A stretch of DNA of 45,189 bases from an uncultured Clostridia bacterium. GTDB lineage: Bacteria; Bacillota; Clostridia; Christensenellales; Borkfalkiaceae. Location of the stretch: assembly GCA_947625555.1 (NCBI GenBank), contig CANQOT010000013.1, forward strand, positions 1 through 45,189, given 5' to 3'. A model generated the notes under the pieces. It worked only from the letters and a program-made list of their open reading frames with translations, was not told the origin of the DNA and did no database searches. This document shows positions 1 to 45,189 of this stretch, piece by piece (within the stretch, counting starts at the first letter, position 1; every line of letters begins with the position of its first letter). The position numbers and the translations under genes were made by a program.

Positions 1-33
1 TTATACCCAGCTTACCCTCCATAAATTCCCTTC

Positions 34-64
34 GTCGGTGCGGGGACCCGTTCTCCGCACCGAC
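34..64. repeat. GC-rich inverted repeat at the left edge
   Basis: A perfect 10-bp inverted repeat (34-43 with 55-64) encloses an 11-nt loop and is followed directly by a CCCC-GCAA-GGGG mini-hairpin at 65-76. There is no T-tract, so it is not an obvious terminator. It looks like part of the repeat-rich intergenic DNA that fills 1-380. No coding sequence can be supported here; the short reading frames at 38-247 and 229-429 are made of repeat sequence. Confidence 0.6.
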
Positions 65-106
65 CCCCGCAAGGGGTGGGGGAGTTATGAGAACAAAGTA
101 AAGTAC

Positions 107-137
107 AAAAAAACCGAGGTTCCCTCGGTTATTTTGT
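107..137. terminator. Small hairpin with flanking A and T runs, possible bidirectional terminator
   Basis: An 8-bp stem (112-119 with 123-130, loop TTC) is flanked by a run of A residues on its left and a T-rich stretch (ATTTTGTTATT) on its right. The A run would act as a U-tail for transcripts reading the minus strand, and the right side is a weak tail for the plus strand. It probably closes a gene lying outside the window. Confidence 0.5.
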
Positions 138-144
138 TATTCGC

Positions 145-181
145 GCCCCCTCCATGGGAGGGGGATCAAGGGGGTGGGGTG
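145..181. repeat. Dispersed G-rich repeat, copy 1 (CCCCCTCC-ATGGGAGGGGG type)
   Basis: A pyrimidine block CCCCCTCC faces GGGAGGGGG and is followed by GGGGGTGGGG. The same pattern recurs at 335-366, 41547-41674, 44823-44860, 44886-44923, 45014-45051 and 45142-45179. It can fold as a short hairpin, and the G runs could form a quadruplex. It is non-coding. Next to it at 210-224 lies a CACGGC-AAA-GCCGTG hairpin, apparently of the same composite family as the TCAC-TACGTGA hairpins inside the 128-bp tandem unit near 44971 and 45099. Confidence 0.75.
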
Positions 182-250
182 ACCTGCCCCTGTTTACGGG
201 GGCGGGTGGCACGGCAAAGCCGTGACAGGTGGGGGCCTTGCTTCTAATTA

Positions 251-316
251 CGTCATTCCGAGCGCAGTCGAGGAATCTCCTTATTAAGATTCACTCGGGC
301 TACGCCCTCGGAATGA
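251..316. repeat. Palindromic dispersed element (CGTCATTCCGAG family)
   Basis: The element opens with CGTCATTCCGAG and closes with its inverse CTCGGAATGA; the arms 253-262 and 307-316 are exact reverse complements across a 44-nt centre. Single-arm relatives occur at 41491-41530, 41689-41730 and, inverted, at 30359-30385. The paired arms make this a miniature palindromic element, non-coding, present in several gene gaps of the window. Confidence 0.7.
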
Positions 317-334
317 GGGACAAGACCAACCTCT

Positions 335-366
335 ACCCCCTCCATGGGAGAGGGGTAGGGGTGGGA
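335..366. repeat. Dispersed G-rich repeat, copy 2
   Basis: Second copy of the CCCCCTCC-ATGGGAG-GGGTAGGGGTGGG element. It ends only about 20 nt upstream of the -35 box of the tetR-type operon, so it marks the left border of that operon's control region. Confidence 0.7.
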
Positions 367-384
367 AAAATTTTCAAAAACCGA

Positions 385-413
385 TTGACAATGTGTTCAT
401 GCTATGATAAAAT
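385..413 (+). promoter_or_regulatory. Promoter of the TetR-ABC operon
   Basis: TTGACA at 385-390 and TAAAAT at 408-413 are separated by 17 nt. Transcription would start near 420, inside the palindrome at 411-440, which leaves about 35 nt of leader before the start codon at 455. Confidence 0.8.
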
Positions 414-440
414 AACAACTGTTATATAACGGTTGTTATT
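411..440 (+). promoter_or_regulatory. Operator palindrome, likely TetR-family binding site
   Basis: A 30-bp palindrome with only one mismatched pair: the left half AATAACAACTGTTAT mirrors the right half ATAACGGTTGTTATT. It overlaps the end of the -10 box and the predicted transcription start, and it stands directly in front of the TetR-type gene. Size and position fit a self-repression operator of this family; binding is inferred. Confidence 0.8.
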
Positions 441-454
441 TTTTTGGAGGAAGT

Positions 455-1018
455 ATGCCTAAACAAAAAATCACAAGGGAAGACGTGCTTCGGGCAGCGG
501 CGGAAGTCATGCGCAGGGGCGGTACGCAGGCGCTCGGCGCACGGGCGGTCGCAGAGGAGCTCGGCTGTTCCACCCAGCCCATCTATTCCCTCTTCGGAGG
601 GATGGGGAATTTAGAGGCCGTACTGCTCGACGAGGCAAAACGGCGGTACCATGTCTTTATCGACGAGTATCTTTCCGCGGCGGGAAAGAGCCGCTACGAG
701 GCGTTCGGCATGGGCTTTGTGAAGTTCGCCCGCGAGGAAAAGGGGCTCTTCCGTTTCCTCTTTCTCTCCGAGCATAGACCGGATGTCGACCCGTTCTTCG
801 AGGAGATCGTAGGGGAAATGTGTGCGCTTTACCGCATGGACAGGGAGCGGGCGGAGGCGTTCCACCGCGACATGGCGGTCTTTTCCTACGGGATCGCCGC
901 GAGCGTCAACTGCGGCGGTGAGAGTTCGGACGAAGAGATCTCCGCGGCGTTCGACCGTGAGTTCTACGCCCTGTATTCTTACTATTTTCCAGAGAGGCCG
1001 CGCTTTTGGGAGAAATAG
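455..1018 (+). CDS. TetR/AcrR family transcriptional regulator
   Basis: A 187-residue DNA-binding repressor, normal length for the family. Residues about 5-60 form the typical N-terminal helix-turn-helix: a TREDVLRAAAEVM helix, then ALGARAVAEELGCSTQPIYSLF as turn and recognition helix, and an EAVLLDE helix. The remainder is an all-helical ligand/dimer domain with the FAREEKGLFRFLF segment common in Clostridia TetR proteins. GGAGG at 446-450 sets the ATG. It is the first gene of a four-gene operon with an ABC exporter, and a 30-bp palindrome lies on its promoter, so self-repression relieved by an exported compound is the likely logic (inference). The ligand is unknown. Confidence 0.92.
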   Translation: MPKQKITREDVLRAAAEVMRRGGTQALGARAVAEELGCSTQPIYSLFGGMGNLEAVLLDEAKRRYHVFIDEYLSAAGKSRYEAFGMGFVKFAREEKGLFRFLFLSEHRPDVDPFFEEIVGEMCALYRMDRERAEAFHRDMAVFSYGIAASVNCGGESSDEEISAAFDREFYALYSYYFPERPRFWEK

Positions 1019-1030
1019 GGGGGAGAAGCT

Positions 1031-1459
1031 ATGCAAAACTTCGGTATGAGTATGCTGTGGTTTTGGGTGTGCTATATTGCCGTAACATGCGTTGGCGTGG
1101 CGCACTGTGTGTTCAACATCAAGGTATTGCACATGAAGCCGATGGACGAGCATTCGATGGGCGAGGGATATGAGGCGACGAAACCGTGGCATCCCCTATA
1201 TAATATTGTGCTGTTTCCGCTTTTCGGCTGGCTCTACATGCGGGGGCTCGCCACGCCGACTGCGGCCGAGGCGCTTATTACGGGCGCTATATGGGCGGGC
1301 ATCTGCATTGTGTTCGACCTCGTCGGCTGGGTTTTGATCCCTCACCCGTGGCGGCTCACTTTTCGGCAGTTTTACATAGAATATCAACCCCATATTACGC
1401 TGATCTATCTTATCATCTTTCTCTCTCCCCTTGTGGGGTACGGGTTTGCGATGCTGTAA
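1031..1459 (+). CDS. Small four-helix integral membrane protein, function unknown
   Basis: 142 residues with four predicted membrane segments, at about 5-27, 58-76, 81-104 and 118-140. The loop before the last helix carries a polar, aromatic motif (HPWRLTFRQFYIEYQPH) that looks conserved-family-like rather than random. I do not recognise the family with confidence. The ATG follows a GGGGGGAG ribosome site 12 nt after the regulator, and the ABC ATPase starts 9 nt downstream, so it is translated as part of the TetR-ABC operon. It could be an accessory subunit of the exporter or an independent resistance protein; nothing in the sequence decides. Confidence 0.8.
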   Translation: MQNFGMSMLWFWVCYIAVTCVGVAHCVFNIKVLHMKPMDEHSMGEGYEATKPWHPLYNIVLFPLFGWLYMRGLATPTAAEALITGAIWAGICIVFDLVGWVLIPHPWRLTFRQFYIEYQPHITLIYLIIFLSPLVGYGFAML

Positions 1460-1468
1460 GGAGTGCAT

Positions 1469-2377
1469 ATGAATGTAATCGAAATTTCACATCTCAAAAA
1501 GTATTTCGGCGACGTGAAGGCGGTGGACGACATCAGCTTCTGCGTCGAGGAGGCGGAATTTTTCGCCTTTCTCGGCGTGAACGGGGCGGGCAAGAGCACG
1601 ACGATCTCCGTTCTCTGCGGAAAGGAGCCGCCCACGGACGGGCGCGTTCTCATCGGCGGGGAGCCGATCGGCAAGGAGCGGGGAGAGGTCAAACGCACTC
1701 TCGGCGTCGTCTTTCAGGAGAGCATGCTCGACGGTTCACTCACCCTCTTGGACAATCTCAGATACCGCGCCGCCCTCTACGGCATCTTTGGGAAGGAGTA
1801 TGAGGAGCGGCTTCAAAAGATCTCCGCCCTTTTGGACCTTGCGCCCATTTTGAAGCGGCGGGTCTCCAAGCTCTCCGGCGGACAGCGCAGAAGGGGGGAT
1901 ATCGCGCGCGCCCTCGTGCATCGCCCGCGCATCCTCATCCTCGACGAGCCCACGACGGGGCTGGATCCGCAGACGAGAAAGGGCATCTGGGAGGCGGTGA
2001 GCAGGCTTAGAAGTGAGCAAAACGTCACCGTATTTTTGACGACGCACTACATGGAAGAAGCGGCGGATGCCGACCGCATCGTCATCATCGACGGTGGAAA
2101 AATTCTTGCCGACGACACCCCGCTTCGCCTCAAGGAAAAATACACGGGTGACTTCATTACCCTATACCATGTCCGCGAAGAGGATGTTAGAAAGCTCGCC
2201 ATGCCCTACGAAAAAGTGGGAGAAAAATTCCGCATCGAAGTGAAGAGTTCCGCCGCGGCGCGCGAACTCATCACAGCACACCCCGAGCTCTTTTGCGACT
2301 TCGAACTCACCAAGGGAAAGATGGACGACGTATTTTTGGCCGTCACGGGAAAACGTATCGGAGGGGAAAACGCATGA
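1469..2377 (+). CDS. ABC transporter ATP-binding protein (DrrA/CcmA-type exporter ATPase)
   Basis: 302 residues. All ATPase motifs are intact: Walker A GVNGAGKST, Q-loop VVFQE, signature LSGGQ, Walker B ILILDEPT and switch histidine TTHYMEEA. Order and spacing match exporter ATPases of the daunorubicin-resistance type, with a short C-terminal extension beyond the core. A GTG at 1463 is in frame, but it overlaps the AAGGAG ribosome site at 1458-1463; the ATG at 1469 has ideal 5-nt spacing and is chosen. The stop overlaps the start of the permease (ATGA), so the two halves are translationally coupled. It would power export of an unknown compound with the next gene. Confidence 0.94.
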   Translation: MNVIEISHLKKYFGDVKAVDDISFCVEEAEFFAFLGVNGAGKSTTISVLCGKEPPTDGRVLIGGEPIGKERGEVKRTLGVVFQESMLDGSLTLLDNLRYRAALYGIFGKEYEERLQKISALLDLAPILKRRVSKLSGGQRRRGDIARALVHRPRILILDEPTTGLDPQTRKGIWEAVSRLRSEQNVTVFLTTHYMEEAADADRIVIIDGGKILADDTPLRLKEKYTGDFITLYHVREEDVRKLAMPYEKVGEKFRIEVKSSAAARELITAHPELFCDFELTKGKMDDVFLAVTGKRIGGENA

Positions 2378-3282
2378 AAAAGCTCAAAACGCTTCGCGCT
2401 CTCATTGCGCGAAACGCCAAAATTTACTTCCGCGACAAGGGCGTTTTCTTCCCGTCCCTTCTCGCGCCCCTCATTCTGCTCTTCCTCTTCATCGCCTTTT
2501 TGGGGAACGTTTACCGCGACTCTATCCGAAGCATCGCGGGGGAAGCGGGCATTGTCATCTCGGGCGGGGCGGTCGAGAGCATCGCGAGCGGGTGGCTCAT
2601 CTCCTCCCTGCTTGCCGTGTGCGCGGTGACCATCGCCTTTACCGCCAATCTCGTCATGGTGCAGGATAAGGTGACGGCGCGAATTGACGATCTCAATGTC
2701 TCGCCCGTCTCCCGCCATATCCTCGCCCTCTCCTATTTTATCTCTACCTTCGCGGTGACGACGCTCATCTGCCTCGTCGCGCTCGGGGCGGGCTTTGTCT
2801 ATATCGGGATCGCGGGCTGGCATCTTACGGCGCTTGACGTCATCTCCTCGATTGCAGATACGCTTCTTTTGACCCTCTTCGGAACGGCGCTCTCCTCGCT
2901 CGTGTGCCGCTTTGTCCGCTCGCAAGGGGGCGTTACGGCGGTACAGGCGACCGTTTCGTCGGCATACGGCTTCTTATGCGGGGCATACATTCCCTTCGGA
3001 AATCTTACCCCGTGGTTGAGAAAGATCTTGATGTTCCTCCCCGGTTCTTACGGTACGGGACTTCTGCATGAACACCTCATGGGCGGCGCGATCGACGCCC
3101 TCGCAAAAGACGGCGCGCCCGCGGCGGCGGTGGAAGGTTTGAGGCATGGCTTCGACTGCACCCTCGACTTCTTCGGCAGCGACGTTCCGCTGTTTGCCTG
3201 TTACCTCGTCCTCATCGGCGCTACTGCGGTTCTCATCGGCGTTTACGTCGCGCTGTGTGCCGCGCGAAAAAAACGGAAGTGA
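2374..3282 (+). CDS. ABC-2 type transporter permease
   Basis: 302 residues and about six membrane segments, starting with an N-terminal amphipathic stretch (LRALIARNAKIYFRDKGV) and a first helix LLAPLILLFLFIAFL, as in DrrB-like ABC-2 permeases. A long in-frame extension upstream is possible, but the ATG at 2374 has GGAGGGG at 2360-2366 and overlaps the ATPase stop by 4 nt, so it is the start. It is the membrane half of the exporter encoded with the ATPase. It closes the operon; a weak CCCGT/ACGGG hairpin at 3296-3314 followed by TTTTCT may end transcription. Confidence 0.9.
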   Translation: MKKLKTLRALIARNAKIYFRDKGVFFPSLLAPLILLFLFIAFLGNVYRDSIRSIAGEAGIVISGGAVESIASGWLISSLLAVCAVTIAFTANLVMVQDKVTARIDDLNVSPVSRHILALSYFISTFAVTTLICLVALGAGFVYIGIAGWHLTALDVISSIADTLLLTLFGTALSSLVCRFVRSQGGVTAVQATVSSAYGFLCGAYIPFGNLTPWLRKILMFLPGSYGTGLLHEHLMGGAIDALAKDGAPAAAVEGLRHGFDCTLDFFGSDVPLFACYLVLIGATAVLIGVYVALCAARKKRK

Positions 3283-3321
3283 TCTGCGCCCTGTCCCCGT
3301 CCGCAAAAAACGGGTTTTCTC

Positions 3322-3349
3322 TTGATTTTTTCATACGATATGTTATAAT
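3322..3349 (+). promoter_or_regulatory. Promoter of the 1126-residue surface protein gene
   Basis: TTGATT at 3322-3327 and a perfect TATAAT at 3344-3349 lie 16 nt apart, with an extended TGT just before the -10 box. Transcription would begin near 3356, giving a leader of about 23 nt. Confidence 0.8.
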
Positions 3350-3378
3350 GGGTAGGAAAGTACATCGGGAGGTATGCC

Positions 3379-6300
3379 GTGAAGAAATCGCAGATAACGA
3401 TCGCCGCTCTGCTTGCGGGCGCGCTCTTCGGCGCGGCGCTCCCCGCATCCCTTGGCGGGAAGCGGGCAAATGCGCAGGTCTCGCTCTCCTACGATCATTC
3501 CATTCGCGGCATCGCGGGGCAGAGCGTTTCCGCCTCCGACCTTCTCGAACAGGCATACGGCTCTGCGGTCGGCCCGACCGAGAAAAAATGGCTGGCTGAG
3601 AGCGGGTTTTTTGCGCTCGACTGCATCCGGTCTATCCCCGCATCCTATGTGGAGCTTACCGAAGAGGGCGGCAGCTATACCGTGCAGGCGAGGCCCTATT
3701 CCTATATCGGGGAGAGCGGCCGCACGGTCGTTTTTACGCCTTCCACCGTCGGCGGTACGCCCTTTGCGCGGCAGGGCGAAAACTACACTGCGACGTTAAA
3801 CGCGGGGGGCATGTCCGAGGATAGCCTTTCGGTTTCGTACGAGACGACCGTCACCGTCGCCGCCGAGGACATCACGGAGATCGCCAATGCGGCCTACCGT
3901 GCGGGCGCAGATCTCTCCCGCAAGATCGCCGAGGACGGGGAGGAGGGCACGAACTTCACCGAGGCCCTCGCAAATTACAGGGCGGCGCAGGCGGCATATG
4001 AGGAATATCTTTCGGCCTATGCCGCATATGAGAATGCCGAAAGGGAGTACCGCGCCTATCTTTCCGCCTATGCGGAGTGGAGCCGAAAAGACAGCGCCTA
4101 CCGCGCCTATTTGCAGCAATACGACGACTATCTTGCAGCCAAGGCGGCGTATGAAGCATACGAAAAAGACCTCGCGGCTTACTATCGCGACTTGCAAGCG
4201 TACCGGGACTATCTCGCCGCCCTCGCGCAGTACGAGGTCGATTATAACGCCTATATCGAGGGGCTCGATTCCCCCGAAAAACGGACGGTGTTCGAGCAGA
4301 TCGCCTACATGGATTTCATCGAAGAGGCGGCCTATCTCACGGAGGGTGGTTCGCCGCGCACCCTTTACAGCGCGGTCATGGGCAATTCTGTCTCCCTCGT
4401 GCTCGACCAAAAGGACGCGCTCGTCAACCTCAACCGCAACTACCGCGAGCCCATCGAACTTGCGGACAGGGTGACCCATCTTTTGCGCGAGGACATTCTT
4501 CCCCGCTACCACGCCTTGAAGTCTGCCTCCGTCGAGGAGAAATACGCCTTCTATATCGCGTACAGTGCGGCCGCGCGCGACGCGTTCAGCGAGCTCTTGC
4601 GCGCCCTCGATTGGCTCTATCGCCAGAACACCGTCCGCATGGCCATCGAGACCAAGGACCGCGTTCCGCAGTTCCGCCTTCTCCTTGCCCAGCTCTGTGT
4701 CATCTGCAATCTCCTCACCGACGGGCCCGTCGCCAACTACGATAAGATCTATTTGCGCGGCGGGAAGAAGTACGATTTCGACGAGAATTACCGCATCGAC
4801 GGCTTTACCCCGCAGGAGCTCATACGGGGGGCGGAGATCCCCGCGGACAACGGGAATGCCGAACCCCTCGCAGGGGGACTGCCCGCAATGCCCGACCTGC
4901 CCGTGCGGCCCGACGAAGTCTCTCCCCCGGGGACGATGCCCGTCCGCCCGCGCGATCCCGTCGAACCGACTGCCGCAGCGCCTGCGGGCGAGGCGCCCGC
5001 CGAAAAGCCCGAGCCGCACGCTCCCGTCGCGGTCGAAGTGCCCGACGAACCGATACCCTTCATACCCACCGCCGCCGAGCGCGCCCTCGCGGAGGCCTAC
5101 GACGGGGGGGAACTCGCATTCCGCGAGGCCAAGACGGACGACTATTCCTTCGTGCTCTATGCGACCTGCAAAAAATATCTCCCGAACGTCCCGTTTGCGA
5201 CCCTGCGCTTCTACCCGACCGAGGACGGGGACAATTTCTACGAGATCGAGGCGAAGGTGGGCGAAACGCCCGATTTGAGCGCGCTCTCGCCCTACAAGGA
5301 GCGCGCGGGGCACAATTGCGTATTTGCGGAATGGGTGACGGAAACGGACGGGATCCGCACCCCTGTCGACCTTTCGAAGGTGCGTGCGGGGGAGAAGCTC
5401 ACCCTCTATCCGCGCTTCGAAGAGACGCCCCTGCGCTTCCCCGTCGTGTGGGAGATCGACGGGAAGGAGGTGAGCGCTCTTTGCGAATACGGGCAGTTGC
5501 CCGTCTTTGACGGCGTTCCCCAAAAGCAGGGCAAAGGGGTGGAATTTTACCGCTTTGTCGGCTGGCAGGCGGGGGATGAATTTTACCCCGCGGGGCAATC
5601 GCTGCCACCCATGTCCGAAAGCGGGGCCCATTACACCGCCCGTTTCGAGGCTTCGTCGCTCGCCGATTGGAACGGCGGGGACCTTGAAGTGACCTACGAA
5701 AACGGCGTCTTTTCGGCGGATATCCGCCCCGCGGACGCCATGCTTGTCCATGTCGGCGCGCTCTTTGCGCGTGCGGCGGAGGAGAACGCGGAGGTGGAAC
5801 TTTGCGCCTCCTTCGAGACCGTCCGTTTGGGCGTAGACGACGTCGTGCGCGTTGCGGAGAGCGGCGCCGAGGACATCCTCGTTTCGCTCTCGACGTCGGG
5901 CGCGGGCAGTCGGCTGTTTTATCGGTTTGCCGTCGATCTTCGCCGCGGCGGCGTCTCCCTTTCGCTCGATTGCACCTTCACGGTGCGGGCGCGCATTCTT
6001 TTAGAACATGCGCATGTCTACCTCGTCGACGGGGAGGGGGAGCAGATCGCGTTCCGCACCGAGGGGGAGAGCATTGTCTTTTCCATGCGGGCGGGCGACG
6101 TGCTCGGGCTGGGCACGATGTACGCGGTCGGCGTCGTCCCCACTTCCATTGCGCACGTCGAAACGAACGCGAAGGGCGGCCTCGCGCGGCCGGGCGATAC
6201 CGTCAAAGTGACGGTCGGCGACTTCGTCCCCGGGAGATATCTCGGCTCCGTCTATGTCGTCGGCGCGGACGGCACGGAGATCCCCGTGACGGAAAACGCC

Positions 6301-6759
6301 TTTACCATGCCCGAGGGTGACGTCATCGTCGGCATCATCGGGGCATACCATGTCTACAACATCACCTTCCTTTCGGATGGAAAGGTCTTGCGCGTTTCCA
6401 CCTACCGCTACGGCGATACGATCGTCGCGCCCGCCTCGCCCTCCAAGCCCTCCGACGGGGTCTACTCCTACACCTTCGAGCGGTGGGACCATGCGGTGGA
6501 CGTCTGCACGGGCGACGACGTTTTTACAGCCGTCTTTGCCTCTGAAAAGTTGCCCGACCCCCCCAAGCACGGGCCGAGCAAACTCTATATCATGCTCCTC
6601 ACGGCAGAGATCGGGGGGCCCGTCCTCGTCGTTTTAGCCATTGCGATCGCCATTGCCGTTATCTTGCACCGCAGGCGCGCAAAGCGGGCTTCGGCGGACG
6701 CGAACCGACCTTCCGTGGACGACGGGACGCAAGAAAAGCCGCCCGAGGACGAAAAATAA
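3379..6759 (+). CDS. Large secreted surface protein with Tyr/Ala-rich helical stalk, InlB-like repeats and C-terminal membrane anchor
   Basis: 1126 residues, GTG start with GGGAGG at 3367-3372. Residues 1-33 are a signal peptide ending in RANAQ. A beta-rich N-terminal part follows, then a roughly 100-residue segment (about 194-297) almost entirely of Ala, Tyr, Glu, Asp and Arg with a tyrosine every three to four positions, predicted as a long helix. A further helical region leads to a proline-rich linker (about 487-567). Residues about 590-755 hold two InlB-type repeats (FAEWV, GWQAGD), and a similar unit near 1040 has FERWDH. A single helix at about 1070-1092 is followed by RRRAKR and a short acidic tail. 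No LPXTG motif is present, so it is a type I membrane-anchored wall protein. Partner and function are unknown. Confidence 0.85.
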   Translation: MKKSQITIAALLAGALFGAALPASLGGKRANAQVSLSYDHSIRGIAGQSVSASDLLEQAYGSAVGPTEKKWLAESGFFALDCIRSIPASYVELTEEGGSYTVQARPYSYIGESGRTVVFTPSTVGGTPFARQGENYTATLNAGGMSEDSLSVSYETTVTVAAEDITEIANAAYRAGADLSRKIAEDGEEGTNFTEALANYRAAQAAYEEYLSAYAAYENAEREYRAYLSAYAEWSRKDSAYRAYLQQYDDYLAAKAAYEAYEKDLAAYYRDLQAYRDYLAALAQYEVDYNAYIEGLDSPEKRTVFEQIAYMDFIEEAAYLTEGGSPRTLYSAVMGNSVSLVLDQKDALVNLNRNYREPIELADRVTHLLREDILPRYHALKSASVEEKYAFYIAYSAAARDAFSELLRALDWLYRQNTVRMAIETKDRVPQFRLLLAQLCVICNLLTDGPVANYDKIYLRGGKKYDFDENYRIDGFTPQELIRGAEIPADNGNAEPLAGGLPAMPDLPVRPDEVSPPGTMPVRPRDPVEPTAAAPAGEAPAEKPEPHAPVAVEVPDEPIPFIPTAAERALAEAYDGGELAFREAKTDDYSFVLYATCKKYLPNVPFATLRFYPTEDGDNFYEIEAKVGETPDLSALSPYKERAGHNCVFAEWVTETDGIRTPVDLSKVRAGEKLTLYPRFEETPLRFPVVWEIDGKEVSALCEYGQLPVFDGVPQKQGKGVEFYRFVGWQAGDEFYPAGQSLPPMSESGAHYTARFEASSLADWNGGDLEVTYENGVFSADIRPADAMLVHVGALFARAAEENAEVELCASFETVRLGVDDVVRVAESGAEDILVSLSTSGAGSRLFYRFAVDLRRGGVSLSLDCTFTVRARILLEHAHVYLVDGEGEQIAFRTEGESIVFSMRAGDVLGLGTMYAVGVVPTSIAHVETNAKGGLARPGDTVKVTVGDFVPGRYLGSVYVVGADGTEIPVTENAFTMPEGDVIVGIIGAYHVYNITFLSDGKVLRVSTYRYGDTIVAPASPSKPSDGVYSYTFERWDHAVDVCTGDDVFTAVFASEKLPDPPKHGPSKLYIMLLTAEIGGPVLVVLAIAIAIAVILHRRRAKRASADANRPSVDDGTQEKPPEDEK

Positions 6760-6812
6760 GGGGATATCCGTCGAATTTTGCGAAAAAAGGTAAAAAATTT
6801 CGCCAATTCCTA

Positions 6813-6841
6813 TTGACAATCGCGCATAAACACTTTAATAT
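6813..6841 (+). promoter_or_regulatory. Promoter of the 1369-residue surface protein gene
   Basis: TTGACA at 6813-6818 and TAATAT at 6836-6841 are 17 nt apart. The transcript would start near 6848, leaving a leader of about 73 nt that contains a GCGAAA-T-TTTCGC hairpin at 6873-6885. Confidence 0.8.
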
Positions 6842-6920
6842 ATAAACTACGAAAAACTTTTTGGGGCGTGGTGCGAAATTTTCGCGGGCGCTCCGAATGA
6901 ATCCAGTAAGGGAGAGTATC

Positions 6921-9900
6921 ATGAAACAACTTGGGAAAAGATTATCGCTTGCGATCGTACTGCTTCTCTCCGCCTTGCTTATGCTCTGCGGCGGAGCCGC
7001 ACTCCTGACGGCGCGTGCCGAAGAGGGGGAGGCGCAAGGCGTTACGACGCACAAAGGAGATTTTTATACCCTTACCTACGATGAGAATGCGCCCTCTGTC
7101 GAGCTTCTCATCGATGCCGACATTCTCGACTATTCCACCTCGACGAATTTCAGGGAACTCGGTACGGCGATGAAGGAGGTCGTCACCGATCTCTTCGTCA
7201 AGGGGATCTTGAAGTCGGGCGCTCCCGCTTCGGCTTCCGGGATCGCCACCGTCGCCGCGATCCCCGACCTCGGCGGGCTCACGCAGGAAGATGTCGAAAA
7301 GTACATCAAAGAACACCTTTCCTCCGAGGAGGAACTCGGGAACTTCCTCGACGGAAACTACGATATGCTCCTCCAATATGCGGTGGACAGCTATGTGAAC
7401 GCGGGCGGCACATACGAGGGCTTCCAAAGCAAGGTCGACGAGATTTTCGAGGATATCGTTGAGGAAGTCTTTAAGGACGATCTTGCCAAGCAGGAACAAT
7501 ATAAGGCCGATCTCGTCGAAAAGACGGAAGAGCTTGTGACCGACGTTCAAGAAAACGGCGTGACTACTCCCGGCTTCGGCGAAATCATCGACCGCCTCGT
7601 TCGCATCACCGTGAACGGCAATGTCATCTTCGACGACGGAAAAGTTCGCACGGAGGGCGTCAAGGCGCTCCTCAAAGCCCTTCCCCGCTTGGGGGAGATC
7701 GCGGAGACGGACGACCTTTCCCACCTTCTCCAATATCAAGTGAGTGTCGAGACCGATCTCGGCAACTTCAAATTCGACGCGACGTTCGGCTTCGAGGGCG
7801 AGGATAGCGAGCTTCGCACCCTTCTCCGCTTCGCCGACAGGCACATCGCCGTGACGACGGAAGAGGGCGTGCATACGGCGGCCGTCACCGTGCCCCGCGC
7901 ATGCGCCGATTTCCTTCTCCGCTTCATCAATTCCGAGACCATTTCCCAAGGGACAAAGGATACGCTGCTCTCCCTTCTCGGCACGAAGAAGTTGGGAGAG
8001 TACACGTTCCAAGAGGCGAAGAACGTATTCGACGAACTCCTTAAATTCATCAACGACGATCATCTCGCCGAACTCTTCAAGGGCGACGATGCGATGATCA
8101 GCGTCGCCAATAAGATCCTTAACAAGCTCAAAAACGATAAGGCATTCTACGAGAAATGTATGCGCAAGGCGGAGACGCTCTTCGGCGAGATCCCCGCGCG
8201 CATCAAGGAGCTCTCCGCGGTCGAGCTCTATAAGGAGAGCGGCCTCTTCTCGTACAGCGACAGCTTCAAGCTGGGCGACGTCATGAAGAAGGGCATCTCC
8301 GTCCTCGAATCGCTCGGCATCGATCTCGGCGACATCGCGGATACGCTCGCGAATTACCTCGATACCGACCTGACCGCCGCGCTCGCAGTGAACGTGCAGA
8401 CGGACGGCCTCTACAAGATCACCTATCAAAACGAAGATACTGTGAAGGAAATGCTCCTTCCCGTCGGCGCCGAGATCGCGCAGTTCGGCGACGTAACGGA
8501 AGAGGGCGCCTATTGGGTGGACGCGGAGGATACGCAGGAAGTGCCTACCGCCGTCGAGACCATGCCCGCAAACGATATCACCGTCAAGCTCTTCCGCGAA
8601 CCGAAGGTCATCGATCTTACGGGCGCAACGTGGGAAGGCAACCCCGCTTCCGTCGTCTATGACGAAAACGATCACATCAACGACGTCGCCTTGAAGGGCG
8701 TCGACGCGGATACCTTGGCTCTCATCAAGTACGTCTGGACGAAGGACGGCGAAGAGGTGACCGAGGCGAAGGAGGTCGGTGAATACACAATCACCGTCGC
8801 GCCTCTCGATGGAGAGTACACGATCGAAAACGGCCCCGGAGCATTTACCTTCGAGATTACCGAGCCCGTCGTCGACAAAACGATCGACCTTGAAGGCGCA
8901 ACATGGGACGGCAAATCTCCCGTCGTCTATGACGGAAAGGATCACATCAACGACGTCACCTTGAAGGGCGTCGGCGCAGACACCTTGGCTCTCATCAAGT
9001 ATGTCTGGACGAAGGACGGCACCCCCGTCGAAGAGGTGAAGGCAGTCGGCGTCTATAAGGTCACCGTCGCGCCTCGCGATGCGGAATACACGATTAAAAA
9101 CGGTCCCAAGGAATTCACCTTCGAGATCACCGCGCCCGTCGTCGACAAAACGGTCGACCTTACGGGCGCAACGTGGGACGGCAACGACAGCGTCGTCTAT
9201 GACGGGCAGAACCACATCGGCGCAGTCACCTTGAAGGGCGTCTCCGCAGCGAACGCGGCGCGCATCCGGTATGTCTGGACGAAGGACGGCGCCTCCGTCG
9301 ACGAGGCCATCGACGCCGGCGAATACACCGTCTCCGTGCAGCTCACGGCGGAGGCCTTGGCGGACGGCTATCAACTTACCCACCAGCCCGTTTCGGCGCA
9401 GTTCACCATCACGCCCATGGAGATCGATGTGAGTACGTTTGAATGGGATTATCCCGGAACTCCCATCAAATATGACGGGAAGGCGCACACCGTCTCGCTC
9501 AAAGAGCTTCCCGACTATGTCGATGTGACCTATACGGGCAACACGGCGACCGAGGTCGGCCAGTATGAGGCAACGGCGACGCTCACCACCGATAAGAACC
9601 ATTCGTTCAAGGACGGAAAGAACACCCTCACCCTCTCGTGGGAGATCTACAAAGAGTCCGAAGAGCCCCCTTACGATCCTCTGATCGAGCAGTACTACGA
9701 CGAGGTCTATGTCTATGACGATAACGACCTTTTCGACGGCACGGTCGAGATCGAAGCCGTTGAGGCGGAGGACTATCAACAGTACGAGAAGCTACTTGAT
9801 GCCATTTTGACGGGCGACTACGACGGGAAGGAAGGCGCCCTCGGCGCAGCGTACGATATCACGTTCAAGCGCGGGGATACGATCGTCTCCGAACCGGGCG

Positions 9901-11030
9901 AGATGCGCATCCGCATCCGCATTCCCGATACCTTCTCGGGCGAGGGGAGGACGCTCGTCATCGTCCACTTCACCGGGAACGGCGCCGAACTCATCGAGGC
10001 CGAAGCGGTGGACGGTTACTACGAATTCCGTGCGACGAGCTTCTCCGTCTACGCCATTGCCGAACTCGTAGATGAAGCGGCCGCATCGCTGTGGTGGATG
10101 TGGCTCCTCATCGCCCTCATCATCGTGCTCCTCATCGCGACGATCGTGCTCCTCGTCATCCTTCTCAAGAAGAAGCAGGCAGAGGCGCAGTCCGACGGAG
10201 AACTTGTTGAGGAAACCACGGAAGAGCCCGCAGTGGAGACCGTGGAAGAGACCACGGAAGAGCCCGCGGAAGAGCTCGTAGAAGAAGCTCCCGTTGAGGA
10301 ACCCGTCGAGGAGCCCGTGGAGGAAGCTCCCGTTGAGGAACCTGTCGAGGAGCCCGCGGAAGAGGCTCCCGTTGAGGAACCCGTCGAGGAGCCCGCGGAA
10401 GAGGCTCCCGTTGAGGAACCCGTCGAGGAGCCCGCGGAAGAGGCTCCCGCAGAAGAACCGGTAATACCTGCGATCATCGCAGTAGAATCCAAGGAGGAAA
10501 ACATGAAAGCACAACAAACAGAGCTGGCAGCGGCCGAGGCTACGATGTACGATCGGAGCTTTACCGCCCGCATCGCCCAGGCGGATGAGAGCGTGAGAGG
10601 CTACTACCACGAACTCAAAGCAGAACTTCTCTCCTACAAGGGCGTGAAGTCCCGCATCAGCTGGACGGCCGATTCCTACAACAAGGGTAGGGGCAAGTGC
10701 GCGAAATTGCAGATCAAGGGCAAGACCCTCGTGCTCTATCTCGCACTCGATCCCGAGGAAGTCGCGACGAAGTATCATGCGCAGAACGTTTCGGATATCG
10801 CCAAGTATGCCGAAGTTCCCACCAAACTCCGTCTCCGCAATCCTCGTTCCTTGAAGTACGCGAAGGAACTCATCGCCCAGCTCATGGAGAAGATGGGCAT
10901 CGTCAAGGCGGCCCATGCACCCGCAGTCCAAGAGATCCCCGTTCAGACCACCGAACAGTTGATCGAAGGCGGCTTCATCAAGTGCAAGAAGGGCTCCCGC
11001 CCGGGCTTCTGGGGCAAAAAGAACGACTGA
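6921..11030 (+). CDS. Membrane-spanning surface protein: helical ectodomain, MBG-like repeats, TM, acidic repeats, cytoplasmic domain
   Basis: 1369 residues from the ATG at 6921 (AAGGGAGA at 6908-6915); the in-frame codons from 6861 lie in the leader. A signal peptide with a long hydrophobic core (LSLAIVLLLSALLMLCGG) precedes a mostly helical domain to about residue 490. About 560-830 holds three closely similar modules of about 88 residues, each with VVYDG, NHI or DHI, LKGV and YVWTKDG; a fourth, diverged one (about 833-912) has IKYDGKAHTV, the style of MBG domains. A helix at about 1055-1083 crosses the membrane and ends in KKKQ. Then come four 13-residue APVEEPVEEPAEE repeats and a soluble 175-residue domain, ending in GFWGKK. 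That domain resembles stand-alone Clostridia hypotheticals as I recall them (motifs SRISWT and LYLALDP). Ectodomain and cytosolic domain on one chain suggest a signalling or docking role (inference). Confidence 0.85.
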   Translation: MKQLGKRLSLAIVLLLSALLMLCGGAALLTARAEEGEAQGVTTHKGDFYTLTYDENAPSVELLIDADILDYSTSTNFRELGTAMKEVVTDLFVKGILKSGAPASASGIATVAAIPDLGGLTQEDVEKYIKEHLSSEEELGNFLDGNYDMLLQYAVDSYVNAGGTYEGFQSKVDEIFEDIVEEVFKDDLAKQEQYKADLVEKTEELVTDVQENGVTTPGFGEIIDRLVRITVNGNVIFDDGKVRTEGVKALLKALPRLGEIAETDDLSHLLQYQVSVETDLGNFKFDATFGFEGEDSELRTLLRFADRHIAVTTEEGVHTAAVTVPRACADFLLRFINSETISQGTKDTLLSLLGTKKLGEYTFQEAKNVFDELLKFINDDHLAELFKGDDAMISVANKILNKLKNDKAFYEKCMRKAETLFGEIPARIKELSAVELYKESGLFSYSDSFKLGDVMKKGISVLESLGIDLGDIADTLANYLDTDLTAALAVNVQTDGLYKITYQNEDTVKEMLLPVGAEIAQFGDVTEEGAYWVDAEDTQEVPTAVETMPANDITVKLFREPKVIDLTGATWEGNPASVVYDENDHINDVALKGVDADTLALIKYVWTKDGEEVTEAKEVGEYTITVAPLDGEYTIENGPGAFTFEITEPVVDKTIDLEGATWDGKSPVVYDGKDHINDVTLKGVGADTLALIKYVWTKDGTPVEEVKAVGVYKVTVAPRDAEYTIKNGPKEFTFEITAPVVDKTVDLTGATWDGNDSVVYDGQNHIGAVTLKGVSAANAARIRYVWTKDGASVDEAIDAGEYTVSVQLTAEALADGYQLTHQPVSAQFTITPMEIDVSTFEWDYPGTPIKYDGKAHTVSLKELPDYVDVTYTGNTATEVGQYEATATLTTDKNHSFKDGKNTLTLSWEIYKESEEPPYDPLIEQYYDEVYVYDDNDLFDGTVEIEAVEAEDYQQYEKLLDAILTGDYDGKEGALGAAYDITFKRGDTIVSEPGEMRIRIRIPDTFSGEGRTLVIVHFTGNGAELIEAEAVDGYYEFRATSFSVYAIAELVDEAAASLWWMWLLIALIIVLLIATIVLLVILLKKKQAEAQSDGELVEETTEEPAVETVEETTEEPAEELVEEAPVEEPVEEPVEEAPVEEPVEEPAEEAPVEEPVEEPAEEAPVEEPVEEPAEEAPAEEPVIPAIIAVESKEENMKAQQTELAAAEATMYDRSFTARIAQADESVRGYYHELKAELLSYKGVKSRISWTADSYNKGRGKCAKLQIKGKTLVLYLALDPEEVATKYHAQNVSDIAKYAEVPTKLRLRNPRSLKYAKELIAQLMEKMGIVKAAHAPAVQEIPVQTTEQLIEGGFIKCKKGSRPGFWGKKND
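10287..10442 (+). repeat. Four 39-bp in-frame tandem repeats
   Basis: Units begin at 10287, 10326, 10365 and 10404, nearly identical, each coding 13 residues (APVEEPVEEPAEE). They lie on the cytoplasmic side just after the membrane helix and form a highly acidic, extended spacer. The near identity at DNA level suggests recent copying and makes the copy number likely to vary between strains. Confidence 0.9.
10491..10505 (+). promoter_or_regulatory. Internal ribosome binding site and in-frame ATG
   Basis: AAGGAGG at 10491-10497 lies 5 nt before an ATG at 10503, inside and in frame with the 1369-residue gene. Initiation here would make a separate 175-residue soluble protein (10503-11030) equal to the C-terminal cytoplasmic domain. 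It is as good a ribosome site as those of true gene starts in this window. It may be a working second start or the remnant of a gene joined to the one upstream. Confidence 0.7.
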
Positions 11031-11045
11031 CATTTGATATGACCG

Positions 11046-11085
11046 AAAGGCCGCCCGAAAAGGGCGGCCTTTTACTGTTTTTTCA
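11046..11085 (+). terminator. Rho-independent terminator after the 6921-11030 gene
   Basis: GGCCGCCC (11049-11056) pairs with GGGCGGCC (11062-11069) around a GAAAA loop, flanked by AAA before and TTTTACTGTTTTTT after. It lies 18 nt past the stop codon. Confidence 0.93.
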
Positions 11086-11091
11086 TTGCAC

Positions 11092-11121
11092 TTGACAGAT
11101 TGCGCCCTTTCATTGTATAAT
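11092..11121 (+). promoter_or_regulatory. Promoter of the redox gene pair
   Basis: TTGACA at 11092-11097 and TATAAT at 11116-11121, 18 nt apart, directly after the preceding terminator. The -10 box lies downstream of the first in-frame ATG at 11086, which excludes that codon as the start of the next gene. Confidence 0.85.
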
Positions 11122-11142
11122 GAAACAAATCGGGGGATGGAA

Positions 11143-11973
11143 ATGCACGATCACGCGAGAAAAGTGCGAACGGCATACGGAATATTTTTCGGGGCGCTCA
11201 CGGCGCTCGTCGGCGTGCTCTTCATCGTCGAAGCGGCCAAGATGTACTCTGGCGCCGCTTCGGGCGGGGAGATCTACACCCGCGAGGGCGTGGGGGAGAG
11301 GCTTCAAGCCCTCCTTATCCCCGTATGCGCATGGCTCGCCGCCGCAGTGGGCGGGGGCGTTATTGCCATGCTCTGCCCGCCCGCGCCCGTACGCGTCCGC
11401 CCCGATGCGAAAAAGGCCCTCGCACGCATTTCCCGCCGCATTCCCGCGGGGGAGGGGGAGGAATATCTCGCTGCGCAGAAGGGCTACCGCACACGCCGAT
11501 TGATCCGCATCGGTTCCCTCGTTTTCGTCACCCTGTTCGGCATTCTCGCCGCTATTATGACATGCGTCTATGTGTTCGACGCGGCGCATTTCACGGCGGC
11601 CGAGGCGGTCGGCGGCATCAACGGCGACATCCTCGCGATGCTCAAAAACGTCTTGCCGTGGATCGGCGTGACCTTGATTTTAGCGGTCGGCGCGACAGTC
11701 CTCGACCACTTCAACGCCCCCAAGACGCTTGCGCAGGCGAAGAAGCTCCTCGTGCTCGGGAGGGGAAACCCGACCCTTCCTCCCCCGACATGGGTGGCAT
11801 GGAAGAGCCGCGCGGACGAATTTTTCGAGAACCGTTGGACAGTCCTCACCGTGCGCCTTGCCATCCTTTCCCTCGCCGTCGTTTTCATTGCGCTCGGCAT
11901 TGCGAACGGGAGCGCGGACGACGTTTTGGGGAAGGCGATCATGATCTGTACCGAGTGCATCGGCCTCGGTTGA
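11143..11973 (+). CDS. Five-helix membrane protein ending in a CXXC tail (CD1871A-like)
   Basis: 276 residues from the ATG at 11143, chosen because GGGGGA at 11132-11137 has 5-nt spacing; an in-frame ATG at 11137 sits inside that ribosome site. Five membrane segments are visible, starting with YGIFFGALTALVGVLFIVEA and ending with LAILSLAVVFIALGIANG. The last helix runs into GKAIMICTECIGLG at the C-terminus. That ending matches what I remember of the short CD1871A-family CXXC peptides of Clostridia, usually a free-standing peptide of about 40-50 residues next to polyferredoxin and thioredoxin genes; here it appears fused to a larger membrane protein. The neighbour 52 nt downstream is exactly such a polyferredoxin-thioredoxin. 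A role in membrane thiol or electron transfer is inferred. Confidence 0.8.
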   Translation: MHDHARKVRTAYGIFFGALTALVGVLFIVEAAKMYSGAASGGEIYTREGVGERLQALLIPVCAWLAAAVGGGVIAMLCPPAPVRVRPDAKKALARISRRIPAGEGEEYLAAQKGYRTRRLIRIGSLVFVTLFGILAAIMTCVYVFDAAHFTAAEAVGGINGDILAMLKNVLPWIGVTLILAVGATVLDHFNAPKTLAQAKKLLVLGRGNPTLPPPTWVAWKSRADEFFENRWTVLTVRLAILSLAVVFIALGIANGSADDVLGKAIMICTECIGLG

Positions 11974-12025
11974 TGAAAAAAGGGCGATCGGCCCCTCATG
12001 CCGAAATCTAAGAGGAGGAAGTACG

Positions 12026-14212
12026 ATGCAGACGAGCGATCTCATCATTGCCGCAGTGCTTATATCCGTAACGTGCATATGCCTTGTCGTATGTATGATT
12101 TTATGCGCGCGCATCGTACGCGGCAAGGGGGAGAAGCCGAAGGAGAGGGGCGTCGCCCGTCTCCGCGCATGGTGGAAGCTGCACAGGCCCACGAAGCGCC
12201 GCCTTATCCAGGTCTATGCCGCCCTCCTCGTCAACGCCAACATCAAGGGATTTGTGACGGGCTCCATCTATGCGGGGAACACCAAATATCTCTGCTCGCC
12301 CGGGCTCAACTGCTATTCCTGCCCCGGTGCGGTGGGGGCATGCCCGCTGGGCGCCCTGCAAAACGCCCTCGCGGCGTCGGGCACGCGCGCGCCCTTCTAC
12401 GTCCTCGGCATCCTCATGCTCTACGGCATGCTGCTCGGGCGCACCATCTGCGGCTTCCTGTGCCCCGTGGGCCTCGGGCAGGACCTTCTCTATAAGATCA
12501 AGACCCCCAAGGTGAAGAAAAACAAGTTCACCCGCCTCTTTTCGTACCTCAAATATGTGCTGCTCGCCCTCCTCGTCGTGATGATCCCCGTCATGTTCGG
12601 GCTGGGCAACACCGCGGTGCCCGCATTCTGCAAATACATCTGCCCCGCGGGAACGCTCGGCGGCGCGATCGGCTTGCTCGCCAATCCCAAAAACGCCGAT
12701 CTCTTCGGCATGCTCGGCGCCCTGTTCACGTGGAAGTTCGCCCTCCTCGTCGCCGTGGTCGTCGCGTGCATGTTCATCTACCGCTTCTTCTGCCGTTTTT
12801 TGTGCCCCCTGGGTGCGCTTTACGGCCTCTTCAACCGCTTTGCCCTGCTCGGGGTAAAGCTCGATCGGAACAAGTGCACGGACTGCGGCCTCTGCGTTGC
12901 GCACTGCAAGATGGATATCGCGCATGTCGGCGACCATGAGTGTATCAACTGCGGCGAATGTATCGCGGTGTGCCCCGCCCACGCCATCAGCTGGAAGGGC
13001 TCCAAACTCTTTGTCCACAAGAACGCCGTCGAGCCCGTGCCCGCCGTGGAAGAGCGTCCGCTCTCCGCCTTCCTCCAAAAGGCACCCGAAGGCGCTCCCG
13101 AAGGGGCCGATCTCGGGCATGCCCCCCTCGCATGCGGCCAAGCGACCGCGCAAGAGCCTGCCGAATCTTTTGCACCCGCAGGGGAAAAGGCGGCGAAAGA
13201 TCGGCGCAAGAAGCGCCCCGCGGGATCTTGGATGCGGATCGCTGCGTGGGCGGCGGCGCTCCTTCTCCTCGCGGGCGCGCTCATCTACTATAACTTCATC
13301 AGGAAGGACGACGTTGCCAAGGCGGGCGCGCCCTATTCCTTCACCGTCACGACGAAGAGCGGCCATGCGGGCGTCCTCTCATTCTCCATCTCTTCGGACG
13401 GAGAGGGGGCGGAAGAGCTCGTCTCGCCCGTCTCGGGCAGCGGAACGCAGGAGGACCCCTTCGAACTGGCCTCCGTCGAGGGCCGCTACGAGATCTCGAT
13501 CCCCGCGGAAGGGGAGGGCGCGGCGACGCTGCTTTTCAACTTCTCCGTGCGCGAGGATACGACCTACCGCCTTATCTCCGCGAGCGACGATCTTTCCCTC
13601 AAAGTTTTCTACCGTGACGCGGCGGGCGAAGCGGTCTATGTCGCGACCGTCGAGGGCGTCATGGAGACGCACTTCGAGCTCACCGCTTCCCCCGAAGGCA
13701 TGCCCGTCTACGGCAACGGCGTGGGCGATCTCTGCTATGATTTTGCCCTTCCCACCTATGGGGAGGGTGGCGTTTTCCGCCTCTCCGCCCACCGCGGGAA
13801 GCTCGTCCTCATCAACTTCTGGTACACCGATTGCGGCCCCTGCAAGGGGGAGATGCCCCTCATCGACGACCTCGCGAAGGAGTACGCGGATCAAATGGAC
13901 GTCGTCGCCATCCACAGCGCCTACATCTACACCGATCCAAAGACGATGGAGGGCGTGCAGGCTTGGCTGAACGAAAACTCCCTCGGCGGAAGGGACTATA
14001 CCTGGGCGCAGTCCTCCATTTTGTTTGCGCAGGATAACGGCGCGGGGCTCTATTCGAGCGAGACCTACGCCCTCCTCGGCGGGAAGTCCTCCTATCCCTT
14101 CACCGTCCTCGTCGATGCAGACGGCTTTGTCCGCTATAAGCGGCAGGGCTCCCTGCAAGAGACGGCAATACGTGGCGCCATAGAGGCCCTCCTTTCCCCC
14201 GAGAACCATTGA
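12026..14212 (+). CDS. Membrane polyferredoxin (NapH-like) fused to TlpA-type thioredoxin
   Basis: 728 residues; AGGAGG at 12013-12018 sets the ATG. The N-terminal half is a NapH-like membrane protein with cysteine pairs in the loops (NCYSCPGAVGACP, ICGFLCPVG, FCKYICPAG, FFCRFLCPLG) and two [4Fe-4S] motifs, CTDCGLCVAHC (about 283-294) and CINCGECIAVC (about 308-319). A charged linker follows, then a further membrane helix (about 404-425), an unassigned beta-rich region, and a TlpA/ResA-like thioredoxin domain with the active site CGPC at 603-606 in WYTDCGPCKGEMP. The cytoplasmic iron-sulfur part can thus pass electrons through the membrane to an external thiol reductase on the same chain (inference from the fusion). 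In relatives these are usually separate genes, as far as I recall. It is the second gene of the pair. Confidence 0.9.
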   Translation: MQTSDLIIAAVLISVTCICLVVCMILCARIVRGKGEKPKERGVARLRAWWKLHRPTKRRLIQVYAALLVNANIKGFVTGSIYAGNTKYLCSPGLNCYSCPGAVGACPLGALQNALAASGTRAPFYVLGILMLYGMLLGRTICGFLCPVGLGQDLLYKIKTPKVKKNKFTRLFSYLKYVLLALLVVMIPVMFGLGNTAVPAFCKYICPAGTLGGAIGLLANPKNADLFGMLGALFTWKFALLVAVVVACMFIYRFFCRFLCPLGALYGLFNRFALLGVKLDRNKCTDCGLCVAHCKMDIAHVGDHECINCGECIAVCPAHAISWKGSKLFVHKNAVEPVPAVEERPLSAFLQKAPEGAPEGADLGHAPLACGQATAQEPAESFAPAGEKAAKDRRKKRPAGSWMRIAAWAAALLLLAGALIYYNFIRKDDVAKAGAPYSFTVTTKSGHAGVLSFSISSDGEGAEELVSPVSGSGTQEDPFELASVEGRYEISIPAEGEGAATLLFNFSVREDTTYRLISASDDLSLKVFYRDAAGEAVYVATVEGVMETHFELTASPEGMPVYGNGVGDLCYDFALPTYGEGGVFRLSAHRGKLVLINFWYTDCGPCKGEMPLIDDLAKEYADQMDVVAIHSAYIYTDPKTMEGVQAWLNENSLGGRDYTWAQSSILFAQDNGAGLYSSETYALLGGKSSYPFTVLVDADGFVRYKRQGSLQETAIRGAIEALLSPENH

Positions 14213-14226
14213 GAAAAACTCCCACC

Positions 14227-14253
14227 AAGGCCCCTCACGGAGGGGCTTTTTTT
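14227..14253 (+). terminator. Rho-independent terminator after the polyferredoxin gene
   Basis: GCCCCTC (14230-14236), loop ACG, GAGGGGC (14240-14246), then seven T residues; AAG before the stem extends it into the T-tract. It lies 15 nt after the stop. Confidence 0.95.
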
Positions 14254-14280
14254 GTGCCATCTCAAAGGGGCAAAATTCTT

Positions 14281-14340
14281 CAATATTTTATAAATTTGTG
14301 ATTTTTTAATATTTTTTAATCAAAAATATCAAAAAAATAA
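14281..14340 (+). promoter_or_regulatory. AT-rich block upstream of the giant lipoprotein promoter
   Basis: About 60 nt almost free of G and C, with repeated AATATTTT and AAAAATA runs, in a genome of otherwise GC-rich sequence. It ends 12 nt before the -35 box. Position and composition fit an UP-element-like enhancer or a binding site for a nucleoid-type repressor. Confidence 0.5.
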
Positions 14341-14351
14341 TTCGGAAAGTG

Positions 14352-14380
14352 TTGACGGCGAACATTTTTTGTGATAAACT
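14352..14380 (+). promoter_or_regulatory. Promoter of the giant InlB-repeat lipoprotein gene
   Basis: TTGACG at 14352-14357 and TAAACT at 14375-14380 are 17 nt apart, with an extended TGA just before the -10 box. Initiation near 14387 gives an unusually long leader of about 165 nt. Confidence 0.7.
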
Positions 14381-14386
14381 GTAAAT

Positions 14387-14551
14387 GCAGTAAGGGGCGA
14401 GAACGCACGCTTATGGGCAGAGGACGGACAAAGGGCAGCCTTTGTTCGTTTTGGTATCTTCAAAAAACGCTTTCGCCCATGCTGCGGCGCGTGGGTGTAG
14501 GCAGTCTTGCACACGTGCGCGGATCATATCGGGGAATTGAGGAGGTCTCCT
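14387..14551 (+). ncRNA. Long structured 5' leader, possible cis-regulatory RNA
   Basis: Nested stems can be read off. The outer stem is 14403-14410 with 14489-14496 (one mismatch), the middle stem ATGGGC 14413-14418 with GCCCAT 14475-14480, and inside it an 11-bp hairpin 14424-14434 with 14439-14449 (one G-U pair, loop GCAG). A further small hairpin is possible around 14491-14515. The ribosome site GAGGAGG at 14539-14545 is followed by TCTCCT, which can pair back on it. I do not recognise a known riboswitch class. The folding is visible; regulation is inferred. Confidence 0.45.
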
Positions 14552-17500
14552 ATGAAATTCAAGAAATGGTTCGGCCTGTTGCTTTCCTTCATGATGGCTT
14601 GCGCCATCGGTGTCGGCATTTCGGCATGCGGTTTAACGCGCCTGACGCCGACGGAATATGTCACCGTCACTTGGTACGACGGGGAAGACGTCATCCGCCA
14701 AAACAAGGAGCACGTCAAGGGCACCGCGATCGACGCGTCGGAGATGCCCGCGGCGAGCGAACTCTACAAAGAGGGCTTCACCTTCGATGATTGGTACAGC
14801 GAAAGGGAGGGCGGGACCAAGTTCGACTTCACCAAGGCCATCGACGAGAACACCGATCTCTACGGCAGGTGGACGGTGAACGATGCCTCTCATGTACATC
14901 AATACGGCGCGTGGACGGTCACCGAGCCCACCGCCGAAAAGACGGGCCTCGCGACGCGCACCTGCACCTCTCCCGATTGCGACAAGAGCGAGGGCGCCAC
15001 GCAGACGGTGACCCTTCCCGTCCTCGGCGACGAACGCTATCAAAAGGGTGCCGACAGCGCGACCTGCGAGGCTCCCGGCACGCAGGAATATACCTTCGAA
15101 AGCGAAAACGGCGACATCACGTTCTCCGTAACGACGCCCACGAAGGCGCACACCTTCGACGGGACGAAGTGGGACCACGACGACGGGGAGCACTGGAAGA
15201 TCTGCGCCGTCTGCGGCGAGGCCGACACCGCGCGCGAGGAGCATACCTTCACGGACGGCCATTGCGCGATCTGCGGCGCCTACGAGAAGTACACCCTTAC
15301 CTTCGACCTCGGCTACGAGCCCGCAACGGGCGAAGTCAAGCCCATCGAGGTCTATGCGAACGAGACCGCCAATCTTCCCGGCGCGCCCGCGAGAGCCGAC
15401 TATAACTTCACGGGTTGGCTGTGCGAAGCCGACCAAAAGACATACGGCGCCAATGCCGACTACAAGGCGACGCAGGATACGAAGTTCACCGCGCAGTGGA
15501 CGGCCGTTTCCGCCGACGAGTGCGCCTATGAATTTTATATCACGGGCAACGGCGCGGGCGATCTGAGCAGGTCGGGCGGATACACCGTTCTTGTGGACGA
15601 TTTCCGCCTCACCAAGACCCTTTCGGGACAGAATACCGTCTACACCTTCGAATCCATCAGGATCTTTAAGGGCGATAACTTCAAGGTCGTCGCGCTCGGC
15701 GATAAGTCATCGCCCGATTGGGATCATGCCTTCGGCATAGATGCCTTGACGGGCGGGAGCGGCAAGTCCGACTTCGAGAGGAGCGAGGGCGACAACATCG
15801 GCGCGACGGCGTACGGCAGATATAAGATCACGCTCACCGTCACCAAGGCGGGCGCGAAGGTCAGCTTCACCATCGATTTGATCGAAGCCTACGTTGGGAC
15901 GTCGCAATTCAAGGGTTGGTACCTCACGGGCTCCATGGCGGGAACGGATTGGAAACAGGCTCCCACCGATTACCCGCTCGAACTCAACGAGGCGGGTACC
16001 TACTATGTGGGGACCTTCCAATTGACGGCGTCTACCCAAGTCAAGGTCATCAAGGTCAGCGCGACGATGATCGATGGCGAGGAAGTGGGTTACACGGCCG
16101 AATGGTTTTCTTACGGCACCGCAAACGGCGGCAACTATACGGTAGGAACCACGGGCTGGTATCAGTTCCGCATCTCGAAGAGCGCGTCCTCTTCGACGAA
16201 GTTCACCGTTACGAAACTTTCCGAGCATACGCACAGCTACACGTGGGAGATCACGGGCACGCCTACCGCGGAGAGGGAGGGCAGCGCGACGGGTACCTGC
16301 ACGAATACGAGCGCTTCGCAGCTCCCCTGCGACAAGAAGGAGCTCACCGTCACCCTGCCCAACCTTCAAGATGACGGTTACACGGTCACGGGCGAGCATT
16401 CCTGCACGGAGCAGTACACCCTTCATTATTCCATCACCGTGGAAGGAAATGCGATCTCCTTCGACGTCACCGCGGGCCCCGATGGGCACGTGACAGACGG
16501 CACATGGACGGGCGACGCCGTTCACCATTGGCACGCATGCAAAAATTGCGATACCCATGTCGATGAAGAGGAGCACACTTTCGAGGCGCACGTTTGCTCC
16601 GCGTGCGACTATGCGGCAAAGAGCGTGACGGCCGGCTTCACGCTCGGCTACGGCGAAGGGGCGGTCGATCCCATCGTCAAGTATGCCGACGAGAAGGTGG
16701 AAGCGATCACCCTCCCCACGCCCGAAGAGCGCATCGGCTACACCTTCGACGGCTGGCTCAAAGACGGCGCGGGCGAACCCTTACAGGGCAGCTATCCCAT
16801 CACATTCGGCGAAGAAAACGTCACCCTCTCCTTCACGGCGAAGTGGACGGCGATCGAATACGCCTTGAAGTATGAGAGCGAAAAAGCGGGCGCGGCACTC
16901 CCCGGAGCGCCCACCGCGACTTCCTTTGAGGAGAACACGACCTTCACGCTCGACGCGCTCACCCTTGCGGGCTACACCTTCGGCGGCTGGTATGTCGGCG
17001 AAGAGCCTTTGAGCGCGGCGCAGGGCAAGTACACCTTCACCCTCACCGAAAAGATCATCTCCTCCCTCGGGGGCGAAGAGATCACCCTCACCGCCAGGTG
17101 GCAGGCCATCACCTATACGATCGCCTATGCGCATTCGCCCGCCCTAGCGGAGGGCGAGAGTGCGGAAAAGATGCCCGAGCAAACGACGGTCACGCTCGAC
17201 GAAAAGACGATCGCGCTCACCTCGCCCGAGCGCGCGGGCTATCACTTCTTACAGTGGATGCGGGGCAACGGCGATACCGTCGCTCCCGGCGTGACGACTT
17301 ACAAGTTCACGGCCGATAAACTTCCCGCAAACGGCCAGACGGAGATCACCTTTACCGCACAGTGGGAGAAGATCTCCTACACCGTGAAGTTCACGAGCGA
17401 GCTCGGGGGCGCCGTTCTTCCCGAGGGGACGAAGGCCGAACTCGGCGATACGATCGCCCTCACCGCGGCCACCCTCAAAGGCTACACCTTCAAGGGTTGG

Positions 17501-20500
17501 CAGTACAAGGGGCAGACTTACGATATCGCGACCCAACAGCTCACCCTCACGAGGGAACTTTTGCCCGAAGGCGAGGAGATCGGATTCACGGCGCAGTGGA
17601 CGGCGATCGAATACACCGTTCACTTCGATGTCAACGCGCCCGAAGATGCGGCGACGGAAATCCCTCCGCAGAGCGATCGGACGGGCGTCACGCTCGAAGA
17701 GGGGAACAATATCATCGAGCTCCCGCAGCTCGACGGCCTCGACGGGTATGACTTCGGCGGTTGGACGCGCGGCTCCACGAGCGGCACGCCCATTCGGACG
17801 GAAACTGTGACCTTCACCGCGGACATGGTACCCGCGCAAGGCGTCGAGATCACCTTCTATGCGCGTTGGAATGCGCACGGAAAAGTCACCGTTTCCTTCG
17901 AGTACGGCGATTGGACGCAGGAGGACGATCCCGCCTCGCAGAGCGTACAGGCGGGGCAGTCCGTCACCTTCCCCGCGGCGACTGTGACCCGCACGGGCTA
18001 CACCTTCGAGGGTTGGCGCAAGTCCGACGAGCCCGAAGGGCAGATCCATAGGGCGCAGGAGAGCCTTGCCGTCGAAACGGACGCAACGTACAACGCCGTT
18101 TGGACGGCTGTCGACTACACCGTCAAATTCACGGGCGAGGGGCTCACGGAGAGCTCCGCGACGGTCTCGCTCGACACCGCCGACGAAAATCCCTTCGCCG
18201 ACCCCGCCGCGCGCAAGGGCTACGCATTTGCGGGCTGGAAGTTCAAGGGCGTCAAGTACACCCAACTCACCGCCGCCCTCATCGAAGCGGCCGCCCCCGT
18301 TGCGGAAAATACCATCACCCTCACCGCCGATTGGCAGGTGATCGAATACACCGTCGAATTCAGCGTGCCCGCCCCCAAGGAGGGCATCGAAGTGGGCGAA
18401 CCGCCCGCCTCCGCGAGCGCGTCCCTCACGAGCGCGTCCTTCACCCTTCCCGCACCCACGAAAGTTCCGAAAGGCTATTCCTTCAAGCAATGGACGCTCG
18501 GCGGCAAGGGCTACCCCGCAGGGCAGGCGACTTTCACCGAAGAAATGATCCCCGCAGAGGGCAGGAAGGTGACCTTTACCGCCCAATGGGAGCTCGTCTC
18601 CTACACCCTCGTTTTCACCGACGATGCGCGCGGCACCGTTTCGGGTAGCATCGAGGAGGTGACCCTCGAGAGCGGCGAACACGCCCTTCCCACTCCCGCG
18701 GCGAACGGGTACATCTTCAAGGGCTGGAAGCTGAACGGCAGCACGATCTACGAGGCGGGCAGCCCGTTCACCTTGACGCAGGAACTCGTTCCCGAAGAGG
18801 GCGCCGAGCTCACCTTCGCCGCAGTTTGGGAGGAAAAGCGCTACACCGTCAAGTTCGAGAACGACCCGGCCGAGGCGGGCGCCCTACTTCCCGCAGCGCC
18901 CGCGGCGGTCTCCCTCAAAGAGGGCGAAAAGTCCGTCACGCTCGATAAGCTCGAAGATGTCGAGGGCTACACGTTCGGCGGCTGGTATGTCGGCGAAGAG
19001 GCGCTCCCGTCGCAGGACGAGGGCGAGACGTTCACCTTCACCCTCACCCAAGATAACCTTCCCGAGGCCGACACCCTCACCTTCACGGCGAAGTGGGAAA
19101 AACTCACCAAGGTGACGTTCAGGTATGACGATTCCGAAGTCGTCAAGTACTATGCAAAGAGCGTCACGAAGATCCCCGCCGAAGATTTCCCCGCGGAAGT
19201 CACGGATACCGCGACCGAAAAGTTCGTCGGTTGGTTCGACGGCGACGACGGGCAATATACGCAGGATACCGAGCTCAACGGCGATGTCGAGCTCACCGCA
19301 AAATTTGCGAAATTTGTCGGGGTCACATGGTACGTCGACGGGAGCAAACAGCACGAAGTCTCGGAGACGGAGAAACAATATTGGGCTGGGATGCTCGTCG
19401 AAGAAAATGCCTACATGCCCGACGAAAGAGATGAATATTTCCTCGACGGTTGGTACACGGATGGCAGTTTCGGGGAGAAGTATCGCTTCGAAGATGCCCT
19501 GACCGAAGAGGGCCTCACCCTCTATGCCCGTTGGTTGAAGGAGAAGATCACGGTCCGCTTTTTCGATGAGGACGGTACCGAGTTCGAAGGGCAGGCCTTA
19601 ACGCTCGACAACGGCGCAACGCCCACGCTCTATCAGCCCGCCGATAGGGGATATACGGCGAAGGCGGGCGTCTATCCCATCTGGGAAGGCAAGGAATGGT
19701 ATCTCGAAGCGGCGCATCAGACCAAGTACACCAACACAGCCCTCATCGAGGATACCGATCTTTATTTGAAGTGGACGGAGAAGTCGGCTACCGCATGCGC
19801 GACCAAGACGTTTGTGATCGTCGGCGCGACGAGCGTAAATCCCAAGTCGTCCTTGAAAAACCTTCCCGCATGGACTCCTTCGAGCGCGACGCTGTCTCTC
19901 CAAAAGGACGCCACGCTCAAATATCACACGGTCTATACGATCACGCTCGACCTGTATGCGGGCGACGTCATTACCGTCATCGAAAAGGGATCGAGCAGCA
20001 GCGATTGGCGCAACGGGGCCAATCAGCGTTTCGGCATCAACAACTTGACCGAAGCGGAGAAGAAGTATAACGGCAAAGCCGTCATCTCGGGGAATGGTAC
20101 GAGCGATAACAACTTGCAGATCAATGCCGGCGGCGAAGGCAAGTACAAATTCATCCTTGCGTTCAACAGTACCGGTTCGGGCTACTTCACCTATGAGCTT
20201 CTCGAACACTACGAGATCGACCACAGTGAGGATAAATCCGGGTACTTCCTCGTCGGCAGCATGACGGGTTGGGCGGATGCAGGCTGCAAGCCTATCTATC
20301 TCGGGGCTCTGACTGCGAGCGGGTCGCTCACGGTGAAAGTGACCATTACCGCAAACGATTATCAAGTCAATAACGGCGTAAAGAGCGACCATGCCGAGGC
20401 AAAGGTGGTTACGGGGACCATCTCGGGCGATGTCTTTGTCGTCACAAGTTGGAGCGTTATGGGCGACGCCAACTATTCCTTCCCGAAGAATACGACGGGC

Positions 20501-22705
20501 ACGTTCCGCGTAACCTTCAAAATCACGAGCACGGCAAGTCATACGGGAACGCTCTCCGCCGAGCAGATCGTTTCCTGCACCGTCTCTTTCAGCATCGGCG
20601 AAGAGGCGACCGGTACACCCCCGCAGGCGCAAACGGCGGATAGCGGCACGAAGATCACCTTGCCGACGGGCGAGGGCTTCTCACGCGAAGGGTACCGTTT
20701 CGCAGGTTGGAGCGATGGCGTCACGACGCATGAGCCCGGGGCGCAATATACCGTAAATGAGACGAAGGTGCTCACCGCCGTTTGGCTCCGACAGTTTACG
20801 GTGGAATTTACCGCGGACGACAGAGACGGCGGTATTCTTCCCGAGGGCGGAACGGCCGACGAGGGCAACTACCTCATTCCCGCGGGCGAACCCACCCGCA
20901 CGGGTTATACCTTCGCGGGCTGGAAGGCCGAAGCGGACGATACGGTCTATAAGAACGGGGGAGAACATCCGGCCTACGATCTGCAAGGCAACGTTACCTT
21001 CAAGGCGGAATGGGAAGCCATCCGTTATACCCTGACTTTCGACGAAATGGGCCACGGCGACGAGCCCGAAAAGATCACAGATCTCACCCTCGAAGGGGCG
21101 CAAAGCACCCGCGACCTCGGAGAGTACGTCCTCGCCGCAAAGGGGTATGACTTCAAGGGTTGGACGTTGGATGCCGCCGCGAACGAGGAAGCGGAGATAA
21201 TTTCCCAATTCACCCTCACGGAAGAGCTCATCCAAAGCCTCGAAGGGGGCACGACGTTCACCGTCTACGCCGTCTGGACGCTCCGCACCTATACCATCGA
21301 GATCGATCATGACCCCGCGCTCGCGCCCGAAGAACGGGCCGAGGGGCTTGGAGACCTCGCAGGGAAACAAATTCAGCTTGAAGGGGCGATCTCCCTCCCC
21401 GAGGAAGCGCCCACCCGCGAGGGCTACACGTTCAGCGGCTTTTACATCGGCGGGAACCTTCAATCGGGCGAGGTCCCGTTGCGCGAAGAGATGATCGCGG
21501 ACGAGACGACAAATAAGGTCGTCATAACCGTGAAGTGGACCAAGCAGGGCGAGGTCAACGTGTTCTTCGACGCGGGCGGCGGCGAACTCGGCGCAGTGCC
21601 GGCATCGGTCGCCGTCACCGAGAACAGCGATTTCACCCTTCCCGAAGGGGAACCCACCCGCAAGGGCTACGCCTTCATGGGTTGGTATATCGCACCCGAC
21701 GAGGACACCCTCTATAAGTACAACGGAGGCGAGGGCTTCGAAGCCTCCTACCAGCTCGCCCAAGAGGACGTCACCTTCTTCGCCAAATGGGAGGCGAAGG
21801 AATACACGGTCAGATTTGTGGACGATACGCATGGACAGCCCCAGGTTGAGTTTACCAATGTGACTGCCGAGACCCAAGCGAAGAATTTGGCGACCGAGGT
21901 AAGGACGGATGTGAAGGGCTACGACGTCGAAACATGGGATAACGGCGAGATCTCGATCCCCGCGGATGCGTCCTTCCGTTTGAGCGCATATATCGATCTC
22001 GTCGATAGGGCGCAAGAGGGCGTCATCACGCTCACCGCAAAGTGGTCGGCAACTTCCTACACCGTCACCTTCGAGACGGCGTACGGCGACAGGCCCGACG
22101 CGACGACGATCTCCATGGCAGAGAACACGATCGAGCTCAAACAACTCACCGCAGCGGGTTATCTCTTTGAGGGTTGGCGGTTGAACGGCGAACTCATCGA
22201 GGAAACGCACTATACGCTCGACCTTGCAGATATCGAGGTGGAAGAGCGGGGCCTCACCTTTACCGCACAGTGGGAAGTCGCAAAGGACGTCATCACCATT
22301 ACCTACAATCATAAACAATGGTCCACATGGGGTCTTGCGGACCTGTCGGTATATGCCTACACTTATGGCGGAGATTACCTCCTTTCGGGTTGGCCCGGAG
22401 CTTCGATCGGCGCCAAGACGTCCGGCAAGACCGTGGAAGGGTTTGCTTGGAGCTGCGTGTCCGCCGGGACCAATCTGTACACCATCAAGATAGAAGTCAA
22501 AGCGGGGACGTATCAAAATGTCGTCTTGATCTTCAACGGTATGCAGGGCGATTGGCAAGTGAGGATGCACAAGATCCGTCTGAACTCTTTGACGGTGGAC
22601 CTCGACGACACATCGGGTTCGTGGGAAAAAGATGATAACGACAACATGAAAAAGTATTGTCTCGTCGGCGGGACGGGATTTACGGATATCGAGGACTATC
22701 AGTAA
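14552..22705 (+). CDS. Giant multidomain lipoprotein with about 22 InlB-type repeats, Cys/His modules and carbohydrate-binding-like modules
   Basis: 2717 residues. The ATG at 14552 has GAGGAGG at 14539-14545; the in-frame ATG at 14507 lies in the leader. The signal peptide ends in lipobox ISAC with Cys26 as lipid anchor. About 22 Listeria-Bacteroides repeats (GYTFGGW then FTAKW) fill most of the chain. Two Cys/His modules (about 110-250 and 555-690) carry CXXC pairs and many histidines. Two regions (about 323-556 and 1747-2023) carry WYLTGSMAGTDW or YFLVGSMTGW and resemble SusE/SusF-like beta-sandwich modules. The C-terminal 110 residues have VYAYTYGGDYLLSGWPGASI, close to starch-binding CBM26 modules. 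No catalytic domain is seen. It is probably a surface adhesin or polysaccharide-capture protein; the ligand is not known. It is monocistronic, with promoter and terminator of its own. Confidence 0.88.
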   Translation: MKFKKWFGLLLSFMMACAIGVGISACGLTRLTPTEYVTVTWYDGEDVIRQNKEHVKGTAIDASEMPAASELYKEGFTFDDWYSEREGGTKFDFTKAIDENTDLYGRWTVNDASHVHQYGAWTVTEPTAEKTGLATRTCTSPDCDKSEGATQTVTLPVLGDERYQKGADSATCEAPGTQEYTFESENGDITFSVTTPTKAHTFDGTKWDHDDGEHWKICAVCGEADTAREEHTFTDGHCAICGAYEKYTLTFDLGYEPATGEVKPIEVYANETANLPGAPARADYNFTGWLCEADQKTYGANADYKATQDTKFTAQWTAVSADECAYEFYITGNGAGDLSRSGGYTVLVDDFRLTKTLSGQNTVYTFESIRIFKGDNFKVVALGDKSSPDWDHAFGIDALTGGSGKSDFERSEGDNIGATAYGRYKITLTVTKAGAKVSFTIDLIEAYVGTSQFKGWYLTGSMAGTDWKQAPTDYPLELNEAGTYYVGTFQLTASTQVKVIKVSATMIDGEEVGYTAEWFSYGTANGGNYTVGTTGWYQFRISKSASSSTKFTVTKLSEHTHSYTWEITGTPTAEREGSATGTCTNTSASQLPCDKKELTVTLPNLQDDGYTVTGEHSCTEQYTLHYSITVEGNAISFDVTAGPDGHVTDGTWTGDAVHHWHACKNCDTHVDEEEHTFEAHVCSACDYAAKSVTAGFTLGYGEGAVDPIVKYADEKVEAITLPTPEERIGYTFDGWLKDGAGEPLQGSYPITFGEENVTLSFTAKWTAIEYALKYESEKAGAALPGAPTATSFEENTTFTLDALTLAGYTFGGWYVGEEPLSAAQGKYTFTLTEKIISSLGGEEITLTARWQAITYTIAYAHSPALAEGESAEKMPEQTTVTLDEKTIALTSPERAGYHFLQWMRGNGDTVAPGVTTYKFTADKLPANGQTEITFTAQWEKISYTVKFTSELGGAVLPEGTKAELGDTIALTAATLKGYTFKGWQYKGQTYDIATQQLTLTRELLPEGEEIGFTAQWTAIEYTVHFDVNAPEDAATEIPPQSDRTGVTLEEGNNIIELPQLDGLDGYDFGGWTRGSTSGTPIRTETVTFTADMVPAQGVEITFYARWNAHGKVTVSFEYGDWTQEDDPASQSVQAGQSVTFPAATVTRTGYTFEGWRKSDEPEGQIHRAQESLAVETDATYNAVWTAVDYTVKFTGEGLTESSATVSLDTADENPFADPAARKGYAFAGWKFKGVKYTQLTAALIEAAAPVAENTITLTADWQVIEYTVEFSVPAPKEGIEVGEPPASASASLTSASFTLPAPTKVPKGYSFKQWTLGGKGYPAGQATFTEEMIPAEGRKVTFTAQWELVSYTLVFTDDARGTVSGSIEEVTLESGEHALPTPAANGYIFKGWKLNGSTIYEAGSPFTLTQELVPEEGAELTFAAVWEEKRYTVKFENDPAEAGALLPAAPAAVSLKEGEKSVTLDKLEDVEGYTFGGWYVGEEALPSQDEGETFTFTLTQDNLPEADTLTFTAKWEKLTKVTFRYDDSEVVKYYAKSVTKIPAEDFPAEVTDTATEKFVGWFDGDDGQYTQDTELNGDVELTAKFAKFVGVTWYVDGSKQHEVSETEKQYWAGMLVEENAYMPDERDEYFLDGWYTDGSFGEKYRFEDALTEEGLTLYARWLKEKITVRFFDEDGTEFEGQALTLDNGATPTLYQPADRGYTAKAGVYPIWEGKEWYLEAAHQTKYTNTALIEDTDLYLKWTEKSATACATKTFVIVGATSVNPKSSLKNLPAWTPSSATLSLQKDATLKYHTVYTITLDLYAGDVITVIEKGSSSSDWRNGANQRFGINNLTEAEKKYNGKAVISGNGTSDNNLQINAGGEGKYKFILAFNSTGSGYFTYELLEHYEIDHSEDKSGYFLVGSMTGWADAGCKPIYLGALTASGSLTVKVTITANDYQVNNGVKSDHAEAKVVTGTISGDVFVVTSWSVMGDANYSFPKNTTGTFRVTFKITSTASHTGTLSAEQIVSCTVSFSIGEEATGTPPQAQTADSGTKITLPTGEGFSREGYRFAGWSDGVTTHEPGAQYTVNETKVLTAVWLRQFTVEFTADDRDGGILPEGGTADEGNYLIPAGEPTRTGYTFAGWKAEADDTVYKNGGEHPAYDLQGNVTFKAEWEAIRYTLTFDEMGHGDEPEKITDLTLEGAQSTRDLGEYVLAAKGYDFKGWTLDAAANEEAEIISQFTLTEELIQSLEGGTTFTVYAVWTLRTYTIEIDHDPALAPEERAEGLGDLAGKQIQLEGAISLPEEAPTREGYTFSGFYIGGNLQSGEVPLREEMIADETTNKVVITVKWTKQGEVNVFFDAGGGELGAVPASVAVTENSDFTLPEGEPTRKGYAFMGWYIAPDEDTLYKYNGGEGFEASYQLAQEDVTFFAKWEAKEYTVRFVDDTHGQPQVEFTNVTAETQAKNLATEVRTDVKGYDVETWDNGEISIPADASFRLSAYIDLVDRAQEGVITLTAKWSATSYTVTFETAYGDRPDATTISMAENTIELKQLTAAGYLFEGWRLNGELIEETHYTLDLADIEVEERGLTFTAQWEVAKDVITITYNHKQWSTWGLADLSVYAYTYGGDYLLSGWPGASIGAKTSGKTVEGFAWSCVSAGTNLYTIKIEVKAGTYQNVVLIFNGMQGDWQVRMHKIRLNSLTVDLDDTSGSWEKDDNDNMKKYCLVGGTGFTDIEDYQ

Positions 22706-22740
22706 CGGCATATCCTAAATGCTTGACCCAAACGACCGAC

Positions 22741-22770
22741 AAGAGCCCGGGGCTTCCTCGGGCCCTTTTT
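22741..22770 (+). terminator. Rho-independent terminator after the giant lipoprotein gene
   Basis: GCCCGGG (22745-22751) pairs with CTCGGGC (22757-22763, one G-U pair) around GCTTC, followed by CCTTTTT and preceded by AAGA. Confidence 0.85.
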
Positions 22771-22799
22771 CATCGAATGGGGTGGGCTTTTTTCGCCTA

Positions 22800-22828
22800 T
22801 TGACATTTTCCCATATTTATCCTATAAT
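22800..22828 (+). promoter_or_regulatory. Consensus promoter of tryptophanase
   Basis: TTGACA at 22800-22805, 17-nt spacer, TATAAT at 22823-22828: a full consensus sigma-A promoter. The transcript would start near 22835, only about 23 nt before the start codon, so there is no room for a TnaC-like leader peptide. Confidence 0.92.
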
Positions 22829-22857
22829 ATCCATGGAAACCATTGAGGAGGAAAATC

Positions 22858-24237
22858 ATGAAACCCATCTACTACCCCGAACCCTTCCGCATCAAGAGCG
22901 TCGAGCCGCTCAAGATCCTCACCCGTGAGGAGCGGGAAGAAAAGATCAAAGCCGCAGGCTATAACGTCTTTTCCCTCGCCGCGCAGGACGTCTATATCGA
23001 CCTTCTCACCGACAGCGGCACGGGGGCAATGAGCTCCGCGCAGTGGGCGGGGGTCATGGTGGGCGACGAATCGTACGCCGGCGCAGACTGCTATTATAAA
23101 TTTCAGGCGGCGGCGCACAAGATCTTCTCCCTTCCCTATTTCCAGCTCGTGCACCAGGGCAGGGCGGCCGAAAAGGTGGTGCTGCCCGTCCTCCTTGCGG
23201 GGAAGAAGTACGCCATTGCCAACATGCACTTCGATACAACGCGGGCCCATGTCGAACTTGCGGGCGCCCGCGCCATCGATTGCACCGTCCCCGAAGCGCT
23301 CGACACGACAAAGTATTATCCCTTCAAGGGGAACATGGATATTCCCCGCCTCGAACAGCTCATCAAGGAGCTCGGCGCGGAGAACATCGGCGTCATCATC
23401 ATGACGATCACCAACAATTCCGCGGGCGGGCAGCCCGTCTCCGTCGCCAATATCCGCGCCGCGCGCGACCTTGCGCACAGCTACGGCATCAAGTTCATGA
23501 TCGACGCCGCCCGCTATGCCGAGAACGCCTATTTCGTGAAACAACGCGAAGAGGAGTTCAAAACGAGCTCCATCTCCGAGATCGTCAAGGCGACGTTCGA
23601 GGGCGTCGACGTCATAACCATGTCCGCGAAGAAGGACGCGATCGTGAACATGGGTGGCCTCGTCGGTTGCCGCGATAAGGCCATCTTCGAGCTCGTGAAA
23701 CAGCGCTGTATCTCGTTCGAAGGGTTCATCACCTACGGCGGCATGAGCGGGCGCGATATCGAAGCGCTCGCCCGCGGCCTCGAAGAGGGCATCGACGAGA
23801 ATTATCTCCGTTACCGCATCGGGCAAATGGAGTACCTCGCCGCGCGGCTCGATATGGCGGGCATCGCCTATCAGACCCCCGTGGGCGGGCATGCCGTCTT
23901 TGTCGACGCCAAAAAACTTCTGCCCCAGATCCCTTATTACGAGTTCCCCGCGCAGGCTCTGGCGATCGAACTCTATCGCGAAGCGGGCATCCGCGCGTGC
24001 GATATCGGTTCCTACATGCTCGGCAACGACCCCGATACGGGCAAACAGCTCAAAGCCGACTTCGAATTCACCCGCCTCGCCATTCCCCGCCGCGTCTACA
24101 CGCAATCGCACCTCGACGTCATCGCCGATGCGCTCATCAACATCAAGGAGCGCGCGGCCGAGATCAAGGGGTATCGCATCGTGGAGGAGCCGCCCATTCT
24201 GCGCCACTTCACAGCCAAACTTGCACCCATCGAATGA
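22858..24237 (+). CDS. tnaA: Tryptophanase (L-tryptophan indole-lyase)
   Basis: 459 residues; a PLP enzyme that cleaves L-tryptophan to indole, pyruvate and ammonia in the cytosol. The beta-eliminating-lyase signatures are intact: [11 protein letters not shown] at the N-terminus, [33 protein letters not shown] and SAKKDA with Lys259 as the expected PLP lysine. Tyrosine phenol-lyase is the close alternative; the C-terminal DIGSYMLG and PDTGKQL segments and LRHFTAKL match tryptophanase (EIGSFLLG, PKTGKQL) and not the lyase (ERGIISAG), so tryptophanase is favoured. The ATG at 22858 has GAGGAGG at 22845-22851. It stands alone between a terminator and a stem-loop, with no tryptophan permease beside it. 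Confidence 0.88.
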
Positions 24238-24243
24238 GGAGAA

Positions 24244-24278
24244 GCCGCCCCGCGCAATTTTGCGCGGGGCGGCGTTTC
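24244..24278 (+). terminator. Long GC hairpin after tryptophanase
   Basis: A perfect 14-nt inverted repeat (24244-24257 with 24260-24273) forms a very stable hairpin with AATT at its tip, 6 nt after the stop. The tail is only GTTTCCC, so termination may be incomplete; the hairpin would also protect the mRNA 3' end. Confidence 0.75.
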
Positions 24279-24364
24279 CCGATCGCGCTTTTTATGAAAA
24301 GCGGCACGGCTTCGGCCTCCCATTTTCATATGCACGGAGTTGAAGATGACTTTCTTGAATTGTC

Positions 24365-24393
24365 TTGACAAGGACGGCGTTTTGCATTATAAT
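24365..24393 (+). promoter_or_regulatory. Consensus promoter of the deo / nucleic-acid scavenging operon
   Basis: TTGACA at 24365-24370, 17-nt spacer, TATAAT at 24388-24393. The transcript starts near 24400. I see no clear palindromic operator and no DeoR or CytR gene in the window. Confidence 0.92.
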
Positions 24394-24419
24394 GGAATAA
24401 GCGACAAAGGGGGGCAACT

Positions 24420-25079
24420 ATGGACGTTAAAGAAATTTTAAGCCGGTGCGATCACACACAGCTCTCGCCGACGGCTACGTGGGAGGATATCCGCGCGCTC
24501 ATCGACGACGGCATCAGGTACGGGACGGCGTCCGTCTGTATCCCGCCCTGTTTTGTATCCGAAGCAAAGTACTACGCCGGGGGCAGGCTTCCCATCTGCA
24601 CGGTGATCGGCTTCCCCAACGGCTATAACACGAAGGAGACGAAGGCCTACGAGGCGATGGCCGCCGTCACGGCGGGCGCCGACGAGATCGACATGGTCAT
24701 CAATCTCGGCGACGTGAAGGCGAAGCGGTTCGAGAAGATCCTCGACGAGATCGTCGCCGTCAAGGCCGCCTGCATGGGCAGGATCTTGAAGGTCATCATC
24801 GAGACCTGCCTTTTGAGCGACGAGGAGAAGGTCATCATGTGCCAGATCGTCACCGAGGCGAAGGCCGACTTCATCAAGACCTCCACGGGATTTTCCAAGG
24901 GGGGTGCAACGCGCGAGGACGTGGCGCTCTTCAAACGCCATGTCGGCCCCAACGTCAAGATCAAGGCCGCGGGCGGCATTGCCACGTTGAAGGACGCGGA
25001 GGACTTTATCGCCCTCGGCGCCGACCGTTTGGGCACTTCCCGCATCGTGAAAATCGTCAAGGAGGAACATCTTTTATGA
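24420..25079 (+). CDS. deoC: Deoxyribose-phosphate aldolase
   Basis: 219 residues, normal length. Splits 2-deoxy-D-ribose 5-phosphate into D-glyceraldehyde 3-phosphate and acetaldehyde, the last step of deoxynucleoside breakdown. Both catalytic lysines are present: Lys153 in FIKTSTGF (Schiff base) and Lys182 in VKIKAAGGI; the N-terminal DHTQLSP and the IDMVINLGD motif also match. The ATG at 24420 follows AAGGGGGG. It is the first gene after a consensus promoter and overlaps the next gene by ATGA, so deoC and deoD are coupled. Its product enters glycolysis, so the operon lets the cell use DNA sugar as carbon. Confidence 0.96.
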   Translation: MDVKEILSRCDHTQLSPTATWEDIRALIDDGIRYGTASVCIPPCFVSEAKYYAGGRLPICTVIGFPNGYNTKETKAYEAMAAVTAGADEIDMVINLGDVKAKRFEKILDEIVAVKAACMGRILKVIIETCLLSDEEKVIMCQIVTEAKADFIKTSTGFSKGGATREDVALFKRHVGPNVKIKAAGGIATLKDAEDFIALGADRLGTSRIVKIVKEEHLL

Positions 25080-25795
25080 GCGAACATAAAAACGTCCCCA
25101 CGCCGCACATCACGGCCAAGTACGGCGATTTTGCCGAGACGGTGCTCATGCCGGGCGATCCTCTCCGCGCAAAATTCATTGCCGAAAACTTCCTCGAAGA
25201 CCGCGTCCTCGTCAACAACGTGCGCGGGGTGCAGGGCTACACGGGAACATACCGCGGCAAGCGGGTATCCGTCATGGCCTCGGGCATGGGCCAGCCCTCC
25301 ATCGGGATCTATTCTTACGAACTTTTCAACTTCTACGGCGTGGAAAACATCATCCGCGTCGGGTCGTGCGGTTCCTTCGATAAGGATCTGCATGTGCGCG
25401 ATATCATCTTGGCGCAGGGCGCCTGCACCAACGGCAACTATGCCAAGCAGTACAACCTGCCCGGCACCTTCTGCCCGATCGCCGACTTCGGCCTCTTGCG
25501 CCGTGCGGCGGAGGAATGCGAGAAGGCGCACCTTCGCTACAAGGTGGGCAATATCTTCTCCTCGGATATGTTCTACGATGACGCAAACAGCGGCATGCAG
25601 TGGGCGAAGATGGGGGTCTTGGGCGTCGAAATGGAGAGCGCGGCCCTCTATTGCAACGCGGCGCGCGCAGGGAAGAAGGCCCTCTGCATCTGCACGGTGA
25701 GCGACAGTTTCCTTCATCCCGAAGAGAACACGACGGCCGAGGAGCGGCAAACCTCCTTCACGGCCATGATGAAGATCGCTTTGGAGCTTGCATAA
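25076..25795 (+). CDS. deoD: Purine-nucleoside phosphorylase, DeoD type
   Basis: 239 residues, the same length as E. coli DeoD. Phosphorolyses purine (deoxy)nucleosides to base and (deoxy)ribose 1-phosphate. Recognised by PTPHITAKYGDFAETVLMPG, the phosphate-binding RVGSCGSF, GVEMESAALY for ribose and base, and ICTVSDSF with catalytic Asp210. The start is the ATG that overlaps the deoC stop; GGAGGA at 25060-25065 within deoC serves as ribosome site. Upstream in-frame codons lie inside deoC and are excluded. Cytosolic; its product is the substrate of the phosphopentomutase encoded 2 nt further on. Confidence 0.96.
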   Translation: MSEHKNVPTPHITAKYGDFAETVLMPGDPLRAKFIAENFLEDRVLVNNVRGVQGYTGTYRGKRVSVMASGMGQPSIGIYSYELFNFYGVENIIRVGSCGSFDKDLHVRDIILAQGACTNGNYAKQYNLPGTFCPIADFGLLRRAAEECEKAHLRYKVGNIFSSDMFYDDANSGMQWAKMGVLGVEMESAALYCNAARAGKKALCICTVSDSFLHPEENTTAEERQTSFTAMMKIALELA

Positions 25796-25797
25796 CT

Positions 25798-26961
25798 ATG
25801 GCAAAGAGATGCTTTTTGATCGTCCTCGATAGTTTCGGCGTGGGGGAACTTCCCGACGCAAATCTGTGGCACGACGAGGGCTCGAACACCTTGGGCGCCA
25901 TTCGCGGCCACGCGAATTTCAACTGCCCGAATTTGAAAAATTTGGGGCTCTTCAACATCGACGGCGTGGGCGGCGGGGTACCCATGCCCGCGGCGAGCTA
26001 TGCGCGTATGCGCGAGAAGTCGATGGGCAAGGATACGACGATCGGCCATTGGGAGATCGCGGGCATCATCTCGCCCGAGCCCCTTCCCACCTTCCCGAAC
26101 GGCTTCCCCCCGGAGGTCGTCGAGGAATTTGAACGCCGCACGGGGCGCAAAGTCCTCTGCAACAAGCCCTATTCGGGCACCGAAGTCATCAAGGACTTTG
26201 GGGAGGAGCACCTGAAAACGGGCGCGCTCATCGTCTACACTTCGGCCGACAGCGTGTTCCAGATCGCCGCGCACGAGGACATGGTACCCCCCGAAGAGCT
26301 CTACCGCTACTGCGAGATCGCGCGCGGGATGTTGACGGGGCCCACCGGCGTGGGCAGGGTCATCGCCCGTCCGTTCACGGGGGAATATCCCTTCACCCGC
26401 ACGGCGAACAGGCACGATTTCTCCCTTACGCCGCCCAAAGATACCATGCTCGACCTCCTCAAAAAGGCGGGCTATGCGACATTATCCGTCGGCAAGATCT
26501 ACGATATCTTTGCGGGCAAGGGCGTCTCGGAGAGCCACCGCACCGTCTCCAATGCGAACGGCATGGAGGTGACGCTCGCCCTTCAAAAGGAGGACTTCGA
26601 GGGGCTTTGTTTCGTCAACCTCGTCGACTTCGATATGAAGTACGGCCACCGCAACGACGTCGCGGGCTATGCCGCCGCGGCGACGGAGTTCGACGCATTC
26701 CTCTCCGAATTTCTTCCCGCCATGCGGGAGGACGATATTTTGCTCATCACGGCCGACCACGGTTGCGATCCGTCGACGCCTTCGACCGACCATTCCCGCG
26801 AATACACGCCCATGCTCATCTATGGGAAGGGCATACAGGGCGGCGTGAATTTGGGCACCCGTCCCACGTTTGCGGATATTTCGGCGACGGTGCTCGACTT
26901 CTTCGGCGTGGATCAAGAGGGCACGGCCGGCGAGAGCTTTTTGGAGCAAGTCATCAAATGA
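25798..26961 (+). CDS. deoB: Phosphopentomutase
   Basis: 387 residues (the family is about 390-410). Converts (deoxy)ribose 1-phosphate to the 5-phosphate, linking the phosphorylases to DeoC. It is an alkaline-phosphatase-fold metalloenzyme: Asp11 in LIVLDSFGVGE, the phosphate-carrying Thr80 in KDTTIGHWE, and the metal-binding ITADHGCDPSTPSTDHSRE near the C-terminus are all present. Starts 2 nt after deoD; the ribosome site is a modest GGAG inside the end of deoD. Overlaps cdd by ATGA. Confidence 0.96.
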   Translation: MAKRCFLIVLDSFGVGELPDANLWHDEGSNTLGAIRGHANFNCPNLKNLGLFNIDGVGGGVPMPAASYARMREKSMGKDTTIGHWEIAGIISPEPLPTFPNGFPPEVVEEFERRTGRKVLCNKPYSGTEVIKDFGEEHLKTGALIVYTSADSVFQIAAHEDMVPPEELYRYCEIARGMLTGPTGVGRVIARPFTGEYPFTRTANRHDFSLTPPKDTMLDLLKKAGYATLSVGKIYDIFAGKGVSESHRTVSNANGMEVTLALQKEDFEGLCFVNLVDFDMKYGHRNDVAGYAAAATEFDAFLSEFLPAMREDDILLITADHGCDPSTPSTDHSREYTPMLIYGKGIQGGVNLGTRPTFADISATVLDFFGVDQEGTAGESFLEQVIK

Positions 26962-27362
26962 AGGATTGGAAATTTTTGATGGAGGCGGCGGAAGGCGCGC
27001 GCGAGATGGCCTATGTGCCCTATTCGCATTTCCGCGTCGGAGCGGCGCTCCTCACGAAGAGCGGCAAGATCTATGCGGGTTGCAATGTCGAGAACGCCTC
27101 TTACCCCGCGGGGATCTGCGCCGAACGCACGGCCGTCTCCAAGGCAGTCAGCGAGGGCGAGCGGGAGTTCGAAGCGCTCGCGATCGTCGGCGGCAAGGAG
27201 GGGGATTGGGCAAAATTTTGCGCCCCCTGCGGCATTTGCAGGCAGGTGATCGCCGAATTTTGCCCGCCCGACTTCAAGATCGTCTTGGGCAACAGCGCGA
27301 AGTTTGAAGTCTACACGCTCGGGCAGCTCCTGCCCCTCTCCTTCACGGGGAAAAACTTATAA
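26958..27362 (+). CDS. cdd: Cytidine deaminase
   Basis: 134 residues, the small homotetrameric type. Deaminates cytidine and deoxycytidine to (deoxy)uridine so that pyrimidine phosphorylase can act on them. The zinc site is complete: Cys54-Ala-Glu56 in GICAERTAV (Glu56 as proton shuttle) and Cys91 and Cys94 in APCGICRQ. NVENASYPAGICAER is the standard substrate-binding segment. Start overlaps the deoB stop by 4 nt. A dedicated deaminase inside a deo operon supports breakdown of mixed deoxynucleosides. Confidence 0.96.
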   Translation: MKDWKFLMEAAEGAREMAYVPYSHFRVGAALLTKSGKIYAGCNVENASYPAGICAERTAVSKAVSEGEREFEALAIVGGKEGDWAKFCAPCGICRQVIAEFCPPDFKIVLGNSAKFEVYTLGQLLPLSFTGKNL

Positions 27363-27367
27363 AACGG

Positions 27368-29053
27368 ATGAAAAATTCTCGGATCAGAATGTTATCTATT
27401 ACGGCCGCTCTCCTTCTTGCGTTCTGCCTCGGCGGATGCGGCGGGGGCGGGGAGCTTCCCAAGCTCGCAACGCCCGAAGTGAGCATCGCAGACGGCGGCG
27501 TCGCCGTTTGGGACGCGGTCGAGCACGCCATGTACTACGAGTACATCATCGGCAGCGAAGAGCCCGTCGCCATATCGGAGTGCAGTTTGCAGCTCGAAGA
27601 GGGCGACACCATCCGCGTCAAGGCGGTAAGCGGCGACGAAAACTTTGCCGACAGCGACTATTCTCCCGCCCTGACCTACCATAAGGGCGAGTATGTCGAC
27701 CTCTCCATCTATGCCGTCAACGATCTGCACGGCAAGTTCATGGATACGGGGACCCAGCCAGGCCTCGACGAATTTACCACCTACTATAAAAACCTGGTCG
27801 AAGATCCCGCCCGCGAAGAGATCCTCATCTCCTCGGGCGATATGTGGCAGGGTACGGCCGAATCCCTTCTCAACAAGGGGCAGCTCATGACCGAGTGGAT
27901 GAACGATATCGGCTTTTCTTCGATGACGCTCGGCAACCACGAATTTGATTGGGGCTCCGATGTTTTGACCCCCAACAGCGAGCTCGCCGAGTTCCCCTTC
28001 CTCGCCATCAACGTGCGCGAAAACGGCAAGATGCCCGACTACTGTCAGGGTTCGACCATTGTAGAGAGAGGGGGATTGAAGGTGGGCATCATCGGCGCCA
28101 TCGGCGATTGCCTCTCTTCCATTTCGAGCGAGTTCCGCGACGGCCTCTCCTTTATGACGGAGAGCACCCTCACCTCGCTCGTGAAGGGGGAAGCGACCCG
28201 TCTGCGCGAGGAAGAGGGGTGCGATCTCATCGTCTATTCCATTCACGACGGCGGCGAGGACGCCTCCTCGGGCATCACTTCCGTCAAAAACAGCGACATG
28301 GGCTGGTACGACAGTTCGCTCTCGAACGGCTATGTCGATCTTGTCTTTGAGGGGCATACCCACAAGAAATATACTTTACAGGACGAATACGGCGTCTACC
28401 ATTTGCAGGGCAGCAGCGAGAACCGCGATTTAAGCTGCGCCGATATCTCCTTCAATACCACGACGGGGGAATTTACCGTCACGCCCCGCCACATCGCCTC
28501 GGGGACCTATGCGAACAGTTCCCTCCAAGACGATCCCATCGTCGATACCCTCTACGGCAAATATTTCCCCGAACGCGACCTCTATTCGCCCATCGGCTCC
28601 TCGCGCACCACGCGCAACAGTACCGCCATTTTGAGCAAGGTCGCCGAGCTTTACTTTGAGAAGGGCGTCGAGGCATGGGGCAAGAATTATACGATCGTGT
28701 GCGGCGGGGGCTTCCTCAACGCGCGCAATCCCTACAATATCTATGCGGGCAACGTCTCCTATGCGGATATCGCGACCGTCCTGCCCTTCGATAACGAGAT
28801 CGTCCTCGGCAGTATCAGCGGGACCGACCTCGTCAAATTCTTAAACAAGCGCACCGCAACGAGCAATAAATACACCATCTATAAGAAGATCGAGCCCGCT
28901 GCCGTATCTGCGGGAGAGACCTATTATATCGTCGTGGATAGTTATACGTCGAGCTACCGTTCGAATAACATCAAAGAGATCGCGCGTCTCGGCAAGGGCA
29001 TCTATGCCCGTGACCTTCTCAAAGAGTTCATCGCCGAAGGGGGTTGGGCCTGA
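27368..29053 (+). CDS. 5'-nucleotidase / metallophosphoesterase lipoprotein (UshA family)
   Basis: 561 residues. Signal peptide with lipobox LGGC, Cys24 lipidated, so it acts on the outer face of the membrane. A short N-terminal beta domain precedes the calcineurin-type phosphoesterase domain with the metal ligands AVNDLHG, SSGDMWQG, GNHEFDWG, SIHDGG and EGHTH in order. The C-terminal 5'-nucleotidase domain (about 370-560) includes CGGGFLNARN and ATVLPFDNEI. In this family the substrates are nucleoside monophosphates and related compounds. Here it would dephosphorylate nucleotides released by the secreted nucleases so that nucleosides can be taken up. The ribosome site is weak; the start is set by the charged n-region of the signal peptide. 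Its stop overlaps the next start (TGATG). Confidence 0.92.
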   Translation: MKNSRIRMLSITAALLLAFCLGGCGGGGELPKLATPEVSIADGGVAVWDAVEHAMYYEYIIGSEEPVAISECSLQLEEGDTIRVKAVSGDENFADSDYSPALTYHKGEYVDLSIYAVNDLHGKFMDTGTQPGLDEFTTYYKNLVEDPAREEILISSGDMWQGTAESLLNKGQLMTEWMNDIGFSSMTLGNHEFDWGSDVLTPNSELAEFPFLAINVRENGKMPDYCQGSTIVERGGLKVGIIGAIGDCLSSISSEFRDGLSFMTESTLTSLVKGEATRLREEEGCDLIVYSIHDGGEDASSGITSVKNSDMGWYDSSLSNGYVDLVFEGHTHKKYTLQDEYGVYHLQGSSENRDLSCADISFNTTTGEFTVTPRHIASGTYANSSLQDDPIVDTLYGKYFPERDLYSPIGSSRTTRNSTAILSKVAELYFEKGVEAWGKNYTIVCGGGFLNARNPYNIYAGNVSYADIATVLPFDNEIVLGSISGTDLVKFLNKRTATSNKYTIYKKIEPAAVSAGETYYIVVDSYTSSYRSNNIKEIARLGKGIYARDLLKEFIAEGGWA

Positions 29054-30354
29054 TGAGGCTTTATGACATCATCAAAAAGAAGAGAGACGGGGGAGAGCTC
29101 ACGACCGAGGAGATCGACTTCTTCGTTCGCGGCGTGACGGACGGCTCCATTCCCGACTACCAGATCTCCGCGCTCTGCATGGCGATCTATTTTCGGGGCA
29201 TGAACGTGCGGGAGACTTCCGATCTCACCTTCGCCGTGCGCGATTCGGGCGAACGGCTGGATTTTTCCGCCATCAAAGGTATCCGCGCCGACAAGCATTC
29301 CACGGGCGGCGTGGGGGATAAGACCAGCCTCGTCGTGGGGCCCATCGTCGCCTCCCTCGGGGTGAAGGTCGCCAAGATGAGCGGCCGCGGCCTCGGGCAC
29401 ACGGGCGGCACCGTGGATAAGCTCGAAGCTATCCCGGGCCTTAAAACGACGCTCGCCGAAGGGGATTTTATCAGACAGGTCAACGACATCGGCATCGCCA
29501 TCATCGGGCAATCCCGCGAGTTCGCGCCCGCGGATAAAAAGCTCTACGCGCTGCGCGACGTGACGGCCACGGTGGACAGCATGCCCCTCATTGCCGCGAG
29601 CATCATGGGCAAGAAGCTCGCCGCCGACGACGATTGCATCGTGCTCGACGTAAAGACGGGAAGCGGGTCCTTTATGAAGAGCGTGGAAAGAAGCCGCGAC
29701 CTCGCCCGCCTCATGGTGGACATCGGAAAGCGCGCGGGGAAGAAGATGGTCGCCCTCATCACGGATATGGACGTGCCGCTCGGCTACGCGATCGGCAACT
29801 CTCTGGAAGTCATCGAAGCCGTCGAAACGCTCAAAGGGAGGGGCCCCGAAGATCTCACCGAAGTGTGCCTCACCCTCGCCGCCCATATGCTCTCTCTCGC
29901 GGGCATGGGTACCCCCGAAGAGGCGAAAATGCTCGCCAAGCGGGCGCTTTCGGACGGGAGCGCGTTGAAAAAACTCCAAGAAATGGTCGCGCGGCAGGGG
30001 GGAGATTCCGCTTGCATCGACGATACGAATAAATTCGCCAAGGCGCAGTATGTCTACGCCGTGAAGAGCGAAAAAGCGGGCTACATCACCCGCGTGGATA
30101 CCGAGGCATACGGGCTTGCGAGCCTCGCCCTCGGCGCGGGACGCAATACGGCGGAGGATACGATCGACTATTCCGCGGGCGTCATTTTGCAGAAAAAGAC
30201 GGGCGACTATGTGGAGAAGGGCGAAACGCTCGCAACGCTCTATTCGAACGACGAGAAGAAGTTCGAGACCGCGGAGCGTATTTTGCTCGCCGCGACCTCG
30301 TTCGGCCCTACCATGCCCGAAAAGACCCCGCTTATTTACGATATCGTGGAATAA
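29053..30354 (+). CDS. pdp: Pyrimidine-nucleoside phosphorylase
   Basis: 433 residues. Cleaves thymidine, deoxyuridine and uridine with phosphate to base and (deoxy)ribose 1-phosphate. Diagnostic segments are KHSTGGVGDKTSLVVGP and KMSGRGLGHTGGTVDKLE, typical of the Gram-positive pyrimidine phosphorylase/thymidine phosphorylase family, plus KTGSGSFM. The ATG at 29053 shares its A with the preceding TGA stop; a TTG at 29044 is in frame but less likely. With cdd it covers all pyrimidine deoxynucleosides, and with deoD all four bases. Confidence 0.95.
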   Translation: MRLYDIIKKKRDGGELTTEEIDFFVRGVTDGSIPDYQISALCMAIYFRGMNVRETSDLTFAVRDSGERLDFSAIKGIRADKHSTGGVGDKTSLVVGPIVASLGVKVAKMSGRGLGHTGGTVDKLEAIPGLKTTLAEGDFIRQVNDIGIAIIGQSREFAPADKKLYALRDVTATVDSMPLIAASIMGKKLAADDDCIVLDVKTGSGSFMKSVERSRDLARLMVDIGKRAGKKMVALITDMDVPLGYAIGNSLEVIEAVETLKGRGPEDLTEVCLTLAAHMLSLAGMGTPEEAKMLAKRALSDGSALKKLQEMVARQGGDSACIDDTNKFAKAQYVYAVKSEKAGYITRVDTEAYGLASLALGAGRNTAEDTIDYSAGVILQKKTGDYVEKGETLATLYSNDEKKFETAERILLAATSFGPTMPEKTPLIYDIVE

Positions 30355-30358
30355 GATC

Positions 30359-30385
30359 GGCTCCTGCGGAGCCACGGAATGATGA
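30359..30385 (-). repeat. Dispersed repeat, inverted partial copy of the CATTCCG family
   Basis: GGCTCC-TGC-GGAGCC hairpin followed by ACGGAATGATG. Read on the minus strand it matches the CATTCCG plus GGCTCCGCAGGAGCC repeat at 41494-41520. It starts right after the pdp stop. Confidence 0.6.
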
Positions 30386-30431
30386 AACGAATAAGAGGAC
30401 ACGAAAGTTAAGGCGCAAAAGATATTTTCCT

Positions 30432-30469
30432 CACGGAATTTTGTTTTGCTCGCCAAAACAAAATTCGTG
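30432..30469. repeat. AT-rich palindrome between pdp and tdk
   Basis: Arms 30432-30448 and 30454-30469 are reverse complements apart from one bulged G, around a CTCGC loop (centre TTTTG-CTCGC-CAAAA). The stem is about 16 bp. It ends 11 nt before the tdk start codon, where a ribosome site would be expected and none is seen. It could be a mobile palindrome or an mRNA structure controlling tdk. Confidence 0.75.
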
Positions 30470-30480
30470 AACTGACTACT

Positions 30481-31059
30481 ATGGCGAAACTCTACTTCAA
30501 ATTCGGCGCAATGGGGTGCTCCAAGACGGCACAGGCGCTCATCACCAAGTTCAACTACGAAGAGCGCAACATGAAGGTGCTCCTTCTGAAGCCCGCCGTC
30601 GACACGCGCGACGGGGCGACCGTCGTCAGATCCCGCATCGGGCTCAAACAGGACGCTATCGCCGTCAGATCTGACGAGGACCTCTACGCTCTCTACGAGA
30701 ATAAGTATTCGGATTCGGACGTCGTCATCGTCGATGAGTGCCAATTTCTCACGCCCGAGCAGGTGGATCAGCTCGCCGACATCGTGATGAAGAAGAATAT
30801 CCCCGTGCTGTGTTTCGGCCTCTCGACCGATTTCACGACGCACCTCTTCCCGGGCTCCAAGCGGCTCTTCGAGATCGCCGAATCTATCAGCGAGATCAAG
30901 TCGGTATGCAGCTGCGGGGCGAAGGCGACGGTCAACGCCCGCCTCGACGAAAACGGGAAGATCGTCACCGAGGGTTCGCAAGTTCTCCTCGGCGGGAACG
31001 ACAGATATGTTGCAATGTGCAGGAAATGCTGGCTCAAATATCGCGCGGAGCAGGCATAG
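30481..31059 (+). CDS. tdk: Thymidine kinase (type II)
   Basis: 192 residues, normal length for the bacterial tetrameric type. Phosphorylates thymidine with ATP to dTMP. Visible are the P-loop region FGAMGCSKTAQAL (residues 8-20), the Walker B-like DVVIVDECQFL and the lasso/zinc part with CSCGAKATVNAR and CRKCW. The P-loop reads CSK where many homologues have SGK, a variant also remembered from other Clostridia. No Shine-Dalgarno is seen within 15 nt; an AGAGGA lies about 90 nt upstream, beyond the palindrome at 30432-30469. In this operon it gives thymidine a salvage route besides degradation. Confidence 0.93.
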   Translation: MAKLYFKFGAMGCSKTAQALITKFNYEERNMKVLLLKPAVDTRDGATVVRSRIGLKQDAIAVRSDEDLYALYENKYSDSDVVIVDECQFLTPEQVDQLADIVMKKNIPVLCFGLSTDFTTHLFPGSKRLFEIAESISEIKSVCSCGAKATVNARLDENGKIVTEGSQVLLGGNDRYVAMCRKCWLKYRAEQA

Positions 31060-31068
31060 GAGGCAGAT

Positions 31069-33387
31069 ATGAACATCGGAAGGAAGTCGCTATCATTTGT
31101 CCTTGCGGCGGCGCTCATCTTCGGCGTCGCCATGGTGGGCACGGCTACGGCCGCAGTCGTCTACACGGACGCGGCGGAGGGGAGCTATTACAGTTCCATC
31201 ACCGCCACGGGCGGAACAGCGCTCTTGGGGCAGGTGCACGACCTTATCGTAAGTACGCATACGAAATATACTTCGTATGATGAATGCAAGACGAAAGGTA
31301 CGACGACCGACCCCGGTCTCGACGGAAAGGGATATCTCGAGTTTTACACGCACGAGACGCTCACGAGTTTCGGCGGCAGCGTCGGGACTGCGAACCGCGA
31401 ACATGTCTGGTGTCAGAGCCTGTCCAACGGGCTTTGGGGGACGAGCGGCGCGGGTAGCGACATGCACCATATCCGCCCTTCGGAATCCTCTCTGAACAGC
31501 ACGCGCGGAAACAATAAATACGGCAAAGTTACGTCGGGGAAGAAAGAGGCGTATTCAAAGAAATCGGGCGGGGCGCAATCCAAGCTCGGCGGCTATGTCG
31601 GCGGCGGCGTGTTCGAGCCCCTCGACAACGTCAAGGGCGATGCGGCCCGCATCGTCATGTATGTATATACCCATTATAATAAGGGGAAAAACGTCGGCGG
31701 CACGCTCGACAGCAGGGGCAGCGGGACGCTGAATTTCACCAACGTCATGGCCGCAAGCAGCGAGGCGGCGGCAAGAGAACTTCTTCTCGAATGGAACGCG
31801 CTCGATCCCGTCGATGCGATCGAAGAAAAGCGCAACGAAGAGGTCTTCAAGATCCAAGGCAACCGCAATCCCTTTATCGATCATCCCGAATATGCGTCGG
31901 CGATCTGGGGGGACGGCAAATACGATCCGCCCGTCTCCGACGTCAAGCCCACATCGCTCTCGATCACGCCTTCCGCGGTAACCATGTCCGTGGGCGGCAC
32001 CGCAAATTTGACTGTAACGCCGACTCCCTCCAATGCCTCGAAGGAGGTCAAGTGGTCGGTCTATCCCACAAACGTCGTCACGATCGTGGACGGAAAGCTG
32101 ACGGCGTATGCAGAGGGACAGGCGACCGTCACGGCGACGAGCACGCTCGACCAAAACGTCAAGGCGACGGCGAGCGTCACAGTCAAGAAGGCAGAGGGCG
32201 GCGGCAGCGCTGCGGGCTCCTTCATCATTGACAGAAGCAGCGTCGATACGGGCGGGAGCAATTACGCCTTCCACGATTGGTCGGCGGGAAGCGTAAAGGG
32301 GATCGCCTACATTTACACGGGCAACAAGGACGCCATGCAGTTCAACAGCAGCAAAGACAGTTATTATATTGCAAGCACGACCGCTGCGCTCGGCCCCATT
32401 ACCAAAGTCACCGTCAAGGGGCAGGAGGATAAGGATGAAAAGAGTTGGAAGCTCCTCACATCCTCCACGCCCTACGGGGAGGTCGCAAAAAAGCCCGCAA
32501 ACGGCAACGACCGCGGCACGAAGACGGTTACGGAGAACGGCGTCACATGGGAAGTGACGGGAAGCGATACTTACTTTGCCCTCACCTACGAGGATTCGAG
32601 CGCCGCCTACCTTAATAGCATCACGGTGGAATACGGCCCCTCGCAGGGCGAGACCCCGCCCCCGCACGTGCACCATTTCGAATATGAGAACGTCGGCGAC
32701 AAAGACGATCACATCACCACCTGCACGGGTTGCGATTACGGCGAGATCGAGCCCCACGTTTACAGCAGTGATACGGATACCACCTGCGATCTTTGCGGAT
32801 ATGTTCGCACCGTCCATACGCACGAATATCAATACACCCCCTTGGACGACACCTATCACACCGTCACCTGCAAGGATTGCGATAAGTTGAACGATAGGGA
32901 AGTCCACGTATATAGCGACAGTACGGATACGACCTGTAACAAGTGCGGCTACGAGCGCACGCTCGGCGGCGAACATGTCCACACCAAACAATATGAAGAT
33001 ATAGACGACACCTACCACCGCGTCACCTGCGATTGCGGCATTGACGAACGCGAAGCGCACGAATATACGGACGATGCCGATCCGACCTGCAACCTCTGCG
33101 GCCATGTGCGCGCCATCGTCGACGAGGAGAAGCTCGCCGCCTTCCATACCGCCGTCGAAGGGGTCAAGACGGAGGGCGCGCTCTCCGCAAGGCGGCAGTC
33201 CCTTTTGGCGGCGCTCAACGCCTATAACGCCCTCTCCGATGACGAAAAGGAGGCCGCCGCAGACGACTATGCGGCGCTCTCTGCCGCGGTCGAGGCGTAT
33301 GACGCCGACGTAGAAGCCATGAACGAGGCGGCGCAAGAGGCGAACGACCTCTTCGCGCCCAAGAAGAAGGGGGAGAAAAACGCATGA
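31069..33387 (+). CDS. Secreted EndA/endonuclease I family nuclease with Ig-like and Cys-rich modules
   Basis: 772 residues, AGGAGG at 31058-31063. Signal peptide 1-28. Residues about 30-290 are an endonuclease I (EndA/NucM) domain: NREHVWCQS with catalytic His112, then GSDMHHIRPSESSLNSTRGN and FEPLDNVKGDAARI. A BIG2-type Ig domain follows (about 293-371), then a beta-rich region (about 383-525), then three or four modules with paired CXXC and histidines (about 534-683, TCDLCGY, TCNKCGY, TCNLCGH) and a short helical tail. Wall-associated or secreted; it would cut extracellular DNA or RNA to small pieces. No lipobox, sortase signal or C-terminal helix is seen, so anchoring is unclear. Last enzyme of the scavenging operon, overlapping the next gene by ATGA. 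Confidence 0.9.
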   Translation: MNIGRKSLSFVLAAALIFGVAMVGTATAAVVYTDAAEGSYYSSITATGGTALLGQVHDLIVSTHTKYTSYDECKTKGTTTDPGLDGKGYLEFYTHETLTSFGGSVGTANREHVWCQSLSNGLWGTSGAGSDMHHIRPSESSLNSTRGNNKYGKVTSGKKEAYSKKSGGAQSKLGGYVGGGVFEPLDNVKGDAARIVMYVYTHYNKGKNVGGTLDSRGSGTLNFTNVMAASSEAAARELLLEWNALDPVDAIEEKRNEEVFKIQGNRNPFIDHPEYASAIWGDGKYDPPVSDVKPTSLSITPSAVTMSVGGTANLTVTPTPSNASKEVKWSVYPTNVVTIVDGKLTAYAEGQATVTATSTLDQNVKATASVTVKKAEGGGSAAGSFIIDRSSVDTGGSNYAFHDWSAGSVKGIAYIYTGNKDAMQFNSSKDSYYIASTTAALGPITKVTVKGQEDKDEKSWKLLTSSTPYGEVAKKPANGNDRGTKTVTENGVTWEVTGSDTYFALTYEDSSAAYLNSITVEYGPSQGETPPPHVHHFEYENVGDKDDHITTCTGCDYGEIEPHVYSSDTDTTCDLCGYVRTVHTHEYQYTPLDDTYHTVTCKDCDKLNDREVHVYSDSTDTTCNKCGYERTLGGEHVHTKQYEDIDDTYHRVTCDCGIDEREAHEYTDDADPTCNLCGHVRAIVDEEKLAAFHTAVEGVKTEGALSARRQSLLAALNAYNALSDDEKEAAADDYAALSAAVEAYDADVEAMNEAAQEANDLFAPKKKGEKNA

Positions 33388-33971
33388 AAAAGAAAATTTT
33401 CGCGGGTCTTGCCGTTGTCGCGGTAGCTTGCTGCGGCCTCGCGGGCTGTTCTCTCACGCCCGATTCGACCGAGGACGGCTATGAGTTCCTCAACGAGATG
33501 TTGAAGGTCTCCTATTCCCGGATCGTCCTCACCGTCGAAAACGACTTCGGCGAGGATAAGCTCACGAGCGTCTACACGATGGTCTATGGCGAGGACGCCG
33601 TCACGGTCTCGTATAGCGTCGAGCGGTTCGCCCCGCTCTCTTCCGCCGTCGGCCCCATCGAAACCAAGACGGGCATGATCGAGATCGCGGGGGGCGAAGT
33701 GACCGTCACCGAAGGGGACGATATCGGCCTTACCGCCGCCGTCGCCGCGCTCCCGTTCGACTTCCGCGCGGAGTATTTCGAAAATGCCGACCTCGGCGGC
33801 AACTTCTTCTATGCCGACGTCAAGGATAGTGCGGGCTTTTTGGGCGAGCAGGTCGCATGCACGGAGATGAAGATTCAGGCGAACTTCGGCGAGGTGTTCT
33901 CGTCCATAGCAGTCAGATACGCGGCCTCTTCAGGGGAAGAGGTACGCGCCGCCTATTCCTTTACAAAATAA
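33384..33971 (+). CDS. Small lipoprotein of unknown function
   Basis: 195 residues. Signal peptide with lipobox LAGC, Cys22 lipidated. The mature part is beta-rich (VYTMVYGEDAVTVSYSV, MIEIAGGEVTVTEGDD, YAASSGEEVRAAYSF), without a recognised family. Start overlaps the nuclease stop by 4 nt, so it is made in step with that enzyme and may hold it at the cell surface or aid secretion. This is inference from coupling only. Confidence 0.75.
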   Translation: MKKKIFAGLAVVAVACCGLAGCSLTPDSTEDGYEFLNEMLKVSYSRIVLTVENDFGEDKLTSVYTMVYGEDAVTVSYSVERFAPLSSAVGPIETKTGMIEIAGGEVTVTEGDDIGLTAAVAALPFDFRAEYFENADLGGNFFYADVKDSAGFLGEQVACTEMKIQANFGEVFSSIAVRYAASSGEEVRAAYSFTK

Positions 33972-34018
33972 CATTATGTATGTTCACAAATTTCACAAAG
34001 ACTTTTTTTGCCGAATCC

Positions 34019-34047
34019 TTGCTTTATTCTGTGAAGTTTGTTATAAT
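34019..34047 (+). promoter_or_regulatory. Promoter of the RDD-ABC importer operon
   Basis: TTGCTT at 34019-34024, 17-nt spacer, TATAAT at 34042-34047 with an extended TGT before the -10. The transcript starts near 34054. No terminator is visible between the preceding stop (33971) and this promoter, so read-through from the deo operon is possible. Confidence 0.75.
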
Positions 34048-34066
34048 GGACAAGAGGTAATGGGGA

Positions 34067-34987
34067 ATGTTTGAACTGCGGAAAATCGGCTTTGTGAGAA
34101 GAGCTTCGGCGTTCCTCTTGGACGTGATCCTCCTCGCCGTGCTTACGACAGGCTTCATGTACCTCATTTCCCTTATCGCCGGATTCAGCCATCAGGAAGC
34201 CCTTGCGAACGAATACTATACCGCATGGGAGGATTATCGCAAGGAATACATGGGCGACATCGCTCCCTTCTATGGCTTTGAATATACGGAAGACGAGGAC
34301 GGCGGATATACTCTTACAAATAAAGAAGATGAAAAGGCCGCCGAGATCATCGAAGTGATCGAGGCAATGACGGATGATAAACCCTCCGAAGAGGAGGGCG
34401 ACGATCCCAAACTCGTTGCGGCATACAAGGCTTATCTCGAGCTTGCGAACGGCGTAAAGGACGAAAATGGCAACGTCGTCAAGAAGGCGATCCCCGCAGC
34501 GCTGGTAGATGCGCAGTACAGGTATGTGTACAGTCTCATCTTCATGATGCTCTCCATAGGGCTGCTGCTCGCCTATCTCGTCCTCGAATTCATCCTCCCC
34601 TTGATCCTCAAAAACGGACAGACGGTGGGAAAGAAAGTCTTTTCTATCGGGCTTGTCCGTCCCAACTGTGTAAAAATCACCAATTTGGCGCTCTTTGCGA
34701 GGACGATGGTCGGTAAATTCGCCTTCGAAACGATGTTCCCCGTCTTGCTCATCTTTATGTTCTTCTTTGGGGGGCTCGGGATCCTTGCAATCATTCTCCT
34801 TGCCGCACTGCTTCTTTTGAATATCATCCTGTTCTTTGCGACGAAGAACAGAACGCCCATCCACGACCTGCTCGCAGGCACCGTCGCGGTGGATCTGAAG
34901 CTCCAGATGATCTACTATTCGGAAGACGAGCTCAACGAGGCCAAGTCGCTCCTCCATGCGGAGGCAGTCGAAAACTCGAAGAGCTAA
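34067..34987 (+). CDS. RDD family membrane protein
   Basis: 306 residues. The RDD signature is clear: RRASAFLLDVILL at the start, GQTVGKKVFSIGLVRP in the middle and PIHDLLAGTVAVDL at the end. Three to four membrane helices (about 15-38, 150-178, 222-268). An acidic external loop of about 100 residues (40-145) between the first two helices is longer than in most RDD proteins. GAGG at 34054-34057 serves as ribosome site. Function of the family is not settled; it is first in line with an ABC importer 38 nt downstream without a terminator between, so co-expression is likely. Confidence 0.85.
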   Translation: MFELRKIGFVRRASAFLLDVILLAVLTTGFMYLISLIAGFSHQEALANEYYTAWEDYRKEYMGDIAPFYGFEYTEDEDGGYTLTNKEDEKAAEIIEVIEAMTDDKPSEEEGDDPKLVAAYKAYLELANGVKDENGNVVKKAIPAALVDAQYRYVYSLIFMMLSIGLLLAYLVLEFILPLILKNGQTVGKKVFSIGLVRPNCVKITNLALFARTMVGKFAFETMFPVLLIFMFFFGGLGILAIILLAALLLLNIILFFATKNRTPIHDLLAGTVAVDLKLQMIYYSEDELNEAKSLLHAEAVENSKS

Positions 34988-35025
34988 CGATAGCACGACA
35001 CAAAAAACACGATAAGGAAGAAGCT

Positions 35026-36498
35026 ATGAAAGTCGTATTGCAAAACCTCACCAAGATCTTCCCGAGCCGCAACAAGAAGGAAAAAAACGGCGAAGTCATC
35101 GCCGTCAACGACTTCAATCTCGAGATCCCCGACGGCAAGCTCATCGGCCTTTTGGGTCCCTCGGGATGCGGCAAGAGCACCACGCTGTATATGATCAGCG
35201 GGTTGCAGACGCCGACGCGAGGTAAGATCTTCTTCGGCGACGACGACGTCACCAAACTTGCCCCGGAAAACAGAGGCATCGGCCTTGTTTTCCAAAACTA
35301 TGCGCTATACCCGCATATGACGGTACAACAGAATATTCTATTCCCTTTGCAGAATCTGAAAGGTAATCAGAGGCTCTCCAAGGAAGAAATGCTCAAGCGT
35401 GCCAACGAGGTCGCGAAGCTCGTCCAGATCGACGAGTACATGCAGCGCAAACCCGCCGAACTTTCGGGCGGTCAGCAGCAACGCGTCGCCATCGCCCGTG
35501 CACTCGTCAAAATGCCCCGCGTTCTTCTTCTGGATGAGCCTCTTTCCAATCTCGACGCCCGTCTCCGCTTGCAGACGCGCGAGGAGATCAGAAGGATCCA
35601 GCGCGATACGGGAATTACGACCATCTTCGTCACGCACGACCAGGAGGAGGCGATGTCCATCTCCGACTATATCGTCGTCATGAAGCTCGGCGTCATCATG
35701 CAGACGGGCAAACCCCAGTGGGTGTACGACGATCCCGCCAACCTCTTCGTGGCGAAATTCCTCGGCGCGCCTCCCATCAACCTCTTCACGGGCAGAGTGG
35801 AGGGCGGCAAGCTCTTCATCGGCGAGGAGGACGTTTTGGACGTCGGGGACGTCGAGGATCAGGAAGTATATGTCGGCGTCCGTCCCGAGGGATTCCTCCT
35901 CACGGGGGAGGGCAGGCTCACCTGCTCCGTCTCGGGCGTGGACGTCATGGGCAGAGACGTCTCCGTCGTCTCCACGAATGCAAATTCGCTGAATGCGCTC
36001 GTTCGCGCCATTATAGCTTCCGACGATGCGGGCAAGATCGACGGCGACACCGTTAAATTCAACTTAAAACCGCATAAGGTGCTCATCTTTAATAAGGAGA
36101 CGGAAAAGCGCGTCTACTTCGGCGGGCAGATCGCCTCGCACGAGGCCATGCTCCAAAAGATGAAGGAAGAGGGGCAGGACTATGTGACCCACACGGGTCC
36201 CCTTCCCCGCGAGGCGGACGACAAACCCAAGGAAAAGAAGGAACTGCCCAAGACGAAGATGCAGGTCGTCGGGGGATTCTTCAAAAATTCCTTTAACAAG
36301 GTCAAGGGCCTCTTCAAAAAGAAGGGGACCGCGGAGGAAACTCCGGCAGAGAGCGACGAGGGCGGTGCCGCCGGAGCGCCTTCGGACGAGCCCGGGGACG
36401 AGACCCCGCGCGAAGAAGCGGCAACCGTCGAAACGAAGGAAGAGGCACCCATGCCCGAGACAGAGAGCTCGGAGAACACGTCCGATAGCGAGGTCTGA
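35026..36498 (+). CDS. Carbohydrate-type ABC importer ATPase (MalK/UgpC/MsmK family) with long acidic tail
   Basis: 490 residues, AAGGAAG at 35014-35020. Walker A GPSGCGKST, Q-loop LVFQNYALYPHM, signature LSGGQQQR, Walker B VLLLDEPLSNLDARLR and H-loop FVTHDQEEAM are complete; a regulatory TOBE-like beta domain (about 245-370) includes GVRPEGF. The usual length is about 360-380 residues. Here roughly 95-100 extra residues follow, first lysine-rich (KNSFNKVKGLFKKK), then an acidic Glu/Pro/Ala stretch that looks disordered. The partner permease begins with a similar low-complexity segment. It energises the importer encoded by the next three genes; the family often serves several importers. Confidence 0.95.
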   Translation: MKVVLQNLTKIFPSRNKKEKNGEVIAVNDFNLEIPDGKLIGLLGPSGCGKSTTLYMISGLQTPTRGKIFFGDDDVTKLAPENRGIGLVFQNYALYPHMTVQQNILFPLQNLKGNQRLSKEEMLKRANEVAKLVQIDEYMQRKPAELSGGQQQRVAIARALVKMPRVLLLDEPLSNLDARLRLQTREEIRRIQRDTGITTIFVTHDQEEAMSISDYIVVMKLGVIMQTGKPQWVYDDPANLFVAKFLGAPPINLFTGRVEGGKLFIGEEDVLDVGDVEDQEVYVGVRPEGFLLTGEGRLTCSVSGVDVMGRDVSVVSTNANSLNALVRAIIASDDAGKIDGDTVKFNLKPHKVLIFNKETEKRVYFGGQIASHEAMLQKMKEEGQDYVTHTGPLPREADDKPKEKKELPKTKMQVVGGFFKNSFNKVKGLFKKKGTAEETPAESDEGGAAGAPSDEPGDETPREEAATVETKEEAPMPETESSENTSDSEV

Positions 36499-36500
36499 AC

Positions 36501-37616
36501 ATGGATGAAGAAAAGACAACTTTGACCGAACAGATCTTGGCCGAAGAGGGCGCTCCCGCAGAGGCGGAGGTTTTGGCCAAAGGGGAGGACGTCCTTGCCG
36601 AGACGCCCGAAGAGGGGAAGCCCAAAAAGAAAAAGAAGGGCGGCAAGTGGCAGTCCAAGAACCAATGGAAGGCGTGGCTCTATCTTTTGCCCGCGCTCGC
36701 CATTTTGGCCGTCTTTACCGTTTGGCCCATCATCAACACGGTGCGTATGTCGATGCTCTATCGTGTCGACGCCGAGGGCAACGTCATCGGCTATCACAAT
36801 CTCGACGCAATGCGCGGATTCAAATACCAATTCGGGTTTGCGAACTTTGCCAGCGCCGTCCATTATAGCGGATTTTTGAACGCCTTGGGGAATACGATGC
36901 TCCTCACCGTGATCACGGTGCCCATCTCCACGATGCTCGCTCTCCTCATTGCGGTAGCGCTCAACTCCATCAAGCCTTTGAAGAAGGTGTACCAAACAGT
37001 CTTTTTCCTCCCCTATGTGACGAACTCCATCGCGATCGGTATGGTATTCATGGCGATGTTCCATATGGTCGGCATCGATCTTTCCAATCCGCAGTCGGTG
37101 GGGATCATCAACTCCATCATCAAGGCATTCGGCGGGAAACCCATCAACTGGGTCGATATGGGTTCGACGAAGGTCGCCAACATGGTAGTCCTCATCTTGT
37201 TCATCGTCTGGAACGCGTTGCCCTTCAAAATTTTGGTGCTCCTCGGCGGGCTCCAAAATGTCGATAAGCAGTATTACGATGCCGCCAAAGTGGACGGAGC
37301 ATCGCGTTTCCGCGTATTCTGGCGCGTGACCGTGCCCCTTCTCTCCCCGATGATCGCCTACGTCGTCATCACGGGCTTTATCGGCGGGTTCAAGGAGTAC
37401 ACGAGCGTCGTGGGTATCTTCGGCGATGCCATGGGCCCTACCGGCGGCGCACACCGTCTGGACACCATGGTCGGGTTTATTTACGATAACATCAACGGAA
37501 AGACGGAACTTTCCACACAGGGACGCGCAAGCGCAGCGGCGCTGATTTTGTTTGCGATCATTTTTGCCGTAACGATGATCAATTTCTATGTCAGCAAGAA
37601 GAAGGTCCATTATTAA
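36501..37616 (+). CDS. ABC importer permease, MalF/UgpA type
   Basis: 371 residues; the start lies 2 nt after the ATPase stop, with GAGG at 36490-36493. Residues 1-56 are an acidic then lysine-rich cytoplasmic extension (KPKKKKKGGKW). Six membrane helices follow, the first WLYLLPALAILAVFTVWPII. The EAA loop YYDAAKVDGASRFRVFWRV (ATPase contact) is at about residues 256-274. One half of the membrane channel of a carbohydrate-type (CUT1-like) importer. The substrate cannot be read from the permease. Confidence 0.94.
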   Translation: MDEEKTTLTEQILAEEGAPAEAEVLAKGEDVLAETPEEGKPKKKKKGGKWQSKNQWKAWLYLLPALAILAVFTVWPIINTVRMSMLYRVDAEGNVIGYHNLDAMRGFKYQFGFANFASAVHYSGFLNALGNTMLLTVITVPISTMLALLIAVALNSIKPLKKVYQTVFFLPYVTNSIAIGMVFMAMFHMVGIDLSNPQSVGIINSIIKAFGGKPINWVDMGSTKVANMVVLILFIVWNALPFKILVLLGGLQNVDKQYYDAAKVDGASRFRVFWRVTVPLLSPMIAYVVITGFIGGFKEYTSVVGIFGDAMGPTGGAHRLDTMVGFIYDNINGKTELSTQGRASAAALILFAIIFAVTMINFYVSKKKVHY

Positions 37617-37629
37617 GGAGGGGGGAGAT

Positions 37630-38607
37630 ATGGCAAATCAAATTTTGGCAAGCGCCTCCGTGGGCAAGCCCGCTATCATCGTTGCGGCCGTTCTCGCGGT
37701 CTTGATCCTCGGCATGGTCGTCACATGCGTTGTCCTCGTATGCCGGCGTAGCGCCGATTCGCGGCGCAAGACGAAGAAGTTCCTCGTAAAGGCCGCGCTC
37801 TATGCGTTCCTCACCGTCATGGCGGTCATCGTCCTGTTCCCGTTCTACTGGATGCTCATCTCGTCGGTCAAGACGCTCAATGAGTACAATCAGGCGGAAC
37901 CCACCCTTTGGCCCCAGCAATTCCAGTGGTCCAATTATGCCTTGGCGTTCACGGGCAATCTCAATCTCGGCAGACTGTTCCTGAACACAGTCATCGTCGG
38001 CGTCGTATCCACCCTTCTCTCCCTCGTCATCACGGTTCTTTCGGCCTATGCGTTCGCAAGGTTGGAATTCAAGGGGAAGAATATCCTCTTCGCGGCGCTT
38101 CTCGCGACGATGATGATCCCCGGGGAACTCTTCACAGTCACCAACTACATCACCGTGAGCGATCTCGGTTGGCTTCGCAGCTATTCGGTGCTCATCGTGC
38201 CCTTCCTCGTGAGCGTGTTCTACATCTACCTTCTCAGGCAGAACTTCATGCAGATCCCCAACGAGCTCTATCTCGCCGCCAAGGTAGACGGGACGAGCGA
38301 CCTCAAATATCTCTGGCGGGTGATGATCCCGCTCGCCTCGCCCACCCTCATCTCCATCACCATTTTGAAGATGATGGGCGCATGGAACTCCTATGTATGG
38401 CCCAACCTTGTCGCGAACGATCTTCCCCACAGGTTGATCACAGTCGGTTTGCGCGGGGCGGCCTTCAAGGACACGCTGACAGGGCTCACAAATTATCCCG
38501 CGCAGATGGCGGCCGTCGTGCTCGTCACGATCCCGCTGCTCATCGTGTTCCTGTTCTTCCGCAAATACATCATGCGCGGCGTCTCGCGGAGCGGTATCAA
38601 GGGGTAA
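37630..38607 (+). CDS. ABC importer permease, MalG/UgpE type
   Basis: 325 residues from the ATG at 37630, set by AAGGAGGGGGGAG at 37615-37627; the longer in-frame form from 37588 overlaps the previous gene. The EAA loop NELYLAAKVDGTSDLKYLWR is intact. An extra hydrophobic segment (about 13-36, IIVAAVLAVLILGMVVTCVVLV) stands before the usual first helix LYAFLTVMAVIVLFPFYWML, so seven rather than six helices are predicted, and the N-terminus would be external. Pairs with the MalF-type permease. Confidence 0.94.
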   Translation: MANQILASASVGKPAIIVAAVLAVLILGMVVTCVVLVCRRSADSRRKTKKFLVKAALYAFLTVMAVIVLFPFYWMLISSVKTLNEYNQAEPTLWPQQFQWSNYALAFTGNLNLGRLFLNTVIVGVVSTLLSLVITVLSAYAFARLEFKGKNILFAALLATMMIPGELFTVTNYITVSDLGWLRSYSVLIVPFLVSVFYIYLLRQNFMQIPNELYLAAKVDGTSDLKYLWRVMIPLASPTLISITILKMMGAWNSYVWPNLVANDLPHRLITVGLRGAAFKDTLTGLTNYPAQMAAVVLVTIPLLIVFLFFRKYIMRGVSRSGIKG

Positions 38608-38664
38608 AACGTAAGTCCCATTTCAACTTAAAAACCAAATAAAATTTATATAAAGGAGAACAGA

Positions 38665-40080
38665 ATGAAGAAGAAAATCGGCGCAGTAATGCTGGCAGGG
38701 GCAATGGCGTGCACAGTCGCAGTGGGGCTTACCGCCTGCGGCGGCTCGATCAAACCCGACTTTGAGTGGCCCGAGGAAGGGTTCAATACTTCCAAGAATG
38801 TGGAGATCACCTTCTACAACACGCAGGGCGATAACTTGCAGGAGATCACGCAAAAGCACATCGACAAATTCCAGGAGCTCTTCCCCAACATCAAAGTGAC
38901 CGCATCCAAGGGGGAAGAGGGGGGGTACGACGATCTGCGCGACAAGATCAACGATCAGATCGTTGCAGGCAACCAGCCCAATATCGCGTACTGCTATCCC
39001 GACCATGTCGCGCTCTACAACCGTGCGCTTGCCGTGCAGCCGCTCGACGATTTCCTCCCCGGCGGCGCTTTGGCAGATAAGACCGTCACGGCGACTACGG
39101 GCGAAGTCCCCTTCGGCATGACCGAAGAGGAGAAGGAATCCTTCATCGAAGGGTATTACAACGAGGGTTCGGCCTATGCAGACGGCAAGATGTACACGTT
39201 GCCCTTCTCCAAGTCGACGGAAGTTCTCTATTACAATAAGACTTTCTTCGATGCGCACGAAGAACTCAAAGTTCCCACGACTTGGGAAGAGATGGAACAA
39301 GTCTGCGCGAAGATCAAAGAGATCGACACGGATCCCCAGCACGTCGCATTCGGGTACGACTCCGAATCCAACTGGTTCATCACGATGTGCGAGCAATACG
39401 GCTCTCCCTATACCTCCGCGACGGGTGAGCACTACCTCTTCAACAACGCGAAGAACAAGGAGTTCGTCGGGAAGATGAAGGAGTGGTACGATAAGAAGTA
39501 CTTCACCACGCAGGCGATCTACGGTAGCTATACATCCGGTCTCTTCACGAAGCAGGAGTGCTACATGTGCATCGGTTCCTCCGCAGGTGCGACCAACCAG
39601 GTCCCCACCGCGACCGACGGCCAAACCGCGTTCGAAGTCGGCATTGCGCCCATTCCGCAGGTGGATCCCTCGAAACCCAAGGTCATCTCGCAGGGCCCGT
39701 CCCTCTGCATCTTTAAGAGCGACGATCCGCAGGAAGTCATCGCGAGCTGGCTCTTCGTGAAGTATATGACGACGGACGTCCTTTTCCAGGCAGAATTTTC
39801 TTCCAGCTCCGGCTATATGCCCGTCCTCAATTCCACGACGATGGAGAAGAGCGACGTTTATCAACAGTTCTTGAAGAAAGCGAGCGGTTTCAGCAAGACG
39901 GGCGTCGCCGCTAAGTGCGTCCAAGTCGGTATGGATCAGGAAAACGCATACTTCACTTCTCCCGCATTCAACGGCTCCTCTGCGGCGCGTGATGCTTCCG
40001 GGCAGCTGTTGCAGGATGTTTTTGCGGGGAAATCCATCGAACAGGCATTTGCGGATGCGATCGCGGCTTGCAAGAGTTAA
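38665..40080 (+). CDS. Extracellular solute-binding lipoprotein of the ABC importer (family 1, MalE-like)
   Basis: 471 residues. Lipobox LTAC, Cys25 lipidated. The mature part has the layout of family 1 binding proteins: VEITFYNTQGDNLQEITQ at the start, YADGKMYTLPFSKSTEVLYYN, FFDAHEELKVPTTWEEM, and a C-terminal EVIASWLFVKYMTT helix region. It captures the substrate outside the membrane and hands it to the two permeases. AAGGAG at 38653-38658 sets the start. The family binds mostly oligosaccharides, sugar phosphates or glycerol-phosphate compounds; the ligand here is unknown. The gene 10 nt downstream encodes a nuclease, which is an unusual partner. Confidence 0.94.
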   Translation: MKKKIGAVMLAGAMACTVAVGLTACGGSIKPDFEWPEEGFNTSKNVEITFYNTQGDNLQEITQKHIDKFQELFPNIKVTASKGEEGGYDDLRDKINDQIVAGNQPNIAYCYPDHVALYNRALAVQPLDDFLPGGALADKTVTATTGEVPFGMTEEEKESFIEGYYNEGSAYADGKMYTLPFSKSTEVLYYNKTFFDAHEELKVPTTWEEMEQVCAKIKEIDTDPQHVAFGYDSESNWFITMCEQYGSPYTSATGEHYLFNNAKNKEFVGKMKEWYDKKYFTTQAIYGSYTSGLFTKQECYMCIGSSAGATNQVPTATDGQTAFEVGIAPIPQVDPSKPKVISQGPSLCIFKSDDPQEVIASWLFVKYMTTDVLFQAEFSSSSGYMPVLNSTTMEKSDVYQQFLKKASGFSKTGVAAKCVQVGMDQENAYFTSPAFNGSSAARDASGQLLQDVFAGKSIEQAFADAIAACKS

Positions 40081-40090
40081 GGAGTAATTT

Positions 40091-41488
40091 ATGAATAAAT
40101 ATACCAAAGTATTTACGTCGCTCCTTTGTGCGTCGCTCATCGCCCTGCCCCTCATGGTGGGCTGTGGCACGAAGAATGAAGAGCCCGATCCGCCGGAGGA
40201 GCACGTCCATGTCGATTATGTTAGCCAGCTTCATCTCGACATGAGCTCCGAGACCAAGAAGCAGGAGGTCCGCGTCTATTTGTACATCGACGGGGATACC
40301 ACCCACTTCAAACCCGTGAATTACAACGGGGACGAGTTCGATATCTCCGACGGCACCATCAAGGCGCGTTATCTCGCAGTGGATACCCCCGAATCGACGG
40401 GCGAGATCCAAAAGTGGGGTCAGACCACCAAGAACTTCACGCATGATAAGCTCGATAGCGCAGATTCCATCATCGTGGAATCCGACGACGACAAGTGGAA
40501 CTTCGATTCGACCTCGTCCCACCGTCTCATGCTTTGGGTCTGGTACCGTCCGAGGGGAACGACCGAATACCGCAACCTCAACATCGAGCTCTTGCAGAAC
40601 GGCTTTGCGGCGCCTTCTTCCACCCGTAACACCCGTTACGGCGAGATCGGCCTCAAAGCGCTCGACCAGGCGAAAGCGGAAAAACTTCACCTCTATTCCG
40701 ATCCGAGCACCAAGGACGAGAACTTCTACGACGGCGAGATCACACCGCTCTCTTTGAAGGAACTCCGTTGCAGGATTAAGGAATTTGTGAACAAGTCCGT
40801 TGCCGTCGAGGGCATCGTCGTCGCCGAGTTCGGCAACTCCGTCTATATCGAGAGCAAGGAAGCGGACGCCGCCACGGGTCTCCACTATGGGATCTCTCTC
40901 TATTACGGCTACAAGCCGGGCTGGCTCGAGGACGTCGTCAAGATGGGCAACTATGTGAAGGTCGTCGGCAAGATCACCGAGTTCCAGGGCACCTATCAGA
41001 TCTCCGACGCACATTACGATCCTTTCGAGCCCGAAGATGAGACCAACTCCATCATTCTCGATGAAGAACATACCTACAATGGTTCCTTTGCCGAAATGAC
41101 GGCAGACCAGATCTTGAACGGCACCACCGACGTCCAACTCGTTACGGGTACAGACGAGAATGGCGAACCCGTCACGCAGACCTATACGATCAACACCGGG
41201 GACGCCGTCTCGAACACGACCGTCACCGTCAAAAACCTCACGGTAGACAGGTTCACGACCACCTCTTCCACGACGGATAGCAACGGCGCGATCTCCCTCT
41301 ATTGCAGTGACGGAAAGGGCAACACGATCGTAGTGCGCACCGAGCCCTTCATGGAGAACGGCGAGCTCGTCACGGGCGATCGGTTCAAAGGTAAGACGAT
41401 CAATGTCAAAGGTCTCGTCGAATATTTCCAGACCTCGGGCGAATACCAGATAAAAGTCCATCGTCTCGACTTTATCGAGATCCAGTAA
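40091..41488 (+). CDS. Thermonuclease-family (SNase-like) lipoprotein with putative OB-fold domain
   Basis: 465 residues; AAGGAG at 40079-40084 overlaps the preceding stop. Lipobox MVGC, Cys25 lipidated. Residues about 58-210 match staphylococcal nuclease: YIDGDTTHF with Asp69, then ARYLAVDTPES with Arg93, Asp98 and Glu101, and SSHRLMLWVW with Arg145, equivalent to Asp21, Arg35, Asp40, Glu43 and Arg87 of the S. aureus enzyme, so it should be active. Residues about 225-320 (SVAVEGIVVAEF, YVKVVGKITEFQGTYQIS) look like an OB-fold nucleic-acid-binding domain as in YhcR-type nucleases. A second beta domain (about 330-465) repeats that style (GKTINVKGLVEYFQTSGEYQI). A surface-held nuclease, cotranslated with the ABC importer. 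Confidence 0.88.
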   Translation: MNKYTKVFTSLLCASLIALPLMVGCGTKNEEPDPPEEHVHVDYVSQLHLDMSSETKKQEVRVYLYIDGDTTHFKPVNYNGDEFDISDGTIKARYLAVDTPESTGEIQKWGQTTKNFTHDKLDSADSIIVESDDDKWNFDSTSSHRLMLWVWYRPRGTTEYRNLNIELLQNGFAAPSSTRNTRYGEIGLKALDQAKAEKLHLYSDPSTKDENFYDGEITPLSLKELRCRIKEFVNKSVAVEGIVVAEFGNSVYIESKEADAATGLHYGISLYYGYKPGWLEDVVKMGNYVKVVGKITEFQGTYQISDAHYDPFEPEDETNSIILDEEHTYNGSFAEMTADQILNGTTDVQLVTGTDENGEPVTQTYTINTGDAVSNTTVTVKNLTVDRFTTTSSTTDSNGAISLYCSDGKGNTIVVRTEPFMENGELVTGDRFKGKTINVKGLVEYFQTSGEYQIKVHRLDFIEIQ

Positions 41489-41490
41489 CT

Positions 41491-41542
41491 GCGTCATTCC
41501 GAGGCTCCGCAGGAGCCGAGAGAATCCCCTCATACGAAGTCC
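41491..41542 (+). repeat. CGTCATTCCGAG-family repeat, direct copy 1
   Basis: CGTCATTCCGAGG, a GCTCC-GCA-GGAGC hairpin, then AGAGAATCCCC and ATACGAAGTCC. Near-identical to 41689-41737, where the hairpin arms are changed together (GCAC-GAA-GTGC). It begins only 3 nt after the nuclease stop. Confidence 0.75.
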
Positions 41543-41546
41543 TCAT

Positions 41547-41674
41547 GCCCCCTCCGTGGGGGAACGGCTCTCTTGCCCCCTCCGTGGGGGAAGAAAACAG
41601 CTCTCATGCCCCCTCCGTGGGGGAACAGCTCTCATGCCCCCTCCGTGGGAGGGGGGTAGGGGGGTGGGGCGACA
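41547..41674. repeat. Cluster of four CCCCCTCCGTGGG repeats
   Basis: GCCCCCTCCGTGGGGG units start at 41547, 41575, 41608 and 41636; the last is a full copy with GGGGGGTAGGGGGGTGGGG. Spacers (AACGGCTCTCTT, AAGAAAACAGCTCTCAT, AACAGCTCTCAT) are short and related to each other. With the flanking repeats they fill the whole 302-nt gap between the nuclease and the next lipoprotein. I see no gene and no clear terminator there. Confidence 0.8.
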
Positions 41675-41688
41675 CTCGCTGTCCCCCG

Positions 41689-41737
41689 CGTCATTCCGAG
41701 GCACGAAGTGCCGAGAGAATCCCCTAATACGAAGTCC
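41689..41737 (+). repeat. CGTCATTCCGAG-family repeat, direct copy 2
   Basis: Second copy of the element at 41491-41542; the small hairpin differs by compensating changes, GCAC-GAA-GTGC in place of GCTCC-GCA-GGAGC, which suggests that the stem itself is maintained. Confidence 0.75.
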
Positions 41738-41790
41738 CAACATCCCATCTCAACAAAAAAATTTTTATAAAATATAAAGGAGAAGAAGCT

Positions 41791-44760
41791 ATGAAGAAAA
41801 AATGGTTGATCGCAATCGCTACAAGCGCTATGGCGGTCACGGTTGCACTCGGTATCTCCGCATGCGGCAAGAAAAATGGCAAGTCGGACGAAGATATCGC
41901 AACTGAGGCTCTCGACACTTTGACGCAGGTCTATTCCACGGCGCTCACAGAGACGTCCGCGGATTTCGATCTGCTCGGTCAAGTCCTCGTGGACGGCGAA
42001 CGCTACACTGTCACATGGACGGCGACTTCCACCGTTGAAGGGATCGAGAACTATGTCTCCATCGCCCAGGAGATGAACGAGGATAAAAAGTTCCACGTCA
42101 CCATCTCGCGCACGACGATCGAAGTGCCCTATACGCTGACTGCTTCCATCACCGTCGGCAAGGTGACGAAGAGCGAGAACTTCCTCCGCAAGATCCCCGC
42201 AAAATCTTCCGAGGACGCGACGACAGCTTCGCTCTCTTTCGAGACCACGGATGCCCGCGTCTCCCAAGATGCTCAGCAGCAGGTTTGGCAGCAGAACGGC
42301 ATTACCTTCACCAACGACAAGGCGAACAGCAGCACGGATGTTGCGAACTTTTCCAAGCCCGTCCGTTGCTACATGGGTTCGACCGTTAAGATCGAATATC
42401 CCGGGATCACCCGCATTGATTTCCACTGCCCGCCGAACTACGACGATAACCCCTATTTGGATCGTCTTAACAGCGCTCTGACCAACGCGTATGGCGATGC
42501 AACCGTCACGGTCGATGAGGAGAAAAATGTTGTCTCCATCGTACTCAAGACTCCCGTAGATGTTTTTGAATTTGCATGCACCACGGGGCAGATCAGGATC
42601 TATTCCATCGACCTCGAAGGCAAAGAGGGCGGCGCCACCGATGCGGATAAAGTCGCTGCGGCGAAAGAGCAGCTCAGCCTTTCCAGGGATCGTTATTCCG
42701 CAACGGGAACTTACGACCTCCCCACGACCCTCAACGGCGCCACATTGACTTGGTCCGTCAAGGGCACTTCCGAGTATCTTACTATTTCCAATAATAAACT
42801 CAACATCACTTCTCTTCCGACAGCCGAGACCCAAGTCACACTGGTTGCGGCGATTTCCGCCGGCACCGAAAGTGATTCCAAAGAAATCACGATTACCGTT
42901 GCTCCCGCTTCCAAGTTCGAAGGCTCCGGCACGGAAGATGATCCTTATACCGTTGCCGATGTCTTTGAAATTCTCAAAGATATTCAAAGCGGTGATCTCT
43001 ATAAGGTCGACGGCAATGTCGTCGGTATCTATGTCAAAGGTATCGTCATTGACAAAGGTAGCATCGGTTCCCACGATAATTGGGAAAGAGCTTATATCGC
43101 CGATTCCGCCGATGCCGAGAACAAAGACGGCGTCCAACTTTACGGGCTCGACAAGGACGATCAATTCCTTCCCAACGATGATTCCCTTGTCGTCGGCGCA
43201 ACGATCACCGTCTATGGTGCACTTCAGAATTGGCAAGGCGGCCCCGAGCTCAAATTTGATGGCAGTATCCGTCTCCATGCGGTAGCTTATGAGCTTCCAA
43301 CCGACGAAAGGACGGCTCAGCAGAAAGTCGACGCCGCGCTTCAAGCGCTCGCCGCTACTTTCACCGTCACCAAGACGGGCGAAACGGAGCTTCCCGCTTC
43401 CACGGTAACCGGCGTCACCTTCGCTTGGTCGACGACCAACCAAACCTACACCATCACAGGGAATAAGATCAAGGTCGACGCGCTTCCCACGGCCGACGCC
43501 ACCGTCACCGCCACCGTCACCGCCACCTGCGGCACCGAGACCGTGACGAACAACACGAAGACCGTTACCATCACCATCAAGGCGGCAAGCGAGGAACCCG
43601 AACCCAACAAGTACGGTACGAAGGATGAACCTCTCTCCGTTGCCGAGGCTCTTGCGCTCGCGGAAGAGGAGTGTGCAAGTGCGAATGATGTCACCGAGCA
43701 GATCGTCTATGCAACGGGTATCGCGCTTTCCACGCCCGAAGCAAGCGGCACCTACTATAAGCAGTTTGAACTCCGCGACGCGAGCGATGCAGCGAAAAAG
43801 ATTATCGTCTATACAATCAGCTTGGACGCGGGTGTGCCCGCAATCGCGCAGAACGATGTGCTCGTCATCCATGGCTATATCAAAAATTACAATGGCACGA
43901 TCGAGTTTGCGAGCAATAACAGCGTATATGTATATTGTGTCACCAACACCCGCGGAGAGTCCACAATCACGCTCGGCGAGCACACAGGGGCGACCGTGAC
44001 CGGAATCCAGACCGGCGACAAGAAGACGAACGGCACAGAGGTCAGCTTCACCGTTACCGCAGAGCAGGGCAAAAAGATCGTTGCTGTGAAAGCGAACGGC
44101 GAAGAGTTGACAGCCGAAAGCGAAAATACGTACAAATTCACAGTCGCAGGCAATACTACCGTAACGGTTGAGACTGCCGGTGAAGATGAGGCGGTCGCTG
44201 AGCTTCTTTATTCCCTGAATAGCACCGAGCAGCCCGTGGGAACGAACAATAACTATGCAAGCAGCTGCGAAGTGGCGTATAAGGATGTCACTTGGGTCGT
44301 GGAAGGAAACGCAAAGGTAGATCAACATGGCGCACAAAAACCTTGGCGTTTCGGCGGAAAAGCGTCAAATGCTGATACGCCTTTGACTGCAGATCGTAAA
44401 CTCACCGGGAAAACTGCAATTTCGGGGAAAGTCAGCAAGATCACACTTCAGTTGACGGACGGCGGAAGCATTACGGTCAATAGTGTTACGATCAAAGTTT
44501 ACAAAACCGATCCCACGGTTGATGGGGCACAGCCGTTTTCTACGAAGCAGATCACCTATCAAAAGGGTGTCGCCGTTGATATCACGGCGGGCGAGGACGA
44601 TTGGACGAACTGCTTCTTCCAAATTGTCTTTAACGTAACAGTGAACTCGACGAGCAATAAGTATGTCAGTATTGACAAGTTAGAGTTCTATGGTACGCCC
44701 GCTTCCGCTACCGTAGCAGCACCTGCTGAGGTCGCGATCCTTCCCGGCAAAGAATTCTAA
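41791..44760 (+). CDS. Large lipoprotein with putative OB-fold modules and Ig-like domains
   Basis: 989 residues; AAGGAG at 41777-41782. Lipobox ISAC, Cys25 lipidated. Tandem beta domains follow: Ig-like ones around residues 35-130 and 290-370 (DLPTTLNGATLTWSVKG) and 510-600 (atrophied Ig style). Two putative OB-fold modules, each opened by a GTEDDPYTVAD or GTKDEPLSVAE motif, lie at about 375-505 and 605-715 (ITVYGALQNWQGGPELKF, LVIHGYIKNYNGTIEF). A short beta domain and a C-terminal lectin-like sandwich come last. OB modules of this style accompany extracellular nucleases, so nucleic-acid or carbohydrate binding is possible; no catalytic motif is seen. Codon use is slightly less GC-rich than its neighbours. 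The gene follows a repeat block and ends at a strong terminator. Confidence 0.8.
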   Translation: MKKKWLIAIATSAMAVTVALGISACGKKNGKSDEDIATEALDTLTQVYSTALTETSADFDLLGQVLVDGERYTVTWTATSTVEGIENYVSIAQEMNEDKKFHVTISRTTIEVPYTLTASITVGKVTKSENFLRKIPAKSSEDATTASLSFETTDARVSQDAQQQVWQQNGITFTNDKANSSTDVANFSKPVRCYMGSTVKIEYPGITRIDFHCPPNYDDNPYLDRLNSALTNAYGDATVTVDEEKNVVSIVLKTPVDVFEFACTTGQIRIYSIDLEGKEGGATDADKVAAAKEQLSLSRDRYSATGTYDLPTTLNGATLTWSVKGTSEYLTISNNKLNITSLPTAETQVTLVAAISAGTESDSKEITITVAPASKFEGSGTEDDPYTVADVFEILKDIQSGDLYKVDGNVVGIYVKGIVIDKGSIGSHDNWERAYIADSADAENKDGVQLYGLDKDDQFLPNDDSLVVGATITVYGALQNWQGGPELKFDGSIRLHAVAYELPTDERTAQQKVDAALQALAATFTVTKTGETELPASTVTGVTFAWSTTNQTYTITGNKIKVDALPTADATVTATVTATCGTETVTNNTKTVTITIKAASEEPEPNKYGTKDEPLSVAEALALAEEECASANDVTEQIVYATGIALSTPEASGTYYKQFELRDASDAAKKIIVYTISLDAGVPAIAQNDVLVIHGYIKNYNGTIEFASNNSVYVYCVTNTRGESTITLGEHTGATVTGIQTGDKKTNGTEVSFTVTAEQGKKIVAVKANGEELTAESENTYKFTVAGNTTVTVETAGEDEAVAELLYSLNSTEQPVGTNNNYASSCEVAYKDVTWVVEGNAKVDQHGAQKPWRFGGKASNADTPLTADRKLTGKTAISGKVSKITLQLTDGGSITVNSVTIKVYKTDPTVDGAQPFSTKQITYQKGVAVDITAGEDDWTNCFFQIVFNVTVNSTSNKYVSIDKLEFYGTPASATVAAPAEVAILPGKEF

Positions 44761-44789
44761 AACTCTCTGCGGCTTCAAGCCCGAAACAA

Positions 44790-44821
44790 AAACAACCTTC
44801 CCTCGGGAAGGTTGTTTTTTG
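44790..44821 (+). terminator. Strong rho-independent terminator
   Basis: AACAACCTTCCC (44791-44802) pairs with GGGAAGGTTGTT (44805-44816), followed by T residues to 44820, and is preceded by an A-rich stretch. It ends the importer-nuclease-lipoprotein region. Confidence 0.96.
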
Positions 44822-44822
44822 T

Positions 44823-44923
44823 GCCCCCTCCGTGGGAGGGGGGTAGGGGGGTGGGGCGAGTTCGAAAATGGGGTCGCCAAAGAATGCCCCCTCCGTGAGA
44901 GGGGGGTAGGGGGGTGGGGCGAG
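44823..44923. repeat. Two G-rich dispersed repeats after the terminator
   Basis: Copies at 44823-44860 and 44886-44923 of the CCCCCTCCGTGGGAGGGGGG-TAGGGGGGTGGGG element, each ending in GGGGCGAGTTC. The short unique stretch between them has no coding features. Confidence 0.85.
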
Positions 44924-45189
44924 TTCAAAAATAATGTCGACGCTATTGGAAATCGCACCCACCTCAGTCACTACGTGACAGCTCCTCCCCGGGAGGCGCC
45001 ATGGGTTAAGCGCGCCCCCTCCGTGGGAGGGGGGTAGGGGGGTGGGGCGAGTTCAAAAATAATGTCGACGCTATTGGAAATCGCACCCACCTCAGTCACT
45101 GCGTGACAGCTTCTCCCCGGGAGGCGCCATGGGTTAAGCGCGCCCCCTCCGTGGGAGGGGGGTAGGGGGGTGGGGCGAGTTCAAAAATA
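44921..45189. repeat. 128-bp tandem repeat running off the window
   Basis: GAGTTCAAAAATA recurs at 44921, 45049 and 45177, a period of exactly 128 bp. Each unit holds an AT-rich start, a TCAC-TACGTGA hairpin, a CCCGGGAGG-rich stretch and one full G-rich element. The two complete units differ at only a few positions (for example ACTACGTG against ACTGCGTG). Nothing coding is supported in 44761-45189. Confidence 0.9.

Follow-up and report, generated by a model that had tools for sequence, protein, structure and literature searches.

A deo operon adjoined by nuclease, nucleotidase and ABC importer genes: a candidate nucleic-acid utilisation locus in a Borkfalkiaceae genome

How might a gut anaerobe draw on the nucleic acid of its surroundings, and by what route would the pieces enter the cell? 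The question is raised by a 45,189-nucleotide stretch of an uncultured Clostridia bacterium of the Borkfalkiaceae (assembly GCA_947625555.1, contig CANQOT010000013.1, forward strand), the whole of which is hereafter called the window, where a full set of deo genes shares a run with genes for a secreted nuclease and a surface 5'-nucleotidase. The reading that we favour, at a probability of about 0.7, is that the window holds a nucleic-acid utilisation locus of two adjoining units, with an importer that would serve nucleic-acid products; as such it offers a concrete candidate for the means by which anaerobes of the gut feed on RNA and DNA.

The nine-gene run

The genes deoC-deoD-deoB-cdd-5'-nucleotidase-pdp-tdk-EndA-lipoprotein occupy positions 24420-33971, all on the plus strand. 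Each of the nine named in a preliminary description of this DNA is present, with its family above the curated cut-off except for the familyless lipoprotein at the end:

24365-24393, plus strand: sigma-70-type promoter before deoC, TTGACA-17-TATAAT (12 of 12 positions match)
24420-25079, plus strand: deoC, deoxyribose-phosphate aldolase (TIGR00126, 236.8 bits, cut-off 117.3)
25076-25795, plus strand: deoD, purine-nucleoside phosphorylase (TIGR00107, 294.6 bits, cut-off 232)
25798-26961, plus strand: deoB, phosphopentomutase (TIGR01696, 460 bits, cut-off 341)
26958-27362, plus strand: cdd, cytidine deaminase (TIGR01354, 150.9 bits, cut-off 113.7)
27368-29053, plus strand: lipoprotein of the UshA/ecto-5'-nucleotidase kind (PF00149 and PF02872 above cut-off; lipobox by eye)
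29053-30354, plus strand: pdp, pyrimidine-nucleoside phosphorylase (TIGR02644, 579 bits, cut-off 409)
30355-30480, no strand: 126-base spacer between pdp and tdk, with an inverted repeat (by eye)
30481-31059, plus strand: tdk, thymidine kinase (NF003300, 239.7 bits, cut-off 195)
31069-33387, plus strand: EndA-type nuclease (Endonuclease_1, PF04231, 122 bits, cut-off 25) with a Big_2 domain (PF02368) and a long tail
33384-33971, plus strand: small lipoprotein, no family match among Pfam and NCBIfam profiles

From the coordinates, the intergenic gaps between deoC and the small lipoprotein are, in order, -4, +2, -4, +5, -1, +126, +9 and -4 bases. Pieces of the 126-base spacer before tdk recur at three other places of the source genome, and since the corresponding gap between pdp and tdk matches measures 4-58 bases in 20 of 21 hand-picked related loci (119 in the other), its length looks specific to the lineage. 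The perfect promoter precedes deoC in eight of nine genomes compared, the source genome counted among them, and inspection by eye of the last 110 bases before deoC showed no operator common to the nine. A single transcript reaching 33971 is a plausible prediction.

Two of the products are predicted to act outside the cell. The nucleotidase has UshA chains (1ush and others) as its nearest solved relatives and scores 114.6 bits against the UshA equivalog NF007109, short of that profile's cut-off of 600. The EndA-type nuclease, whose signal peptide was read by eye, reaches 27.1 bits against the NCBIfam deoxyribonuclease I equivalog NF011716 (cut-off 372) and, with PF04231 above its own cut-off, is therefore assigned to the Endonuclease_1 family and not to that equivalog. 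Endonuclease_NS (PF01223) had been the first candidate for the nuclease family; it has zero matches in the source genome.

The transport cassette and its probable cargo

Directly after the nine-gene run, a cassette comprising an RDD protein, an ABC importer with its binding protein and an SNase lipoprotein spans 34067-41488. The pathway had been described as covered except for uptake, a view that probably has to be revised: an ABC importer cassette with an SNase of its own begins at 34067 and is the likely uptake step. Its occurrence elsewhere was followed through relatives of the binding protein, for which a contig scan found 540 stretches; the best 80 were analysed and are called the named loci, a choice that biases them towards this type of cassette.

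34039-34047, plus strand: extended -10 element TGTTATAAT ahead of the RDD gene (by eye)
34067-34987, plus strand: RDD-family membrane protein, with which the cassette opens (PF06271; in 69 of the 80 named loci)
35026-36498, plus strand: importer ATPase of the MalK/UgpC type (PF00005; best NCBIfam match UgpC, below cut-off)
36501-37616, plus strand: permease 1, UgpA/MalF-like (PF00528)
37588-38607, plus strand: permease 2, UgpE/MalG-like (PF00528; the true start may lie downstream of the listed one)
38665-40080, plus strand: importer binding lipoprotein (PF13416; structure model pLDDT 89)
40091-41488, plus strand: SNase-type nuclease lipoprotein (PF00565, 34.4 bits, cut-off 21; lipobox by eye)
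41791-44760, plus strand: large lipoprotein, role unassigned (Ig-like PF20578 and weak OB-fold PF01336, both below cut-off)

With a MalK/UgpC-type ATPase, two BPD_transp_1 permeases and an SBP_bac fold, the importer is of the CUT1 class, and the nearest NCBIfam names of its parts, none of which reaches its cut-off, are those of sugar or glycerol phosphate importers. Such names, together with the frequency of nuclease-free deo operons in the family, would suit an ordinary deo operon lying next to an unrelated sugar transporter, with the nucleases as hitchhikers. We regard this as very improbable given the company that the transporter keeps: SNase adjoins the binding protein, by coordinates, in all 16 family genomes that have it and directly follows the binding-protein gene in 79 of the 80 named loci, the cassette stands beside deo in three layouts (besides that of the window, a second, divergent one in G080, G114 and G095 and a third in L137, L155, L156, L167 and L192), and nucleic-acid genes recur as neighbours. 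NrnA-like nanoRNases lie near the cassette in 33 of the 80 named loci by a search with one NrnA query, and in 31 by an independent ORF clustering (greedy longest-ORF choice, antisense ORFs included), with a NrnA-like gene identified in L104; SurE nucleotidase is close by in 29, the 5'-nucleotidase is found in 14 (five under a stricter setting), the large lipoprotein in 45 (24 under the stricter setting) and the small one in 13. That genes for nucleases, nanoRNases and nucleotidases, and the deo genes, are linked to the cassette constitutes a genetic argument about the cargo of a transporter type that carries sugar and glycerol phosphate names.

The source genome itself yielded a single distant match (25 %) and no close NrnA when queried with one NrnA protein of G117, and a NrnA gene predicted at another of its contig ends was not found there. 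Because the contig terminates in a repeat, 429 bases beyond the last gene, the NrnA/SurE neighbour module may be absent from this genome or unassembled. No nuclease domain was found in the large lipoprotein or its relatives, and its structure model is poor (pLDDT 65).

In the SNase, D67, D69, T70, R93, E101 and R145 are invariant across nine aligned sequences, the source included, and position 98 is D or N; these residues and D98 presumably have the roles of their counterparts in S. aureus nuclease. The SNase profile score is modest, and a search with the single chain returned no solved relative.

The binding protein, which gives a partial match, below cut-off, to the P68 family surface lipoprotein profile NF045826 (which we take to be of mycoplasma origin), finds its best solved relatives by profile, single sequence and fold alike in the UpG-bound chains of the PDB 7c0f group, at about 20 % identity; UgpB-type binders score close behind, and the ranks after the dinucleotide binder are taken by phosphate-ester binders. 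Six of the eight ligand residues named in PDB mutant titles correspond to invariant or nearly invariant positions (Y88, Y111, D113, S184, S305 and Q343), with Y246 on a variable column and the placement of Y224 uncertain, in a mapping that covers the 7c0f group only, has no sugar-binder control and concerns a fold common to CUT1 binding proteins at large. The 7c0f group represents a dinucleotide (U3G)-binding protein of Thermus thermophilus (PMC12718374). In the UgpB/U3G clade a Tyr pair and a Ser pair hold the phosphate (PMC12718374), and at these positions Y88, Y384 and S184 are conserved, the second Ser probably falling at the S305-S306 pair, as judged from the 7c0f alignment only.

On the strength of the dinucleotide-binder relative, the SNase linkage and the NrnA-like and SurE neighbours, we propose that the cassette imports short oligonucleotides, beyond nucleosides alone. 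Were it to carry instead the nucleosides (or bases) produced outside by the 5'-nucleotidase, the presence of that surface enzyme in the same run would be well explained, and there are parallels in a glycerol-type ABC permease of M. bovis (GtsA operon) that affects nucleoside uptake (PMC12838404) and in the Izemoplasma transporters, which Wasmund et al. consider probable nucleoside or nucleobase transporters (PMC8289736). We nevertheless judge nucleoside cargo rather unlikely, since the closest solved binder holds a dinucleotide and the next ones are phosphate-ester binders, the phosphate Tyr/Ser positions described in PMC12718374 appear to be kept, by the 7c0f alignment, and the NrnA and SurE proteins linked in relatives act, by family, on oligonucleotides and nucleotides.

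Recurrence in the family and the purpose of the locus

The gene order from deoC through SNase, nuclease and nucleotidase included, recurs in five further genomes (G117, G064, G066, G084 and G099; the small lipoprotein, which has relatives at the same position in several genomes, was not detected in the G099 locus). The tnaA gene just upstream of the source locus, by contrast, is without a match when the related loci L035-L195 are searched, and the recurrence of the nine-gene order is therefore more than chance. The family set comprises 121 genomes sampled from a larger group, 19 with EndA and 102 without. A strong nucleotidase match (E < 1e-70) occurs in 18 of the 19 and in none of the 102, SNase (PF00565) in 16 and none, and strong DeoC in all 19 against 42, counts for which Fisher p-values overstate the association because related genomes are treated as independent. 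Weaker nucleotidase-type matches do occur in genomes without EndA (for example 90 bits in G025), and in G092 and G068 the binding protein occurs with no EndA or SNase match. The Bmp-type nucleoside-binding protein is found in 1/19 EndA genomes against 21/42 other deoC genomes, and the source genome has no Bmp-type nucleoside importer (PF02608).

The joining of outside enzymes to a full deo set is thus kept in relatives and accompanied by co-occurrence across the family. Physical linkage of EndA and nucleotidase to deo belongs to a single genus and two outliers. Of the 19 EndA genomes, 10 have EndA apart from deo, on another contig in nine and about 196 kb distant in G057. In a DeoC-DeoD-DeoB tree of 31 rows, G064 (genus g8) and G047 (g17) fall within the g1 clade, which would reflect either horizontal movement of the locus or mistaken genus assignments. 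Mycoplasma surface nucleases have roles in matrix removal, DNA-trap escape or toxicity (PMC12115388, PMC9740415), and similar roles, rather than feeding, could be imagined here; that nucleases co-occur with the catabolic run and sit inside it makes this a distant prospect.

What the cell gains is less one-sided. PurH, the sole purine gene examined, has zero matches in the source genome (99 % complete). Among the EndA genomes, 10 of 19 gave no PurH match, compared with 18 of the 102 others, one of the ten, G045, being only 61 % complete. The absence of PurH from the source genome suggests a need for purines, so that salvage may be as important as the supply of carbon, and a salvage locus of a purine-requiring bacterium, with deoxyribose catabolism as a by-product, would also account for tdk within the run. 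Nine of the 19 EndA genomes retain PurH, however, and deoC and deoB head the operon, neither of which salvage by itself requires; we place this reading, which is compatible with the others, a little short of even odds. The growth on DNA as a carbon source suggested earlier is not the sole reading, since deo enzymes act on ribonucleosides too and PurH is absent. The mycoplasma SNase-type enzymes, which accept RNA also (PMC12115388), add to this.

Proposed pathway and known systems

Under the favoured reading of a nucleic-acid utilisation locus, secreted EndA and the SNase lipoprotein would cut DNA, and probably RNA, outside the cell to short oligonucleotides and nucleotides, part of which would lose phosphate to the surface 5'-nucleotidase. 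The UgpC/UgpA/UgpE-type importer and its binding lipoprotein would take up short phosphodiester-linked pieces, most likely dinucleotides and perhaps mononucleotides or nucleosides too. Inside, these may be converted to nucleotides and nucleosides, a step for which relatives have NrnA-/SurE-type enzymes that were not seen linked in the source; Cdd would deaminate, DeoD and Pdp would free the base and (deoxy)ribose 1-phosphate, DeoB would isomerise the latter, and DeoC would split deoxyribose 5-phosphate into glyceraldehyde 3-phosphate and acetaldehyde, with bases and thymidine (through Tdk) salvaged as well. Enzyme activities are here assigned by family, and co-transcription and the imported form are likewise predicted. 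More tentatively, as a proposition that we hold to be somewhat less probable than its opposite, many gut Clostridia may possess an importer devoted to short oligonucleotides (dinucleotides), in the form of a CUT1-type ABC system that is fixed to a surface SNase and often accompanied by tandem NrnA-type nanoRNases and SurE, which would complete the breakdown within the cell. In this lineage the importer would be joined to the deo operon, together with a nucleotidase and a further secreted nuclease, a single locus thereby leading from polymer to glycolysis.

Deo operons of the family hold deoC, deoD, deoB, cdd, pdp and often tdk in a single run, as here; in the deo loci retrieved from genera g3, g13 and g16 there is neither a nucleotidase between cdd and pdp nor EndA. 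The binding protein resembles the T. thermophilus U3G binder as its best sequence and fold match, with the six ligand residues on conserved columns, and differs from it in being a lipoprotein of some 20 % identity with a putative ligand. For such a cassette in gut Clostridia, no description was seen among the titles and abstract beginnings of the open-access papers listed.

A comparable system is the mycoplasma nuclease-ABC "nucleotide transporter operon" (MAG_5030-5070, MBOVPG45_0307-0311 and the Mhp379 operon are examples), in which the gene for an SNase lipoprotein has those for a binding lipoprotein, an ATPase and permeases as its neighbours (PMC3585158). Here too an SNase lipoprotein is adjacent to an ATPase, two permeases and a binding lipoprotein, whereas an RDD gene leads and the full deo set, EndA and the 5'-nucleotidase precede the cassette; in the M. 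hominis group the SNase gene lies upstream of the ABC genes (PMC3585158), unlike its place at the cassette end, after the binding-protein gene, in the window and in nearly all named loci. M. bovis has two neighbouring NrnA-type genes (PMC7373297) and, on the strand of its nuclease-ABC operon and no more than about 15 kb away from it, deoC and pdp (PMC4045577), which tempers the earlier judgement that such joining is unusual. The DNA-degradation loci of Ca. Izemoplasma and of strains zrk13 and zrk29 (PMC8289736, PMC8397711, PMC10470597) likewise bring together extracellular nucleases, phosphohydrolases and ABC transporters; phosphate transporters occur there, as does a large lamin-tail nuclease protein, and deo genes are not named in the available parts of these sources. 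The cassette type recurs in many gut Clostridia and resembles a poorly understood mycoplasma system, and if it is indeed an oligonucleotide importer, this would also indicate the cargo of those "sugar" ABC transporters that mycoplasmas encode next to a nuclease. The locus has precedent in the mycoplasma and Izemoplasma systems.

Structure of the gene run and the adjoining transport cassette

All nine genes that the preliminary description placed at 24420-33971 are present on the forward strand, eight of them in named families, with intergenic gaps along the run of -4, +2, -4, +5, -1, +126, +9 and -4 bases. The gene run, proposed to cover the chain from DNA to glyceraldehyde 3-phosphate except uptake, is confirmed and extended as an observation, and its interpretation is supported in part only. 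The genes of the run stand, but the supposed gap at uptake probably does not, as an ABC importer cassette starts at 34067: an RDD membrane protein, a MalK/UgpC-type ATPase, two permeases, a binding lipoprotein and a staphylococcal-type nuclease (SNase) lipoprotein follow one another. Features around these genes are:

22861-24237, tryptophanase-type gene, upstream of the deoC promoter
24244-24273, 14-pair hairpin read by eye, 3' of the tryptophanase-type gene
24365-24393, perfect consensus promoter, ending 26 bases ahead of deoC
33384-33971, forward strand, ninth gene, small lipoprotein of no family; its place after EndA is kept in several relatives
34039-34047, extended -10 element read by eye, before the RDD gene
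starting 302 bases after the SNase lipoprotein gene, large lipoprotein
44822-45189 of the window, 128-base tandem repeat, its units C- and G-rich; the contig ends inside it

A perfect promoter precedes deoC in eight of nine genomes compared, own genome counted; none was found in the stretch read of the relative G047. The extended -10 element makes two transcripts, rather than one, likely for the run and the cassette. The 126-base gap before tdk is unusual, the pdp-tdk gap between matches being 4-58 bases in 20 of 21 hand-picked related loci and 119 in one; this spacer holds pieces repeated at three other places in the genome. A second perfect consensus promoter (22800-22828) lies before the tryptophanase-type gene, ~1.6 kb from that of deoC, and a giant surface-type ORF (2732 aa), rich in Listeria-Bacteroides repeat domains (PF09479, PF18998), occupies 14507-22705. 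The tandem repeat probably broke the assembly at the contig end.

The binding protein and its candidate cargo

The binding-protein model is good (pLDDT 89), and its 25 best fold matches all carry PDB titles of an ABC-transporter dinucleotide-binding protein bound to uridylyl-3'-5'-phospho-guanosine, with UgpB chains and sugar binders ranking after them. Sequence searches agree with the fold search on the dinucleotide binder, both by profile (2.6e-25 for the wild type vs. 6.8e-23 for the best UgpB chain) and by single chain (3.8e-15 vs. 6.8e-11). Residues named in PDB mutant titles were placed through alignments (chain numbering is title numbering plus 2): Y56, F79, N81, S127, T240 and Q274 correspond to Y88, Y111, D113, S184, S305 and Q343, positions that show no or almost no variation in our 15-row binding-protein alignment A1, while Y246 maps to a variable column and the placement of Y224 is uncertain. 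Phosphate is described as held by two Tyr and two Ser in binders of U3G, GPC and G3P, not in glucose binders (PMC12718374); our protein retains Y88, Y384, S184 and a Ser pair, which are probably the matching positions. These residues and the likeness to the dinucleotide binder favour a phosphate-bearing ligand, for which a dinucleotide would be the best single guess.

The Bmp nucleoside-binding family was not found in own genome and occurs in 1 of 19 family genomes with EndA vs. 21 of 42 other deoC genomes, as if the cassette took Bmp's place. In one relative (G045:C16, locus L084) a nucleotidase lies ~3 kb from a Bmp-type gene (12294-13172 and 16195-17565). PurH was likewise not found in own genome, nor in 10 of the 19 EndA genomes (own counted) vs. 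18 of 102 others, which makes salvage a serious candidate for a second purpose of the locus.

Distribution and layout among relatives

Within a 121-genome sample of the family, strong DeoC (at least 136 bits) occurs in 61 genomes and any DeoC match at E 0.001 in 88; 19 genomes have EndA, 18 a strong nucleotidase match (E <1e-70), 16 SNase and 19 a strong binding-protein match (E <1e-50). EndA is present in all 18 strong-nucleotidase and all 16 SNase genomes (the SNase of G066 was detected by tblastn and missed by the profile search); weaker nucleotidase-type matches exist in further genomes, and G092 and G068 hold the binding protein without an EndA or SNase match. Seven of 13 sampled genomes of genus g1 have DeoC, EndA and nucleotidase together, and strong forms of all three are absent from the other six, as though the three were gained or lost together; G092, one of these six, retains the binding protein as an exception. 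Two genomes assigned to other genera, G064 (L038/L110) and G047 (L036/L096/L114), fall inside the g1 clade in a DeoC-DeoD-DeoB tree, through either horizontal transfer or wrong genus assignment.

EndA lies close to deoC on one contig in G000 (evidently own genome), G117, G064, G066, G084 and G099; contig ends cut the locus in a way that fits linkage in G009 and G047, the latter with no nucleotidase found. G042 is split, with deoC-deoD-deoB-cdd separate from nucleotidase-pdp-tdk-EndA-ABC-SNase, and the other 10 EndA genomes carry EndA on a different contig or ~196 kb off (G057). The cassette is divergent from deo in G080, G114 and G095. The transporter thus stays in the neighbourhood of deo under differing layouts.

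Searching genome_contigs with A1 gave 540 relatives out of 574 pattern matches, of which the best 80 were kept; most of their titles are of uncultured Clostridia, Oscillospiraceae or Lachnospiraceae. Samples are named, for example, Lapin (French, rabbit), roe deer, sheep, goat and cattle, and part of the titles state no host. Among these best 80 of 540, SNase is present in 79 (in the exception, L165, the contig stops 136 bases past the binding-protein match), ATPase in 74, RDD in 69, EndA in 22, pdp and tdk in 19 each, and nucleotidase in 14, or 5 under stricter settings. Neighbour genes were clustered and cluster representatives scanned for families, yielding NrnA-like DHH proteins (NF053633, 204 bits, under the cut-off of 350), SurE (TIGR00087, above its cut-off), HD proteins resembling dGTPase, a 5'-3' exonuclease and a PHP protein close to RNase RNM; a single FAD oxidoreductase among them had no nucleic-acid role. 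In the same best 80 of 540, NrnA-like proteins occur in 33 loci, frequently as a tandem pair, SurE in 29, dGTPase-like in 14, PHP in 9 and exonuclease in 5, and an NT5C-type deoxyribonucleotidase-guanylate kinase fusion (e.g. L118:18792-19910) lies near the SNase cassette in 11; just 56 of the 80 have at least 3 kb of sequence past SNase. A similar module lies close to the cassette within the family in G117, G064, G030 and G095; own genome, searched with one G117 NrnA protein, gave a distant match only.

Relation to known nucleic-acid loci

In the portions of the literature examined, we found no description of the union of a full deo operon with EndA and nucleotidase in gut Clostridia, of wide SNase-cassette linkage there, or of an argument for dinucleotide import by such a cassette. 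Published work does describe SNase genes adjoining ABC transporters in Mycoplasma, and in M. agalactiae one such gene shares a transcript with the transporter genes (PMC3585158), a reading restated in reviews (PMC12115388, PMC9740415). An M. bovis insertion table lists deoC (0300), pdp (0301) and ABC-nuclease-MslA-homologue genes (0307-0311) on one strand between ~336 and 351 kb, its authors proposing that MslA hands oligonucleotides to the nuclease and that nucleotides enter via the ABC transporter (PMC4045577); two adjoining NrnA-type enzymes with nanoRNase activity are also reported from that species (PMC7373297). Three further papers place DNA-degradation loci with ABC transporters in Izemoplasma (PMC8289736, PMC8397711, PMC10470597). 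Given these Mycoplasma and Izemoplasma precedents, nuclease-ABC nucleic-acid loci are therefore already known as a kind. Own cassette sets SNase and ABC genes together as in M. agalactiae and M. bovis, and DNA degradation and ABC transporters share a locus as in Izemoplasma; in M. bovis deoC and pdp lie close to the nuclease-ABC genes, whereas here the full deo set is joined by EndA and a nucleotidase.
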